Below are positions 1 through 64,000 of a stretch of DNA of 64,000 nucleotides, piece by piece. Both the position numbers and the translations under genes were made by a program. Each line of letters starts with the position of its first letter. Within the stretch, counting starts at the first letter, position 1. Below the pieces are notes generated by a model that saw only the letters and a list, made by a program, of their open reading frames with translations, was not told the origin of the DNA and ran no database searches. The stretch spans positions 248,001 to 312,000 of the forward strand of contig NZ_KE136475.1 of assembly GCF_000407145.1 (NCBI RefSeq), in the 5' to 3' direction. This DNA is from Enterococcus caccae ATCC BAA-1240 (GTDB lineage: Bacteria > Bacillota > Bacilli > Lactobacillales > Enterococcaceae).

Positions 1-2121
1 CGAATCAATGATAAAGAGCAGCAAGAGCAACCGTTCCAACAACTGCTTAAGGAATTAAGTGCTACAGAGCAATTCGTAGCAACGAAACGTCAACTTGCGC
101 AAGAAACCAAAAACCAACTAACCTTGGTTGAAAAACAGGTAATGAATTTGCCTCTATATGAAGAACTGCAATCAATCAAGCAATCAAAAACGACAGCTGT
201 ATTGAATCGCGAAGAACAAGAAACCTTGCTTTCGATTTATCAGCAACATCGTTTTTTAAACGAAGAACTAATGAGATTAAATCAAAGTATTGCTACGCAA
301 AGTGAGACAGAGGGTCAGACAGATGAGTATCAGTTTTACTTAAAAGAAGAAGAGCAGATCCAGCAATTGCTCAATCAACGATATGATATTGATAAATTAC
401 TTTCTGAGATTAAGTGGATGACACAATCTCTACAGCAAAATCAAGAAGAAATGTATCCATTGGAAAGGAAATGGGGTTGGAACAAGAAGACACCACCCCA
501 ATTATCTTTTGAAGAACAAGCGGTCAATGAGATGAGAGAACAAATTGTTGCCCGAACAGTTAAGTTACAAACAACGCAGACTGATTTAGAGCTCTTAGAA
601 GAAGAAATTGCAACAAGAGAAGAAAATTTAAGTACTTTTGAATCGATTAATAAAGAAATGTTTCGAAAAAATCATCAACAAACGAAAAAAAAGGTTAATC
701 TTCTATTTTGCGGCTTCGCAGGCATCATTTTCGTATTGAGTTTCTTTTTACCAGTACCGATCCGTTATGGAACATTGGTTTTAGGCTTAGGCTTTTTGAT
801 AGCAGGATTATTGCCTCTTTTTTATCAACCAAAAGATACCTATGAAAACGAAAAACGACAATGGCAAGAGAAATTATCGCAATTAGATTATCTAAATGAC
901 CAGTTGCTGAAAATAAAAACTGAAATGAAAACAATCCGTGAAGAGGAAAAAGAAATGGATCGTTTTGTTGCTCAAAAAGTGAAAGAAAACCATTTAGGGC
1001 GAATGGATCAAGTGGAGCTTTGGGTGACTTACCGTACAGATATTACGCGCTACTTGATTTTGATTAATACCAATCAAGAACTTGAACACGAACTGGAAAA
1101 AGACCAAAAGCAAGTGGCAAAATTATCAGAACAAACGGAGCGTTACACGGGACGATTACCAATAGCAGGTGCTTCTTTAGCTGAAAGAATCCGTGTGATC
1201 AGTAATTTTGCTGATAAAATGGAGAAAGTTCGTTTTGCTCAAGAATACCAAGCGGATGCTTATACACGTCAAACGATTAGAGAAGTCAAAGAAAAACAAC
1301 AGCAAGTGGTCAACGAAAGTAGTCTTTTGCTGCAACGTTTTCAGATTGATTCGATCAACGAGATTCCAAATAAGATCCAAGAGTATCAAGAAGCGAATGC
1401 AAACAATAGGCGACAGCAAGAATTGACAAAAATGTTAGTAGGTTTATATCCTGAATCAATTGAGCCGCAACAATTGCCTAAAAAACAAGCGGAGATGGTT
1501 CAAAAACTAAAGGAACTTGAAACGGATATTCAACTATTACAGGAGAAAGAGCAAAAAATACTTTATCAGAGGCAGCAAATGTTGTCAGATGGTGCGCTAG
1601 ATGAACTATACCAAGAGCAAGCAGAATTAAAAACAGAGATTGAAGAGCTGGCTTTAGAGTGGTCAGCGCATCAATTGGCGGGGCAATTATTGATGGATCT
1701 TTTGACGGAACTATCAGAAAAACAGCTACCTAATTTATTGAAAAAAGCATCTGATTATTTCAAACTATTGACACGAAATGCTTATCAAGGACTTCAATTA
1801 GACGATGGGCAATTGATTGTTATTCATGAAAATCAGCAGCGTTTTATGTTGCACGAACTATCCACTGGTACAAGAGATCAAGTAATCATGGCGGTTCGTT
1901 TTGCATTTCTTTATTTACAGGAACAGCGCAATCTATGTCCAATCATGATTGACGATGGTTGGCTGCATTATGATAGTCAAAGAAAACAACAATTAGCACA
2001 ATTATTTGCCGTCTTTTCTGAGCACCAGCAAGTCATTTGTTTTTCTTCTGACCAAGAAATGGTAAGCTATTATAAAGAGTTAAAACAACCGATTATGGAA
2101 TTAGAAGGAGCACAAGTATGA
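1..2121 (+). CDS. YhaN-like AAA/SMC-type ATPase, 5' truncated by window edge
   Basis: The frame is open from base 1, so only the last 706 codons are present; the first in-frame start at 124 (TTG) is internal. The protein is almost wholly Glu/Gln/Lys-rich coiled coil, interrupted by two adjacent hydrophobic segments at visible residues about 230-275 (VNLLFCGFAGIIFVL onward). Near the C-terminus there is an ABC-type signature (LHELSTGTRDQ) followed by a Walker B-like PIMIDDGWLHYD. This is the layout of the Firmicute YhaN family, whose gene precedes yhaM, as it does here with a 4-bp overlap. Its role is not well defined; a DNA-repair-like SbcC/RecN-type ATPase is the usual inference. The Walker A motif must lie upstream of the window. 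Confidence 0.85.
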   Translation, partial: RINDKEQQEQPFQQLLKELSATEQFVATKRQLAQETKNQLTLVEKQVMNLPLYEELQSIKQSKTTAVLNREEQETLLSIYQQHRFLNEELMRLNQSIATQSETEGQTDEYQFYLKEEEQIQQLLNQRYDIDKLLSEIKWMTQSLQQNQEEMYPLERKWGWNKKTPPQLSFEEQAVNEMREQIVARTVKLQTTQTDLELLEEEIATREENLSTFESINKEMFRKNHQQTKKKVNLLFCGFAGIIFVLSFFLPVPIRYGTLVLGLGFLIAGLLPLFYQPKDTYENEKRQWQEKLSQLDYLNDQLLKIKTEMKTIREEEKEMDRFVAQKVKENHLGRMDQVELWVTYRTDITRYLILINTNQELEHELEKDQKQVAKLSEQTERYTGRLPIAGASLAERIRVISNFADKMEKVRFAQEYQADAYTRQTIREVKEKQQQVVNESSLLLQRFQIDSINEIPNKIQEYQEANANNRRQQELTKMLVGLYPESIEPQQLPKKQAEMVQKLKELETDIQLLQEKEQKILYQRQQMLSDGALDELYQEQAELKTEIEELALEWSAHQLAGQLLMDLLTELSEKQLPNLLKKASDYFKLLTRNAYQGLQLDDGQLIVIHENQQRFMLHELSTGTRDQVIMAVRFAFLYLQEQRNLCPIMIDDGWLHYDSQRKQQLAQLFAVFSEHQQVICFSSDQEMVSYYKELKQPIMELEGAQV

Positions 2122-3062
2122 AAAAAATCCGTGAATTAACTGTAGATGAAACATTTGAATTATTTCTTTTGATCAAAAATGCTGATGTGCGTATTGCGAA
2201 GAATGGGAAAAAATTTATTGCGTTTACTTTTCAAGATACTTCAGGCACGATCGATGGGAAATATTGGGATGCCTCAGAAGAGGAAATCAGTCGTTTTACA
2301 GCTGGAAATGTTATTCTTTTAAACGGAAAAAGAGAAGTGTACCAAGGAAACCCTCAAGTGAAAATTATTCATATGCGGATTGCACGTCCTGATGAACCAA
2401 ATCAGCCGACCTTATACATGGAACGAGCGCCATTGAAACGAGAAGAGATGGTTGAAGAAATCAATCAAACTGTATTTGAAATCACAAATGCACATTGGCA
2501 ACGAATTGTACGCTATTTGCTAACACAGTATCAAAAAGAATTTTTTGATTACCCAGCAGCGAAAAGAAATCACCATGCTTTTGCAAATGGTTTAGCTTAT
2601 CATACCGTTTCTATGCTTCGTCTAGGTAAAGCTATTTGTAAAGAATATAATGAATTAAATGCGGCACTGCTTTATTCAGGAATCATCTTACATGATTTAG
2701 GTAAAGTAAAAGAACTTTCTGGTGCGATGACTACGGAATATACATTGTCTGGAAATCTGATCGGACATTTGGTTCTTGTGGACGAAGAAATTACCAAAGC
2801 ATGTATTGCATTGAAAATCGATGAGAATGATGAAGATGTAATCGTGTTGCGTCATATGGTTTTAGCTCACCATGGTTTATTGGAATACGGGTCACCCGTC
2901 CGTCCACGAATCATGGAAGCGGAAGTATTACATCAAATCGACAATATCGATGCATCGATTCAAATGATGTTGGGCTCAGTGCGTCAAACTGAACCAGGAC
3001 AATATACAGATCGTATCTTTGGCTTAGATAATCGCAGTTTTTATGTACCGAAGGATATTTAA
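2118..3062 (+). CDS. yhaM: 3'-5' exoribonuclease YhaM
   Basis: This 314-aa protein has the length and domain order of YhaM: an N-terminal OB-fold (residues about 15-95, FQDTSGTIDGKYWD) and a C-terminal HD phosphohydrolase domain. The HD residues are visible as YHT...GIILHDLGKVKELSG and LAHHGLLEYGS. The family degrades RNA and single-stranded DNA 3'-5' in a metal-dependent way and takes part in mRNA turnover. The start overlaps the preceding ATPase gene (ATGA), with GGAGCAC upstream as ribosome site, so the two are translationally coupled. No unusual features were seen. Confidence 0.95.
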   Translation: MKKIRELTVDETFELFLLIKNADVRIAKNGKKFIAFTFQDTSGTIDGKYWDASEEEISRFTAGNVILLNGKREVYQGNPQVKIIHMRIARPDEPNQPTLYMERAPLKREEMVEEINQTVFEITNAHWQRIVRYLLTQYQKEFFDYPAAKRNHHAFANGLAYHTVSMLRLGKAICKEYNELNAALLYSGIILHDLGKVKELSGAMTTEYTLSGNLIGHLVLVDEEITKACIALKIDENDEDVIVLRHMVLAHHGLLEYGSPVRPRIMEAEVLHQIDNIDASIQMMLGSVRQTEPGQYTDRIFGLDNRSFYVPKDI

Positions 3063-3080
3063 TCTTGTTAGGAGAAAAGT

Positions 3081-3542
3081 ATGAATCAATCAGCGATAAA
3101 TTTATGGTCACAATTTAAAAATAAATCATCGATTACACATGATCAGTATGAAGCATGGGCTTTTGGTAATTCCCCTAAAATGGCAGATGAGCTGTTAGCT
3201 CATGTCCTTAAAGGAGAAAAGACGGGGACCTCGTCACTGCATCTTTTATATGAATTAGACTTAGGAGAGGCGAAACTCCCCAAACCTGGTGACTATAGCG
3301 TGTTATTGGATGGGAATGATCAAGCGCAAGCGATTATTTGTACAAAAGTAGTCGACATTCTCCCGTATTCTCAACTATCAGAAGTCCATGGGTATCTCGA
3401 GGGAGAAGGGGATCGAACGTTGAGATATTGGCGTAGCGTTCATCAACCTTTTTTCGAGCACGAGTTAGAGAAGTATGGATTAACTTTTTCAGAAGACATG
3501 TTGATCGTTTATGAACTTTTTGAATTAGTTTATGAAAAATAG
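3081..3542 (+). CDS. ASCH domain protein
   Basis: This 153-aa soluble protein has the ASCH fold pattern: WAFGNSPKMADELLAHVLKGEKTGTSSLH, then PKPGDYSVLLDGNDQAQAIICTKVVDI, and a C-terminal HQPFFEHELEKYG. ASCH proteins are related to PUA-like RNA-binding folds and some hydrolyse N4-acetylcytidine; the exact substrate here cannot be told. It follows yhaM by 18 bp with the ribosome site TTAGGAG, so it is probably the last gene of the yhaN-yhaM operon. A strong bidirectional terminator follows. Confidence 0.85.
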   Translation: MNQSAINLWSQFKNKSSITHDQYEAWAFGNSPKMADELLAHVLKGEKTGTSSLHLLYELDLGEAKLPKPGDYSVLLDGNDQAQAIICTKVVDILPYSQLSEVHGYLEGEGDRTLRYWRSVHQPFFEHELEKYGLTFSEDMLIVYELFELVYEK

Positions 3543-3585
3543 CACACAAAAAAAGAGATGAATTACATCTCTTTTTTTTGTGTGC
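3542..3585. terminator. Bidirectional intrinsic terminator between the ASCH gene and prsA
   Basis: The 19-nt left arm GCACACAAAAAAAGAGATG pairs with CATCTC, eight T and GTGTGC around an AATTA loop. A/T tracts on both sides allow it to serve both convergent genes. Confidence 0.9.
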
Positions 3586-4599
3586 TTATTTAGAAGACTC
3601 TTCTGTTTTGCTTGAAGAATCTTTAGATTTTTCAGAATCACTTGATTTAGATTCTTTTTCTTTAGAAGATGATTCTTTTTTATCTTTCTTAGCTGAATCT
3701 TTTGTTTCAACTAAACCAGCTAGTACTTGGTCAAATGCTTTGTCTTTAATTTTAACATTTGCTGCAGTTAACACTTCAGAAGTCACTTTTTGGATGAACT
3801 CTTGGTCGTTTTGTTTTGTTGTTTCAGCAATTTTCTTCAACTCTTTTTTGTAAGGAGCCATATCATTGCCTTTTTCTTTATTTTTCACCATTTTTACGAT
3901 AGTGAATGTTGATTGGTACCCAGTTGAATCTGTTGCTTGGATCGGTTCTGAAACTTCACCATCTTTTAATTTGAAAGCAGCTGTTTTTACTGGTTCTGCA
4001 ACTGTTTCTGTTTGAGAGTCAAATTTAATTTTGCCACCGTCTTTTTTAGTTGCTTCATCTGTTGATTTGTCTTTAGCGATTTTTGCAAAGTCGCCGCCGT
4101 CATTTAATTGTTTTTTGATTTCTTTCGCTTCATCTTCCGTCGCAACTTGGATGATTTGTGCTTCTACTTCTGGATGGAATGTTTCCCAAGCAGCTTTTAA
4201 ATCTTTATCATCAATTTTGATGTGTGCTTTGATTCCCGCTTTGTAAGCAAGACCTTGTTTGATTTGTTCTTTATAACTTTTTTCTGTAAGACCAGCTTGT
4301 TTTAGTTGGTCTGCAAAGACGCCACCTTGAGATTCAATGTTTTTCTTCGTTTCATCAAATTGTGCTTGAACATCTTTATCTGAAACATCTTTACCATATT
4401 TTTGATCAAATACTTTGAAAATGATCATTTGTTGAACTGTTTGTTGGCTTTGTTGGTTGGACTTCACTTGATTGTAGAAATCATCAACAGAGATAGTTCC
4501 ACCTTTCATTGTTGCGATGTCTTGCGAACCGCCTGAACAAGCAGCTAATGCAAAAATACTAAATACGCCTGCTGCGGCTAAGATTAATTTTTTCTTCAT
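3586..4599 (-). CDS. prsA: Peptidyl-prolyl isomerase PrsA, foldase lipoprotein
   Basis: This is an extracytoplasmic, membrane-anchored foldase that helps secreted proteins fold after Sec export. The ATG at 4599 is chosen because MKKKLILAAAGVFSIFALAAC is a textbook lipoprotein signal with lipobox LAAC, and AGGAG lies 12 bases upstream; a longer frame starting at 4656 would bury the signal. The centre carries the parvulin-type rotamase domain (EAQIIQVATEDEAKEIKKQL ... DGGKIKF ... TFTIVKM). The C-terminal about 40 residues are a Ser/Lys/Glu low-complexity tail (KKESSSKEKES), probably wall-spanning. It is monocistronic and convergent with the ASCH gene. Confidence 0.95.
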   Translation of the reverse strand: MKKKLILAAAGVFSIFALAACSGGSQDIATMKGGTISVDDFYNQVKSNQQSQQTVQQMIIFKVFDQKYGKDVSDKDVQAQFDETKKNIESQGGVFADQLKQAGLTEKSYKEQIKQGLAYKAGIKAHIKIDDKDLKAAWETFHPEVEAQIIQVATEDEAKEIKKQLNDGGDFAKIAKDKSTDEATKKDGGKIKFDSQTETVAEPVKTAAFKLKDGEVSEPIQATDSTGYQSTFTIVKMVKNKEKGNDMAPYKKELKKIAETTKQNDQEFIQKVTSEVLTAANVKIKDKAFDQVLAGLVETKDSAKKDKKESSSKEKESKSSDSEKSKDSSSKTEESSK

Positions 4600-4856
4600 T
4601 CTTTTTAGCACTCCTAAGTTTGTTTTATTTTTTATTATGTAGAAATTAATTCTCACGGTTATTACTATACCACACTATGTTTCATAAAAGAAATACGTAA
4701 ATCATACTTTCAAACAATTTTCGAATTTAGGACACACTTTAATCTATAAAAATGAACGATATTAAAAGAATTAGTCCAAATTATGTCATAAACGGAGCCA
4801 AAAAATACAAAGAATTTAGTTGGAAAAAAAATATTAATTGAATTAAAATGAAAAAA

Positions 4857-4893
4857 CGAGGATAAAGACGTTGAATAAACATTTTTATCCTCG
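4857..4893 (-). terminator. Terminator of the hit-ytxH operon
   Basis: Inverted repeat CGAGGATAAA / TTTATCCTCG. It is followed on the minus strand by a run of T (the A-run at 4851-4856). The 4600-4856 stretch to its left holds only the prsA promoter region and AT-rich DNA. Confidence 0.8.
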
Positions 4894-4898
4894 ACTTT

Positions 4899-5240
4899 TT
4901 ATTCTTCTATCGGCATCTCAGGTAATTCAGTTTGGATTTTTTCCACTTGCTCTTGGATTTGCTCTAATCTTGGTTCAGCTTGGAATTTAAAGTTCTCAAC
5001 ATCTTGATTGATTCCCTCAATGAAAGGTTCGATATACATATCTGCTGCTGCCTGAAACGCTTGGGCAGATTCTTTGACCTGTTCTAATTTTTCGGTAAAG
5101 TCTTCTTTCAGATCAGACCAATCTTCCAACTCGTCAACAAACTTTTGACGTGTCGCTTTCCCGCTTCTTGGTGCAAATAATAACCCACTGGCAGCGCCGA
5201 CAACAGCGCCAAATAAAATTCCTTTTGAAAATTTTCCCAT
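4899..5240 (-). CDS. YtxH-like small membrane-anchored protein
   Basis: This 113-aa protein starts MGKFSKGILFGAVVGAASGL, a glycine-rich hydrophobic N-terminus typical of YtxH, followed by LFAPRSGKATR and then an amphipathic, Glu/Gln-rich helix to the end. YtxH proteins are small general-stress-type envelope proteins of unknown activity. Its ATG overlaps the stop of the HIT gene, indicating translational coupling in a two-gene operon. Confidence 0.85.
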   Translation of the reverse strand: MGKFSKGILFGAVVGAASGLLFAPRSGKATRQKFVDELEDWSDLKEDFTEKLEQVKESAQAFQAAADMYIEPFIEGINQDVENFKFQAEPRLEQIQEQVEKIQTELPEMPIEE

Positions 5241-5668
5241 TATTTTTCCACCTGTCTTTTAATTTTTTTAGCTATTTCTTGCATTTCTTCTGATGAATAC
5301 ATTGCTTGGTTGTTGCCGAAATGGATAGAGAAATCATCTGATTTTCCATAACGCGGAATCAAATGAATATGAGAGTGAAAAACAGATTGATAGGCGAGTT
5401 CTTTATTATTATTGATAATATTTAGCCCCTGCATTTCTGGAAAAGCTTTTTCGATCGCACGTGCAACTTTAGGAACTCGTGCAAAAACTTCACCTGCTAA
5501 AGTTGGTTCATATTCAAAGATATCTGTTACATGTTCTTTAGGAACAAGTAATGTATGTCCCTTGGTTACTTGTGTGATGTCTAAAAAGGCGTAAACCTTG
5601 TCGTCTTCATAAACTTTATAACTCGGAATTTCCTGATCAACAATCTTACAAAAAATGCAATCTGTCAT
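5240..5668 (-). CDS. hit: HIT family nucleotide hydrolase/transferase
   Basis: This 142-aa protein starts MTDCIFCKIVDQEIPSYKVY, carrying the CxxC of the Hint branch. The catalytic histidine triad is visible near the C-terminus as SVFHSHIHLIPRYG (HxHxH). Hint proteins hydrolyse purine nucleoside phosphoramidates and similar small nucleotides in the cytosol. The gene is divergent from ecsAB, a conserved Firmicute arrangement (hit next to ecs). Confidence 0.95.
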   Translation of the reverse strand: MTDCIFCKIVDQEIPSYKVYEDDKVYAFLDITQVTKGHTLLVPKEHVTDIFEYEPTLAGEVFARVPKVARAIEKAFPEMQGLNIINNNKELAYQSVFHSHIHLIPRYGKSDDFSIHFGNNQAMYSSEEMQEIAKKIKRQVEK

Positions 5669-5761
5669 GGTGTCCCTTCTTTCTTTTTACTGTTTCTTTT
5701 ACTTTACCATACCTTGAATTTTATTTGGGAGGAAAAGTTCATGAAACCTTCAAAAAGTTCG

Positions 5762-5770
5762 TGGTATAAT
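5762..5770 (+). promoter_or_regulatory. Extended -10 promoter for ecsAB-dat
   Basis: TGGTATAAT fits the TGnTATAAT extended -10 consensus. No good -35 lies 17 bp upstream, as expected for this class. It sits 34 bp before the ecsA start codon. Confidence 0.65.
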
Positions 5771-5803
5771 AGATTCACGATAAAAATAGTTGGAGGTACA
5801 TCA

Positions 5804-6541
5804 ATGAGTTTAGTAATTGAACATTTAACAGGAGGGTACGGTCATATTCCTGTCTTAAAAGATATTAACTTTGAAGTGAAATCTGGTGAAATGGTTGGTT
5901 TGATCGGATTGAATGGTGCTGGGAAAAGCACTACAATTAAAAATGTGATCGGCTTATTAACACCTCAAAAAGGAAAAATTTCAATTGATGGAGAAACATT
6001 GAGACAACAACCCGAAAGCTATCGCAAAAAAATCGGCTATATTCCTGAAACACCTTCTTTATATGAAGAACTAACGTTAAGAGAACATATCGAAATTACT
6101 GCGATGGCCTATGATATTCCAATCGAAGAAGCATTTAAACGGGCAGATTCATTACTAAAAACTTTCCGATTGGAAAACAAATTAGACTGGTTTCCCGCCA
6201 ATTTTTCAAAAGGGATGAAACAAAAAGTCATGGTTTTATGCGCCTTTTTGATCGAACCTAGTTTATATATCATTGATGAACCATTTTTAGGATTGGATCC
6301 ATTAGCGATTCACGCTCTACTAGAATTAATGGATGAGATGCGTAATCAAGGAGCGGCTATCTTAATGTCGACTCACATTTTAGCAACGGCGGAACGTTAT
6401 TGTGACCGATTTGTTGTCTTGCATGATGGTGAAGTTCGAGCGGTTGGTTCGATGGAAGAGTTACGTGAAGAATTCAGCTTGCCAGGTTCTTCTTTAGACG
6501 ATATTTATATCGCATTAACAAAAGAAGAAAAGGTGGGGTAA
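5804..6541 (+). CDS. ecsA: ABC transporter ATP-binding protein EcsA
   Basis: This is the ATPase subunit of the Ecs exporter, which influences secretion, intramembrane proteolysis and peptide export in Bacillus and Enterococcus. Walker A GLNGAGKS, signature FSKGMKQK and Walker B LYIIDEPFLGLDP are all visible. Start ATG 5804 is chosen over the upstream ATG at 5714 because TGGAGG precedes it and the promoter -10 lies between the two. The 245-aa length is normal. EcsB follows after one base. Confidence 0.92.
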   Translation: MSLVIEHLTGGYGHIPVLKDINFEVKSGEMVGLIGLNGAGKSTTIKNVIGLLTPQKGKISIDGETLRQQPESYRKKIGYIPETPSLYEELTLREHIEITAMAYDIPIEEAFKRADSLLKTFRLENKLDWFPANFSKGMKQKVMVLCAFLIEPSLYIIDEPFLGLDPLAIHALLELMDEMRNQGAAILMSTHILATAERYCDRFVVLHDGEVRAVGSMEELREEFSLPGSSLDDIYIALTKEEKVG

Positions 6542-6542
6542 T

Positions 6543-7760
6543 ATGTCTGGATTTTTTGGCATTCGTTTAGCACGCCATTTGAAAAAAATGATGAAATATA
6601 TGCGCTATGTTTTTAACGACCATTTCATTTTGGTTTGTATCTTTTTATTAGGCGGACTTGGATTTTACTATTCTCAAGTGTTAAAAACATTACCAGAACA
6701 TTTTATCTGGGGCAGACCGATTATTTTGATTTTTTGGTTAGTTTTGTTGCAAATTGGGCGCATTGCGACTTTAGCACAAGAGGCAGATAAGGTATTTATT
6801 TTACCAAAGGAACCTGAAATGAATAACTATTTGAATCGTGCAATGCGCTATTCTTTTTGGTTGCCACTAGTTGCTTTATTTTTACTAGGTGGTATGTCGA
6901 TGCCGTTAGTAGTCGTTTCAACTGGTCTGGCTTTTTCAACATTTTTCTATTTTATTGTAATGTTGGGGCTTTTAAAAATCAGTCACTTGCGCCTGCAAAA
7001 ATACGAGTTGTATCAGATTTCTTCAAAAGAAGCTGGGTTGTGGTTTGCTATTTGGTTAGTTATAAGCGGCGTTGCAATCGCATTAAGTCTATATATTTTA
7101 CCACTGGCTGGTCTTTTTACTAGTGCAGTACAGGTTATGTTGTTCTTTTTTGTAATGAATAAAAAAGAACAATCGGTATCTCTAGACTGGGAACAAATGG
7201 TTCAAAAAGAAAAGAATCGAATGCACCGAATTTATCAGTTTATTCATTTATTTACAGATGTACCAGAAATTTCCAGTAGTGTGAAACGTCGGAAATTCCT
7301 TGATCCGCTACTGAGCAACATAAAAAAAACGAGCCAACATACGTATTTGTATTTATATGCCCGCAGTTTAGTAAGAGGCTCTGAATATAGTGGCTTATTC
7401 ATTCGTTTGGTGCTAGTTGGCGGTGTAATCTTATTTTTCCTAAAAGAATTTTGGATCTCAATGGGTGTATCTGTTTTGTTCATTTATTTATTAGGGTTTC
7501 AGTTGATTCCGATTTACACGCAGTTTGATTATATGGTAATGACTCACTTGTACCCAATACCGAATGAGCAAAAAAAACAGGCTGTGAGTAGCCTTGTAAC
7601 AGTCTTACTATTGATCGCAGCAACGCTATTTAGCATCTTTGTTTTAATTGCTTTGCCTGATTTTAAAGAAGGTTTGTTGGTTGTGGGAGCGTTGCTTCTA
7701 GAAGTAATTTTATTTGCGAAGTTCTATGTCCCTTATCGTTTGAAGAAAATGGAGGTTTAA
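6543..7760 (+). CDS. ecsB: ABC transporter permease EcsB
   Basis: This 405-aa polytopic membrane protein has about ten hydrophobic segments (for example FILVCIFLLGGLGFYY, LVLVGGVILFFL) and the cytoplasmic loop EQMVQKEKNRMHRIYQFIH expected for EcsB. It forms the membrane half of the EcsAB exporter. The start lies just after the ecsA stop and GGTGGGG serves as ribosome site, so the pair is co-translated. Its last codon overlaps the dat start region. Confidence 0.92.
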   Translation: MSGFFGIRLARHLKKMMKYMRYVFNDHFILVCIFLLGGLGFYYSQVLKTLPEHFIWGRPIILIFWLVLLQIGRIATLAQEADKVFILPKEPEMNNYLNRAMRYSFWLPLVALFLLGGMSMPLVVVSTGLAFSTFFYFIVMLGLLKISHLRLQKYELYQISSKEAGLWFAIWLVISGVAIALSLYILPLAGLFTSAVQVMLFFFVMNKKEQSVSLDWEQMVQKEKNRMHRIYQFIHLFTDVPEISSSVKRRKFLDPLLSNIKKTSQHTYLYLYARSLVRGSEYSGLFIRLVLVGGVILFFLKEFWISMGVSVLFIYLLGFQLIPIYTQFDYMVMTHLYPIPNEQKKQAVSSLVTVLLLIAATLFSIFVLIALPDFKEGLLVVGALLLEVILFAKFYVPYRLKKMEV

Positions 7761-7762
7761 TG

Positions 7763-8626
7763 ATGCATATTTTATGGAATGATCAAATTGTAAATCGTGA
7801 AGAAGTTAAAATCGATATAGAAGATCGCGGCTATCAATATGGTGATGGTTTGTACGAAGTAGTTCGTGTTTATAATGGACACTTATATATGATGGAAGAG
7901 CATTTACAACGTTTATGGAATGGTGCAGAGAAAATCAGAATGCAGCTTCCTTTTTCAAAAGAAGAGTTGACGGCTCATTTAAAAAAATTAGTTGAGATTG
8001 AAGGAATCAAAGAAGGCAAGCTTTATTTTCAAGTGACTCGTGGCATTGATTCCCCAAGAAACCATGCGTTGCCAGACCCAGAAAAAGTAAAAGGAGTTTT
8101 AACAGCAAACATTAGGCCGTATGAACGTCCTTTGAAAAAAATGGAAGAAGGGATCACTGTTGCTGTAGTGCCTGATACTCGCTGGTTACACTGTGATATC
8201 AAGTCGTTAAGCTTAATGGGAAATGTATTATCATTAGATGAGGCTCTTCGCCAAGGTTTTGATGATGCAGTGCTTGTTCGTGATGATAAAGTGACAGAGG
8301 CTTCAGCTGCTAATTTCTGGGTAGTCAAAGATGGAACGGTTTATACGCATCCAGATGGCAATTTGATTTTACCAGGAATTACGAAGAAAAAAATCTTAGA
8401 ATTAGCGAGAGAGCTGAATATTCCGGTTAAAGAAGAAGCTGTTTATGAGGAAGAATTGTTTACCGCAGATGAATGTTTTGTTTCTGGTTCATTAACAGAA
8501 ATTGTTCCAGTAGTAAAAGTGAATGATCATATCGTTGGAACAGGCAAACCTGGAAAAGTGACAAAACAGCTCCTAGATGCCTATATTGCCAGTGTTGATA
8601 TAACCTGTGGAATGGTTGGAGAATAA
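7763..8626 (+). CDS. dat: D-amino acid aminotransferase
   Basis: This is a class IV (fold type IV) pyridoxal-phosphate aminotransferase interconverting D-alanine and D-glutamate, feeding peptidoglycan synthesis. The N-terminal DRGYQYGDGLYEVVRVYNG, the PLP lysine region HCDIKSLSLMGNVL and the C-terminal SGSLTEIVPVVKV are characteristic. Two adjacent ATGs are available; 7763 has better spacing (7 bp) from GGAGG than 7760. The gene overlaps or abuts ecsB, so it is the third gene of that operon. The length of 287 aa is close to the family norm. Confidence 0.92.
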   Translation: MHILWNDQIVNREEVKIDIEDRGYQYGDGLYEVVRVYNGHLYMMEEHLQRLWNGAEKIRMQLPFSKEELTAHLKKLVEIEGIKEGKLYFQVTRGIDSPRNHALPDPEKVKGVLTANIRPYERPLKKMEEGITVAVVPDTRWLHCDIKSLSLMGNVLSLDEALRQGFDDAVLVRDDKVTEASAANFWVVKDGTVYTHPDGNLILPGITKKKILELARELNIPVKEEAVYEEELFTADECFVSGSLTEIVPVVKVNDHIVGTGKPGKVTKQLLDAYIASVDITCGMVGE

Positions 8627-8735
8627 TTTTACGGTGAAAAGAACAAGAGAGATGCTTGACGAAGTACGTTATGGAAGCTAAAATGATACTTACTGTAAAT
8701 AATTATTAGAAGTTGTTAGATAGGAGATAATTTCC

Positions 8736-9515
8736 ATGGCATTTCAGTTGGATAAGGAATGGCGTTTGCAACCAATTAAAGGCGCAACTGGCCAAACTTT
8801 CATGGGTATACGTGCGACTGAAAGAGTATTTATTAAACGAAATACTTCTCCTCTTTTGGCTGCACTGTCTAAAGAAGGAATTGCCCCTAAGCTAGTTTGG
8901 ACAAAACGAACAGTAACAGGCGATATTTTAACAGCACAAGAATGGCTAGATGGGCAAGTCCTTAAAGCCCAAGAAATCGGTCAGAGAAATGACGTTGTGG
9001 ATGTTCTTTATCATTTACACCATTCGCATATGCTGAAAAGCATGCTGGAAAAAATCGGCGGTCAGATCCAAACACCTGCAATGATGCTTCAAGCTTATGG
9101 CGAGAGATTACCAAAGGAACTTCAAAATAATTCGTATCTTGCCAGAGTATATCACTATCTACAAGAAAATATACCAAATTATTCTATTCATAATTATATG
9201 GTCGTTCATGGGGATGTGAATCACCGCAATTGGATCGTCTCTAATAATTATTTGTACTTAGTCGACTGGGATTCAGTCATGATTGCTGATCCAGCTTTGG
9301 ACCTTGGCATGCTGTTGGGGCATTACGTTCCACGAGCAAGCTGGAATAAATGGCTGTTGTCTTATGGCATGCGTCCAAGTGAGGAAGCATTGACACGAAT
9401 CAAATGGTATGCGCTGTTTAATTTCTTACAAGAAATTTTACGTCATTATCAATCGGGAGAAAAACGAGAAATGAATGCAGAAATTTTGAAGTTAAAACGA
9501 GCTTTTGGGTATTAA
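8736..9515 (+). CDS. YtmP-like phosphotransferase (aminoglycoside/choline kinase fold)
   Basis: This 259-aa protein kinase-like small-molecule phosphotransferase has the catalytic loop VVHGDVNHRNWIV and the metal-binding LVDWDSVMIADPALDLGMLL. Family members next to trmB in Firmicutes are called YtmP; the substrate is not established, and a thiamine- or choline-like alcohol is a guess. TAGGAGATAATTTCC provides the ribosome site. trmB follows after a hairpin-containing gap, which matches the conserved ytmP-trmB pairing. Confidence 0.85.
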   Translation: MAFQLDKEWRLQPIKGATGQTFMGIRATERVFIKRNTSPLLAALSKEGIAPKLVWTKRTVTGDILTAQEWLDGQVLKAQEIGQRNDVVDVLYHLHHSHMLKSMLEKIGGQIQTPAMMLQAYGERLPKELQNNSYLARVYHYLQENIPNYSIHNYMVVHGDVNHRNWIVSNNYLYLVDWDSVMIADPALDLGMLLGHYVPRASWNKWLLSYGMRPSEEALTRIKWYALFNFLQEILRHYQSGEKREMNAEILKLKRAFGY

Positions 9516-9555
9516 CGAGATTGCGCATTTTGCTCTCACTGTTTACTTGAATACT

Positions 9556-9596
9556 AGAGGGCAGCACAAGACGAGAATCGTTTTGTCCTACCCTCT
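9556..9596 (+). repeat. Inverted repeat in the ytmP-trmB gap
   Basis: AGAGGGCAGCACAAGACG pairs imperfectly with CGTTTTGTCCTACCCTCT around AGAAT. No T-tract follows directly, so this is more likely an intercistronic mRNA stem or an attenuator than a terminator. Confidence 0.5.
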
Positions 9597-9629
9597 TAAA
9601 ATTTGTTATAAAGAAAGGGAACATAAACT

Positions 9630-10286
9630 ATGCGAATGAGAAAAAGACCTGGAGCAGCTGAATTATTAGCTAGTCATCCTGAATTAGTCGTAGATGAGCC
9701 AGAAAAGTGGCAAGGGCGTTGGGCTGAACGTTTTGGAAATAATCACCCTATTCATATTGAAATCGGCTCAGGTAAGGGACAATTTGTAGTAGGCATGGCC
9801 AAAGCGCACCCAGACATCAACTATATTGGGATCGACATGCAACTAAGTGTTCTTTCGATCGCATTAGAAAAAGCTTTAGAAGAAGAGTTGCCCAACTTAC
9901 AATTGCTTCATGTCAATGGAGAAGAATTGACACAATATTTTGCAGAAAACGAAGTAGATCAAATTTACTTGAACTTTTCAGATCCGTGGCCGAAAACACG
10001 ACATGAGAAACGGCGTTTGACGTTTAAGACTTTTTTAGCAACAGATGAAAAAATTCTTAAACCGAATGGCGAAATCCATTTTAAAACAGATAATCGAGGC
10101 TTGTTTGAGTATTCATTAAGTAGCTTTTCAAAATATGGTATGATCTTAGAAAAAGTTTGGTTGGATTTGCATGCTAGTGACTTCGAGGGCAATATCATGA
10201 CAGAGTATGAAGCAAAATTTTCAGCTAAAGGACAACCGATTTATCGCGTAGAAGCAAGGTTTCAAGTTGAAGAAACATCGAAATAA
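9630..10286 (+). CDS. trmB: tRNA (guanine46-N7)-methyltransferase TrmB
   Basis: This SAM-dependent enzyme makes m7G46 in the tRNA variable loop. The SAM-binding motif [14 protein letters not shown] (residues about 46-60) and the substrate motif [17 protein letters not shown] (about 115-132) are diagnostic. The length of 218 aa is typical. The ATG at 9630 follows AAGAAAGGGAACATAAACT. Confidence 0.96.
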
Positions 10287-10382
10287 GGGAGGAATTTGTT
10301 GAGAAAACAGAAACTATAGTTGATTTTTGTTGACTTATTTCTGAAAGGACTCCTTTTTACGACCATGTATTTGAATTTTAAG

Positions 10383-10487
10383 GGGTGTGGGACAAAAGTA
10401 ACAATCACTTTTGTTTCACACCCTAAATGCGAATAAATGGTGGAAGCAGAAGCAATCCCTTCGGAAATAAGCTTCTGCCCCATCCTC
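10383..10487 (-). repeat. Intergenic composite repeat, copy A (ends in a hairpin)
   Basis: Read on the minus strand, this element has GAGGATGGGGCAGAAGC, a TTATTTC block, ATTGCTTCTGC, ATTTATTCGCAT and then a terminal hairpin (GGGTGTGAAACAAAAGT / ACTTTTGTCCCACACCC, 10383-10423). The same order of modules recurs at 13935-14051 and 38165-38287. It follows the minus-strand gene at 10600 and probably terminates it. It occupies most of the 10287-10599 gene-free gap. Confidence 0.6.
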
Positions 10488-10599
10488 TTTAGTGATTCTT
10501 TTAATGACGAAATAATACATAGCACAATGCCGGAAAAGAAAAAAAGAACAGTCATAACAGCACATTTTATAATGTATTGCTACAACGATTCTTTAAGCT

Positions 10600-10941
10600 T
10601 TAATTTTTGATACGTTTTACATCGATCACAGTGCCAGTAAAGGCATCCGCCGTAAATTCATATTGAACCATAACGCCATCTTCCAGACGTGAAATACCTC
10701 CATTGTAGGTTTTAGAATGAACAGCAAACTTCCGTAATGGCTTTTTCTCAAATTCAATCCAAGAGCCTTCAATCGGTCCTTCTTTCAAAAAGGCGGCTTT
10801 GACATTTTCTAAAACTAAATCAGCATCTAATGTTCGTTTTTTTTGATACCATAGAGTAGAAGCAATGCCACTTATGATGCCTAAACTTACACCAATGGCT
10901 AAGCCGCCTTTAAAATAGCTTAATTCATTTTCTTCGTTCAT
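10600..10941 (-). CDS. Small membrane-anchored protein of unknown function
   Basis: This 113-aa protein has one N-terminal hydrophobic segment (YFKGGLAIGVSLGIISGIAS, residues about 8-27) and a small extracytoplasmic domain (LDADLVLENVKAAFLKEGPI ... MVQYEFTADAFTGTVIDVKR) that looks like a PepSY-type fold. ATG 10941 is chosen because GGAGGT lies 10 bases upstream; the frame extends to 11034 without a ribosome site. The gene is divergent from pepA. PepSY-type proteins often modulate envelope peptidases, but nothing specific can be claimed here. Confidence 0.7.
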   Translation of the reverse strand: MNEENELSYFKGGLAIGVSLGIISGIASTLWYQKKRTLDADLVLENVKAAFLKEGPIEGSWIEFEKKPLRKFAVHSKTYNGGISRLEDGVMVQYEFTADAFTGTVIDVKRIKN

Positions 10942-11194
10942 GGGGAAATAACCTCCGCGTATTTTCGAGTGTGTGTCAAAATTTTTAAATGTTAACTCTA
11001 TTCTAACACATTGTATGAAAATATCGAAAAACAAAAAACGTGGGCAATTGAAAAAATTTGCGTTATAATGAATGTGAAATCATATGAAAGGAGTGTCTGC
11101 CGTTTTTACTTTAAAATCATGTTATTTTTTAGTGGAAAAGAATGGTTGATCCTGAAGAAACTAGGAAGCAGGGGAACTGGCAGATAATACAACG

Positions 11195-12271
11195 ATGGAA
11201 GAAAAAACATTTCAACGCATCAAAGAACTAACAGAATTACAAGGAACAAGCGGATTTGAAGATGATATTCGTGCGTATATGAAAAAAAATATGGCCCCAT
11301 TAGTAGACGAAATTCAATATGATGGTTTGGGCGGGATTTTTGGCCTAAAAAGAGCGAAAGAACAAGATGCACCGCGTGTTATGGTTGCAGCTCATATGGA
11401 TGAAGTTGGTTTTATGTTGACACAAATCAAAGATAATGGATTATTCCAAGTGGTTCCTTTAGGCGGCTGGAATCCTTATGTAGTATCAGCGCAACGTTTT
11501 ACTTTAAAAACGAGCAAAGGCAACTATCCATGTATTTCTTCTTCTATACCGCCACATTTGTTACGTGGAACAAGCGGTCAAAAACAATTAGAAGTGACAG
11601 ATATACTATTCGATGCAGGTTTTGAATCAAGAGAAGAAGCTGAAAGCTTTGGCGTTCGCCCAGGTGATTCGATCGTTCCACAAACAGAAACAATCAAAAC
11701 GGCTAATGGCAAAAATATTATCAGTAAATCGTGGGATAATCGTTACGGTTGTACGTTAGTGTTAGAAGCATTAGAAGCGTTGCAGCAAGAACAATTGGGT
11801 CATACGCTGATTGCAGGCGCAAATGTACAAGAAGAGGTTGGCTTACGTGGTTCTAAACCTTCTGTGCATAAATTCAACCCAGATTTATTCTTTGCAGTCG
11901 ATTGTTCAGCTGCGGATGATATCCAAACGAAAAAAGGCACTTACGGACATCTTGGAGAAGGAACGTTACTACGCATTTACGATCCAGGGATGATTACATT
12001 ACCTCGCGTACGTGAATATTTATTGGACACTGCAGCAACGCACAACATTCCTTACCAATACTTTGTATCTAAAGGTGGAACAGATGCAGGTGCAGCGCAT
12101 ACCACAAATAATGGTGTGCCAAGTACTGTGATCGGTGTTTGTGGACGTTATATTCATACGCATCAAACAATGTTTAATATCAAAGATTTTGAAGCAGCGC
12201 GTGAAATGCTGATTCAAGTATTAAAAGGTTTAGATAGAACAACAGTCAATACGATCATTTATGGAAAGTAG
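11195..12271 (+). CDS. pepA: Glutamyl aminopeptidase PepA (M42 family)
   Basis: This cytosolic dinuclear-metal aminopeptidase removes N-terminal Glu/Asp from peptides. The M42 signatures are present: AAHMDEVGFM (metal ligand), KSWDNRYGCTLV, NVQEEVGLRGSK (catalytic Glu-Glu) and FAVDCSAADD, then SKGGTDAGAAH. The length of 358 aa is normal. The start has no clear Shine-Dalgarno within 15 bases; AGGAAGCAGGGG lies about 22 bases upstream. The protein N-terminus nonetheless matches the family, so translation may be weak or the leader structured. Confidence 0.93.
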   Translation: MEEKTFQRIKELTELQGTSGFEDDIRAYMKKNMAPLVDEIQYDGLGGIFGLKRAKEQDAPRVMVAAHMDEVGFMLTQIKDNGLFQVVPLGGWNPYVVSAQRFTLKTSKGNYPCISSSIPPHLLRGTSGQKQLEVTDILFDAGFESREEAESFGVRPGDSIVPQTETIKTANGKNIISKSWDNRYGCTLVLEALEALQQEQLGHTLIAGANVQEEVGLRGSKPSVHKFNPDLFFAVDCSAADDIQTKKGTYGHLGEGTLLRIYDPGMITLPRVREYLLDTAATHNIPYQYFVSKGGTDAGAAHTTNNGVPSTVIGVCGRYIHTHQTMFNIKDFEAAREMLIQVLKGLDRTTVNTIIYGK

Positions 12272-12281
12272 GGGATAGTTT

Positions 12282-12596
12282 ATGATTATTCCAACATCCT
12301 ATGAAGAGCTAGCTGGCTACGTTTCAGAAGGGAAAAGTGTCTTTTTCTTTACAGCAGATTGGTGTGGTGATTGCCGCTTTATTAAACCAGTAATGCCTGA
12401 AATCGAAGCAACATTTCCAGCATTTCGTTTTATTGAAGTAGACCGTGATAAATTCATGGAACTAGCTTCTGAGTGGAATATCTTTGGGATCCCGAGCTTT
12501 GTTGTGACGGATCAAGGAAAAGAATTAGGGCGTCTGGTCAATAAAAATCGTAAAACGAAAGAAGAAATCACAACATTTTTACAAAGCGTCAGTTGA
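12282..12596 (+). CDS. Thioredoxin-like protein (YtpP type)
   Basis: This 104-aa single-domain thioredoxin fold has the active site DWCGDCRFI (CxxC) and the cis-proline loop FGIPSFVV. It sits 10 bp after pepA with GGGGATAGTTT as ribosome site, the same neighbourhood as ytpP in Bacillus. It is probably a cytosolic disulfide reductase; its partner is unknown. It is distinct from the two membrane-anchored thioredoxin-like proteins near the end of the window. Confidence 0.88.
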   Translation: MIIPTSYEELAGYVSEGKSVFFFTADWCGDCRFIKPVMPEIEATFPAFRFIEVDRDKFMELASEWNIFGIPSFVVTDQGKELGRLVNKNRKTKEEITTFLQSVS

Positions 12597-12657
12597 TGTT
12601 TTAATCGACCGTAACTAGCCGATTCAAACGATAAAAAATGATCGGGAGATGAGTTCT

Positions 12658-13119
12658 ATGTTAACACAAACATATAAAAATATTTTAGTTGGTGTAGATG
12701 GTAGTGATCAAGCAAATCTAGCGTATCATCAAGCTATTGAAGTAGCTAAAAGAAATAACGGTCGTGTGATAGTGGCTCACATCATAGAAAATAAAGTCTA
12801 CACAATGATGGGGTATTCGTCTTTGAACGATGGTTTATTGGATCAAGAAACAGAAAATGCTAAGGAACTATTAGATGACTGTAAAGATTATGCAAAAAGT
12901 GTTGATTTTACTCAAGTCGAAACAATCGTAGCATATGGCTCAGCCAAAGAAGTAATGTGTCAAGAGTTGTCAAAGAAATATGATGTTGATTTGATCATGG
13001 TAGGTCAATCAGGTCTAAATGCAGTCGAACGTTTAATGATAGGCAGCGTCAGTAGCTATATTATTCGACATGCTCCGTGTGATGTGTTGATCGTTCATCC
13101 TGAGGCAAATAACAAATAG
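12658..13119 (+). CDS. Universal stress protein (UspA family)
   Basis: This 153-aa protein opens NILVGVDGSDQANLAYHQAI and ends VMVGQSGLNAVERLMIGSVS, the ATP-binding G-2x-G-9x-G(S/T) pattern of UspA proteins. ATG 12658 is preferred to the ATG at 12649 because GGGAG at 12644-12648 is correctly spaced only for the second. Usp proteins bind ATP and are induced by stress; no partner can be inferred. A terminator follows. Confidence 0.9.
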   Translation: MLTQTYKNILVGVDGSDQANLAYHQAIEVAKRNNGRVIVAHIIENKVYTMMGYSSLNDGLLDQETENAKELLDDCKDYAKSVDFTQVETIVAYGSAKEVMCQELSKKYDVDLIMVGQSGLNAVERLMIGSVSSYIIRHAPCDVLIVHPEANNK

Positions 13120-13130
13120 ATAGTCAGTGT

Positions 13131-13174
13131 AAAAAAGGTGAAGCAAGGCGTAACCGTTTTGTTTCACTTTTTTT
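13131..13174 (+). terminator. Intrinsic terminator after the usp gene
   Basis: AAAAAAGGTGAAGCAAGGC pairs imperfectly with GTTTTGTTTCACTTTTTTT and ends in a T-run. Confidence 0.75.
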
Positions 13175-13301
13175 CTGTGGTAAATGTGTACAAGAAAAAA
13201 GCCATGCAAGGGACCTGTTTTTTTGTTAAGATAGGACAGAAGATATAGAGCAGATTAGGCTAGTATCTTGGAAAATAGATAAAAATGGAGTGAAGAAAAA
13301 A

Positions 13302-13919
13302 ATGATTTTTGCTTATAATAGAGACCATGTCGGTGATGTCTTGATGGTCATCGTAACTGACGATAAAGGACAAGAAAATCGTGTAGAACGTAAAGGAAAT
13401 GTTGCACGCGTAAGCGTAGTTGGGGATGAACAGGTCGTTGCTTGGAATATTTTTGAAGCATCCATGATTTTAGGCGAAATTGAAGGCAATGGACAAGTAG
13501 AATTGACAGACGAACAAGTAGCTAAAGTGAATAACGAACTAGTGAAGGCGGGCTTTTCTGAAATTTTAGAAAAAGATAATGATCCAAAAATTGTGATTGG
13601 TTTTGTAAAATCTTGCAAAAAGCATCCTGATTCTGATCATTTATCGGTTACTCAAACAGAAGTTGATCATGGCGAAGTGCTGCAAATTGTTTGCGGTGCA
13701 CCGAATATCAAAGCCGGACAAAAAGTTGTTGTAGCTAAACCTGGCGCAATGATGCCGGATGGTTTGATGATTTGGCCAGGTGTTTTACGTGGAGTGGAAA
13801 GTTTTGGAATGATCTGCTCAGCTGGAGAGTTGCGTTTACCAGATGCGCCTACGAAAAAGGGAATTTTAGAATTGCCATTTGATGCTGTTGTCGGAGACGC
13901 TTTTCCTGTGGGGAAATAA
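13302..13919 (+). CDS. YtpR-family tRNA-binding protein
   Basis: This 205-aa protein has a C-terminal OB-fold tRNA-binding domain (residues about 95-200: IVIGFVKSCKKHPDSDHLSV, LQIVCGAPNIKAGQKVVVA, SFGMICSAGELRL) homologous to the EMAP/PheT N-terminal domain. This is the YtpR layout. ATG 13302 is chosen because GGAG at 13287 suits it; the upstream GTG at 13290 overlaps that site. It probably binds tRNA as a free-standing chaperone-like domain; function is not established. A repeat/terminator element follows. Confidence 0.88.
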   Translation: MIFAYNRDHVGDVLMVIVTDDKGQENRVERKGNVARVSVVGDEQVVAWNIFEASMILGEIEGNGQVELTDEQVAKVNNELVKAGFSEILEKDNDPKIVIGFVKSCKKHPDSDHLSVTQTEVDHGEVLQIVCGAPNIKAGQKVVVAKPGAMMPDGLMIWPGVLRGVESFGMICSAGELRLPDAPTKKGILELPFDAVVGDAFPVGK

Positions 13920-13934
13920 ATAGATAAGTTTAAA

Positions 13935-14051
13935 GAGGACGAGACAAAAGCGTTTAGCTCCGAGAAATAAGAAGAAGTTGCTTTTTTCTTGCCGTTTATT
14001 CAGATTAAAAGCCCGAAACAAAACTGTTTTGCAGTTTTGTTTCGGGCTTTT
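13935..14051 (+). repeat. Intergenic composite repeat, copy B, ending in a strong terminator
   Basis: Modules in order: GAGGACGAGACAAAAGCG, TTTAGCTCCGAGAAATAAG, TTGCTTTTTTC, GTTTATTCAGATT, then a hairpin with perfect 20-bp arms (14007-14026 and 14032-14051) around TTTTG. The hairpin starts with AAAAGCCCG and ends CGGGCTTTT, so it terminates both ytpR and the convergent htrA. Confidence 0.75.
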
Positions 14052-14094
14052 ATTTGTTGATGGTGTATGAAGCAAGCTTTTTTAGTTCACTCAA

Positions 14095-15414
14095 TTATGG
14101 ATTTTGTGAATTATTTGAGTTAGATGAATTTTGTTTTAATGCGGATTGGTCGATGGTTAATTCAACATTGACGTTTTGTTCCTTTCCATCACGATAGAAA
14201 GTGATTTTCATCTTCTCACCAACTTTTTTCTTGTAAAGTGTGCTTTGTAAATCAGTGACAGAGTTGATCTCTTTGTCATCGATTTTAGTGATAACATCGT
14301 AGCGTTCAAGACCGGCTTTATCCGCTGGTGTCGCTGTTTGAACAGAACGAACAAGTACACCCATTTGGACAGACTCAGGAAGTTTCAAGATTTCTTTTCT
14401 TTGTTGCGTTGAAACATTCGTCAATTCTTCCATTGTAATCCCCAATGCTGGACGAGTCACTTTTCCTTCTTTTTCTAATTGATTAATGATATTGACTACA
14501 TCATTACTTGGAATCGCAAAGCCCATTCCTTCAACACTGACTTGACTTTCAGATTGAACGATTTTAACAGAGTTGATCCCGACCACTTGACCTTCGATAT
14601 TTACCAAAGGACCACCTGAGTTACCAGGATTGATAGCTGCATCTGTTTGAATTGCGTTGATGTTGATTGCTTGACCGTTATTTTCATTTTGGATATTTCT
14701 ATTCACAGAAGAAATAATTCCTTGCGTTACTGAGTTGGCATAAGCTGAGCCTAATGGTGAACCGATTGCTAGAGCAGGCTCACCGATTTTCAAGTTATCA
14801 GAATTACCAAATTCAGCAATGGAGTCCACTTTATCTGAAGAAATTTTGATCACAGCAAGGTCAGTGTAAGAATCCGTACCAACTAATTCACCTTTCACTT
14901 TTGTACCATCGTGTAAAACAACTTCTAAACCTTTGGCTTGATCCACTACATGATTATTAGTCACGATATACGCTGTTTTACCGTCTTTTTTGTAGATTAC
15001 TCCGCTACCTTCACTGGCAGCTTGTAAATCGCTACCGTCAGACTCAGCGTTATTAGAGCCGTTTCCATCATTTCCACCAAAGATACTGCCAAAACCACTG
15101 GCATCACTATTTTGGCTAGGACTTTGCAAGTTGATTACTGAAACCACTGAATCTTTTACTTTATCAACCGCTTTGGTCACGTCACTATTGACATCTAAAT
15201 TAACATTCGTCACTTTTGTGTCGCCCTTGTTGTTTTTTACTGTGCTCGTTGTTGTAGGTGAATTAGATGAAGGCGAATTTTGACCCATGATCGCATAAGC
15301 GCCACCAAAAGCTAATGCTCCACCGAGCAAGCCCCCAACTAAACCAATCCCAAATTTTTTGAATAAGCCATTTTGCTTTTTATCTGAATCAGGTGTAACA
15401 TCTTTCTTTTGCAT
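14095..15414 (-). CDS. htrA: HtrA/DegP-like membrane-anchored serine protease
   Basis: This 439-aa surface protease degrades misfolded secreted proteins. After a cytoplasmic N-terminus there is one membrane anchor (residues about 21-43, FGIGLVGGLLGGALAFGGAY), a Ser/Asn/Gly-rich linker, an S1C trypsin domain and one PDZ domain (about 320-415). The triad is visible: His155 (VTNNHVV), Asp185 (YTDLAVI) and Ser266 (PGNSGGP). AGGAGGTTGCTTGT precedes the ATG. A 12-bp palindrome, GTCTTTCAAGAC, at 15462-15473 lies in the promoter region and could be an operator. It is divergent from rlmH across a DnaA-box cluster. Confidence 0.95.
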   Translation of the reverse strand: MQKKDVTPDSDKKQNGLFKKFGIGLVGGLLGGALAFGGAYAIMGQNSPSSNSPTTTSTVKNNKGDTKVTNVNLDVNSDVTKAVDKVKDSVVSVINLQSPSQNSDASGFGSIFGGNDGNGSNNAESDGSDLQAASEGSGVIYKKDGKTAYIVTNNHVVDQAKGLEVVLHDGTKVKGELVGTDSYTDLAVIKISSDKVDSIAEFGNSDNLKIGEPALAIGSPLGSAYANSVTQGIISSVNRNIQNENNGQAININAIQTDAAINPGNSGGPLVNIEGQVVGINSVKIVQSESQVSVEGMGFAIPSNDVVNIINQLEKEGKVTRPALGITMEELTNVSTQQRKEILKLPESVQMGVLVRSVQTATPADKAGLERYDVITKIDDKEINSVTDLQSTLYKKKVGEKMKITFYRDGKEQNVNVELTIDQSALKQNSSNSNNSQNP

Positions 15415-15566
15415 ACAAGCAACCTCCTAATTAATTATCATTATTTATTATATTTAGTATAGTCTTTCAAGACACCTTTAGTCTACCCAATAGCTTTGAA
15501 TTTTTTATGAACAAGTTAGGGAGAAAAACAGATACAATTAATGAAAAAATGTTATTGTTGGAATAC

Positions 15567-15748
15567 TTATACACAGTAAAGTGTGAAAAACTTTTTAAAA
15601 TAAGCGGAAAACTTCTGTGAAAAAGTTATCCACAAAATGTGGATAATGTGGATAAATAAACGGGAATATGTGTTTGTATCTTGAAATACTGTAAAATAAG
15701 GAATAATTCAGCACTAACCTGTGGATAAGTCTGTGCATATGTGTATAA
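15567..15748. promoter_or_regulatory. Cluster of six DnaA boxes in the htrA-rlmH gap
   Basis: Perfect TTATCCACA boxes lie at 15626-15634 (+), 15638-15646 (-), 15647-15655 (-) and 15720-15728 (-). TTATACACA variants lie at 15567-15575 (+) and 15740-15748 (-). No dnaA, dnaN or other origin gene is in the window, so this is a secondary DnaA-binding region rather than a demonstrated origin. The rest of the 424-bp gap is AT-rich promoter DNA. Confidence 0.8.
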
Positions 15749-15838
15749 CTTTGTGGGAAAGTATGTGGAAGAGTCAAAATATTCATGATAAAATTGTTAA
15801 CAAGTAAAAGAATTAAAACCGAAAGAGACGTGAAACTG

Positions 15839-16318
15839 TTGAAAATAAAAATTATTACTGTAGGGAAGTTAAAAGAAAAATATCTGGTTCAAGGAATCAA
15901 TGAATACTTAAAACGATTGAAAAGTTATGCAAAAGTAGAAATCATTGAAGTAGCAGATGAAAAAGCACCGGAAAATTTAAGCGAAGCAGAGATGCTTCAA
16001 GTTAAAGGTAAAGAAGGAGATCGGATTTTAGCGAAAATTGGAGATCAAGATCATGTTTTTGTTTTGGCGATTAATGGGAAGCAGTTTAGTAGTGAAGAGT
16101 TTTCAAAGGAAATCGAAATGTTGGGAATCAATGGGAAGAGTCAGTTGGCGTTTGTGATCGGTGGTTCGTTGGGATTGAGTGATGAGGTCTTGAAGAGAAG
16201 CCAGCAACAGATGTCGTTTGGGAAGCTGACTTATCCACATCAATTGATGCGGTTAGTTTTGGTGGAGCAGATTTATCGAGGGTTTCGGATTATGCGAGGG
16301 GAACCGTATCATAAATAG
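15839..16318 (+). CDS. rlmH: 23S rRNA (pseudouridine1915-N3)-methyltransferase RlmH
   Basis: This SPOUT-class methyltransferase makes m3Psi1915 in helix 69. The TTG at 15839 gives the canonical 159-aa protein starting [15 protein letters not shown]; a longer frame from 15785 would add 18 residues foreign to the family and run into the DnaA-box region. The SAM-knot motifs [14 protein letters not shown] and [19 protein letters not shown] are diagnostic. The Shine-Dalgarno is weak (GAGACG). Confidence 0.95.
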
Positions 16319-16515
16319 GGAGATTTTTATAGAGAGTAGGAATAACTATTTTGTATCTTAAATTCATTTAAAGAAAAGATAGAAGAGATAAGTAATAAAA
16401 ATAGTTTGTCATCAGGACAGTTTGTATTTAGATAATGAAAAAAGTTATCCTGTAATGCGTAAACTATATCAATAGACTAGTTCAGTTGATATTATAGAGG
16501 ATAAGCATAAAATAT

Positions 16516-16561
16516 AGTACACAAAAACAATGAAGAGTACTCTTCATTGTTTTTGTGTACT
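16516..16561. repeat. 46-bp perfect palindrome downstream of rlmH
   Basis: Two 23-bp arms meet with no spacer. The left arm runs from AGTACACAAAAACAATG to GAAGAGT; the right arm is its exact complement, ending CATTGTTTTTGTGTACT. It could act as a bidirectional terminator for rlmH and agrA, although no T-run lies directly outside it. The remaining 16319-16667 shows no gene. Confidence 0.7.
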
Positions 16562-16667
16562 GAAATTAAGAACTGCCACTAGGTGAAATGAAAAACTAGG
16601 TGCGTTCAATTAGGAAATGATAAATTGACTAGCGTAAGAAAATATTAATGAGTAACAATGAGATTTT

Positions 16668-17399
16668 TTAGCTATTCTCAATAAGATTTTTCATAAATCT
16701 TGTTGAAATATAACAGATTTCTCCGTTGTTCATCTCTACCTCCCGTTCTTTTTTATGAATTTTTTTAATGTTTTTTTTGTTTATGACAAATGATTTATGA
16801 CAGCGATAGAAATCATCTGAGATGGATACTAGTTCCTTGATTGCTCCGTAAAATTCAAGCTGAGAATTATCCAAGTGTAATATAATTTTATGTGGAGTGG
16901 GAGAGGTCTCAAAAAAGAGAATATCTTCATGATTTATGACATGGACTTTATCGCCCACATTAATTTTAAAGATGTTCTTTTTTTCTTGTCGATCATTTTT
17001 GTAACGTTTAAAAGCAGTATGAACACATTCCTGTATACGTTTTTGAATGTGTTCAGGATGGTCTTTGATGATATAGTCCATTGCTTCAACTTTGTAAGTA
17101 AATGTTAAGTACGAAAGTTCAGCATGTGTTGTAACAAAAACGATTTTGCCTAAATCATCTTGTTCCCTTATCTCAGAAGCTAAAGCAATACCAGACATTT
17201 CATGTTTTAAATCAACGTCTAAAAAGTACAATCCTGTTGTTTTGGGATGTGTTTTAACAAACTCTAAGATCTCATGAGGATCTGCTGAGGAGATAACTAA
17301 CTCCATGTCATAGTCTTCAATCATAATCGTATTTTTAACATAGCGCTCAATATTTTTTCGCTGCTCTGTTTCGTCTTCACAAATAAAAATTGATAACAT
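16668..17399 (-). CDS. agrA: AgrA/FsrA-like LytTR response regulator
   Basis: This 243-aa protein has an N-terminal receiver domain (MLSIFICEDETEQRKNIERY; phospho-acceptor Asp in LYFLDVDL; conserved Thr/Lys region FVTTHAELSYLTFTYKVEAM) and a C-terminal LytTR DNA-binding domain (FYRCHKSFVINKKNIKKIHK). ATG 17399 is chosen over an upstream frame because AGGAGT precedes it. It lies 13 bp after the histidine kinase gene and shares its promoter. By family it binds paired short repeats in target promoters; candidate sites are the ACAGTT motifs at 18844, 19431 and 21410. Confidence 0.9.
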   Translation of the reverse strand: MLSIFICEDETEQRKNIERYVKNTIMIEDYDMELVISSADPHEILEFVKTHPKTTGLYFLDVDLKHEMSGIALASEIREQDDLGKIVFVTTHAELSYLTFTYKVEAMDYIIKDHPEHIQKRIQECVHTAFKRYKNDRQEKKNIFKINVGDKVHVINHEDILFFETSPTPHKIILHLDNSQLEFYGAIKELVSISDDFYRCHKSFVINKKNIKKIHKKEREVEMNNGEICYISTRFMKNLIENS

Positions 17400-17412
17400 A
17401 TCTAGACACTCC

Positions 17413-18708
17413 TTAAGTTTTATTATGGATAATAATTTTTTGAATAAATGTAGAATCAACTATAAGGGTTTCTGAAGTACATTGTGGGCAAGCCTCAATC
17501 AATTCTTGTAAATTTGTTAGTCCTAACCCCCTATTATAACCTTTAGTAGAAAAGCCTTGTTTCTTTAATTGGTAGATCTTTGGGATGGATGTTTTACAAG
17601 TATTTTGTATAACGATAAGTATTGAATTTTTCTGTTTTATAAACGCAACTTGTAAAAGACCGTCATGCAATTCTTCTAAGGCTTCGATTGCGTTATCAAG
17701 TAATATCCCTAGGATACGTACAAGTGAGACATGGGGGATATTGATAAAGTCAATTGTTTCTTGAATTTCTACAGATACGTTCATTTTTTTTTCTTGAGCC
17801 AAAATGATTTTAGCAGTCAATATACTTTTTATATCATCTAAATGCAGTCGGCTTATGTCTTCAAGTTCAAAATTATACTGTTCTATTTGACGCCCCGTAG
17901 GTTTGATATTATTAAAAAAATAAGTTTCTAATGCATCATAATCCTTGTTTACAAAATATCCTTCCAATGAAGTTAAAATATTTTGGTAATCGTGTCTAAA
18001 CTTTCTCATCTCTAAATATTGATATTCTAAATCAGAAGTATATTTACGCATCGCTCTCACTTCAGTCTCTTTTTTTTCAATTTCGTATGTTCTTTTCAAT
18101 GAATCGATATACGAGTGAACTGAAACTGAAGATACAAGAATCAAAATGATAAAAAAGAGTAGATTCAATTCGATAATAGTACGATTATTGCCCGAAATTA
18201 ATTCAAATAAAACATTCAGATAAAAAAGCAAAAGAGTTGAAGTGGTACCAAATGCGAACAAATTTTTTGTACTATTTGATTTTATGGCATCAGAAAAGTG
18301 GCTTGAAAAATTTCTAGTAATTAAAATAATACCAAACGTAATTACTGCATATGAAATTAAAAATGGAACTATATTTTCTGAAAGAGAGTCAAATAGATGT
18401 AGTTTCAAGAAAAATGAAATGAGAAGACTGGCAATATGATCACCTAGAATATTGATTATTAATACAGTAGACAAAATAATCAAATCTAGTTTCCAGTCTT
18501 GTTCATGCATTCTAATGATGATAAATAACAATATTAGTTGGAAAATTAGTGTGTAGATTCCTAGATTAATATGAACAATACTGTTGTTTACCAAAAAAAG
18601 TAACAAGACGAAGATTTCTTTTAAAAAAAAACTTTTATCCTTTATAAATAATTTGATGCTGACATATATAATTAGAGCTTGAATAACTAATGCTGTTATT
18701 TCTGCCAT
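17413..18708 (-). CDS. agrC: AgrC/FsrC-like quorum-sensing histidine kinase
   Basis: This 431-aa kinase has an N-terminal half of six or seven hydrophobic segments (the peptide-sensing domain) and a GHKL kinase domain. The H-box is RKFRHDYQNILTSLEGYF, the N-box GILLDNAIEALEE and the G-box RGLGLTNLQELI. ATG 18708 is preferred to the GTG at 18726. By homology it senses the thiolactone or lactone peptide made from AgrD by AgrB, encoded just across the divergent promoter, and phosphorylates the adjacent regulator. Confidence 0.9.
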   Translation of the reverse strand: MAEITALVIQALIIYVSIKLFIKDKSFFLKEIFVLLLFLVNNSIVHINLGIYTLIFQLILLFIIIRMHEQDWKLDLIILSTVLIINILGDHIASLLISFFLKLHLFDSLSENIVPFLISYAVITFGIILITRNFSSHFSDAIKSNSTKNLFAFGTTSTLLLFYLNVLFELISGNNRTIIELNLLFFIILILVSSVSVHSYIDSLKRTYEIEKKETEVRAMRKYTSDLEYQYLEMRKFRHDYQNILTSLEGYFVNKDYDALETYFFNNIKPTGRQIEQYNFELEDISRLHLDDIKSILTAKIILAQEKKMNVSVEIQETIDFINIPHVSLVRILGILLDNAIEALEELHDGLLQVAFIKQKNSILIVIQNTCKTSIPKIYQLKKQGFSTKGYNRGLGLTNLQELIEACPQCTSETLIVDSTFIQKIIIHNKT

Positions 18709-18744
18709 AAAGAACAACCTGCCCACCTTTTGTGTATTAATATC

Positions 18745-18750
18745 ATTATA
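18745..18750 (-). promoter_or_regulatory. -10 element of the agrCA promoter
   Basis: TATAAT on the minus strand, 36 bp before the agrC start. The -35 region is poor, suggesting activator dependence. Confidence 0.5.
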
Positions 18751-18843
18751 GCAGTAATTTTTTTAATATAAAAGATAATAATTAAATTTATGTAGTCTAG
18801 ATATTTATTTTTATGAAAGGGAAAAGAGTAAGAAGTGTTTTAT

Positions 18844-18853
18844 ACAGTTATGA
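18844..18853 (+). promoter_or_regulatory. Candidate regulator site ACAGTTATGA in the agrC / unknown-gene promoter region
   Basis: It differs at one position from the ACAGTTTTGA found upstream of agrB (19431) and lanM (21410). It resembles half-sites bound by LytTR-domain regulators. The assignment to AgrA is inference. Confidence 0.45.
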
Positions 18854-18968
18854 CCTTTTTTTGTTCTTTAACGATTTGAATAATAATAAGTATTTAGAGT
18901 GGGTTACACTGATAGTAGGGAAGCTAATGACTATGAATTTTTTTAATTAGTAGAAAGGAGGAAGAACG

Positions 18969-19412
18969 ATGATTTTAGAGAGATTGGCAGTAATAGACTT
19001 TTCTTTTTTAGAAAATCAGTCTAATGCGAAAGGCTGGGACAATATGTTTTATGATGTATTCAAATTATTTAATGAAAAAGAAAAGTCATTACATCCACCT
19101 ATCGGTAGCGACAATGATCACTTTATTTTTATTACGCAAGGCTTCATATATCTTAAGCAATATGATCAGGAGAAAATTCACATATACAAAAATGAACTAT
19201 ATAAAGAATTAAATGAAATTAAAGGTCAAACATTTCTTTTAATGATTTATGATGATTCTGAAATTGAAATAATGGAGGAAATATACGAAAAAATAAAAAG
19301 ATACTTAAAGATAAGTCGAAAATTAATAAAAAAAATTAGCGTAATAGAGTTTAAAAATAATAAAAATACTGTTACTAGAATATATAAAGCATTCAACGTT
19401 GACAGTCCTTAG
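18969..19412 (+). CDS. Unknown protein encoded upstream of agrB
   Basis: This 147-aa soluble, Lys/Ile/Glu-rich protein is preceded by a strong ribosome site (GAAAGGAGGAAGAACG), so it is very probably expressed. It has no signal peptide or membrane segment. Sequence landmarks are FSFLENQSNAKGWDNMFYDV, then GSDNDHFIFITQGFIYLKQY and a helical C-terminus EIMEEIYEKIKRYLK. I do not recognise the family. Its position as first gene of the divergent agr transcript, 105 bp before agrB, suggests a role in this quorum system or a later insertion. Confidence 0.7.
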   Translation: MILERLAVIDFSFLENQSNAKGWDNMFYDVFKLFNEKEKSLHPPIGSDNDHFIFITQGFIYLKQYDQEKIHIYKNELYKELNEIKGQTFLLMIYDDSEIEIMEEIYEKIKRYLKISRKLIKKISVIEFKNNKNTVTRIYKAFNVDSP

Positions 19413-19430
19413 AGAAAATCACGAAAATTT

Positions 19431-19441
19431 ACAGTTTTGAT
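19431..19441 (+). promoter_or_regulatory. Candidate regulator site ACAGTTTTGAT upstream of agrB
   Basis: This 11-mer is identical to one arm of the palindrome at 21410-21431 upstream of lanM. It lies 77 bp before the agrB start. Confidence 0.5.
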
Positions 19442-19517
19442 GGAAATTCTGCTTTTTAGGATAAAAGATTTTACCATTCATGAACATGTTTATACTGGAA
19501 GTATAGAGGTGATGGAA

Positions 19518-20117
19518 GTGAAGCAAGTAATAAATAAAAGCATGTGTCTGACAGAACGCACAGCAATTTTTTTAGTCGAACGATTAAATGTTGATGCGGA
19601 GACAGATAAAATAAAGTATTTAAAATGTAAGTTGGCTTTAGAAATCATTTTGATAAATTTTTCAAAATTGAGCATTATTTATGTATTATCCTTTATGTTG
19701 GGCATTACAAAAGCTGTCTTAGTATTTCACATAGCATTTTTATATATTAGAAAATATGCTTATGGAGCACACTCAAATTCTAGTCTAAAATGTACGATTA
19801 TTTCTCTTATCTTGTTTGTTGGAATTCCTTTTTATCTAGTAAATTTTGTGCTTATACCTAAGGAGATATTGCTTATAGTATTGCTGATAAATAGTAGTCT
19901 AATTTATAAATTTGCACCCGCAGCAACAAAGAAAAATCCAATAAGTGATTTGAAGAAAAAAAGGGAATTAAGAAGAAAAGCTCTAGTTGCTAATAGTGTG
20001 ATGATGCTATTATTAATCATTAATGTGATTCCTTTAGGAATACTAAACTTAGTTATTTTTGGAAGTTTTTTCTCTTGTTTAACATTAAGCCCGTACGTAT
20101 ACGCAGTGATCGAATAA
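19518..20117 (+). CDS. agrB: AgrB/FsrB-like peptide-processing membrane protease
   Basis: This 199-aa integral membrane cysteine endopeptidase cleaves the C-terminal tail from AgrD and cyclises it. The active-site pair is visible in YAYGAHSNSSLKC, with His and Cys seven residues apart as in AgrB. Four to six hydrophobic segments follow (CTIISLILFVGIPFYLVNFV and others). GTG 19518 is chosen because GAGGTGAT at 19506-19513 is an excellent, correctly spaced Shine-Dalgarno for it; ATG 19512 overlaps that site. The downstream neighbour is a tRNA gene, then agrD. Confidence 0.9.
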   Translation: MKQVINKSMCLTERTAIFLVERLNVDAETDKIKYLKCKLALEIILINFSKLSIIYVLSFMLGITKAVLVFHIAFLYIRKYAYGAHSNSSLKCTIISLILFVGIPFYLVNFVLIPKEILLIVLLINSSLIYKFAPAATKKNPISDLKKKRELRRKALVANSVMMLLLIINVIPLGILNLVIFGSFFSCLTLSPYVYAVIE

Positions 20118-20155
20118 TAGGTTCAAAAGAAGGTCAAAAGTATTGTTTCATTTTT

Positions 20156-20226
20156 GATGGTATAGCCAAGTGGTAGGGCACAGGTCTGCAAAACCTTGAG
20201 CATCGGTTCAAACCCGATTACCATCT
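20156..20226 (+). tRNA. tRNA-Cys (GCA), divergent, between agrB and agrD
   Basis: The 71-nt cloverleaf has acceptor GATGGTA/TACCATC (7/7 pairs), D-arm GCC-AAGTGGTAG-GGC, anticodon arm CAGGT-CTGCAAA-ACCTT (GCA; one C-T mismatch at 27-43) and T-arm ATCGG-TTCAAAC-CCGAT. The discriminator is U73, the cysteine identity base. CCA is not encoded (TTA follows). The D-loop and anticodon region resemble normal Firmicute tRNA-Cys, but the acceptor stem, normally GC-rich, is replaced by an AT-richer one. It is isolated from any rRNA or tRNA cluster. Confidence 0.88.
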
Positions 20227-20244
20227 TTAGTAAATAACTTTAAA

Positions 20245-20250
20245 TATAAT
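20245..20250 (+). promoter_or_regulatory. Possible -10 element for agrD
   Basis: A perfect TATAAT lies 30 bp before the agrD start, just after the tRNA. No convincing -35 is present; the -35 position would fall at the tRNA 3' end. Confidence 0.35.
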
Positions 20251-20274
20251 TTTAGATTACAGGAGGAGTCAGCT

Positions 20275-20394
20275 ATGGTTGAAAAATTTTTAGAGTTTAT
20301 TGGTGGCGTTGGGGTAGAGACTTTTTGCTTTGGGGCACTATATGAACCAACTATTCCAGAAGATTTACGAAGTATAGACAAGCCAGAAAAGTAG
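20275..20394 (+). CDS. agrD: AgrD-like autoinducing peptide precursor (39 aa)
   Basis: A perfect AGGAGG lies 8 bp before the ATG. The product has the three AgrD parts: an amphipathic leader (MVEKFLEFIGGVGVETF), a central Cys18, and an acidic tail (YEPTIPEDLRSIDK) matching the AgrD EVPKEL-type recognition tail. Aligning IPEDL with the staphylococcal VPKEL places the processing site after Leu22. That predicts a five-residue thiolactone ring Cys-Phe-Gly-Ala-Leu with an N-terminal extension of unknown length. It is too short for most gene callers. The family role is the secreted quorum signal sensed by AgrC. Confidence 0.88.
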   Translation: MVEKFLEFIGGVGVETFCFGALYEPTIPEDLRSIDKPEK

Positions 20395-20510
20395 TCGCAG
20401 TAATTTTATAAGGTGAGTCAGTAGTAAAAAATGAGAATGAAGTTTAATGACTAATGAACAATTATATTTATTAAGAGCAAGAGAGCAATTTATGAATCCA
20501 TACTGCAGAC

Positions 20511-20554
20511 AAATACGTTCAACATTCAAAAATAGAATGTTGGGCGTATTTTCT
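20511..20554 (+). terminator. Terminator downstream of agrD
   Basis: Nested pairs AAATACG/CGTATTT and AACATTC/GAATGTT enclose AAAAATA and are followed by TTTTCTT. Confidence 0.75.
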
Positions 20555-20593
20555 TATCTTGGTAATGAAAACAATGTGAAAAAATAAAGGCTT

Positions 20594-21147
20594 CTATTCT
20601 TTTTCTAGCTTTACGCGGCTAATTTTTTTTAAATTCATGACAGCAAAAATTAGCCGTGTGTGCACAACGATCTTCCCCATTTTCCGTACTTCGTTCAAGG
20701 TATCCTTCTAGAGTAATAGAGAAAAACGGCAACACTTGATTTTCCAGGTATAAGCAATAATCACCATAAATCCTTTGAGAAATTACTCAATTAGCTTCAA
20801 CTAGATTTGAGAAATTACGGTTTTCAGGAGTAATAATAACATCCTAAATAAACTCTTGCTCATCAAAAACTGTATGGGTGCAATAAGTAAATTGATTCCA
20901 TCGTTCTCCCTCTGCATAATATTCACTCTCAGGATATACTTTACTTATTTTTCGTTCTCTCAGTTCACTTTCTGTCGGGGAAATTAAAACGATATCTACC
21001 TGAACCTTTATCGTTCGATGTCAGGCTGAATAAGTTGATTCAATGATTAGATAAATGAAGGTAAAATCCATTGCTTCGTCTACTTTGCGATTTAAATGAT
21101 CTTCAGATACAAGTTCTTCCAAAGAAATCATCACATATTTCACGTTA
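20594..21147 (-). pseudogene. Decayed IS1182-family transposase remnant
   Basis: On the minus strand, 21147 downward reads NVKYVMISLEELVSEDHLNR then KVDEAMDFTFIYLIIESTYS, the N-terminus of IS1182-type transposases, then hits a stop. Near 20690-20594 it reads GKIVVHTRLIFAVMNLKKIS to a stop, the usual C-terminus. The catalytic middle is absent. Between them are fragments (KISKVYPESEYYAEGERWNQ) of an unrecognised, stop-interrupted frame. The stretch 20395-21559 otherwise holds only terminator and promoter elements. Confidence 0.7.
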
Positions 21148-21409
21148 TTTAAAACATTTTCTTCTCCTCTCACCATTTATTCCGTTAAGGAAGTTCTTGA
21201 TATATGACTCAAAAAGGCATGTCCCGCGTTTTTGTTTTTTCTATCTTATAGAAAGAAATGTGGACTAAAAAAATGAAATGTACTTTCTATTTGGCAATAG
21301 AGAAACAAGTAATCTACTATAACGTATTTAATAGGAGAATAACTAAAAGAATGTTCAGTAAATTTTTGTGGAAATTTCATTTTTAATCCTAATATTGGAA
21401 TAAAATAAT

Positions 21410-21431
21410 ACAGTTTTGATATCAAAACTGT
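21410..21431. promoter_or_regulatory. 22-bp perfect palindrome upstream of lanM, candidate operator
   Basis: ACAGTTTTGAT is followed immediately by its reverse complement ATCAAAACTGT. The same 11-mer occurs once upstream of agrB. It lies 130 bp before the lanM start and has no T-tract, so it looks like a protein-binding site, presumably for the agr regulator. Confidence 0.55.
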
Positions 21432-21467
21432 TGGTTTTCAAGAGAAATTGGCAATCCGGTTCTTTTT

Positions 21468-21526
21468 TTGACATCTACTGATGAAAATCTAAAAAGTAGA
21501 GAATTCACTTTATACTAAGTGTATAA
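21468..21526 (+). promoter_or_regulatory. lanM promoter region with TTGACA and a TTATAC-N5-GTATAA repeat
   Basis: TTGACA lies at 21468-21473 and TATACT at 21511-21516, but they are 37 bp apart, so they are not one standard promoter. The inverted repeat TTATAC TAAGT GTATAA (21510-21526) overlaps the likely -10, which suggests repressor or activator control. Confidence 0.45.
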
Positions 21527-21559
21527 GTTAATTCAAAAGAAAAAAACGAGGTGAATGAT

Positions 21560-24500
21560 ATGAGAAATGCAGTATTAGAAAACAAATTAAATGAGCAATC
21601 ATATGCTTTTGCTACAACAATGAAAGAACGTGGACAGCTTTTTTCAGATGAATTAGTTAATGAGGAGGACAATCAGCATTTGAAAAAATGGTTGGAAAGA
21701 AAATCATTAATGGGATCTAAGTTGTTTGAAACTAAGTTAGATATCTATGGAATTACAGAAGATGAATATAAAAAAGGGTTAAGAGAATTAACAAGAGAAA
21801 ACAGGAAAACCCTTGAAAAAAAATTAGCTGATCAAGACTGGTATCAACTGCATATGGAGTTGATGAATGAAACTTCTCACGAAATAGAAGCTACATTCAG
21901 TGATGTTTCTTATATTATTCGCAAGCACCTACTCTATTTGAACCAAGAGATTGAAAAGATAGTAAATATCTCAGAGATAAATATAGCGGATGAAGCTCTG
22001 GTCAAATATATCGAATTTGCTGCTACAGATATGTTAGGAATAATTATGCGAACCGTTGTTTTGGATGTCCATGAGAAAAAACAACAAGAGAATAATCAAG
22101 AGTTTACTTTCTTATCCTACCTAGCAGATAACTTTACAACCAATGAACAGCTAAATACTTTTTATGAAAAATATCCTGTACTAGCAAAACTGTTAGCAAA
22201 ACGATTGATTTTTTCTATTGCTAATTTTAAAGAGTTTATTAATGCCTTAAATCAGTCTAAAAAGGATATTTCTCAACTGTTGAATATATCAGTAAAAAAT
22301 TTGGACATAACTAAATTAAAAATTGGCGCGGGTGATAGCCATGGTAAAGGCAAAACAGTGATTATTGTTACATTCAATCAAACAAAGAAATTGGCTTTTA
22401 AGTTCAAAAATCTTAGAGTAGGAGAACGATTCAATATCTTTTTGAAGAAAATAGAAGAGCATTCTGAGTTTTCATTTTATAAAGTAAAGAGAATTTATGG
22501 AGAATCGTTTACTTTTGAAGAATTTGTTGAATTTAAAGAATGTGAAAATAAGAAAGAAGCGGGAGAATTTTATAAAGGGTTTGGTCATTTGATTGCACTA
22601 TCCTATATTTTACAAGCAAATGATTTACATTTTGAAAATATTATTGCGCACGGTAAATTTCCAGTCATTATTGACATTGAAACCTTAATTCAAAATGAGC
22701 CGCCGATAAAATTGGGAACGGATGCTTATGGAAAGTTCAAATATTCTGCGACAGATTCTGTTGTGAATACAGGATTAGTTCCAACTTTATTATTTCAAGA
22801 GAGAGTAGCTGAGGAAGAAAAGGAAAAAAAAGGTGTTCAGTTTAGCGCATTGAGTGGTGGAACACAAAAACTACCATTTAAAGTATTAAAACTAACAAAC
22901 CTTAATTCAGAAAATATGAAATATGAGTATCAAGATCATATTTTGGAAGGTGCATTGAACATTCCATCAATAGAAGGGACACAACTTAACTTTGAAGAAT
23001 ATAGTGAAATGATATTGGACGGTTTTACTACATTCATGCAGTTTGTTATTCAAAATAAGAATACAGTGGCAAAATGGGTGGAGCTTTTATTCAATGATTG
23101 CTTGGTAAGAAATGTCATCAAAGCAACGCAGCGATACGCTGACATGTTAGATTTTTCAACTCATCCTACTTGTACTATGGATTATAAGGAACGTGAAAAA
23201 TTGTTTGAAAATATATGGGCATACCCATATAAAGACATGCGGGCTGTTCCTTTTGAGGTAGAAGATTTATTGAATCATGATATTCCTATTTTCTTTAATA
23301 ATACAGGAACAAAAGATTTGATTGCATCAGATGGATCAATTATTTCAGATTATTACGCAGAAAAGCCAATTAACCGTACAGTGAATAAGATCAAAAATCT
23401 TACCGAGAAAGAGTTTCAGCAACAATTGAATTTATTAACATTGTCATTGGGATTGTACGACGGAGGTTTGGAAGAGTTAGTAATTACATCAGCTAAAGAG
23501 GAAACAACGAAAAAGACAGCTTTGTCTAAAGCAATTGCTATTGGAGACTTTTTATTGGATCGAGCTATTTGGGGGGAAAACAAAAAAACAGTGACTTGGC
23601 AAAAGTTACAAGTGGACAGCTATGATAATTGGTCAAATAGTGCAGTTTATTATGGACTGTATGAAGGACTCCAAGGGATTTACCTTTTCTTTTACAATTT
23701 AAACAAAATTAAACCAAGCCAAAGCTATCAAGAAGTTATTGATGCATTAAATAACTATCTTTTTAAAGAGAATCCATTTAAACCAGCGAATACAGATATG
23801 TTCTCTGGTCTAGGAAGTATTCTATATTTGTATACTCAATTATGTAAAGATTCTAAGAACGATTTGTATTTAGGCAAAGCTAGAACAATGGTTGAGGATC
23901 TAATTGAATGTACGAATAATTCTTCGTTGCAACCAGATTGGGTTGGTGGTTTAGCAGGCTTTTTAAAAGTATTGGTAGAGTTGTATAAAGTTACAAATGA
24001 TGATTTCTATTTAAAATCGGCAGATCAAGTAGTTGAAAAAATAGATATTTCAGAAATTAAAGTGGGCGGTTTTGCCCATGGATATTCTGGAATTTTAACA
24101 GCACTAAATTCCTTTGCACAGGTTGCAGGATACACTGAGAATGTCAAAGAAAAAATATGGCAAGCATTATTGTTGGAAAGAAAAACCTTCAGTGTACAAA
24201 AGCAAACGTGGCAAGACTTAAGAGAGGGCGAAGCAAACGGAAAACACTTTTGGTGTCATGGATCTGCTGGGATTGGAATGAGCCGATTGAGCTTACTTAG
24301 TTCAAATATTCAGGATGAAGTAATGCTGGATGAAGTAAGGATCGCTGCGAACAATGTATTGGAAAATGAATTAAATAATGATGGCTTATGCCATGGTAAT
24401 TATGGAAATATCGAATTTCTTATACAACTTTCTGAATCAAATTATGCAGATAAAGAATTAAAGAGAAGAATCAATCAGTATAAAGAACAACTGCTCGCAA

Positions 24501-24634
24501 ATTCCAGCTACAAGCTTTTAGGACTTAAAAACATACCGAGCGTTACTTTATTTGATGGCTTAAGTGGGATAGGGTATGAACTTTTAAGAATTGCCTCCCC
24601 TGAAAAGGTACCTAATGTTTTAATGTTGGATTAA
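21560..24634 (+). CDS. lanM: Class II lanthipeptide synthetase LanM (CylM-like)
   Basis: This 1024-aa bifunctional enzyme phosphorylates and dehydrates Ser/Thr and forms (methyl)lanthionine rings in the precursor peptides. The N-terminal DUF4135 kinase/lyase-like dehydratase domain has KFKNLRVGERFN (about residue 280) and FPVIIDIETLIQN (about 370). The C-terminal LanC cyclase domain (from about 700) has the zinc ligands in HFWCHGSAGIG (Cys about 899) and GLCHGNYGN (Cys-His about 943). ATG 21560 is chosen because GAGGTG at 21549-21554 suits it. The length matches CylM-type enzymes. It begins a co-directional operon lanM-lanT-lanP-five precursors. Confidence 0.95.
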   Translation: MRNAVLENKLNEQSYAFATTMKERGQLFSDELVNEEDNQHLKKWLERKSLMGSKLFETKLDIYGITEDEYKKGLRELTRENRKTLEKKLADQDWYQLHMELMNETSHEIEATFSDVSYIIRKHLLYLNQEIEKIVNISEINIADEALVKYIEFAATDMLGIIMRTVVLDVHEKKQQENNQEFTFLSYLADNFTTNEQLNTFYEKYPVLAKLLAKRLIFSIANFKEFINALNQSKKDISQLLNISVKNLDITKLKIGAGDSHGKGKTVIIVTFNQTKKLAFKFKNLRVGERFNIFLKKIEEHSEFSFYKVKRIYGESFTFEEFVEFKECENKKEAGEFYKGFGHLIALSYILQANDLHFENIIAHGKFPVIIDIETLIQNEPPIKLGTDAYGKFKYSATDSVVNTGLVPTLLFQERVAEEEKEKKGVQFSALSGGTQKLPFKVLKLTNLNSENMKYEYQDHILEGALNIPSIEGTQLNFEEYSEMILDGFTTFMQFVIQNKNTVAKWVELLFNDCLVRNVIKATQRYADMLDFSTHPTCTMDYKEREKLFENIWAYPYKDMRAVPFEVEDLLNHDIPIFFNNTGTKDLIASDGSIISDYYAEKPINRTVNKIKNLTEKEFQQQLNLLTLSLGLYDGGLEELVITSAKEETTKKTALSKAIAIGDFLLDRAIWGENKKTVTWQKLQVDSYDNWSNSAVYYGLYEGLQGIYLFFYNLNKIKPSQSYQEVIDALNNYLFKENPFKPANTDMFSGLGSILYLYTQLCKDSKNDLYLGKARTMVEDLIECTNNSSLQPDWVGGLAGFLKVLVELYKVTNDDFYLKSADQVVEKIDISEIKVGGFAHGYSGILTALNSFAQVAGYTENVKEKIWQALLLERKTFSVQKQTWQDLREGEANGKHFWCHGSAGIGMSRLSLLSSNIQDEVMLDEVRIAANNVLENELNNDGLCHGNYGNIEFLIQLSESNYADKELKRRINQYKEQLLANSSYKLLGLKNIPSVTLFDGLSGIGYELLRIASPEKVPNVLMLD

Positions 24635-24649
24635 AAGGAAGTGAGAGTT

Positions 24650-26809
24650 ATGAAGAAACGAATACCGATTTTAGAACAAAATGAACATAGTGAATGTGGT
24701 TTGACTTCTGTTTGTATGATTTTGAACTATTTTAAAATAAAAGAAGATTTAAATAGTTTGAGAGACAAATACGGTGTTCCTAAAGGTGGTAATACGCTTT
24801 TAGATTTACAGGAGGTATGTTCTCATTATGGAATAAGGACAAAAGGAGTACGTATAAAAGACTATAGCTATTTTAAAACTTTGACTAATCCATGCATCTG
24901 TTTTTGGAATAAACGTCATTTTGTAGTATTTGAAAAAGTTGTTAAAAATAAAATAGTTATCATTGACCCAGCGCAAGGAAAAAAAATACTTTCTTATGAA
25001 GAGTTCACAGAACATTTTTCAGAGGTGATTTTGGAAATTGTAGAAGTACCAAATAAAATACCAGAAAAAAAGAAAAATAAATCATGGGAAGTATTGCAAA
25101 CCATTCTAAAAACACAAAAGCTAAAGATTGGTTTATTGATTCTCTTTACGTTATTGGCTCAATGCTTGTCACTACTAGTCCCTATTCTTACAACAACCCT
25201 TGTGGACAACTTGTCTCTATTATCACAGAATAAAAATATTTCATTATTCTTTGTTGTGGTATTGGTTATGTTATTTTGTTCGAATTATTTACTTCAAGTA
25301 ACTCGAGGGTTGATTATAGCAAAATTTCAAAAGAATTTTGAGAAAAATTTAATGAGGAAATTTATGAAAAAAGTGATGGAGCTACCATTGAAGTTTTTTG
25401 TAAATCGATCAACAGGAGATTTGATTTTTCGCTCTAATCTTACAACTTATATTCAACAAATACTGAGTCAACAGATGATAACGACTGGAATAGACTTGAT
25501 TTTTCTTGTGGTGTATCTTACTTTGATGGTCTACTATTCCCCTAGAATGGCTCTTTTAACAGTAGTAACTACATTGATAATTGCAGCATTTTCAGTAATG
25601 AACTCGAAAAAGTTACGAAGTGTTGCGGATAGAGAAATGCTATCTCAAAGTAAAGTACAAAACAACTTAGTAGAGTTATTTGAAGGAATGGAGACAGTAA
25701 AGTCATTAGGAATGGAGGAACATTTTTATACTACTTGGGAAAATAATTTTAGTCAACAACTGGATATACAGGAGGAAAAAGGTCGTTATAGTTCTTGGAT
25801 AGGTAATATATCAACATCGATTCAATTTGTATTGCCATTCCTGATTACTTCTTTTGGAATTCTAGAAGTACAACAACAACGATTAACAATAGGCGAATTG
25901 GTAAGTTTTAATTCATTAGCATTATCTTTCTTAGCACCAATCATTACTCTTTTAAGTTCATTTTCTTCATTATTAATGTTGAAATCTTACTTTAGAAAAA
26001 TCAATGATATTTTATTGCAAAAAACAAATGAAAATAAGAAAGACAGTAAAGAAATAAAAACATTTGAAAAATTAGAATTGGAAAATGTTTCATTCAGGTA
26101 TAGCTATTTTGAAAAGCATTTAATAAAAAATCTGAATTTAACTATTGAACATGGTGAAAAAGTTGCAATTGTCGGCCCAAGTGGATCTGGTAAAAGTACA
26201 TTATTGAAATTGATTTCAGGAATGTATCCAGCAACAGATGGAAGTGTGAAAATCAATGGGGTAGATGTAAACGATATTGAGAAAAATACATTGAATAAAG
26301 AAATTGCTATTGTGAATCAAGATCCAGCAATTTTTAATACGACACTTTATGAAAATCTTGTTTTGAAAAATAAATCTGTTGCTTTAACTAAATTTAATGA
26401 GGCAGTAACTAAATCCAGAGTGGATGAAATCATAAAAGATATGCCGTTGGGATTTGAAACTCAAATTTCAGAAGGAGGTATGAATCTTTCAGGTGGTCAA
26501 AAACAAAGGATTTCAATCGCGAGAGCGTTAATAAAAGACCCATCATTATTGATTTTAGATGAACCAACGAGTTCTTTAGATAATATTTCCGATAATTTTA
26601 TCATGAATAATATCATCAATGATGCTACACCTTGTATTGTAGTTTCCCATCGGCTTAACACAATCAAGCATTTTGATAGAATTATTGTCATGGACAAAGG
26701 CTGCATTGTAGAAGATGGACGGCATAGTGAATTGATGGCTAAAAAGGGTTTATATCATAAAATTTATTCTGGAGAAAAATTACAGGAAAAATTACAAGAA
26801 GCAGTATAA
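24650..26809 (+). CDS. lanT: LanT exporter with C39 leader peptidase (CylB-like)
   Basis: This 719-aa peptidase-containing ABC transporter cuts the leader after a double-glycine-type site and exports the peptide. The C39 domain (residues 1-150) shows Cys14 in NEHSECGLTSVCMIL, His about 90 in KRHFVVFEKV and Asp in IIDPAQG. About six membrane segments follow (LKIGLLILFTLLAQCLSLLV and others). The ATPase domain has GPSGSGKST (about 509), LSGGQKQRISIARA (about 613) and LLILDEPTSSLD. Start ATG 24650 follows AAGGAAG, 15 bp after lanM. The precursors all carry Gly-Ser at the expected cleavage site. Confidence 0.94.
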   Translation: MKKRIPILEQNEHSECGLTSVCMILNYFKIKEDLNSLRDKYGVPKGGNTLLDLQEVCSHYGIRTKGVRIKDYSYFKTLTNPCICFWNKRHFVVFEKVVKNKIVIIDPAQGKKILSYEEFTEHFSEVILEIVEVPNKIPEKKKNKSWEVLQTILKTQKLKIGLLILFTLLAQCLSLLVPILTTTLVDNLSLLSQNKNISLFFVVVLVMLFCSNYLLQVTRGLIIAKFQKNFEKNLMRKFMKKVMELPLKFFVNRSTGDLIFRSNLTTYIQQILSQQMITTGIDLIFLVVYLTLMVYYSPRMALLTVVTTLIIAAFSVMNSKKLRSVADREMLSQSKVQNNLVELFEGMETVKSLGMEEHFYTTWENNFSQQLDIQEEKGRYSSWIGNISTSIQFVLPFLITSFGILEVQQQRLTIGELVSFNSLALSFLAPIITLLSSFSSLLMLKSYFRKINDILLQKTNENKKDSKEIKTFEKLELENVSFRYSYFEKHLIKNLNLTIEHGEKVAIVGPSGSGKSTLLKLISGMYPATDGSVKINGVDVNDIEKNTLNKEIAIVNQDPAIFNTTLYENLVLKNKSVALTKFNEAVTKSRVDEIIKDMPLGFETQISEGGMNLSGGQKQRISIARALIKDPSLLILDEPTSSLDNISDNFIMNNIINDATPCIVVSHRLNTIKHFDRIIVMDKGCIVEDGRHSELMAKKGLYHKIYSGEKLQEKLQEAV

Positions 26810-26833
26810 AAAATAAATTAAAAGGAGATTAGG

Positions 26834-28204
26834 ATGAGGAGATACTTGATTCACATTATATTGGTTAGCGTATTGGGAGCGTTCGCAGCTTTAAGTTTGG
26901 GGATAAGTGCTTTTGGTGAAAATCAAATAAACCTAGTTGAGCAAACCTTTTTGCTGAATGATAAAAAAGAAGTCACTCAACTCACTCAGCTTGTATATGA
27001 TATTAACCCTTCAATCAAACAAACAGTGATAGAAGAAATTGATATGGTTCATTTGGAAAACGTAACCTTAGAAGAGTTGGAAACAATTGAAAATATTACG
27101 CAGATTGAAAAACTTTCTGAAAAATCAGGTCAAATGTCCAAAGTAGAAACAGAGAGTATCAAAATCACGGACGTTACAACAAATTTTGATGATGTCAAAA
27201 GAATCGATAACAGACAGGCACTTTTTTCTAGAAAAAGTTCATCCTTATTAGACTTATTAAGTTGGCATGTTGATGATGTTACAAGTAATAAACAGTCATA
27301 TGCAATTGCGACTGGAAAAAATATTAAAGTAGCTGTTATTGATAGTGGCATCGATACTGAAAGTGCATATTTTCAAAAGAATTTAACTTTGGAAAACGCA
27401 AAGAGTTTTGTTTCAAATGATGAATCAATTATAGATGAAAATGGTCATGGGACGATGGTAACAGGTGTCTTGACTCAAGTAGCTCCGGATGTAAAAGTGA
27501 CTCCTTATAAAGTAATAAACGCGACAACAGGCGACTCTATCTGGACAATACAGGCGGTTATTCAGGCAGTTAAGGATAAGAATCAAATTATAAATTTGAG
27601 CTTGGGTACGTATAAAAAAGATAATAGTAAAGAAGAACGACTAACAATTACAGCGTATGAACGAGCAATCAAGTTTGCTAAAAAAAATCATGTTTTTGTA
27701 CTAGCTTCAGCTGGAAATGATGGTCTTGATTTAGATGCATTGAAATTAAGGGAAAGAAAAATACATTTGCCAGGTGGAATGAAAAATCTTTTTACAATTG
27801 GTGCGACTCGAAGAAATGATAATAAATCTTCTTATAGTAATTATGGAAATGAAATTGATTTTGTAGCACCAGGTGGAGATATTTATAATGATGAGGGGCA
27901 GCTGGATTTGAATGAGTTTATATTCACAACGTATCCAGTATATTTAGATAACGGGTTGGGTGCATTAGGAATTCCCCAAGGTTATATGTTTAGTGGAGGT
28001 ACTAGTTTGGCAACACCAGCAGTTTCGGGAGTTGTTGCAACTATTTATGAAAAGTATTATCAACGGTATGGTATTTATCCACAAAATCAAGTTGTAAATA
28101 AGTTATTAAAAGCTGGAGGAGTAGACATAGGGACTCCAGGATTGGATAAATATTTTGGTTATGGGAAGGTAAATGGCTATCAGTCGTTATCTAAAATAAA
28201 TTAA
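26834..28204 (+). CDS. lanP: Subtilisin-like activating protease LanP (CylA-like)
   Basis: This 456-aa S8 serine protease has an N-terminal signal/anchor (YLIHIILVSVLGAFAALSLG), a propeptide of about 130 residues and a catalytic domain. Asp about 168 (VAVIDSGID), His about 204 (NGHGTMVTG), oxyanion Asn (ASAGNDG) and Ser about 391 (SGGTSLATPAVSGV) are all present, so it should be active. In the cytolysin system the extracellular protease CylA removes six residues (GDVQAE) left after transporter cleavage. The same hexapeptide or a close variant precedes TTP in all five precursors here, which strongly supports that role. The ribosome site is AAAGGAGATTAGG. Confidence 0.94.
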   Translation: MRRYLIHIILVSVLGAFAALSLGISAFGENQINLVEQTFLLNDKKEVTQLTQLVYDINPSIKQTVIEEIDMVHLENVTLEELETIENITQIEKLSEKSGQMSKVETESIKITDVTTNFDDVKRIDNRQALFSRKSSSLLDLLSWHVDDVTSNKQSYAIATGKNIKVAVIDSGIDTESAYFQKNLTLENAKSFVSNDESIIDENGHGTMVTGVLTQVAPDVKVTPYKVINATTGDSIWTIQAVIQAVKDKNQIINLSLGTYKKDNSKEERLTITAYERAIKFAKKNHVFVLASAGNDGLDLDALKLRERKIHLPGGMKNLFTIGATRRNDNKSSYSNYGNEIDFVAPGGDIYNDEGQLDLNEFIFTTYPVYLDNGLGALGIPQGYMFSGGTSLATPAVSGVVATIYEKYYQRYGIYPQNQVVNKLLKAGGVDIGTPGLDKYFGYGKVNGYQSLSKIN

Positions 28205-28249
28205 GCAACACTAAAATAATAAAAAAATTAGAAAAAGGAGAGAAGAAAC

Positions 28250-28405
28250 GTGGAAAAAATCGTAGGAAAGGCATTTGAAGAATTAACAGAGGAAGAAATG
28301 AAAAAAATGCAGGGCAGCGGGGATGTTCAACCTGAAACTACCCCAATTTGTGGTTTTACTATCGGTATTGGAATTGGCGCACTTGCATCAGTAAAATGGT
28401 GTTAA
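28250..28405 (+). CDS. lanA: Lanthipeptide precursor, cytolysin small-subunit type (copy 1)
   Basis: This 51-aa peptide starts with GTG after AAAAAGGAGAG. The leader MEKIVGKAFEELTEEEMKKM ends QGSGDVQPE, followed by the core TTPICGFTIGIGIGALASVK plus WC (22 residues). The core parallels cytolysin small subunit (TTPACFTIGLGVGALFSAK then FC, quoted from memory) with one inserted Gly after the first Cys. Two Cys and dehydratable Thr/Ser allow two rings. Predicted processing is transporter cleavage after GS, then LanP removal of GDVQPE. Confidence 0.92.
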   Translation: MEKIVGKAFEELTEEEMKKMQGSGDVQPETTPICGFTIGIGIGALASVKWC

Positions 28406-28434
28406 TAGATAATAAGAATAGGGAGGGAAAAAAC

Positions 28435-28638
28435 ATGGAAAAAATTATAGGACAATCATTTGAAGAATTAAGCAAAAAAGAAATGGAAGCAATGCAAGGA
28501 AGTGGAGATGTACAAGCAGAGACAACCCCGGTATGCGCAATTTCAGCCACAGTAGCCGCAAGTTCGGCAGCCTGTGCAGGAGTAGGAGCAGGGATCGGCA
28601 CGGGGATCACAATTGTATTAACATTTAAACGTTGCTAA
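28435..28638 (+). CDS. lanA: Lanthipeptide precursor, cytolysin large-subunit type (copy 1)
   Basis: This 67-aa peptide starts ATG after GGGAGGG. The leader is MEKIIGQSFEELSKKEMEAM-QGSGDVQAE and the 38-residue core starts TTPVCAISATVAASSAAC and ends GITIVLTFKRC. The core has the same length and Cys spacing as the cytolysin large subunit as I recall it (TTPVCAVAATAAASSAAC start, SLKHC end). Three Cys and several Ser/Thr give three potential rings. It lies in the first of three tandem repeat units. The frame extends upstream without a start better than 28435. Confidence 0.93.
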   Translation: MEKIIGQSFEELSKKEMEAMQGSGDVQAETTPVCAISATVAASSAACAGVGAGIGTGITIVLTFKRC

Positions 28639-28688
28639 AAACAGTAATTTAAAACTAAAAAATTAATTGAAAAAAGGAGAGAAAGAAC

Positions 28689-28892
28689 ATGGAAAAAATT
28701 ATAGGACAATCATTTGAAGAATTAAGCAAAAAAGAAATGGAAGCAATGCAAGGAAGCGGAGATGTACAAGTAGAGACAACCCCGGTATGCGCAATTTCAG
28801 CCACAGTAGCCGCAAGTTCGGCAGCCTGTGCAGGAGTAGGGGCAGGGATCGGCACGGGAATCACAATTGTATTAACATTTAAGCGTTGCTAA
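28689..28892 (+). CDS. lanA: Lanthipeptide precursor, large-subunit type (copy 2)
   Basis: This is a near-identical tandem copy of the gene at 28435. The core is identical; the only protein difference is VQVE instead of VQAE just before the core, at the position of the second (LanP) cleavage site. If LanP prefers a small residue there, this copy could mature at a different rate. The ribosome site is AAAGGAGAG. Confidence 0.93.
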   Translation: MEKIIGQSFEELSKKEMEAMQGSGDVQVETTPVCAISATVAASSAACAGVGAGIGTGITIVLTFKRC

Positions 28893-28943
28893 AAACAGTA
28901 ATTTAAAACTAAAAAATTAATTGAGAAAAAGGAGAAAAAGAAC

Positions 28944-29147
28944 ATGGAAAAAATTATAGGACAATCATTTGAAGAATTAAGCAAAAAAGAAATGGAAGCA
29001 ATGCAAGGAAGTGGAGATGTACAAGCAGAGACAACCCCGGTATGCGCAATTTCAGCCACAGTAGCCGCAAGTTCAGCAGCATGTGCAGGAGTAGGAGCAG
29101 GGATCGGCACGGGGATCACAATTGTATTAACATTTAAACGTTGCTAA
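28944..29147 (+). CDS. lanA: Lanthipeptide precursor, large-subunit type (copy 3)
   Basis: This third copy has a protein sequence identical to copy 1. Only a few silent differences separate it from the other copies. The ribosome site is AAAAAGGAG. Confidence 0.93.
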   Translation: MEKIIGQSFEELSKKEMEAMQGSGDVQAETTPVCAISATVAASSAACAGVGAGIGTGITIVLTFKRC

Positions 29148-29197
29148 AAACAGTAATTTAAAACTAAAAAAATAATTAAAAAAGGGAGCGAAAAAAC

Positions 29198-29353
29198 ATG
29201 GAAGAAATCGTAGGGAAAGCATTTGAGGAATTAACAGAAGAAGAAATGAAAAATATGCAAGGAAGTGGCGATGTTCAACCAGAAACAACACCACTTTGTG
29301 GCTTCACAATTGGAATTGGAATCGGAGCACTTGTATCAGTAAAATGGTGTTAA
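29198..29353 (+). CDS. lanA: Lanthipeptide precursor, cytolysin small-subunit type (copy 2)
   Basis: This 51-aa peptide has the leader MEEIVGKAFEELTEEEMKNM and QGSGDVQPE, and the core TTPLCGFTIGIGIGALVSVK plus WC. It differs from copy 1 in the core at two positions (Ile to Leu before the first Cys; Ala to Val near the end). At the DNA level it is much more diverged from copy 1 than the large-subunit genes are from one another, so it is an older duplicate. AAAGGGAGCG is the ribosome site. It ends the precursor array and a terminator follows. Confidence 0.92.
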   Translation: MEEIVGKAFEELTEEEMKNMQGSGDVQPETTPLCGFTIGIGIGALVSVKWC

Positions 29354-29372
29354 GCTAAAAAAGAAAAATGAG

Positions 29373-29411
29373 AGACTAGAGTTTATTTACTATAAAACTC
29401 TAGTCTTTTTT
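29373..29411 (+). terminator. Terminator at the end of the precursor array
   Basis: AGACTAGAGTTT pairs with AAACTCTAGTCT and is followed by TTTTTT. Confidence 0.9.
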
Positions 29412-29513
29412 CACTTATGATTAAAAATCAATATATCAGGATAGAAGCGGATACTGTCAAGTATTTCTGGTAAGCTATAACTATAGAGCTATAAATATGA
29501 GGAGTGAAATAAA

Positions 29514-30554
29514 ATGAATAAGAAAAAATTAGTTATATTAACACTGATTATTGTATTTTTAATTTTAGAGATTATTTTTCCAAGTGTTCGAAATGTTAGT
29601 TTTTATCTACTCATGCTAATGTTAGCTATCTTTTTTACATTGTTTTTCCATGAATTTGGACATGTACTTGGCTGTTGGGCAACTAAAACAAAAATCACTA
29701 AATTCATTGTCTTGTGTTTCTCAATAGAGTTATCTAATCAAGGCTATAAATTGCGACTAAATAGAAATTTGGATTGGTTTGGTGGAATGGTTCAGTTTTC
29801 TGTTGGGGATGATAATGATATAGATTATATATATCAAAAAGGAGCAATTATCGCTTTGGCGGGACCATTGGCAAGTGTTATCTTGTGTTGTATCAGTTTT
29901 ATTTTCTCAGAAATGACACCCAACTTATTTTTTGATAGCTTGAGTGTGATGAATTTAGGTGTTTTTGGTGTAACGATTCTTCCGTATTATTCTAGTGGTG
30001 TTCATTCTGATGGGTATCAATTCGTAAAACTAATCAAAAAAGATCACTACTTTCAAGTTATTTATTTATTATCCAGCTATCTATCAAGTAATGTAGAACC
30101 AAAAAAATGGCCTGAAATTAGTTGGTCTGACATTCAGAAAATTATAAATAACGATGATATTGGTGAGCGGCTTATTTTAGCAAGTTATATATTTTATAGA
30201 AGCCAATTTGTAGATATAGATGATTCGAGCAGTAGCTTAATCTTCGATGAAACTCTTGATCTTGAAAAAATGAAAGGTACAGACACATCAAAACAATTAT
30301 ATAGGGCATACTGTCAATCGTATTATTATATCGAAAATACTCATGTTCAATCAAAGAATTTTTTTATTGATAAGTTAGATCTAATTAGTAAGGCTCGTGT
30401 AAACTATTTCATGGCATTGACAACTGAAGAAAAAAACAAGTATCTAAAAGAATACGACAGAATACTAAGCAAAAATAAAGATGAGCCAATGGGTTTTTTG
30501 ATAGGAGAGAAGCAATTTAATAGAAAATTACATCAACAAATTGAGAAGATATAG
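29514..30554 (+). CDS. M50 (site-2 protease-like) membrane protein, candidate lanthipeptide immunity protein
   Basis: This 346-aa protein has about six hydrophobic segments and the zinc motif HEFGH (residues about 46-50, in LFFHEFGHVLGCW), with a second M50-type ligand region GVHSDGYQFVKL (about 162-172). The C-terminal third is soluble. As I recall, the cytolysin immunity protein CylI is also a metalloprotease-like membrane protein at the same end of its operon, so self-protection is the best inference. It has its own ribosome site (TGAGGAGTG) but lies beyond the array terminator, so it probably has a separate promoter, which could keep immunity constitutive. Confidence 0.8.
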   Translation: MNKKKLVILTLIIVFLILEIIFPSVRNVSFYLLMLMLAIFFTLFFHEFGHVLGCWATKTKITKFIVLCFSIELSNQGYKLRLNRNLDWFGGMVQFSVGDDNDIDYIYQKGAIIALAGPLASVILCCISFIFSEMTPNLFFDSLSVMNLGVFGVTILPYYSSGVHSDGYQFVKLIKKDHYFQVIYLLSSYLSSNVEPKKWPEISWSDIQKIINNDDIGERLILASYIFYRSQFVDIDDSSSSLIFDETLDLEKMKGTDTSKQLYRAYCQSYYYIENTHVQSKNFFIDKLDLISKARVNYFMALTTEEKNKYLKEYDRILSKNKDEPMGFLIGEKQFNRKLHQQIEKI

Positions 30555-30849
30555 GAGAAAATAATAAATATCAAATGACTATTAGTTATTAAAAAAATTT
30601 ATATTTATATCTAACCAAATGAGACTACAGATACATTAAAAGTGTTTATGATTACATTCATTTGGAGAAAGACAACTTTTTAAAATGACTGAGAAAGAAG
30701 TTGTGCAGTTGGCATTAGCTAGGACAAATTCATCTGTTATGAAGATGAACTAGCGTATTCATCTCAAAAACAATTATATATTATATCTATGAAGATCAAT
30801 CATCCTAATGGTGGTTGGTCTATTTTTGTGTTTTAAGGAGGGAAATAAA

Positions 30850-31073
30850 ATGTTTGATAACAAAGAAACTCGTTACATCATTAGAGGAGTGAACGAAAAA
30901 GTACCAAAAGAAATCCAACGCTATTGCTGGGATTTGATCGACAAAAAAGAAGTGAAGCTGAAACAGACGTAGACTATTTACAAATCTTTGAATTTAATCC
31001 AGATAATCAACGCCAAGCAATTGTTAAAACTAATTATGCCTCATCTTTATCTATATGTGGATTAAAAAAATGA
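30850..31073 (+). pseudogene. DUF960-family gene broken by a frameshift
   Basis: ATG 30850 with GGAGGG upstream gives MFDNKETRYIIRGVNEKVPK and EIQRYCWDLID, then runs to a stop at 30970. A neighbouring frame continues SEAETDVDYLQIFEFNPDNQ RQAIVKTNY to 31073. Together they make the N- and C-terminal parts of a DUF960 protein, common on plasmids and conjugative elements, separated by an indel near 30940. Around it (30555-31359) are further stop-riddled fragments, such as EFLELLCQYTTQIIEAIREV at about 31203-31320. This is a decayed mobile-element region. Confidence 0.65.
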
Positions 31074-31359
31074 ATACGTGGTGTATGTTATTACAAGTGT
31101 GACCAGTCAAAGAACCTATCTCAAAGGGCTTTAAAAAAATGGTCAATTACTCTATACAAACTATGGATTAATCAAGGATTATAAGAAAGGAATAAAAAAG
31201 AGTTTCTAGAATTATTGTGCCAATACACGACACAAATTATAGAAGCAATAAGAGAGGTGAAGGACTACGATGGGTTTAGGGATTCGTTTAGTGTGATTAG
31301 TCAGTACGACAGTTACCACTGAATTAATTAACTATCATGGATAGAAAAAGGAGAAGGAA

Positions 31360-31872
31360 ATGATTCAAAAACGAAAGATAACGATTCAATCTGAATCATG
31401 GTCAAATACAGAAGGGAATCATCGCTACTTATTAAAAAAAGTGCGGGGGGATGCTCCACTTTTTTTAGGTATGAGCACGATGTTGATTCAAGGACAGATA
31501 CGTAAGCAAGAATTTTCAGGAATTTTGGCTGTCAATTTATTTTCCTCTACAAAAATTAAAGGAACCGCACAATCTTTGACTGGAGGTAGTGACGATCAAA
31601 CCTTTACGGTGAGCGAAACGTGTCTAGCAGAGAAGCAATTAACGGAGATTATTATTGGTGTGGATTCTATATTACGAACAAATGAGTTGGCTAAAAAGCA
31701 ATTAGAAACATTTTATGCCTTACTTTCAACGAAGCAGAAAAAGCAAGTGAAAGTTTTCGTCGATGAAGAAGAACACCCAACGCATCCGCTAGCGCCAAAA
31801 GTTTGGTATGAATGGTGTTACATTAGCTACGCTCAATATTGGAAGAAAAATCCAATGACAAAAGGTGTGTAA
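31360..31872 (+). CDS. Hypothetical protein of accessory region
   Basis: This 170-aa soluble protein is preceded by AAAAGGAGAAGGAA. I do not recognise it. Visible landmarks are RYLLKKVRGDAPLFLGMSTM, ILAVNLFSSTKIKG and a Cys/Trp-rich end VWYEWCYISYAQYW. It is followed immediately by the next gene, so the two form an operon with the zinc-ribbon gene. The surroundings (DUF960 remnant) suggest plasmid or conjugative-element origin. Confidence 0.65.
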   Translation: MIQKRKITIQSESWSNTEGNHRYLLKKVRGDAPLFLGMSTMLIQGQIRKQEFSGILAVNLFSSTKIKGTAQSLTGGSDDQTFTVSETCLAEKQLTEIIIGVDSILRTNELAKKQLETFYALLSTKQKKQVKVFVDEEEHPTHPLAPKVWYEWCYISYAQYWKKNPMTKGV

Positions 31873-32331
31873 ATGGCATCGCCAAAGACAGTGACAGGCG
31901 TACAGGCAATGTCAAAAAAGAATCGGTACACTGATAATAGAACATTATGTCAAGAAAGGAGCGATGGATTCCATGTGGAAAAAGATATTGAAGGATTAAA
32001 TGGGATTTATAAAACCATTGCGCAACTTACTTCTTTAGAGGACTGTTTAGTCTTGTATCAACATTTTAAGGGCTTAAGCATTAATTTTCCAACAAAGCTA
32101 ATTGATGGGGCTTATGTCAAACGATACTTAGAAAAAGAAGTACACAAAGGAAAAGTATTTTCAAAAGAAGAAATTCAGCAATTAGCGATTTCTTTTGATT
32201 ATTCAGAACGGCAAATTAGACGGTTTTTGAGCGAAGTAGTGAACGAAAACAAATTAGAAGAGGAACCATTACCTTATATAGCTCAGTGGTTACACTCACA
32301 AACAAATGGAGGAAATGAACATGGAAAGTAA
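31873..32331 (+). CDS. Hypothetical protein with a Mor-like helix-turn-helix
   Basis: This is a 152-aa protein. The C-terminal half reads INFPTKLIDGAYVKRYLEKE, then FSKEEIQQLAISFDYSERQI RRFL, which resembles the strand plus helix-turn-helix of Mor/C-type transcription activators. The N-terminal part is unrecognised. The ATG directly follows the previous stop, and AAAGGTG provides the ribosome site. A regulatory role on a former mobile element is an inference. Confidence 0.6.
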   Translation: MASPKTVTGVQAMSKKNRYTDNRTLCQERSDGFHVEKDIEGLNGIYKTIAQLTSLEDCLVLYQHFKGLSINFPTKLIDGAYVKRYLEKEVHKGKVFSKEEIQQLAISFDYSERQIRRFLSEVVNENKLEEEPLPYIAQWLHSQTNGGNEHGK

Positions 32332-32791
32332 GCACCAAATGCATTGTACGAATTGTGGAAAGGAAATGAGCAAAGAAGCAGAAATATGTACATCATGTGG
32401 GGTACGACAAGGAAAGATGATTCATTATTGTTATAATTGCGGGAATGAGATCCAACCTAATCAAGAATTGTGCCTAGAGTGTGGCGTGAACCCTCGAAAA
32501 ATAAAGCGACAATCCGTAGGAAAAAGTCTAGGGAATACAGGGACAGATTCAGTGAATGTGGCATTAGCAGCTATTTTAGGCTTCTTTATTCCAGGATTAC
32601 CGTCCTTATTATGGTATAACCAGAAAACAAAAGGGGGTGTGATGATTGTAGGCGCTATATTAGTGACCATTATTCTTCCTTTGCTTGGATTGGTTGTTGT
32701 CATTGTTGGTGCAGTAGATGCCTATCAATTAGGACAACGTGTAAATAATGGTGAAACACTAGATGAATGGACCTTTTTCTGGTCTAAATAG
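32321..32791 (+). CDS. Double zinc-ribbon membrane protein
   Basis: This 156-aa protein carries two CxxC-N-CxxC zinc ribbons: CTNCGKEMSKEAEICTSCG and CYNCGNEIQPNQELCLECG. These are followed by two C-terminal hydrophobic segments with a TM2-like loop (ALAAILGFFIPGLPSLLWYN, VIVGAVDAYQLG). ATG 32321 is chosen because GGAGG at 32308 suits it. The gene overlaps the previous one by 11 bp. Function is unknown; such proteins are common and of uncertain role. Confidence 0.8.
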   Translation: MESKHQMHCTNCGKEMSKEAEICTSCGVRQGKMIHYCYNCGNEIQPNQELCLECGVNPRKIKRQSVGKSLGNTGTDSVNVALAAILGFFIPGLPSLLWYNQKTKGGVMIVGAILVTIILPLLGLVVVIVGAVDAYQLGQRVNNGETLDEWTFFWSK

Positions 32792-32803
32792 ATAAAATAA
32801 AAG

Positions 32804-32838
32804 GACGAGCAGACACTCAAATGTCTCTCGTCTTTCAC
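32804..32838 (+). terminator. Weak terminator after the zinc-ribbon gene
   Basis: GACGAGCAGACA pairs with TGTCTCTCGTC and is followed by TTTC. The rest of 32839-33154 holds no supportable gene; one minus-strand hydrophobic fragment (GGIVILLFLTFGILIVFTGL) lacks a start. Confidence 0.55.
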
Positions 32839-33154
32839 TTTGTTAGGAAGAATATGGATGAAAAATTGTTTTAATGGAATCATTACTTTAGAGCGTGTTG
32901 TTAGCTTAGTAGCTAGTTCCACACAGTCAAAAAATGAAACAAAAAGATAGTTTGTTAACATAGACCAGTAAAGACAATCAATATCCCAAATGTCAAAAAG
33001 AGTAAAATAACAATCCCTCCCTTAAACGTGTTGCGTTGTATTTATTAGTATAAGGTAATTGTAATAAAATAATTTTATACAAAAGTAGGGAGCTTGTATC
33101 GAGTAGCCAGTTATCAACGTTTGAACAGGGTAAACAGAAATAATTTTTTTTAAA

Positions 33155-33928
33155 ATGATTGAGTTGTTGAAAAACTTGAATATTTTACTTATATTTGGAC
33201 AACAAGAATATAATGCAACGTTTAATACTATAGGAACAAAAGAGATTAGAGTAAATAATGTAGATAGTACACCTGAAAAGAGGATTAGAACGGTTAAAGT
33301 AAATACAGCGATTATGATTGAACCATCAAATAATTATGATCGTCAACTTGTAACGGATAATAGTAACAAGTTTTATCTTTTTGTTAATAAGAATGGTGGT
33401 ATTTCTTTAGCAACACCAAATTATGCTGGGAATTATCCAGAAGGAGAAGCGTATGTTATGCTAGAAGTATTATTGGCAAATTCAACGAGTGCTGAAAATT
33501 CAACAACTGATGTTTTTGCAGGCTATTCAAATGAACAAATTGAATATGCGCGTGTAACTGAAGCGCTTTTACAATATAATGGGATATCGGGTTAACCAAT
33601 TGAGATTTCAGCAACTAAAAATACTTTTGGGCATCCAATCTTACCATTTAATGGATCGAATATTTTAGAGGATAGTAGTGTCACTTTAAGCTTTAGTATG
33701 GATGAAACCATGGACTCTACCTTTTACGTGACGTATATCTCTAATCACAATGGTTCGATTCGTTTCTATCGTAATCCAAATCATTATCAAGACTCTCGAT
33801 ATGTCACAGATCCTGATTGGGTAAGAGAGGAATCAGAAAAACTTGTGAATAGCCTTCAAACACTTGAAATTTCTACTGAATATGATCAACAAGCAGCTGA
33901 AATTATTTCATTAATAGAAGTCCGTTAA
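33155..33928 (+). pseudogene. Surface lipoprotein relative, truncated and split by one in-frame TAA
   Basis: Two frames in the same phase (to 33595 and from 33596) are separated by a single TAA at 33593-33595, between GISG and PIEISATKNTFGHPI. A CAA-to-TAA change would explain it. There is no signal peptide or lipobox at the 5' end, so the N-terminus is also lost. The C-terminal DPDWVREESEKLVNSLQ part is a pattern I associate with enterococcal and streptococcal lipoproteins. The intact DUF4767 lipoprotein gene follows directly. Confidence 0.65.
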
Positions 33929-34026
33929 GTTACTTTGGTTCTATCTGTGCGTAGTAGATACTTAGCTAAGTGATGATAGTATGAATGAAAGTACAGCATA
34001 AAATATGTCATGGAGGGGAAATAGAA

Positions 34027-35040
34027 ATGAATAATTTTGTTAGAAAAGGGATTGTTGGGCTGAGCTTAGTTTTACTACTAAGTGCTTGTTCAAATGGGAA
34101 CACTACTAGTTCAAATTCTTCTTCTGTTAAGGATAAGAAAACTGTATCCGAAACAACTAAAACAAGTAAGACTGAAACGTCACAGTCTTCAACTCAAAAA
34201 CAAACAGAAAAAACGAAACAAACCGATGATAAAAAAGTATCTTGGACAGAGAAGCAAGCTTCTGATCTCAAGCAATTCATGTCTAGTTGGGGCAGTACTA
34301 TGGGGCAAGCGTATAAAGAATACAATAAAGAAAGTAGTGTGAACTTTTATGGACTATCAATTCCATCGGGTCTGTTAGAAGGTCAAATGCATCCCAAGAT
34401 AAACAATGAATTTGTTGAAATGAGTTGGTTGGAAGCGAACCAAAAGGAAGATAGCTACACGATACTTACGGTTTATTCTGACATAGAGACGACGTTATCA
34501 GTTGGAGGACATTGCTATCTATTTACTGTGCATAAAGATAGACCCGTAGTTTTAGTGACGATGCAAAACCAAGGAAATGCTGAAAATGCAATTGTCTTTA
34601 AAGAAACAGAGAATCAAGAACTAAAGAAAGGTTTTAATCAAATTATAGAAGGGACGTTTGTACCTCAGCAAAATCAATCAGAAGAACAAGTGAGTCATCA
34701 GGATTTAGATGCAGCTACACGTAAAACAATCGAGTTGTTGAAAGGAACGTATTATAAAGGTGTAAAAGGTGAGCCGGCTTTTACTATTGATGATATGTAT
34801 TATACGGATCTGGTAATGAATAAAAAGTATAAGATCGCCTCTATCGCTTCCACTGAGGAAGAGCAGACTGTTTACACCATTGCGTGGGATACGACTGATT
34901 TTGAACAACGTTATGGAGCTGGAAGTATTGGCCCTGGTCCACAACCTTTTATTTATAAACTTGTTGTTGGAATACAAGGGAAGAATTTTGCACTTGAGGA
35001 TTTGAGCGGACAAACGTACACTCAAACACGTATGGAGTAA
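34027..35040 (+). CDS. DUF4767 lipoprotein
   Basis: This 337-aa lipoprotein has a signal ending LSLVLLLSAC (lipobox SAC), a Ser/Thr/Lys linker of about 50 residues, then a DUF4767 domain (KQASDLKQFMSSWGSTMGQA to EIVVFKETENQELKKGFNQI region) and a C-terminal domain (DDMYYTDLVMNKKYKIAS). ATG 34027 is chosen because GGAGGGG precedes it. It is surface-exposed; the role is unknown. Enterococci typically carry several paralogues, and the pseudogene upstream is probably one. Confidence 0.82.
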   Translation: MNNFVRKGIVGLSLVLLLSACSNGNTTSSNSSSVKDKKTVSETTKTSKTETSQSSTQKQTEKTKQTDDKKVSWTEKQASDLKQFMSSWGSTMGQAYKEYNKESSVNFYGLSIPSGLLEGQMHPKINNEFVEMSWLEANQKEDSYTILTVYSDIETTLSVGGHCYLFTVHKDRPVVLVTMQNQGNAENAIVFKETENQELKKGFNQIIEGTFVPQQNQSEEQVSHQDLDAATRKTIELLKGTYYKGVKGEPAFTIDDMYYTDLVMNKKYKIASIASTEEEQTVYTIAWDTTDFEQRYGAGSIGPGPQPFIYKLVVGIQGKNFALEDLSGQTYTQTRME

Positions 35041-35138
35041 ATTCTTTGAATCTAGTTTTGCGTAAAGTTATTAGAGTATCGCTTTTAGAGGATTGATGTT
35101 TCATGATAAAATCGTTTGATTGATGGCATCATTTTTAA

Positions 35139-35204
35139 ACAAAAAAGTACGCTTTTGGTTGTTGACGTTCATCTCTTCAACATACAAGTCGGCGTGCTTT
35201 TTGT
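35139..35204. terminator. Terminator-like inverted repeat after the DUF4767 gene
   Basis: ACAAAAAAGTACGC pairs with GCGTGCTTTTTGT and encloses a partial inner stem (GTTGA / TCAAC). Confidence 0.55.
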
Positions 35205-35224
35205 GTATCCTAAAATTTAAAAAG

Positions 35225-35263
35225 GTGGGCAATAACCAGATCTTCTTCTGACTATTGTCCCAC
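35225..35263. repeat. Imperfect palindrome between convergent lipoprotein and secreted-protein genes
   Basis: GTGGGCAATAACCAGA faces TCTGACTATTGTCCCAC. It is similar in style to the hairpin of repeat copy A (GTGGGACAAAAG). It probably contributes to termination from both sides. Confidence 0.6.
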
Positions 35264-35346
35264 ACTCTTCAAATTTTACTATGTGTTTTAACCTTTATTT
35301 TACATTGACGTCAGAGAAACGATGATTGAAGACGCCTTTAAACAAA

Positions 35347-36174
35347 TTAGAATATACGAACGGGTGTGAATTTAGCAAGAGTATAAACGTCACCTGTTGT
35401 ATCAGATGTTGCAGTAATTGTATATTCTTTTGACACGAAATTTTCTCCATCTAATGGATTTACAAAGAAGTTATTCATGATAGACCATGCTTTTCCAGCA
35501 ATTTTGCCTGATGCATCAGTTAAGGCATAGGTGTAATCTGTTTCAAGCTCTGGATTAAGTTCTAATTGGATACCACCAGTTTTTGTAGTGATATTTCCAT
35601 TTTCTAAAATATGATCGGCAGATGTTGTTTTATCTACGAAAAACTTATCGAAAGAACTTCCTTTGATAAGGTTAGATACTTTCCCAGCACTTCCACTTGC
35701 AAGAATATTACCTAAATATTGATAGTTTAACAATTCATTTTTCAACTTTTTGTTTGTCATTTTAGAGGTTACTGTTTGGCTACTGCCATCCATAGAAAAG
35801 CGACGAATAAATAAAGAATCAAAAAGATATTCTCTATCTGCAGCAGTAGGGTATTCTTTGACTAAATCATCAAGCTTAAGATCAAACCCGATATACTTCC
35901 CGTCTTGTATTACTCCTTGTCCTTTATGATGCATTCCTTCAATTGAAAATGCTAGGTAGTAATCAGTTGCAGAAATAGGCGTTTTTAATGTTGCTCTCAA
36001 AACATTGTAGTGTTCATAGTGTACTGAAGCGATTTCGTCTGCTACCTCAAATGCTTGTTGAGTCGCTGCTGAAGTTGTGGATTGAGCATTAGCTGTTGAG
36101 GGTGTTGTTAAGACTCCTCCTGAGATTAGTCCAGCAAATACTGCTGCTGTTGATAAAATGTGCTTTGGTTTCAT
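35347..36174 (-). CDS. Secreted protein of unknown function
   Basis: This 275-aa protein has a clean Sec signal peptide (MKPKHILSTAAVFAGLISGG ... TANAQ, cleavage after about residue 30) and no anchor or LPxTG. The mature part is beta-rich in pattern (YYLAFSIEGMHHKGQGVIQD, SSQTVTSKMTNKK, EYTITATSDTTGDVYTLAKF). It contains no cysteine. I do not recognise the family. AAAGGAGAATACATT gives a good ribosome site. It stands alone in a very AT-rich stretch (36.2-37.0 kb), consistent with acquired DNA. Confidence 0.75.
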   Translation of the reverse strand: MKPKHILSTAAVFAGLISGGVLTTPSTANAQSTTSAATQQAFEVADEIASVHYEHYNVLRATLKTPISATDYYLAFSIEGMHHKGQGVIQDGKYIGFDLKLDDLVKEYPTAADREYLFDSLFIRRFSMDGSSQTVTSKMTNKKLKNELLNYQYLGNILASGSAGKVSNLIKGSSFDKFFVDKTTSADHILENGNITTKTGGIQLELNPELETDYTYALTDASGKIAGKAWSIMNNFFVNPLDGENFVSKEYTITATSDTTGDVYTLAKFTPVRIF

Positions 36175-37029
36175 AATGTATTCTCCTTTGCTTTAATATA
36201 TATGAATCCGCTAGTTTATTAATTAGAAAAAACAATAGAAAGTAATAATGATTTTTCTGACGATTAACTTGCGGAATTTCACCTAATTATCCAAAAAAAG
36301 TTCCCGAAAAATTCAGTCATTCTAGCTAGGAAGCGTTGTTACATGTGAATTGTAGCATGTGGATGACGTTATTGTATTATCATTTTTTTGTTGTTTTATT
36401 TAAAAAAATGATAATGAGAATATAGCGATATAATTCGTTTAAAATGTATATCATCTGCATATTGTGAGCAGATTTTTTTTAGTTTATTTTCCTTTCTTAA
36501 ACGCTTATAAGGCTTAACTTTTTCTTTATTTGGATGTTGGAAAATGAAAAAAATTTGAAAGTTAAATGTTATTATAATTTTACGTTATGTATGGTTATTC
36601 GTGATGTTTTTCTAGAAAAATATTATTTTATTTTTGTTATTTTAAATACTAAAAAAATTTATTTTGTGTTTTGAAAGTTAGTATAGAATATTCTTTTGAT
36701 AGCTTCTTAGAGGAAATAACAAAGAATAGAATATTACAAAGTATTTGGACTAATTAGAGTTGGAAATCTGAGGGTTCTGTTTTGTCAACTGAAGTGTGGC
36801 ATTTACTAGTTAAGCGAAATATAAATCAACATCAAACTTATTGTCATTCGTTACATGAAATAGCTTAGAAAAGAAAAAATTAGGCTGTCTATTTCCTAAT
36901 AATTTTAGGAAACAAACAGCCTAATCAACGTGTTTATTACTGTTGTAGGTTAGCGTCAAACATTCTTTTTAGGACATTGAACTATTATCTTTTAGCAACA
37001 ACTGCTAGTTGAACTTGGACTAGCTGATC
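36175..37029. other. AT-rich gene-free stretch
   Basis: I see no gene here. It holds the promoter region of the secreted-protein gene and long A/T runs (notably 36400-36700). A hairpin at about 36881-36925 (AGGCTGTCTATTTCCTAA ... TTAGGAAACAAACAGCCT) is probably a terminator remnant. Confidence 0.5.
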
Positions 37030-37285
37030 ATCATAATTACTAGAGAATTATAATTTATAAGCCTTGGTGACACTACACTCATCTATTAAAACATTAGTCG
37101 CTTTCACGTCTCTATCTTTTGCGATACCATACTTTTCTGTTTTGGTATTCGTTATTGTACGGCTAGTACTCTCTTTGGAGACCAGCTAAACATTTCAAAT
37201 TCTTTATACGTAAAAGGGAAGCATGTCTTCATCTAGCTCTATTTGAAATGAGTTCCAGCTGTCACTTAATGAACCAAAGTCTTTT
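37030..37285 (-). pseudogene. Fragment of a surface/lipoprotein gene, frameshifted
   Basis: On the minus strand from about 37285 it reads DFGSLSDSWNSFQIELDEDM LPFTYKEFEMFSWSPKRVLA, hits a stop, and continues in another frame as TITNTKTEKYGIAKDRDVKA. There is no start codon or signal peptide. It looks like the 3' part of a larger enterococcal surface gene. It lies directly downstream of the lipoprotein at 37292. Confidence 0.5.
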
Positions 37286-37291
37286 TTTAGT

Positions 37292-37828
37292 CTAGATATC
37301 GTCAGAATCCTCAGTATCACTATCAAATTCTTTCGCATCTTCTAAATCTTCTTTACTTACTTTATAGTTGTCTTTTGCATATTCGATGACAAAGTCTATA
37401 AAATCCCCTTTTGATAAGCCTAATTTTTTCAGCTCTTTTGTATAGGCATCAAGGGTATTTTCTTCGTCAGCGGAATGCTTTCCTTGAAAGTAGACTATCT
37501 CACTGTCGATATCCTCATCTTTCTCATTGTATCGGATGCTTGCTATACTGCTGGGAATCAAATTGTTGTCTTTTTTTTCTAACTCTACATAGGATTCAAA
37601 CGTAATTCCTGTATCTGGATTATCTAAAATAAGGGAATAGATCATACTACCGAAGGAAGGATAACTTCTATCTGAGAACAGATATCCTTCAGCTTTAAAT
37701 TTTTTGACTGTATCATTCTCCTTCTTTTTTGTTCCCTCTGTTGTTCCGTTGTTCGTACCACAAGCCATAATAGCGAATGATACCAGAACCAATAAACCAA
37801 CCAAAGCCTTTTTTTTCAATTTTTTCAT
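37292..37828 (-). CDS. Small lipoprotein of unknown function
   Basis: This 178-aa protein has a lipoprotein signal (MKKLKKKALVGLLVLVSFAI followed by MAC) and an acidic mature domain (KKFKAEGYLFSDRSYPSFGS, then GLSKGDFIDFVIEYAKDNYK) ending in an Asp/Glu/Ser tail. AAAGGAGAGTATT is the ribosome site. No family is recognised. Lipoprotein genes and fragments cluster in this 33-38 kb region. Confidence 0.75.
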   Translation of the reverse strand: MKKLKKKALVGLLVLVSFAIMACGTNNGTTEGTKKKENDTVKKFKAEGYLFSDRSYPSFGSMIYSLILDNPDTGITFESYVELEKKDNNLIPSSIASIRYNEKDEDIDSEIVYFQGKHSADEENTLDAYTKELKKLGLSKGDFIDFVIEYAKDNYKVSKEDLEDAKEFDSDTEDSDDI

Positions 37829-38116
37829 AATACTCTCCTTTTTATGTTTTTGATAATGTTATTTTTGCAAATATCATTATCATCTATAAAGAATAGCATA
37901 TTCAAAAATACAATTCAAACGCACTGTAAATATAGTGGTACGAATGGATAGAACTATGTTTTTAAACGGAAAATAGATAGCTAATGAGCATCTATTGAGT
38001 GATTAACCTTTTAATGAAGGATAATGCGAGTGAACGCAATGGTCATTACCTAAGGAAATACAATCACATTTAAATAGTGTGGTAAGAAAATGATTGTTAT
38101 CAATTAATGATAGAGA

Positions 38117-38145
38117 TTGTAAGTGAAATAGCTATCTTGTATAAT
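38117..38145 (+). promoter_or_regulatory. Promoter TTGTAA-17-TATAAT ahead of repeat copy C
   Basis: -35 TTGTAA at 38117-38122 and -10 TATAAT at 38140-38145, separated by exactly 17 bp. No protein gene starts within 160 bp. The next element is repeat C with a terminator. Confidence 0.6.
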
Positions 38146-38151
38146 TAAACT

Positions 38152-38287
38152 AGTCAGAAAAGTTGAGGTTGGGACGAAGTGTTTAACTCCTAGAAATAAG
38201 AGGGCGTTGCTTCTGTTCTCAAAATTTATTCGGATTTATGGTGGCTAGGATATGACTTATCGCGTTAGTCCTAGCCACGCTTTTTTT
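38152..38287 (+). ncRNA. Candidate small RNA formed by intergenic repeat copy C
   Basis: A promoter directly upstream and a terminator at the end (GTGGCTAGGA / TCCTAGCCAC, 38241-38278, then seven T) delimit a transcript of about 135 nt. Its body is the repeat module series GAGGTTGGGACGAAGTG, TTTAACTCCTAGAAATAAG, TTGCTTCTG, ATTTATTCGGATT. No long reading frame lies inside. Read-through could instead make it the leader of the gene at 38313. Confidence 0.45.
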
Positions 38288-38312
38288 AGTTTAAGTTTAT
38301 AGGGGGAGAAAA

Positions 38313-40082
38313 ATGGGTTTAAATTTTATTGGGTTAACATTTCTTTTTGGTATAGGGATCTTGGTTGCAAATGGCACTAGTTTTATGCTCACAAAGGGCA
38401 GAAATATTAAAAAGATAATGGTACTAATGGTTGTTGAATTATTCTTATTGGGAAGTTTTTTATTTATTGTATTACCTAGCAAGACACTTTCAACCATTCT
38501 ATGGATCAATTTAATTGGAGCGGTAGTTGCAAGTGGCGTGTTGCTGGTAAGCCGTTCAATCAGTCAAGTTTCTAACAAGGTCTTGCTTAAAGGACATAAA
38601 AATGCCAGGATAGATATAGTAAATGATTGGTCTGGGCGTGTATTAAGTATAAGTATTGCTGCAATGGTTTTATTATTTATTGTTAGCTCTGTAACAAAAA
38701 TAACAGCAATTGACGATGTTTACCAAACGATTCCTTTGAAGACAGAAGAAAAAGCCGAGGTTTTAACTTCCACCAAAGAAACGCCTATTGCTATTGCACC
38801 AAAAACAGCTAAACGAAAGATGTTGCAAAAGTTCTCAGTGATTCCAAACTCAAATATGTTTACGTTAGATGGTATCACTGCGCAAGTCGTGAATGGTGAA
38901 TATGTATACGTTGCAACGGTGGAATTTAATGGATTTTTTAAATGGTCGAAATTAGGTGCAGTACCAGGATATTTTATTATTAGTGCAACAGATATCAATG
39001 CACAGCCTAAGTTTATTGAAAAGTCGATTATATATACACCATCGGCATACTTTGGAAAAGATGCTGCACGTAAAATCTATGCTGCCTATCCTGATTATGC
39101 TGCTACTGGGAAAATTAATTTAGAAATCGACGAAGAGGGAAATCCATTTTATATCCAGACCTTATACAAAGAATACGGTGTTTCTGGTCGGATGAATTAC
39201 AATGAATTTAAGACTGCTGTTTTAAATGCAACAACGGGTGAAGTGAAAGTCTATGACAGTAAAGAGGCTCCAAAATTTGTAGATGCTCCAATCACTAGTT
39301 CTGCTGCCAACAGTATCAATGAATACTTTGGTCGTTATAGCCAAGGCTGGTGGAATCAAACGATGTTTGGTGCGAAAAAAGATGTTAAAATCCCGACGGA
39401 AAATGGCATCTATGCATCTGGTCAAATCACGCCGATGATGAACAAAGAAGGTAGTCAATTGTTGTATTTTACAGATTTTACAAGCGGGGATGAAGAGCAA
39501 GACTCCGCTTTGGGTTATTCATTAATTAATGCAAGAACAGGTCAAGTAACCTATTACCGTGATACAAAAGTAGGGATTATGGATAGCGATGGTGCTATAT
39601 CGATTGCAGCTAAGATTTATCCGGAGAAAAAATGGAAAGCAAGTATGCCAGTTCTCTATAATATCGACGGTGTTCCAACTTGGATCGTTTCGTTAATGGA
39701 TAGTAAAGGTATCTTCAAAAAATATGTGTATGTCAATGCTGTTGATAATGATATTGTGGTGGATGCTGATGCGGCGCAAAATGCATTAGATGCTTACCGA
39801 ATTGAATTGGCAACAAAAGGAAGTAATAATACAAGTAGTGAAGCTGCTGATTTACAAGAAATCAAAGGAAGTATTTCTCGTGTGACGATTGTCGCTAGCG
39901 AGGCGCAAACCGTGGTTTCCTTCTTATTAGAGAATGATAAAACAATTTACAGTGTGACAACGAATAATAGTCCCATGGCTCTTTTCTTAAAAGAAGGAGA
40001 TGAAGTGGAATTTAAAGCTGCAGTTACAGCAGAAGCAAAAGCCGCTAGCATCGAGAATCTTGTGATTAAAGGATTGGAGTAG
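38313..40082 (+). CDS. Large membrane protein of unknown function
   Basis: This 589-aa protein has an N-terminal membrane region of four or five segments (LNFIGLTFLFGIGILVANGT, MVVELFLLGSFLFIVL, LSISIAAMVLLFIVSSV). A large C-terminal domain contains repeated PepSY-like units (FYIQTLYKEYGVSGRMNYNE ... VLNATTGEVKVYD; YSLINARTGQVTYYRD). This layout recurs as a conserved hypothetical in enterococci and related bacteria. AGGGGGAGAAAA precedes the ATG. No enzyme motif is visible. Confidence 0.75.
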   Translation: MGLNFIGLTFLFGIGILVANGTSFMLTKGRNIKKIMVLMVVELFLLGSFLFIVLPSKTLSTILWINLIGAVVASGVLLVSRSISQVSNKVLLKGHKNARIDIVNDWSGRVLSISIAAMVLLFIVSSVTKITAIDDVYQTIPLKTEEKAEVLTSTKETPIAIAPKTAKRKMLQKFSVIPNSNMFTLDGITAQVVNGEYVYVATVEFNGFFKWSKLGAVPGYFIISATDINAQPKFIEKSIIYTPSAYFGKDAARKIYAAYPDYAATGKINLEIDEEGNPFYIQTLYKEYGVSGRMNYNEFKTAVLNATTGEVKVYDSKEAPKFVDAPITSSAANSINEYFGRYSQGWWNQTMFGAKKDVKIPTENGIYASGQITPMMNKEGSQLLYFTDFTSGDEEQDSALGYSLINARTGQVTYYRDTKVGIMDSDGAISIAAKIYPEKKWKASMPVLYNIDGVPTWIVSLMDSKGIFKKYVYVNAVDNDIVVDADAAQNALDAYRIELATKGSNNTSSEAADLQEIKGSISRVTIVASEAQTVVSFLLENDKTIYSVTTNNSPMALFLKEGDEVEFKAAVTAEAKAASIENLVIKGLE

Positions 40083-40319
40083 TAGAACATATTTAAGTAG
40101 AGAAGCAAAGCAGTTCTTGAATACACTAGTATGAAATAGTTACTAAATAAAAAAGTCTTTTAGTCAAGAAAATAAATGATTGACTGAAAGGCTTTTTATC
40201 AGCTAAATTCTATGATAAGAGTTTAGAAAATTTGATGTTACACAATCCCTATAGTAAGGTATTTAGTAGCTATTAAGCTGCAGGTTCAATTTATTTCTAC
40301 TATTAAAGGAGGTTTATGG

Positions 40320-40829
40320 ATGAAGGCTACACAATTATCTATAGAAGTATTAAAGAGAGCGCAAGAACGTTTTGAGGAAACGCTTGGTCAAATGAGCACA
40401 GATGAAGCCAATACTATGCCAGCGCCATTGATTAAATCAGTGACTTGGTTGATTTGGCATACTGCAAGGGAACTTGATTATCAAATCTCAGAGCTTAATA
40501 ATACTAAGCCGTTATGGTTAAAAGCTGGTTGGAGTGAAAGGTTTGCATTGGATTTACCTGATGATACAGAAGATTGGCGTCATACACCTGAAGAAGCTGC
40601 AAAAGTTATTGTGCAAGATAAAAAGCTATTGCGTGATTATCTAGCTGCTAGTGTTGATTTTACAAGCACCTATTTAGAAACGCTTGACGAAGAAAGATTT
40701 AATGATGTTATAGATCGGAACTGGACACCAGTTGTAACACGTCAGGCTCGAATCGTTTCTGCTATTGATGATGCGGTGATGCATTCAGGGCAAGCGGTTT
40801 ATACAAGAAGGTTGGTTATTGGTCAGTAG
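40320..40829 (+). CDS. DinB-family (DUF664-like) four-helix protein
   Basis: This 169-aa protein has the DinB/YfiT metal-site pattern: a first His in SVTWLIWHTARELDYQISEL and a C-terminal VMHSGQAVYTRR. The family includes thiol transferases that use bacillithiol-type cofactors, but the role of most members is unknown. AAAGGAGGTTTATGG gives a strong ribosome site. The gene is convergent with the ABC transporter operon. Confidence 0.85.
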   Translation: MKATQLSIEVLKRAQERFEETLGQMSTDEANTMPAPLIKSVTWLIWHTARELDYQISELNNTKPLWLKAGWSERFALDLPDDTEDWRHTPEEAAKVIVQDKKLLRDYLAASVDFTSTYLETLDEERFNDVIDRNWTPVVTRQARIVSAIDDAVMHSGQAVYTRRLVIGQ

Positions 40830-40862
40830 CGCTATTATAGACGCTCTAAAACGTAATAAACG

Positions 40863-40908
40863 GTGGCAAACACCCATGAAGGCAATCGCCTTCATGGGTG
40901 TTTGCCAC
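40863..40908. terminator. Perfect 21-bp inverted repeat between convergent genes
   Basis: GTGGCAAACACCCATGAAGGC, loop AATC, then its exact complement. No T-tract lies directly outside, so it may work as a bidirectional roadblock or a decay barrier rather than a classic terminator. Confidence 0.65.
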
Positions 40909-40948
40909 AACCTCTTCAGTATACTTAAAGATATTCATAAAAAAGTTC

Positions 40949-41719
40949 TTAACTTCTCAATCCGCGTCCCCGATCAATCAAATACCAGCAAACCGCATAA
41001 AGTACTGAGATAAAAAGAATCAGAATAATCAAAGAAAAGATGATTGGCACATCGATCGTCCCAAGAAAACCATATCTAAATCCTGAAATCATATAGACGA
41101 TCGGATTGATTTTTGAAATAGCTTGCCAGATTGGTGGTAACATTGATATCGCATAAAATACGCCACCAAGATATGTTAATGGTTGCAGAACAAATGTCGG
41201 TACAATGGATACATCATCAAAGGATTGTGCAAAAATCCCGTTTAATAGACCGGCCAATGAAAATAAAATGGCTGTCATAAGAAGGGTGATGATAACAATG
41301 GACCATGAATAAACGTGAAGTGGTACAAAGAATAAAGAAATCATTGTCACAAGCGTCCCAACTAGAACACTTCTACCAAGTCCACCAAAGACAAAACCCC
41401 AAATAATAATATGAGTTGGCACCGGTGCAACCAATAATTCTTCAATATTTTTTTGGAATTTTTGAGAGAAAAACGAAGAAGACACATTCGCATAGGAACT
41501 TGTGATCACGGACATCATAATTAATCCAGGTACGATAAATTCCATATAGGAGAATCCTTCCATTTGTCCGATCCGTCCGCCAATCAGATTTCCAAAAATA
41601 ACAAAATAGAGAGAGGTGGTGATCACTGGCGGTACCAAGGTTTGTACCCAAATTCTCAGATATCGATTGGTTTCTTTTACAGCAAGGCTTCTTAGGGCCG
41701 TGAAATATAACTTAAACAT
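40949..41719 (-). CDS. ABC-2 type transporter permease
   Basis: This 256-aa protein has six membrane segments and the ABC-2 pattern (YLRIWVQTLVPPVITTSLYF, FQKNIEELLVAPVPTHIIIW, FDDVSIVPTFVLQPLTYLGG). ATG 41719 is best spaced from AAGGAG. It pairs with the ATPase gene upstream and is part of an arsR-ATPase-permease operon. It resembles YadH/NodJ-type exporters; the substrate is unknown. Confidence 0.88.
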   Translation of the reverse strand: MFKLYFTALRSLAVKETNRYLRIWVQTLVPPVITTSLYFVIFGNLIGGRIGQMEGFSYMEFIVPGLIMMSVITSSYANVSSSFFSQKFQKNIEELLVAPVPTHIIIWGFVFGGLGRSVLVGTLVTMISLFFVPLHVYSWSIVIITLLMTAILFSLAGLLNGIFAQSFDDVSIVPTFVLQPLTYLGGVFYAISMLPPIWQAISKINPIVYMISGFRYGFLGTIDVPIIFSLIILILFISVLYAVCWYLIDRGRGLRS

Positions 41720-41800
41720 TTTCATTCTCCTTATTCGTATCAAAGTATTGATTTTTTCAAAAGAAAAATCAATTGAGCGCTTATGCCAGATACTATTCCA

Positions 41801-42751
41801 CTAGCTTAATACTTGGAAAGTAGAGTTGGCATCCACTGGGGGTTTTTCTTCTGTGATTTTTAGAAATAGTTCTTCTAAACGGTTAGATTTATTACGCATA
41901 GAAAGAACCTGAATTCCTTGTTCTGTGAGTTGTGCAAATAAACCGTTCAACCCTTGATTACGTTCGATTTCAACTTCAAGTGTTTGTTCATCTTCAAAGA
42001 GATATTTATACCCTGTGATTTCAGGTTCCCTATCAACAGGAGCTAAATCAAAGATGAAGGTTTCGAATTGCAACTTGGCTAATAAGGTTTTCATACTGGT
42101 ATTTTCAATCAACTGACCGGATTGGATGATTCCGATATTGCGGCAAAGCATTTCTGCTTCTTCTAAGTAATGGGTTGTTAAGATGATCGTGGTACCATTT
42201 TCGTTCAATTCTCTTAGAAAATCCCACATTTCTCGTCTTAGTTCAATATCAACCCCCGCTGTAGGTTCATCTAAAATAAGTAAACGAGGTTCATGCATCA
42301 ATGCACGCGCGATCATTAAACGACGTTTCATCCCTCCTGAAAGCATACGAGCACGTACATTCCGCTTTTCCCATAGATCAGATTGTTTTAGATATTTCTC
42401 GCTACGTTTTAATGCTTCTTTTCTTGAAACACCGTAGTAACCAGCTTGATTCACAACAATTTGTTCAACTGTTTCAAATGGGTTAAAGTTAAACTCTTGT
42501 GGAACCAGACCAATTTGCTGTTTGGCAAGAACTAAATCGGTATCTAAATCATAACCAAAAACTTTTACGTTTCCTGATGTTTTGTTGACAAGAGAAGTAA
42601 TGATTCCAATCGTTGTGGACTTACCCGCTCCGTTTGGTCCTAAAAGTGCATAAAAATCGCCTTCTTCTACGGCCAAATCGATACCTTTAAGTGCTTCAAC
42701 ACCGCTTCCATAGACTTTTTTTAGATTGTTTATTTCTAGTGCATAGGTCAT
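41801..42751 (-). CDS. ABC transporter ATP-binding protein
   Basis: This 316-aa ATPase has Walker A GPNGAGKST, signature MLSGGMKRRLMIARA and Walker B LLILDEPTAGVD. The C-terminal about 90 residues form an accessory domain (LAPVDREPEITGYKYLFEDE). It overlaps the ArsR gene by 4 bp (ATGA). This is the YadG/drug-exporter type. Confidence 0.9.
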   Translation of the reverse strand: MTYALEINNLKKVYGSGVEALKGIDLAVEEGDFYALLGPNGAGKSTTIGIITSLVNKTSGNVKVFGYDLDTDLVLAKQQIGLVPQEFNFNPFETVEQIVVNQAGYYGVSRKEALKRSEKYLKQSDLWEKRNVRARMLSGGMKRRLMIARALMHEPRLLILDEPTAGVDIELRREMWDFLRELNENGTTIILTTHYLEEAEMLCRNIGIIQSGQLIENTSMKTLLAKLQFETFIFDLAPVDREPEITGYKYLFEDEQTLEVEIERNQGLNGLFAQLTEQGIQVLSMRNKSNRLEELFLKITEEKPPVDANSTFQVLS

Positions 42752-43080
42752 TTAATATCACTATCTCCTTTTGTATCCTTAGTATTCTGGCAAAGACAAT
42801 CTTCTCCACTGTCAGAAAGTAAGTGCACCATAGAGTTCATAAAATCTTTTACAAACTCTTCTCTTAAGGTATAATGATGCCACTGACTTTGTTTGCTTAC
42901 TGCAACAATGCCAGCACTTTCCAATACTTTCATGTGATGAGAAAGTGTTGGCTGTGTAAAGTCAAAATGTTTTAATACATCACAAGCACACATACTGTTA
43001 TAAGAGAGCAAATCGATTATTTTCATTCTTTTGGGATCAGCCATTGCTTTTAGTACTAAAGAAATTTTTTCGTAATCCAT
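42748..43080 (-). CDS. ArsR/SmtB-family repressor
   Basis: This 110-aa winged-helix protein has MCACDVLKHFDFTQPTLSHH MKVLE, where CxCD at the recognition-helix approach is the ArsR/CadC alpha-3 metal-site pattern. A C-terminal CLC (EDCLCQN) adds two more thiols. ATG 43080 is chosen because AGGAGG lies 7 bp upstream. It likely represses its own operon with the ABC exporter, releasing on binding a thiophilic ligand. The inducer is not evident, because no arsenic or cadmium gene is nearby. Confidence 0.88.
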   Translation of the reverse strand: MDYEKISLVLKAMADPKRMKIIDLLSYNSMCACDVLKHFDFTQPTLSHHMKVLESAGIVAVSKQSQWHHYTLREEFVKDFMNSMVHLLSDSGEDCLCQNTKDTKGDSDIK

Positions 43081-43097
43081 GTTCATTCCTCCTGAAT

Positions 43098-43146
43098 ATA
43101 GATAACTATCTATGTTAAATATAGGTGAACATAAATATAATGTCAA
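43098..43146 (-). promoter_or_regulatory. arsR-operon promoter with operator
   Basis: On the minus strand, -35 TTGACA (43146-43141), a 17-bp spacer and -10 TATATT (43123-43118). The perfect repeat ATAGATA-AC-TATCTAT (43098-43113) lies at the start of transcription, an ideal repressor site. Confidence 0.8.
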
Positions 43147-43332
43147 GTAGATTTATTACGGAAATGTTAGGTGAAAAAAGAAAAAAGTATGAATGCTTCT
43201 ACTTCTAAATAAAATAATAATAACAGAAATTTAAAAACACTAGACTTCAACACATATAGTAATACTGTTATAATAGATACTATTGTTAATGTGAGCAACG
43301 AAAAATGGACTGTAAGAGGAGTAAACGAAAAA

Positions 43333-44076
43333 ATGAGAAACATTCGATTAATGATTGAGTATGATGGTACGAGATATCTGGGGTGGCAAAGGCTTGGTGA
43401 TTCGGATAAAACGATCCAAGGGAAAATCGAAAATATTTTAACACAAATGACACGTACTAAGGTTGAAATTATCGGTTCAGGTCGAACGGATGCTGGAACC
43501 CATGCAAGAGGACAAATCGCAAATTTTAAAACAGATAGTAAAATGGCGCTATCAGAGATGATTGAATTTCTAAATCGTTATCTTCCACAAGATATTGTTG
43601 TAAAAAACATGGAAGAGGTTCCTGAACGATTTCACGCTCGATATAATGCAGAAGGGAAAAAATACAGTTATTATGTTTGGCATGAGGTGATTCCTTCTGC
43701 CTTTGAGCGTAATTATAGTTTCCACTATTCGGAAAAACTTGATTTTGACTTAATGAATGAGGCTTGCCATAAAATGATGGGTACGCATGATTTTATTGGT
43801 TTTTCTTCTCTTAAAAAGACAAAAAAATCGACTACCCGAACGATCGATGAACTATCGATTCAAAAAGAAGGAAGTCTTATTCATTTTACCTTTGTAGGAG
43901 ATGGTTTCTTGCATAAAATGGTCAGAATTCTTATGGGAACGCTCTTAGAAATCGGGTCAGGGTCAATGGAATTAGAAGCTATTGATGAAGTGTTTGAACA
44001 TAAAGTTAGAAGCGATGCCGGAATGACAGTACCAGCCCAAGGGCTGTTCCTCGATGAAGTGTATTATCGCGAGTGA
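43333..44076 (+). CDS. truA: tRNA pseudouridine synthase A (TruA)
   Basis: This enzyme makes pseudouridine at positions 38-40 of tRNAs. The catalytic Asp lies in GSGRTDAGTHARGQ, and the N-terminal IRLMIEYDGTRYLGWQ and C-terminal FLHKMVRILMGTLLEIG motifs are diagnostic. ATG 43333 is chosen for AGAGGAG upstream; the frame extends to 43291 without function. The length of 247 aa is normal. Confidence 0.95.
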   Translation: MRNIRLMIEYDGTRYLGWQRLGDSDKTIQGKIENILTQMTRTKVEIIGSGRTDAGTHARGQIANFKTDSKMALSEMIEFLNRYLPQDIVVKNMEEVPERFHARYNAEGKKYSYYVWHEVIPSAFERNYSFHYSEKLDFDLMNEACHKMMGTHDFIGFSSLKKTKKSTTRTIDELSIQKEGSLIHFTFVGDGFLHKMVRILMGTLLEIGSGSMELEAIDEVFEHKVRSDAGMTVPAQGLFLDEVYYRE

Positions 44077-44113
44077 GAATAAAAAAACTAGGCTTAGATC
44101 TTGACTCGCAATG

Positions 44114-44172
44114 AAATAATCTGAGGCAGGGATTTGACTCGTAGAGCTATGTCCTTGCCTCAGATTATTTTT
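44114..44172. terminator. Bidirectional terminator between truA and the ROK gene
   Basis: AAATAATCTGAGGCAGGGA faces TCCTTGCCTCAGATTATTT, followed by T-rich DNA on both strands. Confidence 0.9.
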
Positions 44173-44183
44173 TATTCAATATA

Positions 44184-45089
44184 CTAAATGATTGACGCAT
44201 CGATCTCCATAAACAACTGATACAAAGCTCCTAATAAATTTGAAGAATTTCGGAAAGCGCAAGCTTCAATAACTAGGGGAGCGAATGTATCACCTAGCAT
44301 TTTTTCTTCTTTTCTGATATTGGAATATTGTATCTGAATCATGTCAATTAAACTATCTTGAACGCTGATACCGCCGCCAATCACGATTTTTTCTAGATCC
44401 AACAAGACTTGCATATCTGTCAGTAAAATGGCAATATCACGACAGTAATCTTCAAATAAGGTAGTTGAATCAACAGATGAATGACCTGCTATAGCTGTAA
44501 AAACAGCTTCATGATCATTTGGTGATACTGCTAAAATAGTTGTGGCTTCTTGTATAAATTTTACAGCTGATCCATAAAAACCAAAGATTTGTGGATGACC
44601 TGGATTTGGGGATTGGCGGATCAGAAAACTCAGCTCACCTGCTTGGAAATGTGGTCCTTGATGCAAGTGATTATCTAAAATCAGACCACCGCCAATACCC
44701 GTTCCTAAAACGACAGCTGCGCCATTTGAGATGCCCTTCAGATTGCCAATCCACCATTCAGCTAAAGCTGCAGCCTTACCATCGTTGAGTACAGCAAATG
44801 GTAAATCAGTAATAGTTGCAATCCATTCTTTCATCGGAAAATTATACAAAAATGGTAAAGCACCTCCTGTATGAATATAGCCATTAGCTGAATCAACTCT
44901 GCCAGGACAACTCATGGCAATTCCTTTGATCTGTTCTTTTTGATCTGTCACTTCGGCAATAATTGTTTCTTTAAATAGTTCCAAAGTTTGAGGCGTTGGT
45001 TGCTGCCAAGTTTGGATGAAGTTGCCAGAGCGGTCGATCAACCCTAATTTGATGTAAGTTCCGCCTACATCAATACTTAAATAGTGCAT
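44184..45089 (-). CDS. ROK-family sugar kinase/regulator
   Basis: This 301-aa protein has the ROK phosphate motif SIDVGGTYIKLGLID and the GTGIGGGLIL loop. The usual ROK zinc motif (CxCGxxGC) is absent; the region reads GELSFLIRQSPNPGHPQIFG instead. It is therefore a zinc-less ROK protein, or one altered in function. It has no N-terminal HTH, so it is more likely a kinase than a repressor. It follows the esterase gene by 44 bp and probably shares its transcript. Confidence 0.85.
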   Translation of the reverse strand: MHYLSIDVGGTYIKLGLIDRSGNFIQTWQQPTPQTLELFKETIIAEVTDQKEQIKGIAMSCPGRVDSANGYIHTGGALPFLYNFPMKEWIATITDLPFAVLNDGKAAALAEWWIGNLKGISNGAAVVLGTGIGGGLILDNHLHQGPHFQAGELSFLIRQSPNPGHPQIFGFYGSAVKFIQEATTILAVSPNDHEAVFTAIAGHSSVDSTTLFEDYCRDIAILLTDMQVLLDLEKIVIGGGISVQDSLIDMIQIQYSNIRKEEKMLGDTFAPLVIEACAFRNSSNLLGALYQLFMEIDASII

Positions 45090-45133
45090 TATTCAAACCT
45101 CCGACTTTACTAAATTTAGTTGTTAGCTTCATT

Positions 45134-46006
45134 TTAAATAAAACGATTGAAAAACGCCATTTCATCATTATTGCATTGCTTGGCGAGCTCACTTTTTTGA
45201 TTTAGATGAAAGACATGCCCTAACTCAGTGTAATCTGGGTTTGCATAAAGGCGAAAAACCGTTTCAACCCCCTTTGATTGCAATAAATCTGCAAAAGGAG
45301 AAGCAATCTCTTTTAGAAAATCATGTGTAGAGGTTGCAATAAAAGCTGGAGGAAAGTTAGCTGTAATGTAGCTTTCTACTGGAAATTGACTCTTAAGTGC
45401 AGATGTAATTGTTTCGCCAAAGTAAAAAGGAAAATCCTGATTGATAGCACTATTTTTTCCAATGAAATAGGCGCCGCAATTTAAAGCAATAGCCTTAAAT
45501 TGAACTGCCGCAATCTCAAAAGAGAATTTTTGTGCGTAAGCGGAGTTACTGGTTAACGTTGCATATTGTTCTACCAGTTGTCCACCAGCACTATCACCGA
45601 CTAAGAAAAGTCTATCTAGATCAATATAATAGCTTCTCCCGTGCTCGATCAGCCAGTTGATCAAAGCATTTGTGTCTTCTAAAGGAGCAGGGTAGTGATG
45701 GTCGGGAGCTAAACGATAGTTGAAGTTGACTACGGCAAAGCCTTGTGTAGCTAAATACATCGTATAAAAACGATAAAGTTCTTTATCACCATAAAAGAAC
45801 CCACCGCCATGAATATTAATAATCGTTGGTAGACATTTATCCGTTCCTTTTGGATAGTAGATATCAAATGTATTTTCAATTCCATAAGGTCCATATGACA
45901 AATTCTTGAACATTTCCAATGTGTCTGGTTCTGTCAAGCCAGCATCCCGTTTCTGATCATTTTCTTGCATGTGAATCCGCATTGTTGGAATATCACTGTT
46001 TAACAT
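45134..46006 (-). CDS. Alpha/beta hydrolase (hormone-sensitive lipase-like esterase)
   Basis: This 290-aa protein has the oxyanion motif NIHGGGFFYG, nucleophile elbow VGDSAGGQL, and likely Asp and His in THDFLKE and LGHVFHLN. It hydrolyses short acyl esters; pairing with a ROK kinase suggests deacetylation and phosphorylation of an acetylated sugar or glycoside (inference). There is no signal peptide, so it is cytosolic. AGGGGGCAAC precedes the ATG. Confidence 0.85.
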   Translation of the reverse strand: MLNSDIPTMRIHMQENDQKRDAGLTEPDTLEMFKNLSYGPYGIENTFDIYYPKGTDKCLPTIINIHGGGFFYGDKELYRFYTMYLATQGFAVVNFNYRLAPDHHYPAPLEDTNALINWLIEHGRSYYIDLDRLFLVGDSAGGQLVEQYATLTSNSAYAQKFSFEIAAVQFKAIALNCGAYFIGKNSAINQDFPFYFGETITSALKSQFPVESYITANFPPAFIATSTHDFLKEIASPFADLLQSKGVETVFRLYANPDYTELGHVFHLNQKSELAKQCNNDEMAFFNRFI

Positions 46007-46296
46007 AATTGTTGCCCCCTAATGAAGTATGTTCGGATTTTTATTGCTACTTGTATTATAAATGCAAGCGGTTACTATTGGAAGTAGCAAGACACATTTG
46101 TTCATAATGTACCAATTTAAAATAATGGGAGTCTTAGTTAGCTGATTATCGTTAGAAGGATAACTGTTTTTATAACTTTATTGTTATAATAAGCGTATAT
46201 GGCGTTATACTCGCAAAGTCAACCAACAGTTGAGTGCGATTTGACCTCGTTCAACGGATAGTTGTTTGCTTAAAATGAATCTAGGAGGCTATGCTT

Positions 46297-46908
46297 GTGG
46301 TAGAGATTGGAAACAAAATAAAAGAATTGAGAGAAGCGAAAAAAGTGACGCAAAAAGAATTAGCTGAGTTTTTGAATGTCACTCCCCAAGCTGTTTCAAA
46401 ATGGGAACGTAATCAAAGCTATCCAGATTTAGATACTTTGATAAAACTTAGTCACTATTTCCAAATTTCGACAGATAAAATTTTAGGAAATACCAAAAAC
46501 ACGTTTTTTAGTGCTCTCTTTTCAAAAATGGAAGGAAGAAAAAGCATGATTAATGAAAATGGAATAAAGGATGAGTATGTTCCAAAAAGAACAGAAAAAT
46601 CTAAAAAGATTCTGTTATTCGGGATTACAAGCATGATGGCTGATTATGGGCTATACACAAGTTTATTAGTAACAAAAATGAATAATCTAGCAAGAGATCA
46701 GAAGCTAAACGTAATCGTTCAAGCCTACAGCGTTTCTAAAATCGATGAAAAAGGCAAGGAAGCAGATAGTATTTTATTATGCCCAGAGCTTAGCTACACA
46801 CAAAATGAAATCAAAAATAAGTTTCCAACGATACCTGTGAAGGTTATTGCCAAAAAAGAGTATGGTCTGCTTGATGGGGCGAAGATATTGGAAGATGCGT
46901 TACTATAA
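46297..46908 (+). CDS. XRE helix-turn-helix fused to a PTS IIB-like domain lacking its cysteine
   Basis: This is a 203-aa protein. The N-terminus (residues 1-65) is an XRE HTH (IKELREAKKVTQKELAEFLN, VTPQAVSKWERNQSYPDLDT). The C-terminus (about 100-200) matches the lactose/cellobiose IIB fold: KKILLFGITSMMADYGLYTS LLVTKM, where the IIB consensus reads C-x-AGMSTSLLV. The phospho-acceptor Cys is replaced (Gly/Ile), so phosphotransfer is lost. GTG 46297 is chosen because AGGAGG at 46283-46288 is 8 bp upstream. It probably acts as a regulator sensing a ligand or PTS partner. Confidence 0.82.
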   Translation: MVEIGNKIKELREAKKVTQKELAEFLNVTPQAVSKWERNQSYPDLDTLIKLSHYFQISTDKILGNTKNTFFSALFSKMEGRKSMINENGIKDEYVPKRTEKSKKILLFGITSMMADYGLYTSLLVTKMNNLARDQKLNVIVQAYSVSKIDEKGKEADSILLCPELSYTQNEIKNKFPTIPVKVIAKKEYGLLDGAKILEDALL

Positions 46909-47055
46909 AAACTAAGCTATCTAAAGGCTCAATTATTTGAATCACTGGTTGATCTTTTGGAGTATTGAAAGAAGAAAGAACATTAAATTATTCTGCAATC
47001 TCGTAAAATTAGAGTGACAGAATTGTCAAAGAGATTTGGTTTAGGGGGGAGCAAT

Positions 47056-47712
47056 ATGAATTTTCTTAAAAAATATGGGTTTTACTTTCTATTAGTAGGT
47101 GCAATAAGTGATGTATTAACACCGTATGTTTTAGGTATTTTTTACCCAAAAATGAATCAAATGACAATGGTGATCAGCGTGTTCGGCGATGTAGCTAGTC
47201 CAGTACGACAAGCATTTTTAATTTGGTCGGTGGTGTCGGGTCTATTTTTTGTTTTAGCAATACCAGCAGTGTATCAAGCATTTAATGATACTTCGAAGAT
47301 TTTAAGCAGCTTATTAACGTTAGCAATTGGTTTATATGGCGTAGGTGATTGTATTTTTACTGGGTTATTTAGTATCGATAGCGAGCAAGTGACGTGGAAT
47401 TTTTCGACATGGATCCACAATATTGGTTCAGGTTTAGGATATGCCGGTTTTTTACTTTTCCCGCTTTTTTTATATTTGCTGTATCAAAAACAAGAGCAAG
47501 CGACGTATAGCAGACGTTATTTGAGATTGTTACTGATTAGCTTCTTTTTTGCGGGCATCTATGGGTTGGCACGCATTCCTGGAATCAATCAGTTACCTGG
47601 ATTGAATCAGATTGGGATTTGTCAGAGAGTGAGTTTTATTTTTAATTATTTACCAATAGTGATTTTTGCACTAAACCAAATTAAAAAGGGAACGCTAAGG
47701 AATAAACATTAA
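47056..47712 (+). CDS. DUF998-type membrane protein
   Basis: This 218-aa protein has six hydrophobic segments and the DUF998 pattern of a first helix, an early loop with conserved Pro/Gly (SPVRQAFLIWSVVSGLFFVL) and an HNIGSGLGYAGF motif. ATG 47056 follows AGGGGGGAGC. Function is unknown. The 47713-48140 gap after it shows only a short TGAGGT/ACCTCA hairpin and no gene. Confidence 0.75.
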   Translation: MNFLKKYGFYFLLVGAISDVLTPYVLGIFYPKMNQMTMVISVFGDVASPVRQAFLIWSVVSGLFFVLAIPAVYQAFNDTSKILSSLLTLAIGLYGVGDCIFTGLFSIDSEQVTWNFSTWIHNIGSGLGYAGFLLFPLFLYLLYQKQEQATYSRRYLRLLLISFFFAGIYGLARIPGINQLPGLNQIGICQRVSFIFNYLPIVIFALNQIKKGTLRNKH

Positions 47713-48140
47713 ACAAAGGAACACCACACAATTCTCTTCATGTTATTTTGCTGTATTTTAGAAAGAACGTTTGTAAAAGAGAGCAGAAAATTAGCAAGGG
47801 AAAATACAGGAATCACGGAGAGAGGCTATTTATGTGGTTCTTTTTTTTTGATCAAAATAGTTTGAGTGAGCTGTTTTTAAACAATTATTTACAAAATGTA
47901 TGGTAATTAGTATCAATGAGTGGTAAACTATCATTTGTGAATGATTGAATAATGGTTCGTTTTATAGGGCTGGTAATAAGCTTTGGCTGTGCCGATTCCT
48001 AAGTGTTGGAGCGCTAGGGGGATACGTTTTGGAAAAAGATAGAAATGAAGTGAGGTAAAAAACACCTCAATCAGAGTTTCCTATTTTCCTGTCAAGGCTG
48101 ATTAAGCTCTTTCAGCTTTAAAAATTAGGAGGAGTTAAAA

Positions 48141-49046
48141 ATGTTGGAAAAAATGTCAGATAGTAGAAGAATTGCAATTGTGATCTCTATATTTGTAGTT
48201 TTACTTGGGATTGGTACTTTTGGGGACTTAGCAATCTCAAATGCAGTGATGAGTCAAAATTCATATGTTGCTACATTTTTGCAAAACTATGCTTGCTTTC
48301 CAGTAGGTGTCGTGATCATGATGAGTGGGGAGATTGTGATGCATTATGCGGCTCGGTCAAGCCAACCTATGATTGCAAAACTATTGATTGTTGTGGCGGG
48401 AACGGGATTGTCTTTATATGGAATATGGTATTATTTAAAATTTGCTATCCAGTATACCTTATCATCGATTCAAAATTTAGAACATAACCGTCCAATCGGT
48501 CAAGCCAATAATGATGGTGGCGTTAACCCGACACTACCAACATTTCTGAATATCATTATCTGTCTAGTCGTTTTTGTAGTAGCGACGTTGATCATTCAGA
48601 AATGGCTAAGTCGTAAAACAGAAGAAGAGTTTGATCGATTGATGCGTGTGGCTATTTTAGGAGTCGCAGTAGCCTTTGTTTATTTAATGTGTGTAGAGGA
48701 AATCAAGATTATGTGGGGACGTGTTCGACCATATGAACTGAATGGTGTTCAAGATAATTTTACACCATGGTATAAAATGAATGGACCGACTGGACATAAG
48801 TCGTTTCCTTCAGGACATTCTTGTGAAAGCATGTTTGCTATTTTCTTCCCATTATATGCTAGTGCTAAAAATACTAGGTTACGTAAAAGGTTATTGATTT
48901 TTGGCGTGACGTGGGGAGCTGTTACAGCAATTAGTAGAGTACTATTAGGATGTCATTTCTTTAGTGATGCAACGATGGGGGCATTCGTTATTATTTTCCT
49001 TGTTTTTGTCGGGACGAGATGCGCACAGTTAAAGTTAGTAAACTAA
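48141..49046 (+). CDS. PAP2-superfamily membrane phosphatase
   Basis: This 301-aa protein has six membrane segments and the three PAP2 motifs: KIMWGRVRP (KxxxxxxRP), KSFPSGHS (PSGH) and SRVLLGCHFFSD (SRxxxxxHxxxD). It dephosphorylates a lipid phosphate such as undecaprenyl pyrophosphate or phosphatidic acid at the outer face. TTAGGAGGAGTT gives a strong ribosome site. Confidence 0.9.
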   Translation: MLEKMSDSRRIAIVISIFVVLLGIGTFGDLAISNAVMSQNSYVATFLQNYACFPVGVVIMMSGEIVMHYAARSSQPMIAKLLIVVAGTGLSLYGIWYYLKFAIQYTLSSIQNLEHNRPIGQANNDGGVNPTLPTFLNIIICLVVFVVATLIIQKWLSRKTEEEFDRLMRVAILGVAVAFVYLMCVEEIKIMWGRVRPYELNGVQDNFTPWYKMNGPTGHKSFPSGHSCESMFAIFFPLYASAKNTRLRKRLLIFGVTWGAVTAISRVLLGCHFFSDATMGAFVIIFLVFVGTRCAQLKLVN

Positions 49047-49155
49047 AATAAGTTGGAATTGAAAAAAAACTATCAAGTAACAGGTCTTTTTTAGTTGATG
49101 AGCTCCAAATAAAGGATAGATTTTTCAAAAAATAATAGTCAATACTAATATTAAA

Positions 49156-49200
49156 GGAGTGAGGGAGAATCAGATGTCGCTGATTATTCTCTCACTTTTC
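49156..49200 (+). terminator. Terminator after the PAP2 gene
   Basis: GTGAGGGAGAATCAG faces CTGATTATTCTCTCAC and is followed by TTTTC. The rest of the 49047-49439 gap contains a partial copy of the intergenic repeat (49213-49290: GAGATAAAAGTGTTTAGC ... CATTTATTCGG). Confidence 0.75.
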
Positions 49201-49439
49201 TTTGTGTTTAGAGTGTAGTCGAGATAAAAGTGTTTAGCTTATTTTTGAAAGAGCATTTTTTACACACCATTTATTCGGTTCAAGCGAGTATTGATTGAAT
49301 TACCAATAGTAGATAACTAACCGATTCTAACCTTTGTATTTACTTATCCTTTTGTTTATTATATGATTGAACACGTTGTTTAAGTAATACATCGCAATTT
49401 TACGAGCAGTTTATTGTTCGAATTTTAGGAGGATATAAG

Positions 49440-50753
49440 GTGAAAGAAAAAATTATTGCCTATTTTGAGATCGACAAGCTAAATACGACAGTTAAGCGTG
49501 AATTTTTAGCTGGGTTTACGACATTTATTTCGATGGCGTATATTTTATTTGTAAACCCAACTGTACTAGGCGCTTCTGGAATGGATGAAGGGGCCGTTTT
49601 TACTGCAACGGCTTTAGCTAGTGCGCTAGGCTGTATATTGATGGGAATCTTTGCGAAGTACCCAATTGCAACTGCACCAGCACTTGGAATCAATGCTTTT
49701 TTTGCTTATTCTGTTTGTGTGGGAATGGGTATTCCTTGGGAGACTGCCTTAGCAGGCGTTTTTGTAGCGTCGTTGATATTCATTTTGATCACTATATTTA
49801 AATTACGTGAGTTGATCATTGATGCAATACCAGCAGATTTAAAATATGCCATTTCTGGTGGTATTGGATTATTTATTGCGTTTCTCGGATTAAGTGAAGG
49901 GGGCATTATTGTTTCAAATGAATCGACTTTAGTAGCTTTAGGTCCGTTGAATGTTGGAACGACTTGGCTGACAATATTTGGTTTAGCGATCACAGCTATA
50001 ATGATGGTACGTCGTGTTCCAGGTGGTATTTTTATTGGAATGACTGCAACGACTATTTTGGGGTTGATAACAGGCTTGATTGAAGTGCCTGCTAAAATTG
50101 TTTCAAGCGCTCCCAGTCTTAAACCGACTTTTCTAGTCGCTTTGAAACATGTTGGAGACATAAATTCTCTACAACTATGGGTCGTTGTCTTGACCTTTTT
50201 ATTAGTGACATTCTTTGATACGGCTGGGACACTTGTCGGTTTAGCGAATCAAGCGGGCTTTATGAAAGACAATAAAATGCCACGAGTTGGAAAAGCATTA
50301 GCTGCAGACTCAACAGCGATGTTAGCAGGTTCGCTTTTTGGAACTTCTCCTGTTGGGGCGTATGTAGAATCTTCTGCAGGAATCGCAGTAGGGGGACGTT
50401 CTGGGCTAACAGCTGTGACGACAGGTTTGTTTTTCATTGTGGGGTTGTTTTTCTCTCCGCTGCTTTCAGTTGTAACATCACAAGTAACGGCACCAGCACT
50501 AATTGTTGTGGGGGTGTTGATGGCTCAATCACTTAGCCAAATCAAATGGAAAGAAATGGAGATCGCAATTCCTTCTTTCTTGATTCTTTTGGGTATGCCA
50601 TTGACTTACAGTATTTCTGATGGAATTGCCCTTGGTTTTATCTTCTATCCAATCACAATGATCGCTGCGAAACGTGGCAAAGAAGTGTCGCCGATCATGT
50701 ACGCGTTATTCTTTGTTTTCGTAGGATTTATGTGGATTTTAAACGCTAATTAA
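49440..50753 (+). CDS. NCS2/AzgA-type guanine-hypoxanthine permease
   Basis: This 437-aa purine permease has 12-14 segments. AzgA signatures are visible: FLAGFTTFISMAYILFVNP, PALGINAFFAYSVC and FFDTAGTLVGLANQAG. GTG 49440 follows TTAGGAGGATATAAG. No purine riboswitch core could be found in the leader, which is unusual for this family but not rare. Confidence 0.92.
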   Translation: MKEKIIAYFEIDKLNTTVKREFLAGFTTFISMAYILFVNPTVLGASGMDEGAVFTATALASALGCILMGIFAKYPIATAPALGINAFFAYSVCVGMGIPWETALAGVFVASLIFILITIFKLRELIIDAIPADLKYAISGGIGLFIAFLGLSEGGIIVSNESTLVALGPLNVGTTWLTIFGLAITAIMMVRRVPGGIFIGMTATTILGLITGLIEVPAKIVSSAPSLKPTFLVALKHVGDINSLQLWVVVLTFLLVTFFDTAGTLVGLANQAGFMKDNKMPRVGKALAADSTAMLAGSLFGTSPVGAYVESSAGIAVGGRSGLTAVTTGLFFIVGLFFSPLLSVVTSQVTAPALIVVGVLMAQSLSQIKWKEMEIAIPSFLILLGMPLTYSISDGIALGFIFYPITMIAAKRGKEVSPIMYALFFVFVGFMWILNAN

Positions 50754-50770
50754 GTTTAGAATAGTGCCTA

Positions 50771-50810
50771 AGTAAAAGCCGTGAGACCTCAAGTCCATGG
50801 CTTTTACTTT
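50771..50810 (+). terminator. Terminator after the purine permease gene
   Basis: AGTAAAAGCC faces GGCTTTTACT and is followed by TT. Confidence 0.75.
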
Positions 50811-50899
50811 CCTATTAAGGTTCTTAAAACTTTGACTTTTCTACTAAAAACAAGCAAAATATAATTAGTCTAAGAGAACAGTCTGTGAGGGATGAGTAA

Positions 50900-51268
50900 A
50901 TGGAAACACCTCTTATATCGCAATGGTTGGATTATGCAAAAAAGCAGTCCATAGTTGAAAAAAAATTAGAAGAAATGTTAAAGAAAAATAGTCAACTCAC
51001 TACCAGTGAGTACTATGCCTTATATCAACTGAAACAAAATGGCTGTCATATGCGGTTGAATGATTTAGGTAGCTATTTGTGTTTAAGTCAAAGTGCTCTT
51101 TCCCGTTTGATCAAAAGATTAGAAGATAGAAATCCTTCTGTTATTGAAAGAAAGAATTGTTCGGATGATAAACGTGGTGTGTATGTAGATTTAACGAATG
51201 AAGGGGCGCGGCTATTAGCTGCGGTTGAGCATGAAGTGGATACCATTTTAAAAGAGTATTTTATTTGA
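50900..51268 (+). CDS. MarR-family regulator
   Basis: This 122-aa winged helix has LTTSEYYALYQLKQNGCHMR and LSQSALSRLIKRLEDRNPSV IERKNCSDDKRGVYVDLT, the MarR recognition helix and wing. It contains two cysteines in the core (GCHMR, YLCLS), so redox or electrophile sensing is possible. It lies directly upstream of an Old Yellow Enzyme gene, a common repressor-target pair. A repeated TGCATG motif (51317-51334) between the two genes is a candidate operator. Confidence 0.88.
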   Translation: METPLISQWLDYAKKQSIVEKKLEEMLKKNSQLTTSEYYALYQLKQNGCHMRLNDLGSYLCLSQSALSRLIKRLEDRNPSVIERKNCSDDKRGVYVDLTNEGARLLAAVEHEVDTILKEYFI

Positions 51269-51352
51269 AAGACTAATAAGTTGCTTTTTAGTCTTTTATT
51301 CTTTATTATTTATATAGATGCATGTGCATGCATGTTTAAAAGGAGGAATTTG

Positions 51353-52456
51353 ATGAATAATTTAGATTCAGGTTTAACATTTAAAAGAGGGCTACACTTA
51401 AAAAACAGAATCGTCGTTGCACCGATGACAACAAAAATGTCTTTTTTTGATGGAGTCGTAACAAATGATGAAATTGATTATTATGCTTTACGAACGGGTG
51501 AAGTCGGTGCATTTATCACCGCGGCAGCCAATGTTCATGAAGGGGGAAAAGGCTGGGATGGAGAGTTAGGTGTTTATGATGATCGTTTTATTCCAGGACT
51601 TGCTAAGCTAGCTGCTGCAATCAAAAAGAGCCATACGAAAGCGATTTTACAGATTTTTCACAGTGGTCGTATGACAGATTCTAAGGTTTTACATGGTGTT
51701 CAACCAGTTGCACCGAGTGCTGTTGCGGCTGAAAGACCAGATGCGCAAACTCCTAGAGAGTTAACGGAAGCTGAGATTTTTGACATTTTAGAAAGTTTTA
51801 AACAAGCCACGGAACGAGCAATCAAGGCAGGTTTTGATGGTGTAGAAATCCACGGAGCCAATACGTATTTGATCCAACAATTCTTCTCTCCGCATTCTAA
51901 TCGTCGTACAGATGATTGGGGCGGATCGTTAGAAAAAAGATTTAAATTTATCAACGAGTTAGTTGATGGTGTAACAGAAGTTGTTGATCAATCAGGTGTA
52001 AAGGACTTTGTTATAGGGTATCGTTTTTCACCAGAAGAGTATGAAAATCCTGGAATACGTTTAAGTGATACGTTATTTTTAGTAGATCAGTTGTCTAATA
52101 AGCCGTTAGATTATTTACATTTATCAATGAATAATTATAGGAATTATTCAGTTAGTGACACGTTTAAAGCAAAACCTATTATAGAGTATATAAAAGAAAC
52201 AATGAATAATCGTCTTCCGTTGATAGGTGTGGGGGATATCAGAAGTGGGGCTGATGTAAAAGAAGTACTGGCATCAGCTGATTTAGCCGCTGTTGGCCGA
52301 GCAATGTTGATTGATCCACATTGGGCACAAAAAGTGCTAGATGGGCAAGACCACTTAATAAGAACAGAACTTTCTCACTACGATCGAGATGAATTACGAA
52401 TCAGTAATGGTGTTTGGGGATTTTTAGAAGGAATGATGCCAGAGCGTTTGAAATAA
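51353..52456 (+). CDS. NADH:flavin oxidoreductase, Old Yellow Enzyme family
   Basis: This 367-aa FMN-dependent TIM barrel has RIVVAPMTTKMSFFDGVVTN at the FMN site, FDGVEIHGANTYLIQQFFSP and NRRTDDWGGSLEKR in the centre, and VGDIRSGADVKEVLASADLA AVGRAML at the phosphate site. It reduces activated C=C bonds or electrophiles. No iron-sulfur or second flavin domain is present. ATG 51353 follows AAAGGAGGAATTTG. Confidence 0.9.
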   Translation: MNNLDSGLTFKRGLHLKNRIVVAPMTTKMSFFDGVVTNDEIDYYALRTGEVGAFITAAANVHEGGKGWDGELGVYDDRFIPGLAKLAAAIKKSHTKAILQIFHSGRMTDSKVLHGVQPVAPSAVAAERPDAQTPRELTEAEIFDILESFKQATERAIKAGFDGVEIHGANTYLIQQFFSPHSNRRTDDWGGSLEKRFKFINELVDGVTEVVDQSGVKDFVIGYRFSPEEYENPGIRLSDTLFLVDQLSNKPLDYLHLSMNNYRNYSVSDTFKAKPIIEYIKETMNNRLPLIGVGDIRSGADVKEVLASADLAAVGRAMLIDPHWAQKVLDGQDHLIRTELSHYDRDELRISNGVWGFLEGMMPERLK

Positions 52457-52478
52457 AAAGAGTGTTAGACTGTTAAAA

Positions 52479-52526
52479 AAAGAGCTGTGTAAGGTGGATG
52501 TTATCACTTATACAGCTTTCTTTTTA
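52479..52526 (+). terminator. Terminator after the Old Yellow Enzyme gene
   Basis: AAAGAGCTGTGTAAG faces CTTATACAGCTTT and is followed by CTTTTTATT. Confidence 0.75.
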
Positions 52527-52584
52527 TTAGATATCAAAGCAAGCTTCATTTGTGTTATTATCTTTAACTAAAGGGGAAGAAAGA

Positions 52585-53037
52585 ATGAGAATAATAAAGT
52601 ATGGAAGCCAAGATACAGATTTTTATGAACAAACACTTCACCTTAGAAATAAGGTTCTAAGGCAACCGTTAGGTAAAAGTATTTTTGAGGAAGATCTTAC
52701 AATTGAAAAAGAGAATGATTTTTATGGTTGGGAGAAAGAGCGTCAGATTATAGCGACATTAAGTATTTATACAAAAGAGAACAAAGTAGCTCAGTTAACG
52801 GCATTTGCAGTTGAACCTACGTATCAAAATAAAGGATATGGGAACCGTTTACTTGAGTTTCTTCTAGATGATTTGGGTAAAAAAGGGTATGAAAGAGTAG
52901 ATGTTTCAGCACGTTCAAGTGCAAAGACTTTTTATGAAAAGTCTGGTTTTATGGTTTTGGGGAATCCTGTAGTGAATGTGGCTTTAGGTACGGAAGACTA
53001 TTTAATGACAAGAGTTATTAATTTTTCTGTTAAATAA
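52585..53037 (+). CDS. GNAT-family acetyltransferase
   Basis: This 150-aa GNAT fold has the acetyl-CoA motif FAVEPTYQNKGYGNRLLEFL and the C-terminal RVDVSARSSAKTFYEKSGFM. It resembles ElaA/YitI-type proteins. The substrate is unknown. ATG 52585 follows AAGGGGAAG. Confidence 0.87.
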   Translation: MRIIKYGSQDTDFYEQTLHLRNKVLRQPLGKSIFEEDLTIEKENDFYGWEKERQIIATLSIYTKENKVAQLTAFAVEPTYQNKGYGNRLLEFLLDDLGKKGYERVDVSARSSAKTFYEKSGFMVLGNPVVNVALGTEDYLMTRVINFSVK

Positions 53038-53143
53038 ATAGAAACGGCGAAAAGATGTTGTGTATTATTGAAATATTTAGTACAATTTCATTATAAATAA
53101 AAATATTTTTTTGGTCTCAAAAAATATTAGGAGGTTTAGCGTA

Positions 53144-53419
53144 ATGAGTAAAAACTATCTAAATTATGTAGGTGAAATCATCACAGATGTCGAGTATCAC
53201 GGTTTAGGTGACCCAGCTGGTTTTTTAGAAGTACACATGGACGTCGAGTTACCGTTTCGATTGTACTGTAGGATGGGTGACAAAGACTGGGAAGAGGTCA
53301 CAGAACAGGAACGTTTAGCTTTAGTGGATCAGTTACAAGAAAAGAAATCAAAATATTCTAAGAGTGATTATCGATTTTACACATTGGATTTTTATCTAGC
53401 AAGTTTGGGAGGTTTATAG
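53144..53419 (+). CDS. Small conserved-looking hypothetical protein
   Basis: This 91-aa soluble, acidic protein is preceded by TTAGGAGGTTTAGCG. Landmarks are YVGEIITDVEYHGLGDPAGF and ELPFRLYCRMGDKDWEEVTE. It has no membrane segment. I do not recognise a family. A terminator follows. Confidence 0.7.
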   Translation: MSKNYLNYVGEIITDVEYHGLGDPAGFLEVHMDVELPFRLYCRMGDKDWEEVTEQERLALVDQLQEKKSKYSKSDYRFYTLDFYLASLGGL

Positions 53420-53488
53420 CTTACAGGCGATAATGAAAGCGTTTAATATCGAGGGTAGTATCAATGAAAGGAATAAACAAATAGAACC

Positions 53489-53523
53489 AAAGCCGCTTTT
53501 CAAATGAAAAGTGGCTTTTTTTA
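53489..53523 (+). terminator. Terminator ahead of the second peptide locus
   Basis: AAAGCCGCTTTTCA faces TGAAAAGTGGCTTT and is followed by TTTTT. Confidence 0.85.
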
Positions 53524-53652
53524 GGGCAGAAAATACTTTATTAGAATTTCTGTCGTCAATTATTTACCTTTGAGTGCATTTCTTTTCTACGTGAAATAAT
53601 TCGCTTAACTGAGTCTTAGCTTTCGTACTGTACACTTTTTTTACCATAGGAG

Positions 53653-53702
53653 TTACGTGAATGGTCACGGATTCCATTATACGTAAGAAATATGACGGAA
53701 TC
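53653..53702 (+). promoter_or_regulatory. Degenerate direct repeats upstream of the first small peptide gene
   Basis: TTACGTGAA and ATACGTAAG are about 26 bp apart; TCACGGATTC (53665) and TGACGGAATC (53693) are 28 bp apart. They form a loose tandem duplication in the presumed promoter, possibly sites for the LytTR regulator encoded downstream. Weak evidence. Confidence 0.35.
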
Positions 53703-53786
53703 AGTAAAACTGGTTTTTTCAATCATAGTAGGTGGTATTATTTCGGTGTAGACAAGAAGTCTAACAAAAAAAGTGGAGGTAAGAAA

Positions 53787-53900
53787 ATGAGAAAGTTAGA
53801 AAAAAAAGAATCAAAAAGTGTTTTAGCTGGTATTTGGGTGAGAGTGTGTTATTGGCGTAATGGAAGATTTCTAGGTTGTACACCTTGGAGATGGGTATAG
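53787..53900 (+). CDS. Short cationic two-cysteine peptide 1 (candidate bacteriocin or signal)
   Basis: This 37-aa peptide has AGTGGAGG 7 bp before the ATG. The leader MRKLEKKESKSVLAG is near-identical to that of peptide 2 and ends in Leu-Ala-Gly, a plausible C39 cleavage site. The remaining 22 residues are I-W-V-R-V-C-Y-W-R-N-G, then R-F-L-G-C-T-P-W-R-W-V. Two Cys flank an Asn-Gly, which favours a tight beta-turn, and both strands alternate aromatic/hydrophobic and Arg residues. This predicts a disulfide-closed cationic beta-hairpin (inference). It is not recognised as a known bacteriocin. Confidence 0.75.
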   Translation: MRKLEKKESKSVLAGIWVRVCYWRNGRFLGCTPWRWV

Positions 53901-53913
53901 TATAGTCGTTGAT

Positions 53914-53948
53914 CAGGTAACTAAAAGCTTAGCGCTTTTAGTTACCTG
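53914..53948 (+). repeat. Perfect 15-bp hairpin between the two peptide genes
   Basis: CAGGTAACTAAAAGC, loop TTAGC, GCTTTTAGTTACCTG. There is no T-tract (GAGTAAATT follows). It is a likely mRNA-stabilising or attenuating stem that sets the ratio of peptide 1 to the downstream genes. Confidence 0.7.
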
Positions 53949-53984
53949 AGTAAATTAAGAATGTAATAAATAAGGAGTGATAAA

Positions 53985-54095
53985 ATGAGAAAATTGAAAA
54001 AGTGTGAAGCTAAGATTGTTTTAGCAGGACGTTGGATCAGAGTATGTACGTCAAAAAACGGTGTCTTGAGCTGCGGGTCTTGGAAGTGGGTATGA
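53985..54095 (+). CDS. Short cationic two-cysteine peptide 2
   Basis: This 36-aa peptide has AAGGAGTG upstream. The leader MRKLKKCEAKIVLAG is followed by R-W-I-R-V-C-T-S-K-N-G-V-L-S-C-G-S-W-K-W-V. It aligns with peptide 1 throughout: the leader, R-V-C, the central N-G, the second Cys and the C-terminal W-(R/K)-W-V are conserved, while the loop is one residue shorter. It has an extra Cys in the leader (position 7). The paired arrangement suggests a two-peptide bacteriocin or a bacteriocin plus inducer. Confidence 0.75.
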   Translation: MRKLKKCEAKIVLAGRWIRVCTSKNGVLSCGSWKWV

Positions 54096-54137
54096 TTATT
54101 TATTTAGGAATAACTATATAAAAGTAAGGATGATAGG

Positions 54138-54365
54138 ATGAAAAGAAAAATGAGTACGAAAAAAAAGATAATATTATCTATGGTCACGGTCGCGTTGATA
54201 GGTGCTTTTGGATATGTTGTTTATATGCGTATGAACACACATACATTTAATAGTTGGACTGAGTTCCAAGAAAAAGGACCACAAGAAGGTGTGAACAATG
54301 TGCATTTAGATGATGAAGAATTTGAAAATTTACCAGATGATGTAAAAGATTCATTAAAACAATGA
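54138..54365 (+). CDS. Small single-pass membrane protein, candidate immunity protein
   Basis: This 75-aa protein has a Lys-rich N-terminus (MKRKMSTKKK), one membrane segment (IILSMVTVALIGAFGYVVYM) and an acidic outer tail (GVNNVHLDDEEFENLPDDVK). A negatively charged outer tail opposite positively charged peptides, directly after the two peptide genes, suits an immunity or chaperone role (inference). No family is recognised. AAGGATGATAGG is the ribosome site. Confidence 0.65.
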   Translation: MKRKMSTKKKIILSMVTVALIGAFGYVVYMRMNTHTFNSWTEFQEKGPQEGVNNVHLDDEEFENLPDDVKDSLKQ

Positions 54366-54494
54366 AGTACATAAAAAGAAAGCTAAAATGAATTCTAGGA
54401 GGTTATACTTCTGTGTTTATTTTAGTTTTTTATGATGAACGCTCTAAATAGTTGTCACTTTCCAAAATAATTCATACATTTGAGCTTGTATATT

Positions 54495-54503
54495 TGGTAT
54501 AAT
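54495..54503 (+). promoter_or_regulatory. Extended -10 promoter of the second kinase-regulator pair
   Basis: TGGTATAAT fits TGnTATAAT, 41 bp before the kinase start. The -35 is weak. It allows the sensor genes to be expressed apart from the peptides. Confidence 0.6.
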
Positions 54504-54543
54504 AGAAAGTGTATTATTGTTATGAAATTAAGGGGTGAATTCA

Positions 54544-55968
54544 TTGATCACTAGATTTTTGTTCTATATTCAGAATTACTATTTAATTTATTTGACCATA
54601 TTTTTTCCAATCATCGTATGCACTTATTTAAGGTTTAGGAAAACGCTTCATTTTAAAAATTGGCTTGTAATTATTTGTGGATTTCTTTTACTTGATTTTA
54701 TTAAATATCAATTGATATTTTCCTATCATGGATCAGATAATCTAATGTATATGGAGTTGCCAAATGAATTTTTGCTAGGAACAACGTTTTCAATGCTGAT
54801 AATGATTACCTTGTTCTTTAAACAAGTTTCATATAATGAAGTGGTTAGCCAAGTATCACTTATTTATTTAGTAGTTTACTTTGTTCGAAATGTTGTTCCG
54901 CTTATATTAGTTTCAATTTTTTCTGAAGTAGATATGTTTACATATAGTATCGCAGTCACAATTTTCTCAGTGATTATCTATTCTATCATTGATAAACAAA
55001 TTACCAACTTAAAAAATAAATATTATTTTAGTGATGTAACAAAAGTAATCCCATCACTTTTGTTCGTCGGTATTCTGATTTTGAATTTTATCATGATTTA
55101 CTTTATGAATGGCGATGATTCAGGGGATGCGACAATGAAGTCTGTAATGGAAAGTCATAAAGTCCAAAATTATAGTAATATTCGAACGTTGTCAGATGGC
55201 AGTTTTTATCTGCTCTTTTTTGTAGGAGTCATGATTTCCATGGCATTCATAATTATAAATAATAATGTGAAAAATCAAAAACTGAAATTTCAATTGGAAA
55301 AGGCACAAGAATTAGAAAACTACATTCAAAGTATTGAATTGATTAGAGATGAAATCCTTAGTTACCAACATGATTATGATAATATCTTTATTGGGTTATC
55401 AGGGCTCATCTATAATGAGAACTTCAATTTGGATAAACTAAAACAATATTATGAAAGTAGTTCAAATCAAGTTCTTAAAAATAAAGGAATTCGAATAATT
55501 AAGCTATTGAACATGAAAAATTTGAATATTCCTGAATTAAAAGGGATTCTTGCTCATAAAATATTATTAGCAAACCAAAAAGGAATCAATCTTCATTTTG
55601 AAGTAACTGATTTAATAGAACATATTGAGATGGATAAGACTGATCTTACTAGATGTATAGGAATCTTAGTAGATAATGCTATTGAAGCTACTGAAAAAAG
55701 TTCAATACAAGAAATTGATATAGCTTTTATAAGAAAAAGTAATTCTGTGATTTTTGTGATCCAAAACACATTTGAATCAGAAAAATCGAGAACTACTGAG
55801 CTTCAGACAGCTGGAGAAAAACGAATAGTTGAGGAACACATCTATCGCCACGGATTTGGACTGAAAAATATTCAGATGATTATCAATCAATATAAAAATA
55901 TTCAAATAAAAACAAAAGTAGTACAAAATCGTTTTATACAAGAAATTCACTTTTACGAGGAGGAATAA
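54544..55968 (+). CDS. AgrC-like histidine kinase of the second peptide locus
   Basis: This 474-aa kinase has about seven N-terminal membrane segments and a GHKL kinase domain: H-box ILSYQHDYDNIFIGLSGLIY, N-box GILVDNAIEATEK, G-box HGFGLKNIQMIINQY. TTG 54544 is chosen because AAGGGG at 54530-54535 is correctly spaced; GTG 54535 overlaps it. It is paralogous to the agrC kinase at 17413. There is no agrB or agrD nearby, so its ligand is probably one of the C39-exported peptides, as for PlnB/ComD-type kinases (inference). Confidence 0.88.
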   Translation: MITRFLFYIQNYYLIYLTIFFPIIVCTYLRFRKTLHFKNWLVIICGFLLLDFIKYQLIFSYHGSDNLMYMELPNEFLLGTTFSMLIMITLFFKQVSYNEVVSQVSLIYLVVYFVRNVVPLILVSIFSEVDMFTYSIAVTIFSVIIYSIIDKQITNLKNKYYFSDVTKVIPSLLFVGILILNFIMIYFMNGDDSGDATMKSVMESHKVQNYSNIRTLSDGSFYLLFFVGVMISMAFIIINNNVKNQKLKFQLEKAQELENYIQSIELIRDEILSYQHDYDNIFIGLSGLIYNENFNLDKLKQYYESSSNQVLKNKGIRIIKLLNMKNLNIPELKGILAHKILLANQKGINLHFEVTDLIEHIEMDKTDLTRCIGILVDNAIEATEKSSIQEIDIAFIRKSNSVIFVIQNTFESEKSRTTELQTAGEKRIVEEHIYRHGFGLKNIQMIINQYKNIQIKTKVVQNRFIQEIHFYEEE

Positions 55969-55969
55969 G

Positions 55970-56710
55970 ATGATATCTATTTATATCTGTGAAGATGATT
56001 CTGTTCAATCAGAAAATTTATCCTATATAATCAACAAAAAGTTGATGGCAGATGACTTAAGTATGGAAATAGCCTTGAATACCAAACAACCATTAAAGCT
56101 ATTGGAAGCAATAAAAGAAAACACTGGGTTATCTGTTTATTTCTTAGATATTGAAATAGAAGATAGTAATATCAATGGGTTAATGCTAGCCCAAAAGATT
56201 AGGGAATATGATCCAGATGGTTATATTATCTTTGTCACTACTCATTCTGAAATGAGTTTTTTAACCTTTCAATATAAAGTAGGTGCTTTAGATTTCATTA
56301 TAAAAGATAAAATCCAAGTGATGGAGTCTAAAATCAATGATTGCATTGATACTATCGAGAAACGATTACAAGCGAAGGGGAATAAACAAAGTGATTATTT
56401 TACTGTAAATGACGGGGATGAGTTATCTTATATAGCATACAACGATATTTACTTTTTTGAGGTAACTGATAACCATCGCATTTTACTTGAAGGAAATAAT
56501 TGCCAAGTTAATTTTTATGGAACGTTGAAAGATGTAGAAAAAAGAGTAGATAGCAGATTTTTTAGAAGCAGTAAATCATTTTTAATCAATACTAAAATGA
56601 TTTGTCGACTTGATCCCAAAGATAGAATTATTTATTTTCCTAACAATAAGACGGCATTAGTCTCTAGGTTAAATTTAAAGCCATTACAAAAACTTAAAAA
56701 TCCTTTGTAA
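55970..56710 (+). CDS. LytTR response regulator of the second peptide locus
   Basis: This 246-aa protein has a receiver domain (MISIYICEDDSVQSENLSYI; Asp in VYFLDIEIEDS; FVTTHSEMSFLTFQYKVGAL) and a C-terminal LytTR domain (SRFFRSSKSFLINTKMICRL). It is clearly paralogous to the agrA-like protein at 16668. The ATG lies 1 bp after the kinase stop, with GAGGAGG upstream. A perfect terminator overlaps its stop codon. Confidence 0.9.
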   Translation: MISIYICEDDSVQSENLSYIINKKLMADDLSMEIALNTKQPLKLLEAIKENTGLSVYFLDIEIEDSNINGLMLAQKIREYDPDGYIIFVTTHSEMSFLTFQYKVGALDFIIKDKIQVMESKINDCIDTIEKRLQAKGNKQSDYFTVNDGDELSYIAYNDIYFFEVTDNHRILLEGNNCQVNFYGTLKDVEKRVDSRFFRSSKSFLINTKMICRLDPKDRIIYFPNNKTALVSRLNLKPLQKLKNPL

Positions 56711-56748
56711 CAAAAAGCCATTCGCGTTACGCGAATGGCTTTTTGTTT
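56710..56748 (+). terminator. Strong terminator separating regulator and export genes
   Basis: ACAAAAAGCCATTCGCG, loop TTA, CGCGAATGGCTTTTTGT, then TT. It is a perfect 17-bp stem. Confidence 0.92.
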
Positions 56749-56853
56749 CTGCTTAGGTGCTGATTGAATACAAGTTAAGTAAAAAACAAAAATGAGTGCA
56801 AATCTGATGCTATATTGTTCATATAAATTTGAAACAAGGAAAGGATGAACGAC

Positions 56854-57399
56854 ATGAAAGTAAATGGTAAGTATAAAAAAATAATAGCAGCTTGTTTGAT
56901 TTTAGGGGGAAGCGTTCTTTTTACAGGATGTTCTAATTCTTCAGAAACGACAGCGAAACAAAAAAATGAATCAAACACTTCAACTCAGCCAACTACAGAA
57001 ACGAAAAAAAAGAACAGTCAAGCGGAAACGAAGAATGGAAGTAGCGAGTTCCAAGAAATCGATTCTGCTCAAGCAACAAAATTGTTAGAGAAGAAAACGG
57101 CATTTTTTATTTTCTATGGGAAAAAGCAATCGAAAGAATATCAGCACTATCAAGAGATTATCACTAAATTGCCAGTAGATATTGCTGAACAAGTCTATTT
57201 TATGGATGAAGAGAAAGAAAACGAGGGTGAATTAAATAAAAAATATATGTTTGAAATGGCTCTAGAAGATGGCAAGTATGAGAATGTTGGAGTTTATTTT
57301 GAAGCTGGTCAACCTAAGAGAATTTGGGGTCCAACTTTTGAAGCAGAAGAAATTGAAGAGCTTTTTGACGGTAAAGAAATCAAAAGACCAGTGAAATAA
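56854..57399 (+). CDS. Thioredoxin-like lipoprotein without active-site cysteines
   Basis: This 181-aa lipoprotein has a signal ending GGSVLFTGC (lipobox TGC), a Ser/Thr/Lys/Gln linker, and a C-terminal domain (LLEKKTAFFIFYGKKQSKEY QHYQE ... GVYFEAGQPKRIWGPTFEAE). The domain has the secondary-structure pattern of a thioredoxin fold, with K-K-Q-S where CxxC would be. It cannot be an oxidoreductase by that site. As first gene of the export operon it may bind the peptide (immunity or chaperone). ATG 56854 is preferred because AAAGG immediately abuts the earlier ATG at 56845. Confidence 0.75.
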   Translation: MKVNGKYKKIIAACLILGGSVLFTGCSNSSETTAKQKNESNTSTQPTTETKKKNSQAETKNGSSEFQEIDSAQATKLLEKKTAFFIFYGKKQSKEYQHYQEIITKLPVDIAEQVYFMDEEKENEGELNKKYMFEMALEDGKYENVGVYFEAGQPKRIWGPTFEAEEIEELFDGKEIKRPVK

Positions 57400-57413
57400 T
57401 GGAGGCGATCATA

Positions 57414-58469
57414 GTGAAAAATAAAAAAAGATGGATGATTATAGGTAGTATCAGCATTGTTATATTAAGTGTAGCTATCTTCTTTTTGACAAATAAAAAG
57501 AAAGTAGAAAAAGTATATTCTAGTTATACGGTTACACCGACAGAAGATTTACATTTTTCTGGAACTGTCAAAGCTAAAAAAGTCCAAAATGTTTTTTATG
57601 ATGCAACACAAGGTGAAATCACCTCACTGGCTGTTCAAAATGGAGCAGATGTGAAAGCAGGAGATACCTTGGTAAACTATTCAAGTAAGGCGGATCAACT
57701 TGCATTAAATGAAAAAACAGCTGTACAATCCCAGTACACTACCAATATTGCTAATCTAACGAAGGAACTACAAGAAAAAAAGTATGCGTATAATCAAGCA
57801 GTAAATGCTAGTGATGATGCCAAAAAACAAGCAGCCGAGACAGCAATTAACACAATTGAAACATCGATTACACAATATCAAGATCAGCTGACAGACGTAA
57901 ATGCGCAGATAGCTTCTTTAAATAGCAAAAAAGAATCAGCAATCGTAGCTGAGTTTGATGGGAAAATAGTAGTTGATGAAGTTGCTAAGAAAGATGCTAC
58001 GAAACCAGTTGTAACCGTTCATTCAAACGATAATATCATAGAATTTGCGGCGACAGAGTATGATATAGAAAAAATTGGCTTAGATCAAGAAGTTAACATT
58101 TCTCTGATGAATCAAGAAAAAAAGATTCCAGGAAAAGTGACCTATAAATCAGCTATTCCAAAACAAGAAGAAAAACTATCTGCCTCATATACAGGTGAAG
58201 TGACGCCAAATGAAACAATTCCTTTAGGCTATTCAGTAAAAATATCTATTCCGCAAAATGAAATAAAACTGCCAGCAGATACCGTTGTAATGAAAGACCA
58301 GAATAGTTATGTTTACATCTATAAAAATGGTAAAGCGAACAAACAAAAAGTATCCGTTGAAAAAGTAGATCAAGATACTTATCGATTAAAAGAAGGTGCG
58401 GTCAACAAAGACAAGCTATTACGAAAATCGAGTAGTCTGAAAGATAAGATGGATGTGAAGATAAAATGA
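57414..58469 (+). CDS. MacA-like membrane-fusion (HlyD-type) adaptor
   Basis: This 351-aa protein has an N-terminal anchor (WMIIGSISIVILSVAIFFLT), a split biotinyl-lipoyl domain (GEITSLAVQNGADVKAGDTL and EFDGKIVVDEVAKKDATKPV), a coiled-coil hairpin between them (about residues 105-170) and a beta-barrel C-terminus. GTG 57414 is chosen because GGAGG at 57401 suits it. In Gram-positives such adaptors work with MacB-type ABC transporters to export peptides or provide immunity. It overlaps the next gene (ATGA). Confidence 0.88.
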   Translation: MKNKKRWMIIGSISIVILSVAIFFLTNKKKVEKVYSSYTVTPTEDLHFSGTVKAKKVQNVFYDATQGEITSLAVQNGADVKAGDTLVNYSSKADQLALNEKTAVQSQYTTNIANLTKELQEKKYAYNQAVNASDDAKKQAAETAINTIETSITQYQDQLTDVNAQIASLNSKKESAIVAEFDGKIVVDEVAKKDATKPVVTVHSNDNIIEFAATEYDIEKIGLDQEVNISLMNQEKKIPGKVTYKSAIPKQEEKLSASYTGEVTPNETIPLGYSVKISIPQNEIKLPADTVVMKDQNSYVYIYKNGKANKQKVSVEKVDQDTYRLKEGAVNKDKLLRKSSSLKDKMDVKIK

Positions 58470-59131
58470 TTCAATTAGAAAAAGTCAAAAAATATTATGG
58501 ACAAGATGATAACAAGTTATGGGTACTGAAAGATATCAGTTTAAAGATTCAAGAAGGTGAATTTACGGCGATAATGGGTCCTTCTGGCTCGGGAAAATCT
58601 TCCCTGATGAATACAATCAGTTTTTTAGACGGTGATTTTTCAGGTGATTATTTTTTTAATGGTGAACAAGTTTATCAGTATGATGATAAAAAACTTTCGC
58701 TTATTCGAAATAGTACAGTTGGATTTGTTTTTCAATCATTTAATTTGATTGAAAATTATACTGCCTATGAAAATGTCGAATTGCCATTGTTATACAGTGG
58801 GTGTACGCATAAGGAAGTACGATTGCAAGTAACAGAGATGTTAGAAAAAGTAGGGATAGGAGATAAAGGGAATAACCTACCAAAACAATTATCTGGTGGA
58901 CAGCAACAAAGAGTTGCTATCGCTAGGGCCTTGATCAATCAACCTAAATTTATTGTGGCGGATGAACCGACAGGGGCACTAGATACAAAAACCTCAGATG
59001 AAATATTAACACTTTTTAAGCAATTGAATGAAGAAAATGGCGTGACTATTCTAATGGTTACTCATGATCAAGAAGCTGCAAACTATTGTAGTCGAGTAAT
59101 CGACGTTAGGGATGGTTTAGTAGTTGGATAG
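58466..59131 (+). CDS. MacB-like ABC transporter ATP-binding protein
   Basis: This 221-aa LolD/MacB-type ATPase has Walker A GPSGSGKSS, signature LSGGQQQRVAIARAL, Walker B FIVADEPTGALD and H-loop VTHD. It works with the FtsX-type permease that follows 12 bp later. Confidence 0.93.
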   Translation: MIQLEKVKKYYGQDDNKLWVLKDISLKIQEGEFTAIMGPSGSGKSSLMNTISFLDGDFSGDYFFNGEQVYQYDDKKLSLIRNSTVGFVFQSFNLIENYTAYENVELPLLYSGCTHKEVRLQVTEMLEKVGIGDKGNNLPKQLSGGQQQRVAIARALINQPKFIVADEPTGALDTKTSDEILTLFKQLNEENGVTILMVTHDQEAANYCSRVIDVRDGLVVG

Positions 59132-59143
59132 GGAGGATTAGTT

Positions 59144-60349
59144 ATGAAAATAATGATTATCTGGGAATCAGCTATAAGAGCTGTTCGTAAAAATGGGAGA
59201 AGAAGCTTTTTGACCATGTTAGGATTGATCATCGGGATTGCCTCTGTCATAACGATCGTATCTGTAGGTAGAGGATATAAACAAGCTCAAATGCGAGAAT
59301 TATTACCGACGAGCGATGAAAAAACAACACAAGTGACGCTTAAATTTACGCCTAAAGAAAATACATTTAAAGATATGAACTTTAAAAATTTTAACCAAAA
59401 AGATTTACAGTTGATTGAAGGGATATATGGCGTAGAGAAAGTAGCGTATGCGAAAGAAGCAAAAGATGAGATGTATCGTAAAAAAGAAGTAACTTACAGA
59501 GAAAAAAGTGAGGCCATGCAAATTCAATTGATTCCATCTTTATCAGTAGGAAAGAAGACGCTGCCTTTAAAAAATGCTCGAAATCTTCAAGAGAGTGATT
59601 TAGTGAATCGAAATAAAGTCGTTTATGTTTCTTCTCAGATATTAGGTGAGGATTCCGAAAAAGATGCGAATTCTTTAGTTGGAGATATTATAAAAATTCA
59701 AGGAGAAGATTTTTTGATCATCGGTGTTTTTCCTTCGACAGCATATTCTACATTAAAAATTCGTATGCCAGCTAAAACATATGAAACTTACTTCCCAGAT
59801 GAAACAGAAGCGAATGTAAATGTCACTTTTACAAATGAGATTTCTGCAGCAAGTATGTTAGATGACCTTACTCGTCTGATGAACTCTAAAGGAAGTAATA
59901 AGGACCTTGGAAAATATCAGCCGACAGCTGATGGGGGAATGGCAGATACTTTAGGTGAATTATTTTCATCAATGACAACAATGTTTACCTTTGTTGGAGC
60001 AATATCTCTATTTGTTTCAGGAGTTGGTGTAATGAATATGATCTATACTTCAATTTCAGAACGAACAAAGGAGATTGGGATCCGTAGAGCTTTAGGCGCA
60101 ACCGAACAAGCAGTACAGTTACAGTTTTTATTTGAAGGGTTGACGATTACTTTGATTGCTGGTGGAATTGGGTATGTTTGCGGACTATTAATTGCAAAGT
60201 TCATTAGTTTGATTTTGAATTTTAATTTTATTCCAGACTTATTTACAGCACTTATTGCAGTCTTACTTTCGGTAGTTGTAGGGTTAGTCTTCAGTTATTA
60301 TCCATCTAAAGCAGCGACTGAAAAAGATGTTGTTGAGTTGGTACGTTAA
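59144..60349 (+). CDS. MacB/FtsX-type ABC transporter permease
   Basis: This 401-aa protein has one N-terminal segment (FLTMLGLIIGIASVITIVSV), a large extracytoplasmic MacB core domain (about residues 50-270) and three C-terminal segments (FTFVGAISLFVSGVGVMNMI, then YTSISERTKEIGIRRALGAT, and two more). This is the mechanotransmission-type layout. With the adaptor and ATPase it forms a complete MacAB-like exporter, suited to self-protection or release of the peptides. Confidence 0.92.
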   Translation: MKIMIIWESAIRAVRKNGRRSFLTMLGLIIGIASVITIVSVGRGYKQAQMRELLPTSDEKTTQVTLKFTPKENTFKDMNFKNFNQKDLQLIEGIYGVEKVAYAKEAKDEMYRKKEVTYREKSEAMQIQLIPSLSVGKKTLPLKNARNLQESDLVNRNKVVYVSSQILGEDSEKDANSLVGDIIKIQGEDFLIIGVFPSTAYSTLKIRMPAKTYETYFPDETEANVNVTFTNEISAASMLDDLTRLMNSKGSNKDLGKYQPTADGGMADTLGELFSSMTTMFTFVGAISLFVSGVGVMNMIYTSISERTKEIGIRRALGATEQAVQLQFLFEGLTITLIAGGIGYVCGLLIAKFISLILNFNFIPDLFTALIAVLLSVVVGLVFSYYPSKAATEKDVVELVR

Positions 60350-60367
60350 AAAAGGGGAGGAACATAA

Positions 60368-62458
60368 ATGAAGTATGCACATACGATTCAAAATGAGAAT
60401 AGTGATTGTGGAGTAGCTGTTTTAGAAACGGTACTTAATCAGCTGGATTTAAAAAAGATTCAACTATCCAAAAGCTTGGGGGAAATCTTAAAAAATAAAA
60501 AGTATGATGAACAAGGGCTTTCACTTTATGATATCAAAGTGGTTTTGGAGAAGTATGGTGTGAGTTCTGATTGTTATGAAGTAATCGATTTCGAGGAGCT
60601 TAGAGGACAGAGAGCGCCACAAATTATTACAATAAAAAAATCAGGGCTGCCACATTATTGCGTAATTCATGCGTTTAAAGAAAATACACTAGTATTATCG
60701 GATCCTTCTGAAGTAAATGTCTTTGAAAAAAGTATAGAAGAAATAAAGGAAGATTTTTCTGGTTATGCAGTTTGTATCGATGAAGTAAGCAAGGTGACTA
60801 AGATTTCAAAAACAAGAAGCTACCCAGAAGAAGTCGTCTATCGGTCGTTGCGTGAGATTCCTACGAAGGAAAAATTTTTATCGATAAGCGCATTGTTATT
60901 TTCGATGTTTCTTCCAATCATTGCAACATATGGACTTGAATATTTATCAGGTAAATATGTTTCTACGTTGACAGTCAGTACGATTTCGTTGATAGGCTGT
61001 TTTGTTGGCGTGCTGATTGTCATTTATTTTTATCTGATGAGATATAATACACGATTTAAAATTGAGTTAGGAAATAAGATAGAACAGAAAGTTCTGACTC
61101 GCTTCTTTGAGTCTAAACTCAATGATACAACAGCTAAGGCGAATTTAGATAATCTTACAGGTTATTTTTGGAACTGTATCAATGCTACGCAAGGGTTATT
61201 AGAAAAATTCTATCTCATTGTTCATATTTTATTTTCAATCATACTCGTGGTGTTATTAGCTAAATATAGTTTTCTGTTAGCTGCTAATTTATTGTTTTGG
61301 TCGATCGTATTTTATGTTTTTATAAGGCCTTATATTCAAAAAATCTGTTTAAGCTATAAGGGATTCATCGCTCATTCAAATATTCTATCTGGAACATTTG
61401 AAGAATCAATCAGAACAACGCTTGATATCAATGTTTTTTCTAAAAAAACAGATACAGAGAAGAACTTTCAGTTTCGACTATCTGATTATTTTGGAACCAA
61501 ACTTGAATTAGGCGATACAGATACAATTATATCAGCAATCATGGAAGGCACTCGAATTTTAATGATGTTGACGCATTTTATTCTATATGCTTATTTATTT
61601 AAAACAAATCATCTAGATTTACTAGCAGGAGTAGCTAGTGGGATTTATGTACTTTATATTGCAACGACAGGTTTGAATAGTCTATTTGGTAGCTATCTAT
61701 CTTATGAAAAAAGTAAAGAAGCCATTCAGTACATTGAAACAAAAAATGATTTTGAAGAAAAAGAGGAGCAGGAAATAAAAAACATTGAGGTAGAATGTAT
61801 TCGCGAGTTACGCTTGACGGACATTTGCTTTTCGTATGAAGGAAACAAGGTCTTACAAAACCAAAACTATCATTTTACTTCGGGGAATTTATACTCGATT
61901 GTTGGTAAAAATGGTGTTGGAAAATCAACACTGATCAAATTGATTTGCGGATTGATCGACAATCAGGAAGGAGAATTCATCATCAATATGCAGACTAAAT
62001 TGAATAGTATGAAGCAGACGAATATTTTAGAGCATATTTCGTATTATTCAACAGAAATGGATGTTTATGGACAATCAATTGAAAATAATATTTTGTTTAA
62101 CGTCTTTAATCCGAAAAACAAAATGGATGAACCTTTGAATCCAGAATATTTTGATCAGATGAATGTAGAACAAACGATAGATAGTTTAGTTACATCTTCG
62201 GGCAGAAACATTTCTCAAGGCCAAAAACAAAAGTTACTTTTGTTACGAACATTGAATAAAGAAGCAGATATTTATATATTTGATGAGCCAACAGGAAATT
62301 TGGATCAAGAGACTAAGCAGTCCTTTATGAGTATCGTTCAAGCATTGGTGAAAGATAAGAAGAAAATCGTTCTTATCATTACTCATGATGAAAACATTAT
62401 AGAACAAGCAGATAAAACGTATACTTTGAAAGAAGGTGAAGCAAGTGAAAATGGATAA
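60368..62458 (+). CDS. Peptidase-containing (C39) ABC transporter
   Basis: This 696-aa protein has a C39 domain with Cys14 (NENSDCGVAVLETVL), His (GLPHYCVIHAF) and Asp (LVLSDPSEVN); about six membrane segments; and an ATPase with Walker A GKNGVGKSTLIKL, a divergent signature ISQGQKQKLLLLR and Walker B ADIYIFDEPTGNLD. It should cut and export double-glycine-type peptides; the two short peptides with LAG sites are the only local substrates. It is only distantly similar to the LanT at 24650. The ribosome site is AAAGGGGAGGAAC. Confidence 0.9.
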   Translation: MKYAHTIQNENSDCGVAVLETVLNQLDLKKIQLSKSLGEILKNKKYDEQGLSLYDIKVVLEKYGVSSDCYEVIDFEELRGQRAPQIITIKKSGLPHYCVIHAFKENTLVLSDPSEVNVFEKSIEEIKEDFSGYAVCIDEVSKVTKISKTRSYPEEVVYRSLREIPTKEKFLSISALLFSMFLPIIATYGLEYLSGKYVSTLTVSTISLIGCFVGVLIVIYFYLMRYNTRFKIELGNKIEQKVLTRFFESKLNDTTAKANLDNLTGYFWNCINATQGLLEKFYLIVHILFSIILVVLLAKYSFLLAANLLFWSIVFYVFIRPYIQKICLSYKGFIAHSNILSGTFEESIRTTLDINVFSKKTDTEKNFQFRLSDYFGTKLELGDTDTIISAIMEGTRILMMLTHFILYAYLFKTNHLDLLAGVASGIYVLYIATTGLNSLFGSYLSYEKSKEAIQYIETKNDFEEKEEQEIKNIEVECIRELRLTDICFSYEGNKVLQNQNYHFTSGNLYSIVGKNGVGKSTLIKLICGLIDNQEGEFIINMQTKLNSMKQTNILEHISYYSTEMDVYGQSIENNILFNVFNPKNKMDEPLNPEYFDQMNVEQTIDSLVTSSGRNISQGQKQKLLLLRTLNKEADIYIFDEPTGNLDQETKQSFMSIVQALVKDKKKIVLIITHDENIIEQADKTYTLKEGEASENG

Positions 62459-62858
62459 GAAAAAAATAACGCTACTATTTGTCTTATTATTTGTCTTATC
62501 TTTTTTTATCTATAAAAATATTATTGTAGAAACAAGTGCTGCTGGATTTGAGGAACCTACGATTGAAGAACTAACTAAACAAATCGAAGAGAAAGAAACC
62601 GTGTTGATCTATTATTCAGCACAAGAGTGTCTAGCCTGTCAGATATTCACGCCAATCTTAAAAGACAAGACAAGCGCTTTGAATATACCTGTTTATCAAA
62701 TAGACGCAGCCAATACTAAGAATTTAACATTTGTAAGTAAATATAACTTGATGGTTACACCAACACTAGTACTATTTAAAGAGGGAAAAATAACGAGGCA
62801 AGAAGGTGCACTTGAAAAAGATGAATTAGAAAAGTTATTGGTAGAATGGGATGTATAA
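62445..62858 (+). CDS. Membrane-anchored thioredoxin-like protein 1 (CLAC)
   Basis: This 137-aa protein has an N-terminal anchor (ITLLFVLLFVLSFFIYKNII) and an extracytoplasmic thioredoxin fold with active site QECLACQIF and cis-proline VTPTLVLF. GTG 62445 fits AAGG at 62433-62436; the gene overlaps the transporter gene by 14 bp. It is similar in role to bacteriocin accessory (Bta-like) proteins. It probably introduces or isomerises the disulfide in the exported two-Cys peptides (inference). Confidence 0.87.
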   Translation: MKMDKKKITLLFVLLFVLSFFIYKNIIVETSAAGFEEPTIEELTKQIEEKETVLIYYSAQECLACQIFTPILKDKTSALNIPVYQIDAANTKNLTFVSKYNLMVTPTLVLFKEGKITRQEGALEKDELEKLLVEWDV

Positions 62859-62874
62859 AGGAGTTTGAACAAAA

Positions 62875-63387
62875 ATGAAAAAATATTGGTATGTAATAAC
62901 TTCAGTAATCGCTGTTTTAGGATGTTTCTTATACCAGTTTGGTATCCGGGCAGAGTTAGCGACTCAAAAAGAAAAATTGATAGCAGAACAAAAAAAATAT
63001 CCAGAAATTTATGACGTACTAAATTCGATGACCATAGAAAATTTTGAAAACGAAGTGAGTGAAAAGAAAGAGTTGATTGTATATGTAGGTAGACCAACTT
63101 GTCAGGATTGTACTGAATTTGAACCCAAACTAATAGAAATGCTGAAAAAATACGAGTTGCAAGATAAAGTAGAGTATTTAAATGTAGCACAAATTCGAAA
63201 GGATGAGAGGGATTGGGAAAATTTCAAAGCAAAATATCACGTTGAATATACACCGGCTATTGTGAATTTTAAAGAAGGTAAACTTGTTACAATGGTAAAC
63301 TGGACCCCAGAGAAAGGCACTGAGATGGAACAATTTGACAATTATCTGAATAATCTAAAGAAACAGTTGCTTGTTTCTCATATCTAA
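62875..63387 (+). CDS. Membrane-anchored thioredoxin-like protein 2 (CQDC)
   Basis: This 170-aa protein has an N-terminal anchor (YWYVITSVIAVLGCFLYQFG), a helical linker and a thioredoxin domain with RPTCQDCTEFEPKL and cis-proline VEYTPAIVNF. It differs from its neighbour in active-site dipeptide (Gln-Asp instead of Leu-Ala), so the two may form an oxidase/isomerase or oxidase/recycling pair. AAAGGAGTTTG precedes the ATG. It is the last gene of the operon. Confidence 0.87.
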   Translation: MKKYWYVITSVIAVLGCFLYQFGIRAELATQKEKLIAEQKKYPEIYDVLNSMTIENFENEVSEKKELIVYVGRPTCQDCTEFEPKLIEMLKKYELQDKVEYLNVAQIRKDERDWENFKAKYHVEYTPAIVNFKEGKLVTMVNWTPEKGTEMEQFDNYLNNLKKQLLVSHI

Positions 63388-63428
63388 TTTGTATTATAAA
63401 AGAATTATGTCCCTTTTACTTTATGCTT

Positions 63429-63456
63429 AAAGAGAACATGGTTCTTTTTTTTATTT
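63429..63456 (+). terminator. Terminator of the second peptide operon
   Basis: AAGAGAAC, loop ATG, GTTCTTTT, then T-rich DNA. The rest of 63457-63710 holds a possible promoter (TATAAT at 63667) for the next gene and no coding sequence that I can support. Confidence 0.75.
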
Positions 63457-63710
63457 TTTTAAGACGATTTGTACTTCTTGTTACTTTAAAATAAAAGAGC
63501 AGGTATAATAAAGTTACGGACGGATTATACTGATTATGATTGTGTATCAAGATATATATAGGGAAAAGGGTTGACAGAAGTAAAGTATAAGAGCAGGAAT
63601 GGCAACGTGTTCCATCAATATGAAAAGAGAGGGATTAGATTTTAAGAAACTACGGATAAGTTAACCTATAATAACATATAAAAAATAACCGAAACAAATG
63701 GAGGGACTAA

Positions 63711-64000
63711 ATGACAATCCAAATAGAAAGAGTAGCAACAACTCATCCAGATTTATTCTCTTTAATCCAAGAATTAAATGATTTCTTTAATAAAGAATGG
63801 GGACTCGAAGTTGCTGAAGGCTATCAAAATCATCATAATCTAGCTGAAATGGTATGCGCAGTTGTGGCTTACGAGGATCAGGTTGCAGTTGGATGTGGCT
63901 GTTGGAAACTTCTAGATGAGCAAACGCCAGAAATAAAACGAATGTATGTCAAAGAAGCGAGTAGGGGGAACGGCGCTGCTGGAAAAATTATCCAAGCGTT
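63711..64000 (+). CDS. GNAT-family acetyltransferase, 3' truncated by window edge
   Basis: ATG 63711 follows TGGAGGGACTAA. The 96 visible residues read MTIQIERVATTHPDLFSLIQ, then EWGLEVAEGYQNHHNL and IKRMYVKEASRGNGAAGKII, where R-G-N-G-A-A-G is the acetyl-CoA loop of GNAT enzymes. The C-terminus is beyond the window. The substrate is unknown. The separate promoter and terminator suggest it does not belong to the peptide locus. Confidence 0.85.
   Translation, partial: MTIQIERVATTHPDLFSLIQELNDFFNKEWGLEVAEGYQNHHNLAEMVCAVVAYEDQVAVGCGCWKLLDEQTPEIKRMYVKEASRGNGAAGKIIQA

Follow-up and report, generated by a model that had tools for sequence, protein, structure and literature searches.

Paired precursors of very small two-cysteine peptides in Enterococcus caccae: candidate hairpin bacteriocins with relatives beside C39-peptidase exporters

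The precursor genes and the adjoining cluster

The window, a stretch of 64,000 nucleotides from Enterococcus caccae ATCC BAA-1240, contains two short open reading frames that precede a run of larger genes (Table 1). The first encodes a 37-residue precursor, with leader MRKLEKKESKSVLAG, core IWVRVCYWRNGRFLGCTPWRWV and GGAGG ahead of the start; the second encodes 36 residues, MRKLKKCEAKIVLAG followed by RWIRVCTSKNGVLSCGSWKWV, with GGAG ahead, and the two products are 61% identical to each other. A first-pass annotation, made from the DNA letters, had described both frames, their shared leader, their mature patterns and cores of 22 and 21 residues, and re-reading of positions 53787-53900 and 53985-54095 bears this out. 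Precursor 1 has a longer in-frame start at 53661, giving 79 residues; the start at 53787 is favoured because it follows the GGAGG and yields the 15-residue leader common to the relatives. The 36-residue precursor has a third Cys within the leader, at position 7.

The core cysteines enclose eight residues in peptide 2 and nine in peptide 1. Asn-Gly had been placed centrally between them in both; it is exactly central in peptide 2, whereas in peptide 1 it is off centre by one residue, and a direct cross-strand disulfide in this nine-residue loop would need a bulge or a different turn. The net charge is +4 in this pair, and the calculated masses of the oxidised cores are 2850.43 Da (peptide 1) and 2462.25 Da (peptide 2).

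Table 1. Precursor genes, adjoining cluster genes and inverted repeat (window positions; E-values from profile scans).
Feature	Position	Strand	Basis
Precursor 1, 37 aa: 15-aa leader MRKLEKKESKSVLAG and 22-aa core IWVRVCYWRNGRFLGCTPWRWV	53787..53900	+	ORF reading, family alignment, AlphaFold2
16-nt perfect inverted repeat between the precursor genes, without T-run; possible RNA hairpin for processing, stability or attenuation	53913..53949	+	Repeat search
Precursor 2, 36 aa: leader MRKLKKCEAKIVLAG and 21-aa core RWIRVCTSKNGVLSCGSWKWV; Cys21/Cys30 symmetrical about Asn25-Gly26	53985..54095	+	ORF reading, alignment, AlphaFold2
75-aa candidate immunity protein; a single hydrophobic stretch at the N-terminus, C-terminal part acidic	54138..54365	+	Pfam/NCBIfam matches sub-threshold only
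AgrC-like GHKL histidine kinase	54535..55968	+	Pfam HATPase_c_5 1.2e-16; NCBIfam AgrC NF046015 1.3e-31, below model cut-off
AgrA-like LytTR response regulator	55970..56710	+	Pfam LytTR 9.5e-18, Response_reg 1.3e-12; NCBIfam AgrA NF046049 1.8e-64, below cut-off
Probable lipoprotein, without CxxC	56857..57399	+	Pfam/NCBIfam: no convincing family
Membrane-fusion / periplasmic-adaptor-like protein	57399..58469	+	TIGR01730 5.9e-16, below cut-off
MacB/LolD-type ABC ATPase; with neighbours, candidate self-protection pump	58466..59131	+	Best NF038007 1.1e-68, below cut-off
MacB-type permease	59144..60349	+	NF007826 MacB 1.1e-38, below cut-off
C39-peptidase ABC exporter; predicted leader cutting and core export	60368..62458	+	Pfam Peptidase_C39 1.4e-20, ABC_tran 3.9e-23, both above cut-off
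Thioredoxin-like protein, CLAC motif	62439..62858	+	Pfam Thioredoxin 3.6e-12; NCBIfam PedC/BrcD 8e-10, below cut-off
Thioredoxin-like protein, CQDC motif	62875..63387	+	Pfam DUF6568 1.4e-16, Thioredoxin 2e-08, both above cut-off

All large genes from the precursors to position 63387 lie on one strand with short gaps or overlaps, from which we infer a single operon. The names AgrC-like, AgrA-like and MacAB-like denote resemblance, because several of the NCBIfam matches fall below the model cut-offs. In the exporter, Gln8, Cys14 and His96 are invariant across 15 homologues. Pfam and NCBIfam scans returned nothing convincing for the 75-residue protein, and nothing in the cluster could be assigned to an experimentally known family of immunity proteins; a 70-residue frame of like make-up is present in locus L044 at 5263, and blastp does not match the two. 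The same scans found neither a lanthionine nor a radical-SAM enzyme among the genes from 54138 to 63387. The cluster has no AgrB, the single AgrB match of the genome lying 34 kb away at window position 19605-20078 beside a kinase of its own, and this leaves the cluster kinase without an obvious thiolactone signal.

Hairpins comparable to the repeat between the precursor genes also occur 3' of the precursor genes in L044, L046 and L016, a comparison made without shuffle control. No terminator-like site was found, and an Rfam scan of window positions 53000-64000 gave no match; promoter-like sites numbered 7, which is uninformative beside the 4.8 ± 2.4 of shuffled sequence. LytTR/AgrA-type direct repeats identical at 8 of 9 positions do not occur upstream of either peptide gene (0.34 and 0.13 in shuffles). 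Looser 7/9 repeats are present there, as they are in L044 and L046, and were not counted as evidence.

Relatives in other genomes

The exporter as query matches 22 of the 105 genomes of the taxonomic family at E <= 1e-30, 18 of them at an identity of at least 28%; for 18 genomes the surroundings of the exporter were read. In other species, too, related exporters are adjoined by short frames that combine two Cys with a leader of similar type. At E <= 0.05 a profile built from 18 precursors matches 24 of the 105 genomes. The best E is <= 1e-5 in 16 of them, where every listed match at the stricter level has a related exporter within 7 kb; because about 11 of the 16 had supplied rows of the profile, recovery is not independent, and the informative part of the search is that no equally good match lies away from an exporter. 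The other two exporter genomes (G008 and G012) have larger precursors with a similar leader and with four and three Cys in the core region. Within the 3.55-Mb E. caccae genome (G000) the family profile matches just the two window sites at E <= 0.05, these by construction, since the profile includes both sequences, so that the absence of others is what informs.

Weaker matches were left uncounted (G008, G012, G024, G039, G051, G069, G074 and G075; best E 0.0028 to 0.033), and G051 was rejected as a family member, its region holding a different Cys-rich frame. Searching with a single sequence at E <= 1 gave matches in 12 genomes out of 22, and context upheld only that in G005 (0.03); the match at L062 (E 0.107) was discarded, there being no exporter there. 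A scan of contigs with the exporter alignment returned at least 80 loci at 21-31% identity through generic ABC-transporter motifs, and gives no distribution.

Genomes beyond the taxonomic family were sampled only. In these wider samples, at E <= 1e-3, a 17-row profile had matches in 18 genomes among 395 from the order and in 4 among 398 from the class. They added G366, G261 and G423, with one common core QICLYYWYGIGFLCWD, and G665, in which six copies of FCIFKIGIVGIFCW adjoin an exporter and a LanF-like ATPase that shares 63% identity with the L045 one. G261 retains only an exporter fragment, and G423 lacks the exporter and has an ATA start; G746 (E 7.9e-5), whose reading frame contains a stop, was set aside. 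By locus, apparent decay takes the form of an exporter reduced to a 118-residue match at 10709-11065 in L198, of a missing exporter and a start codon replaced by ATA in L199, and of a second thioredoxin-like gene broken into two frames in L048 (2888-3399).

A tblastn search of plasmids with the precursors found three records, which at E 4 to 10 were taken as chance, and further runs gave none. Plasmid pMBEL1842 of Weissella hellenica (CP086021.1) resembles the family in having a single 41-residue precursor, MKKLTDTAAQQISAG followed by KKWHWPHFVNVCSKSPFVHRCTWTLQ, a 29% identical exporter and a CPYC thioredoxin-like gene. It differs in that its central residues are Pro-Phe and that no kinase or protection transporter was seen in the stretch read. 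Its precursor is unannotated in the gene table used, which is incomplete by its own description.

Features of the family

In the alignment the leader is 15 residues long and ends in an invariant Gly15 preceded by Ala or Gly, and both core Cys are likewise invariant; the 17 of 17 rows in each case had been chosen as precursors, so that the invariance is a matter of consistency and not a discovery. The exception in leader length is L054, with precursors of 56-58 residues. Its array (14248-15400) alternates two precursor types, both with these unusually long leaders.

Loci carry between one copy (L044, L046, L059 and L016) and seven (L051 and L057), often near-identical. Among within-locus copies in three array groups pS is 0.219, 0.221 and 0.245 and pN 0.008, 0.006 and 0.012, giving pN/pS of 0.037, 0.027 and 0.049, values that are descriptive only because the pairwise comparisons overlap. 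Between species, under the same limit, pN/pS is 0.127/0.578, 0.005/0.335 and 0.084/0.361 in three groups, a ratio of about 0.22-0.23 in two of them, owing mainly to leader changes, and of 0.015 in the third. The low array values show that the relatives' peptides, and not the DNA alone, are kept by purifying selection. Together with the sole profile matches in the genome and the recurrence of leader and two Cys beside related exporters, they confirm at the level of sequence that the two window frames are more than chance.

Most relatives' cores are small, hydrophobic and weakly charged, array members having 12-18 residues, and 15 of 21 tabulated cores have a net charge between 0 and +2 (range -1 to +4). 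As a trait of the family, the strongly cationic, protegrin-like character suggested in the first-pass annotation finds no support; the charge of +4 marks this pair.

Twenty-two hairpin-type loci were counted for neighbouring genes (L016, L044-L059, L063, L158 and L198-L200). At least one CxxC thioredoxin-like protein is encoded in 17; blastp with the window's proteins detected none in L059, L158, L198, L199 and L200, and such helpers are thus not universal. A protection-type ABC transporter is present in 21 loci, MacAB-type in three and LanF-like (lantibiotic-protection-like) in 18, L016 having neither; the one LanF-like ATPase tested matched TIGR03740 at 9.8e-65, below cut-off. A small LiaG-like protein encoded in relatives' loci gave a weak match (0.00088). 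Kinase and regulator are both found in three loci, the window included (L044, L046 and L063), and eight of the 22 carry a ComR-like regulator, of which one protein tested matched Pfam ComR_TPR at 3.8e-60. ComR-type regulators are reported to drive bacteriocins in Streptococcus salivarius (PMC6703854), a parallel for the array loci.

Several further small frames accompany these genes. ComR-type loci have a conserved frame of 68-70 residues (...IKYFI.D....H..L.IVN) upstream of the LanF-like gene (L045 8488, L052 8029, L053 9228, L054 8347, L055 8721, L057 8258), the L045 copy having no Pfam or NCBIfam match. In five loci (L047 14129, L048 2827, L049 2865, L050 14648, L054 14046) the first small frame past the second thioredoxin-like gene joins the family leader to a core with one or no Cys, as in KILAPASSWWLYQVLCGSWK and KRASLFSKWSYFAVLNRR, possibly a pheromone or partner peptide. 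A similar leader and an exporter accompany larger Cys-rich cores in L060 (14136), L061 (7539) and L157 (12110), with four, three and three Cys; two of these end alike in ...CT.AP and look related.

The inter-cysteine loop and predicted fold

The inter-Cys loops of the family are 6, 8, 9, 10 or 11 residues long. Among the distinct loops, near-copies such as the variants in L045, L047, L049, L051 and L054 being left out, 19 are even (6, 8 or 10) and four odd (peptide 1, L046, L044 and L059), the latter unscorable for a central residue. Glycine occupies one or other central position in 16 of the 19 even loops, where within-loop shuffling predicts 4.83 (P 1.2e-8), and the second central position in 13 (2.49 expected); a thinned set gave 12 of 15 against 3.85 (P 2.8e-6). 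The rule was derived from the first 13 loops (10, with 3.27 expected), and all six loops added afterwards follow it (1.56 expected), two of them having come through a profile that contained the glycine column.

Asn-Gly itself is kept in few relatives. It forms the central pair in peptide 2, L054 (RFVWNGWGFF) and L050 (LLDINGYRLF), and elsewhere the pair is Trp-Gly, Lys-Gly, Phe-Gly, Tyr-Gly or Gly-x. Of the Cys/Asn-Gly pattern, whose conservation the first-pass annotation had proposed as a check, the two Cys have held in every aligned row, Asn-Gly as such has not, and its place has, through the midway glycine and through Asn-Gly at the centre in two further species. A midway glycine is what a tight-turn hairpin with cross-strand Cys demands; the nine-residue loop of peptide 1 is not an exact fit.

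AlphaFold2 models, built without templates from 17 short related rows, place strands at residues 17-24 and 27-35 of precursor 1 and 17-24 and 27-34 of precursor 2, with a turn at residues 25-26 (Asn-Gly) in both. Confidence is modest, with mean pLDDT of 63.3 and 61.0 (79 and 74 over residues 21-30) and pTM of 0.26 and 0.24. In the model of peptide 2, Cys21 would lie opposite Cys30, judged by the strand ends and not by coordinates.

Comparison with known systems

Searches of the precursors against Pfam and NCBIfam gave nothing convincing (best E 0.085), PDB sequences gave no match at E <= 10, and six core fragments had no occurrence in the literature searched. Nor did its titles, opening lines and some passages yield a paper describing such a family. 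The precursors seem to represent an undescribed group of very small antibiotic or signal peptides. Of the earlier view, a secreted bacteriocin or pheromone pair, probably of disulfide-closed hairpins from an unrecognised family, is supported; a strongly cationic, protegrin-like character common to the family is not.

By design, bactofencin A is the closest known peptide, with ring size, self-protection genes and regulation different here. Its operon has a DltB-type immunity gene, to which no match was found among the window cluster proteins scanned; unlike it, the window cluster has an AgrC/AgrA-like pair, a MacAB-like pump and two thioredoxin-like proteins. Bactofencin A, a class IId (linear, non-pediocin) bacteriocin of Ligilactobacillus salivarius, has a basic core of 22 residues with one disulfide, Cys7-Cys22, a C39-peptidase ABC exporter and a thioredoxin-family accessory protein (PMC5465099, PMC7616364), all of which recall the present system. 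Its Cys are 14 residues apart (PMC5465099), against 8 and 9 here, and the relatives' array members differ further in being hydrophobic and only 12-18 residues long. In E. coli its disulfide is described as forming without the accessory thioredoxin of that operon (PMC5465099), so that the presence of thioredoxin-like genes does not prove a need for them.

The pediocin-like (class IIa) bacteriocins share a double-glycine-type leader, a C39 exporter, a PedC/BrcD-like accessory protein (here sub-threshold matches) and a disulfide (here predicted), but both peptides lack YGNGVxC, on which ground this reading was rejected, the core is much shorter and the self-protection genes are others. Agr autoinducing peptides are likewise served by an AgrC/AgrA-type receptor and regulator. 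Unlike them, the present precursors have a C39 leader, two Cys and a predicted disulfide ring in place of a thiolactone, and the lack of an AgrB beside them set the agr-thiolactone reading aside. Lanthipeptide and radical-SAM readings were dismissed, no modifying enzyme being found among 54138-63387, and a defensin-like reading of the peptides was considered and rejected.

The predicted disulfide-clasped hairpin recalls the animal peptides protegrin, tachyplesin and arenicin, and the outer bridge of protegrin encloses eight residues, as in peptide 2. The differences are a single disulfide and a bacterial double-glycine leader and exporter, and most family members, unlike this pair, are barely cationic; no sequence relation is claimed.

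Proposed function and alternatives

We regard it as probable that the two genes specify very small, unmodified, one-disulfide bacteriocins with double-glycine leaders (class IId-like), exported, folded as hairpins, autoinduced and accompanied by self-protection. Both features counted for class II, a leader ending in (A/G)G and an adjacent C39 exporter, are present; as dedicated immunity gene there are the 75-residue membrane protein, which has no convincing family match, and the MacAB-like pump as candidates only. If the genes are expressed, the exporter would cut past Ala-Gly at position 15 and release the 22- and 21-residue cores. The two thioredoxin-like proteins may help to pair the two Cys outside the membrane into one disulfide, which would clasp a two-stranded β-hairpin with its turn midway between them (Asn-Gly here). 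The AgrC/AgrA-like pair would sense one or both exported peptides and autoinduce the operon, while the pump, and perhaps the acidic 75-residue protein, would guard the producer. The most likely target is the cell envelope of related competitors, as suggested by the LanF-like transporters and small LiaG-like protein of related loci.

The kinase and regulator directly downstream, also adjoining the precursors in L044 and L046, and the missing AgrB, which deprives this kinase of an obvious thiolactone signal, would also suit peptides that are pheromones only, disulfide hairpins that switch on the AgrC/AgrA-like pair without killing, the pump having another task. We hold this to be unlikely, since most related loci have no such kinase nearby, eight having a ComR-like regulator instead, and since up to seven near-identical copies beside LanF-like transporters resemble genes for a product and not for a signal. 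Less likely still is activity of the two peptides only jointly, as a two-peptide (class IIb-like) bacteriocin. Different cores on similar precursors, encoded in tandem ahead of a shared set of helper genes, and the two alternating core types of L054 would fit such a pair; against it, only one hairpin-type precursor appears in the examined stretches of L044, L046, L059 and L016, one core is repeated throughout in several arrays, and the GxxxG helix motif, a mark of class IIb, is absent.

At a glance the small cores rich in Cys, Trp and Lys are also like some modified peptides, and a thioether or radical-SAM crosslink might replace the disulfide. With CxxC thioredoxin-like genes in the cluster and no match to the corresponding enzymes from 54138 to 63387, we consider this very improbable. 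That the locus is decayed or untranslated is hardly credible: visibly decayed relatives do exist in G261 and G423, but in the window every cluster gene has an open frame, and ribosome-binding sites precede the two peptide genes.

A bolder form of the bacteriocin reading is conceivable, though we would not favour it. Here the family would consist of minimal bacterial β-hairpins (12-26 residues) with a single disulfide and an exactly midway glycine turn that arose independently of the animal ones, and in this locus a disulfide ring would replace the agr thiolactone as ligand of an AgrC-like receptor.

Should the cores prove active, they would rank with the smallest unmodified bacteriocins and, being 12-mers in some relatives, be easily synthesised. 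Their natural series of loops of 6, 8, 9, 10 and 11 residues, with its simple sequence rule, offers a test of turn and disulfide placement against hairpin fold and activity, and the adjoining kinase would allow one to ask directly whether a disulfide-ring peptide is recognised by AgrC-type receptors. Gene callers easily overlook frames of 27-41 residues, as the Weissella precursor illustrates.

Neighbouring loci

The arrays of L052-L055, L057 and L058 are neighboured by a very large gene resembling rpoC in its first residues and have downstream genes in common, indicating a chromosomal place common to several species. The window itself contains an agr-like locus at 17413-24634, with AgrB (Pfam 2.8e-29), a GHKL kinase on the minus strand and a 39-residue frame at 20275-20394 that could be AgrD and has no Pfam match. 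Adjoining it is a LanM-like lanthipeptide synthetase (DUF4135 6.6e-91, LANC_like 5.3e-54).
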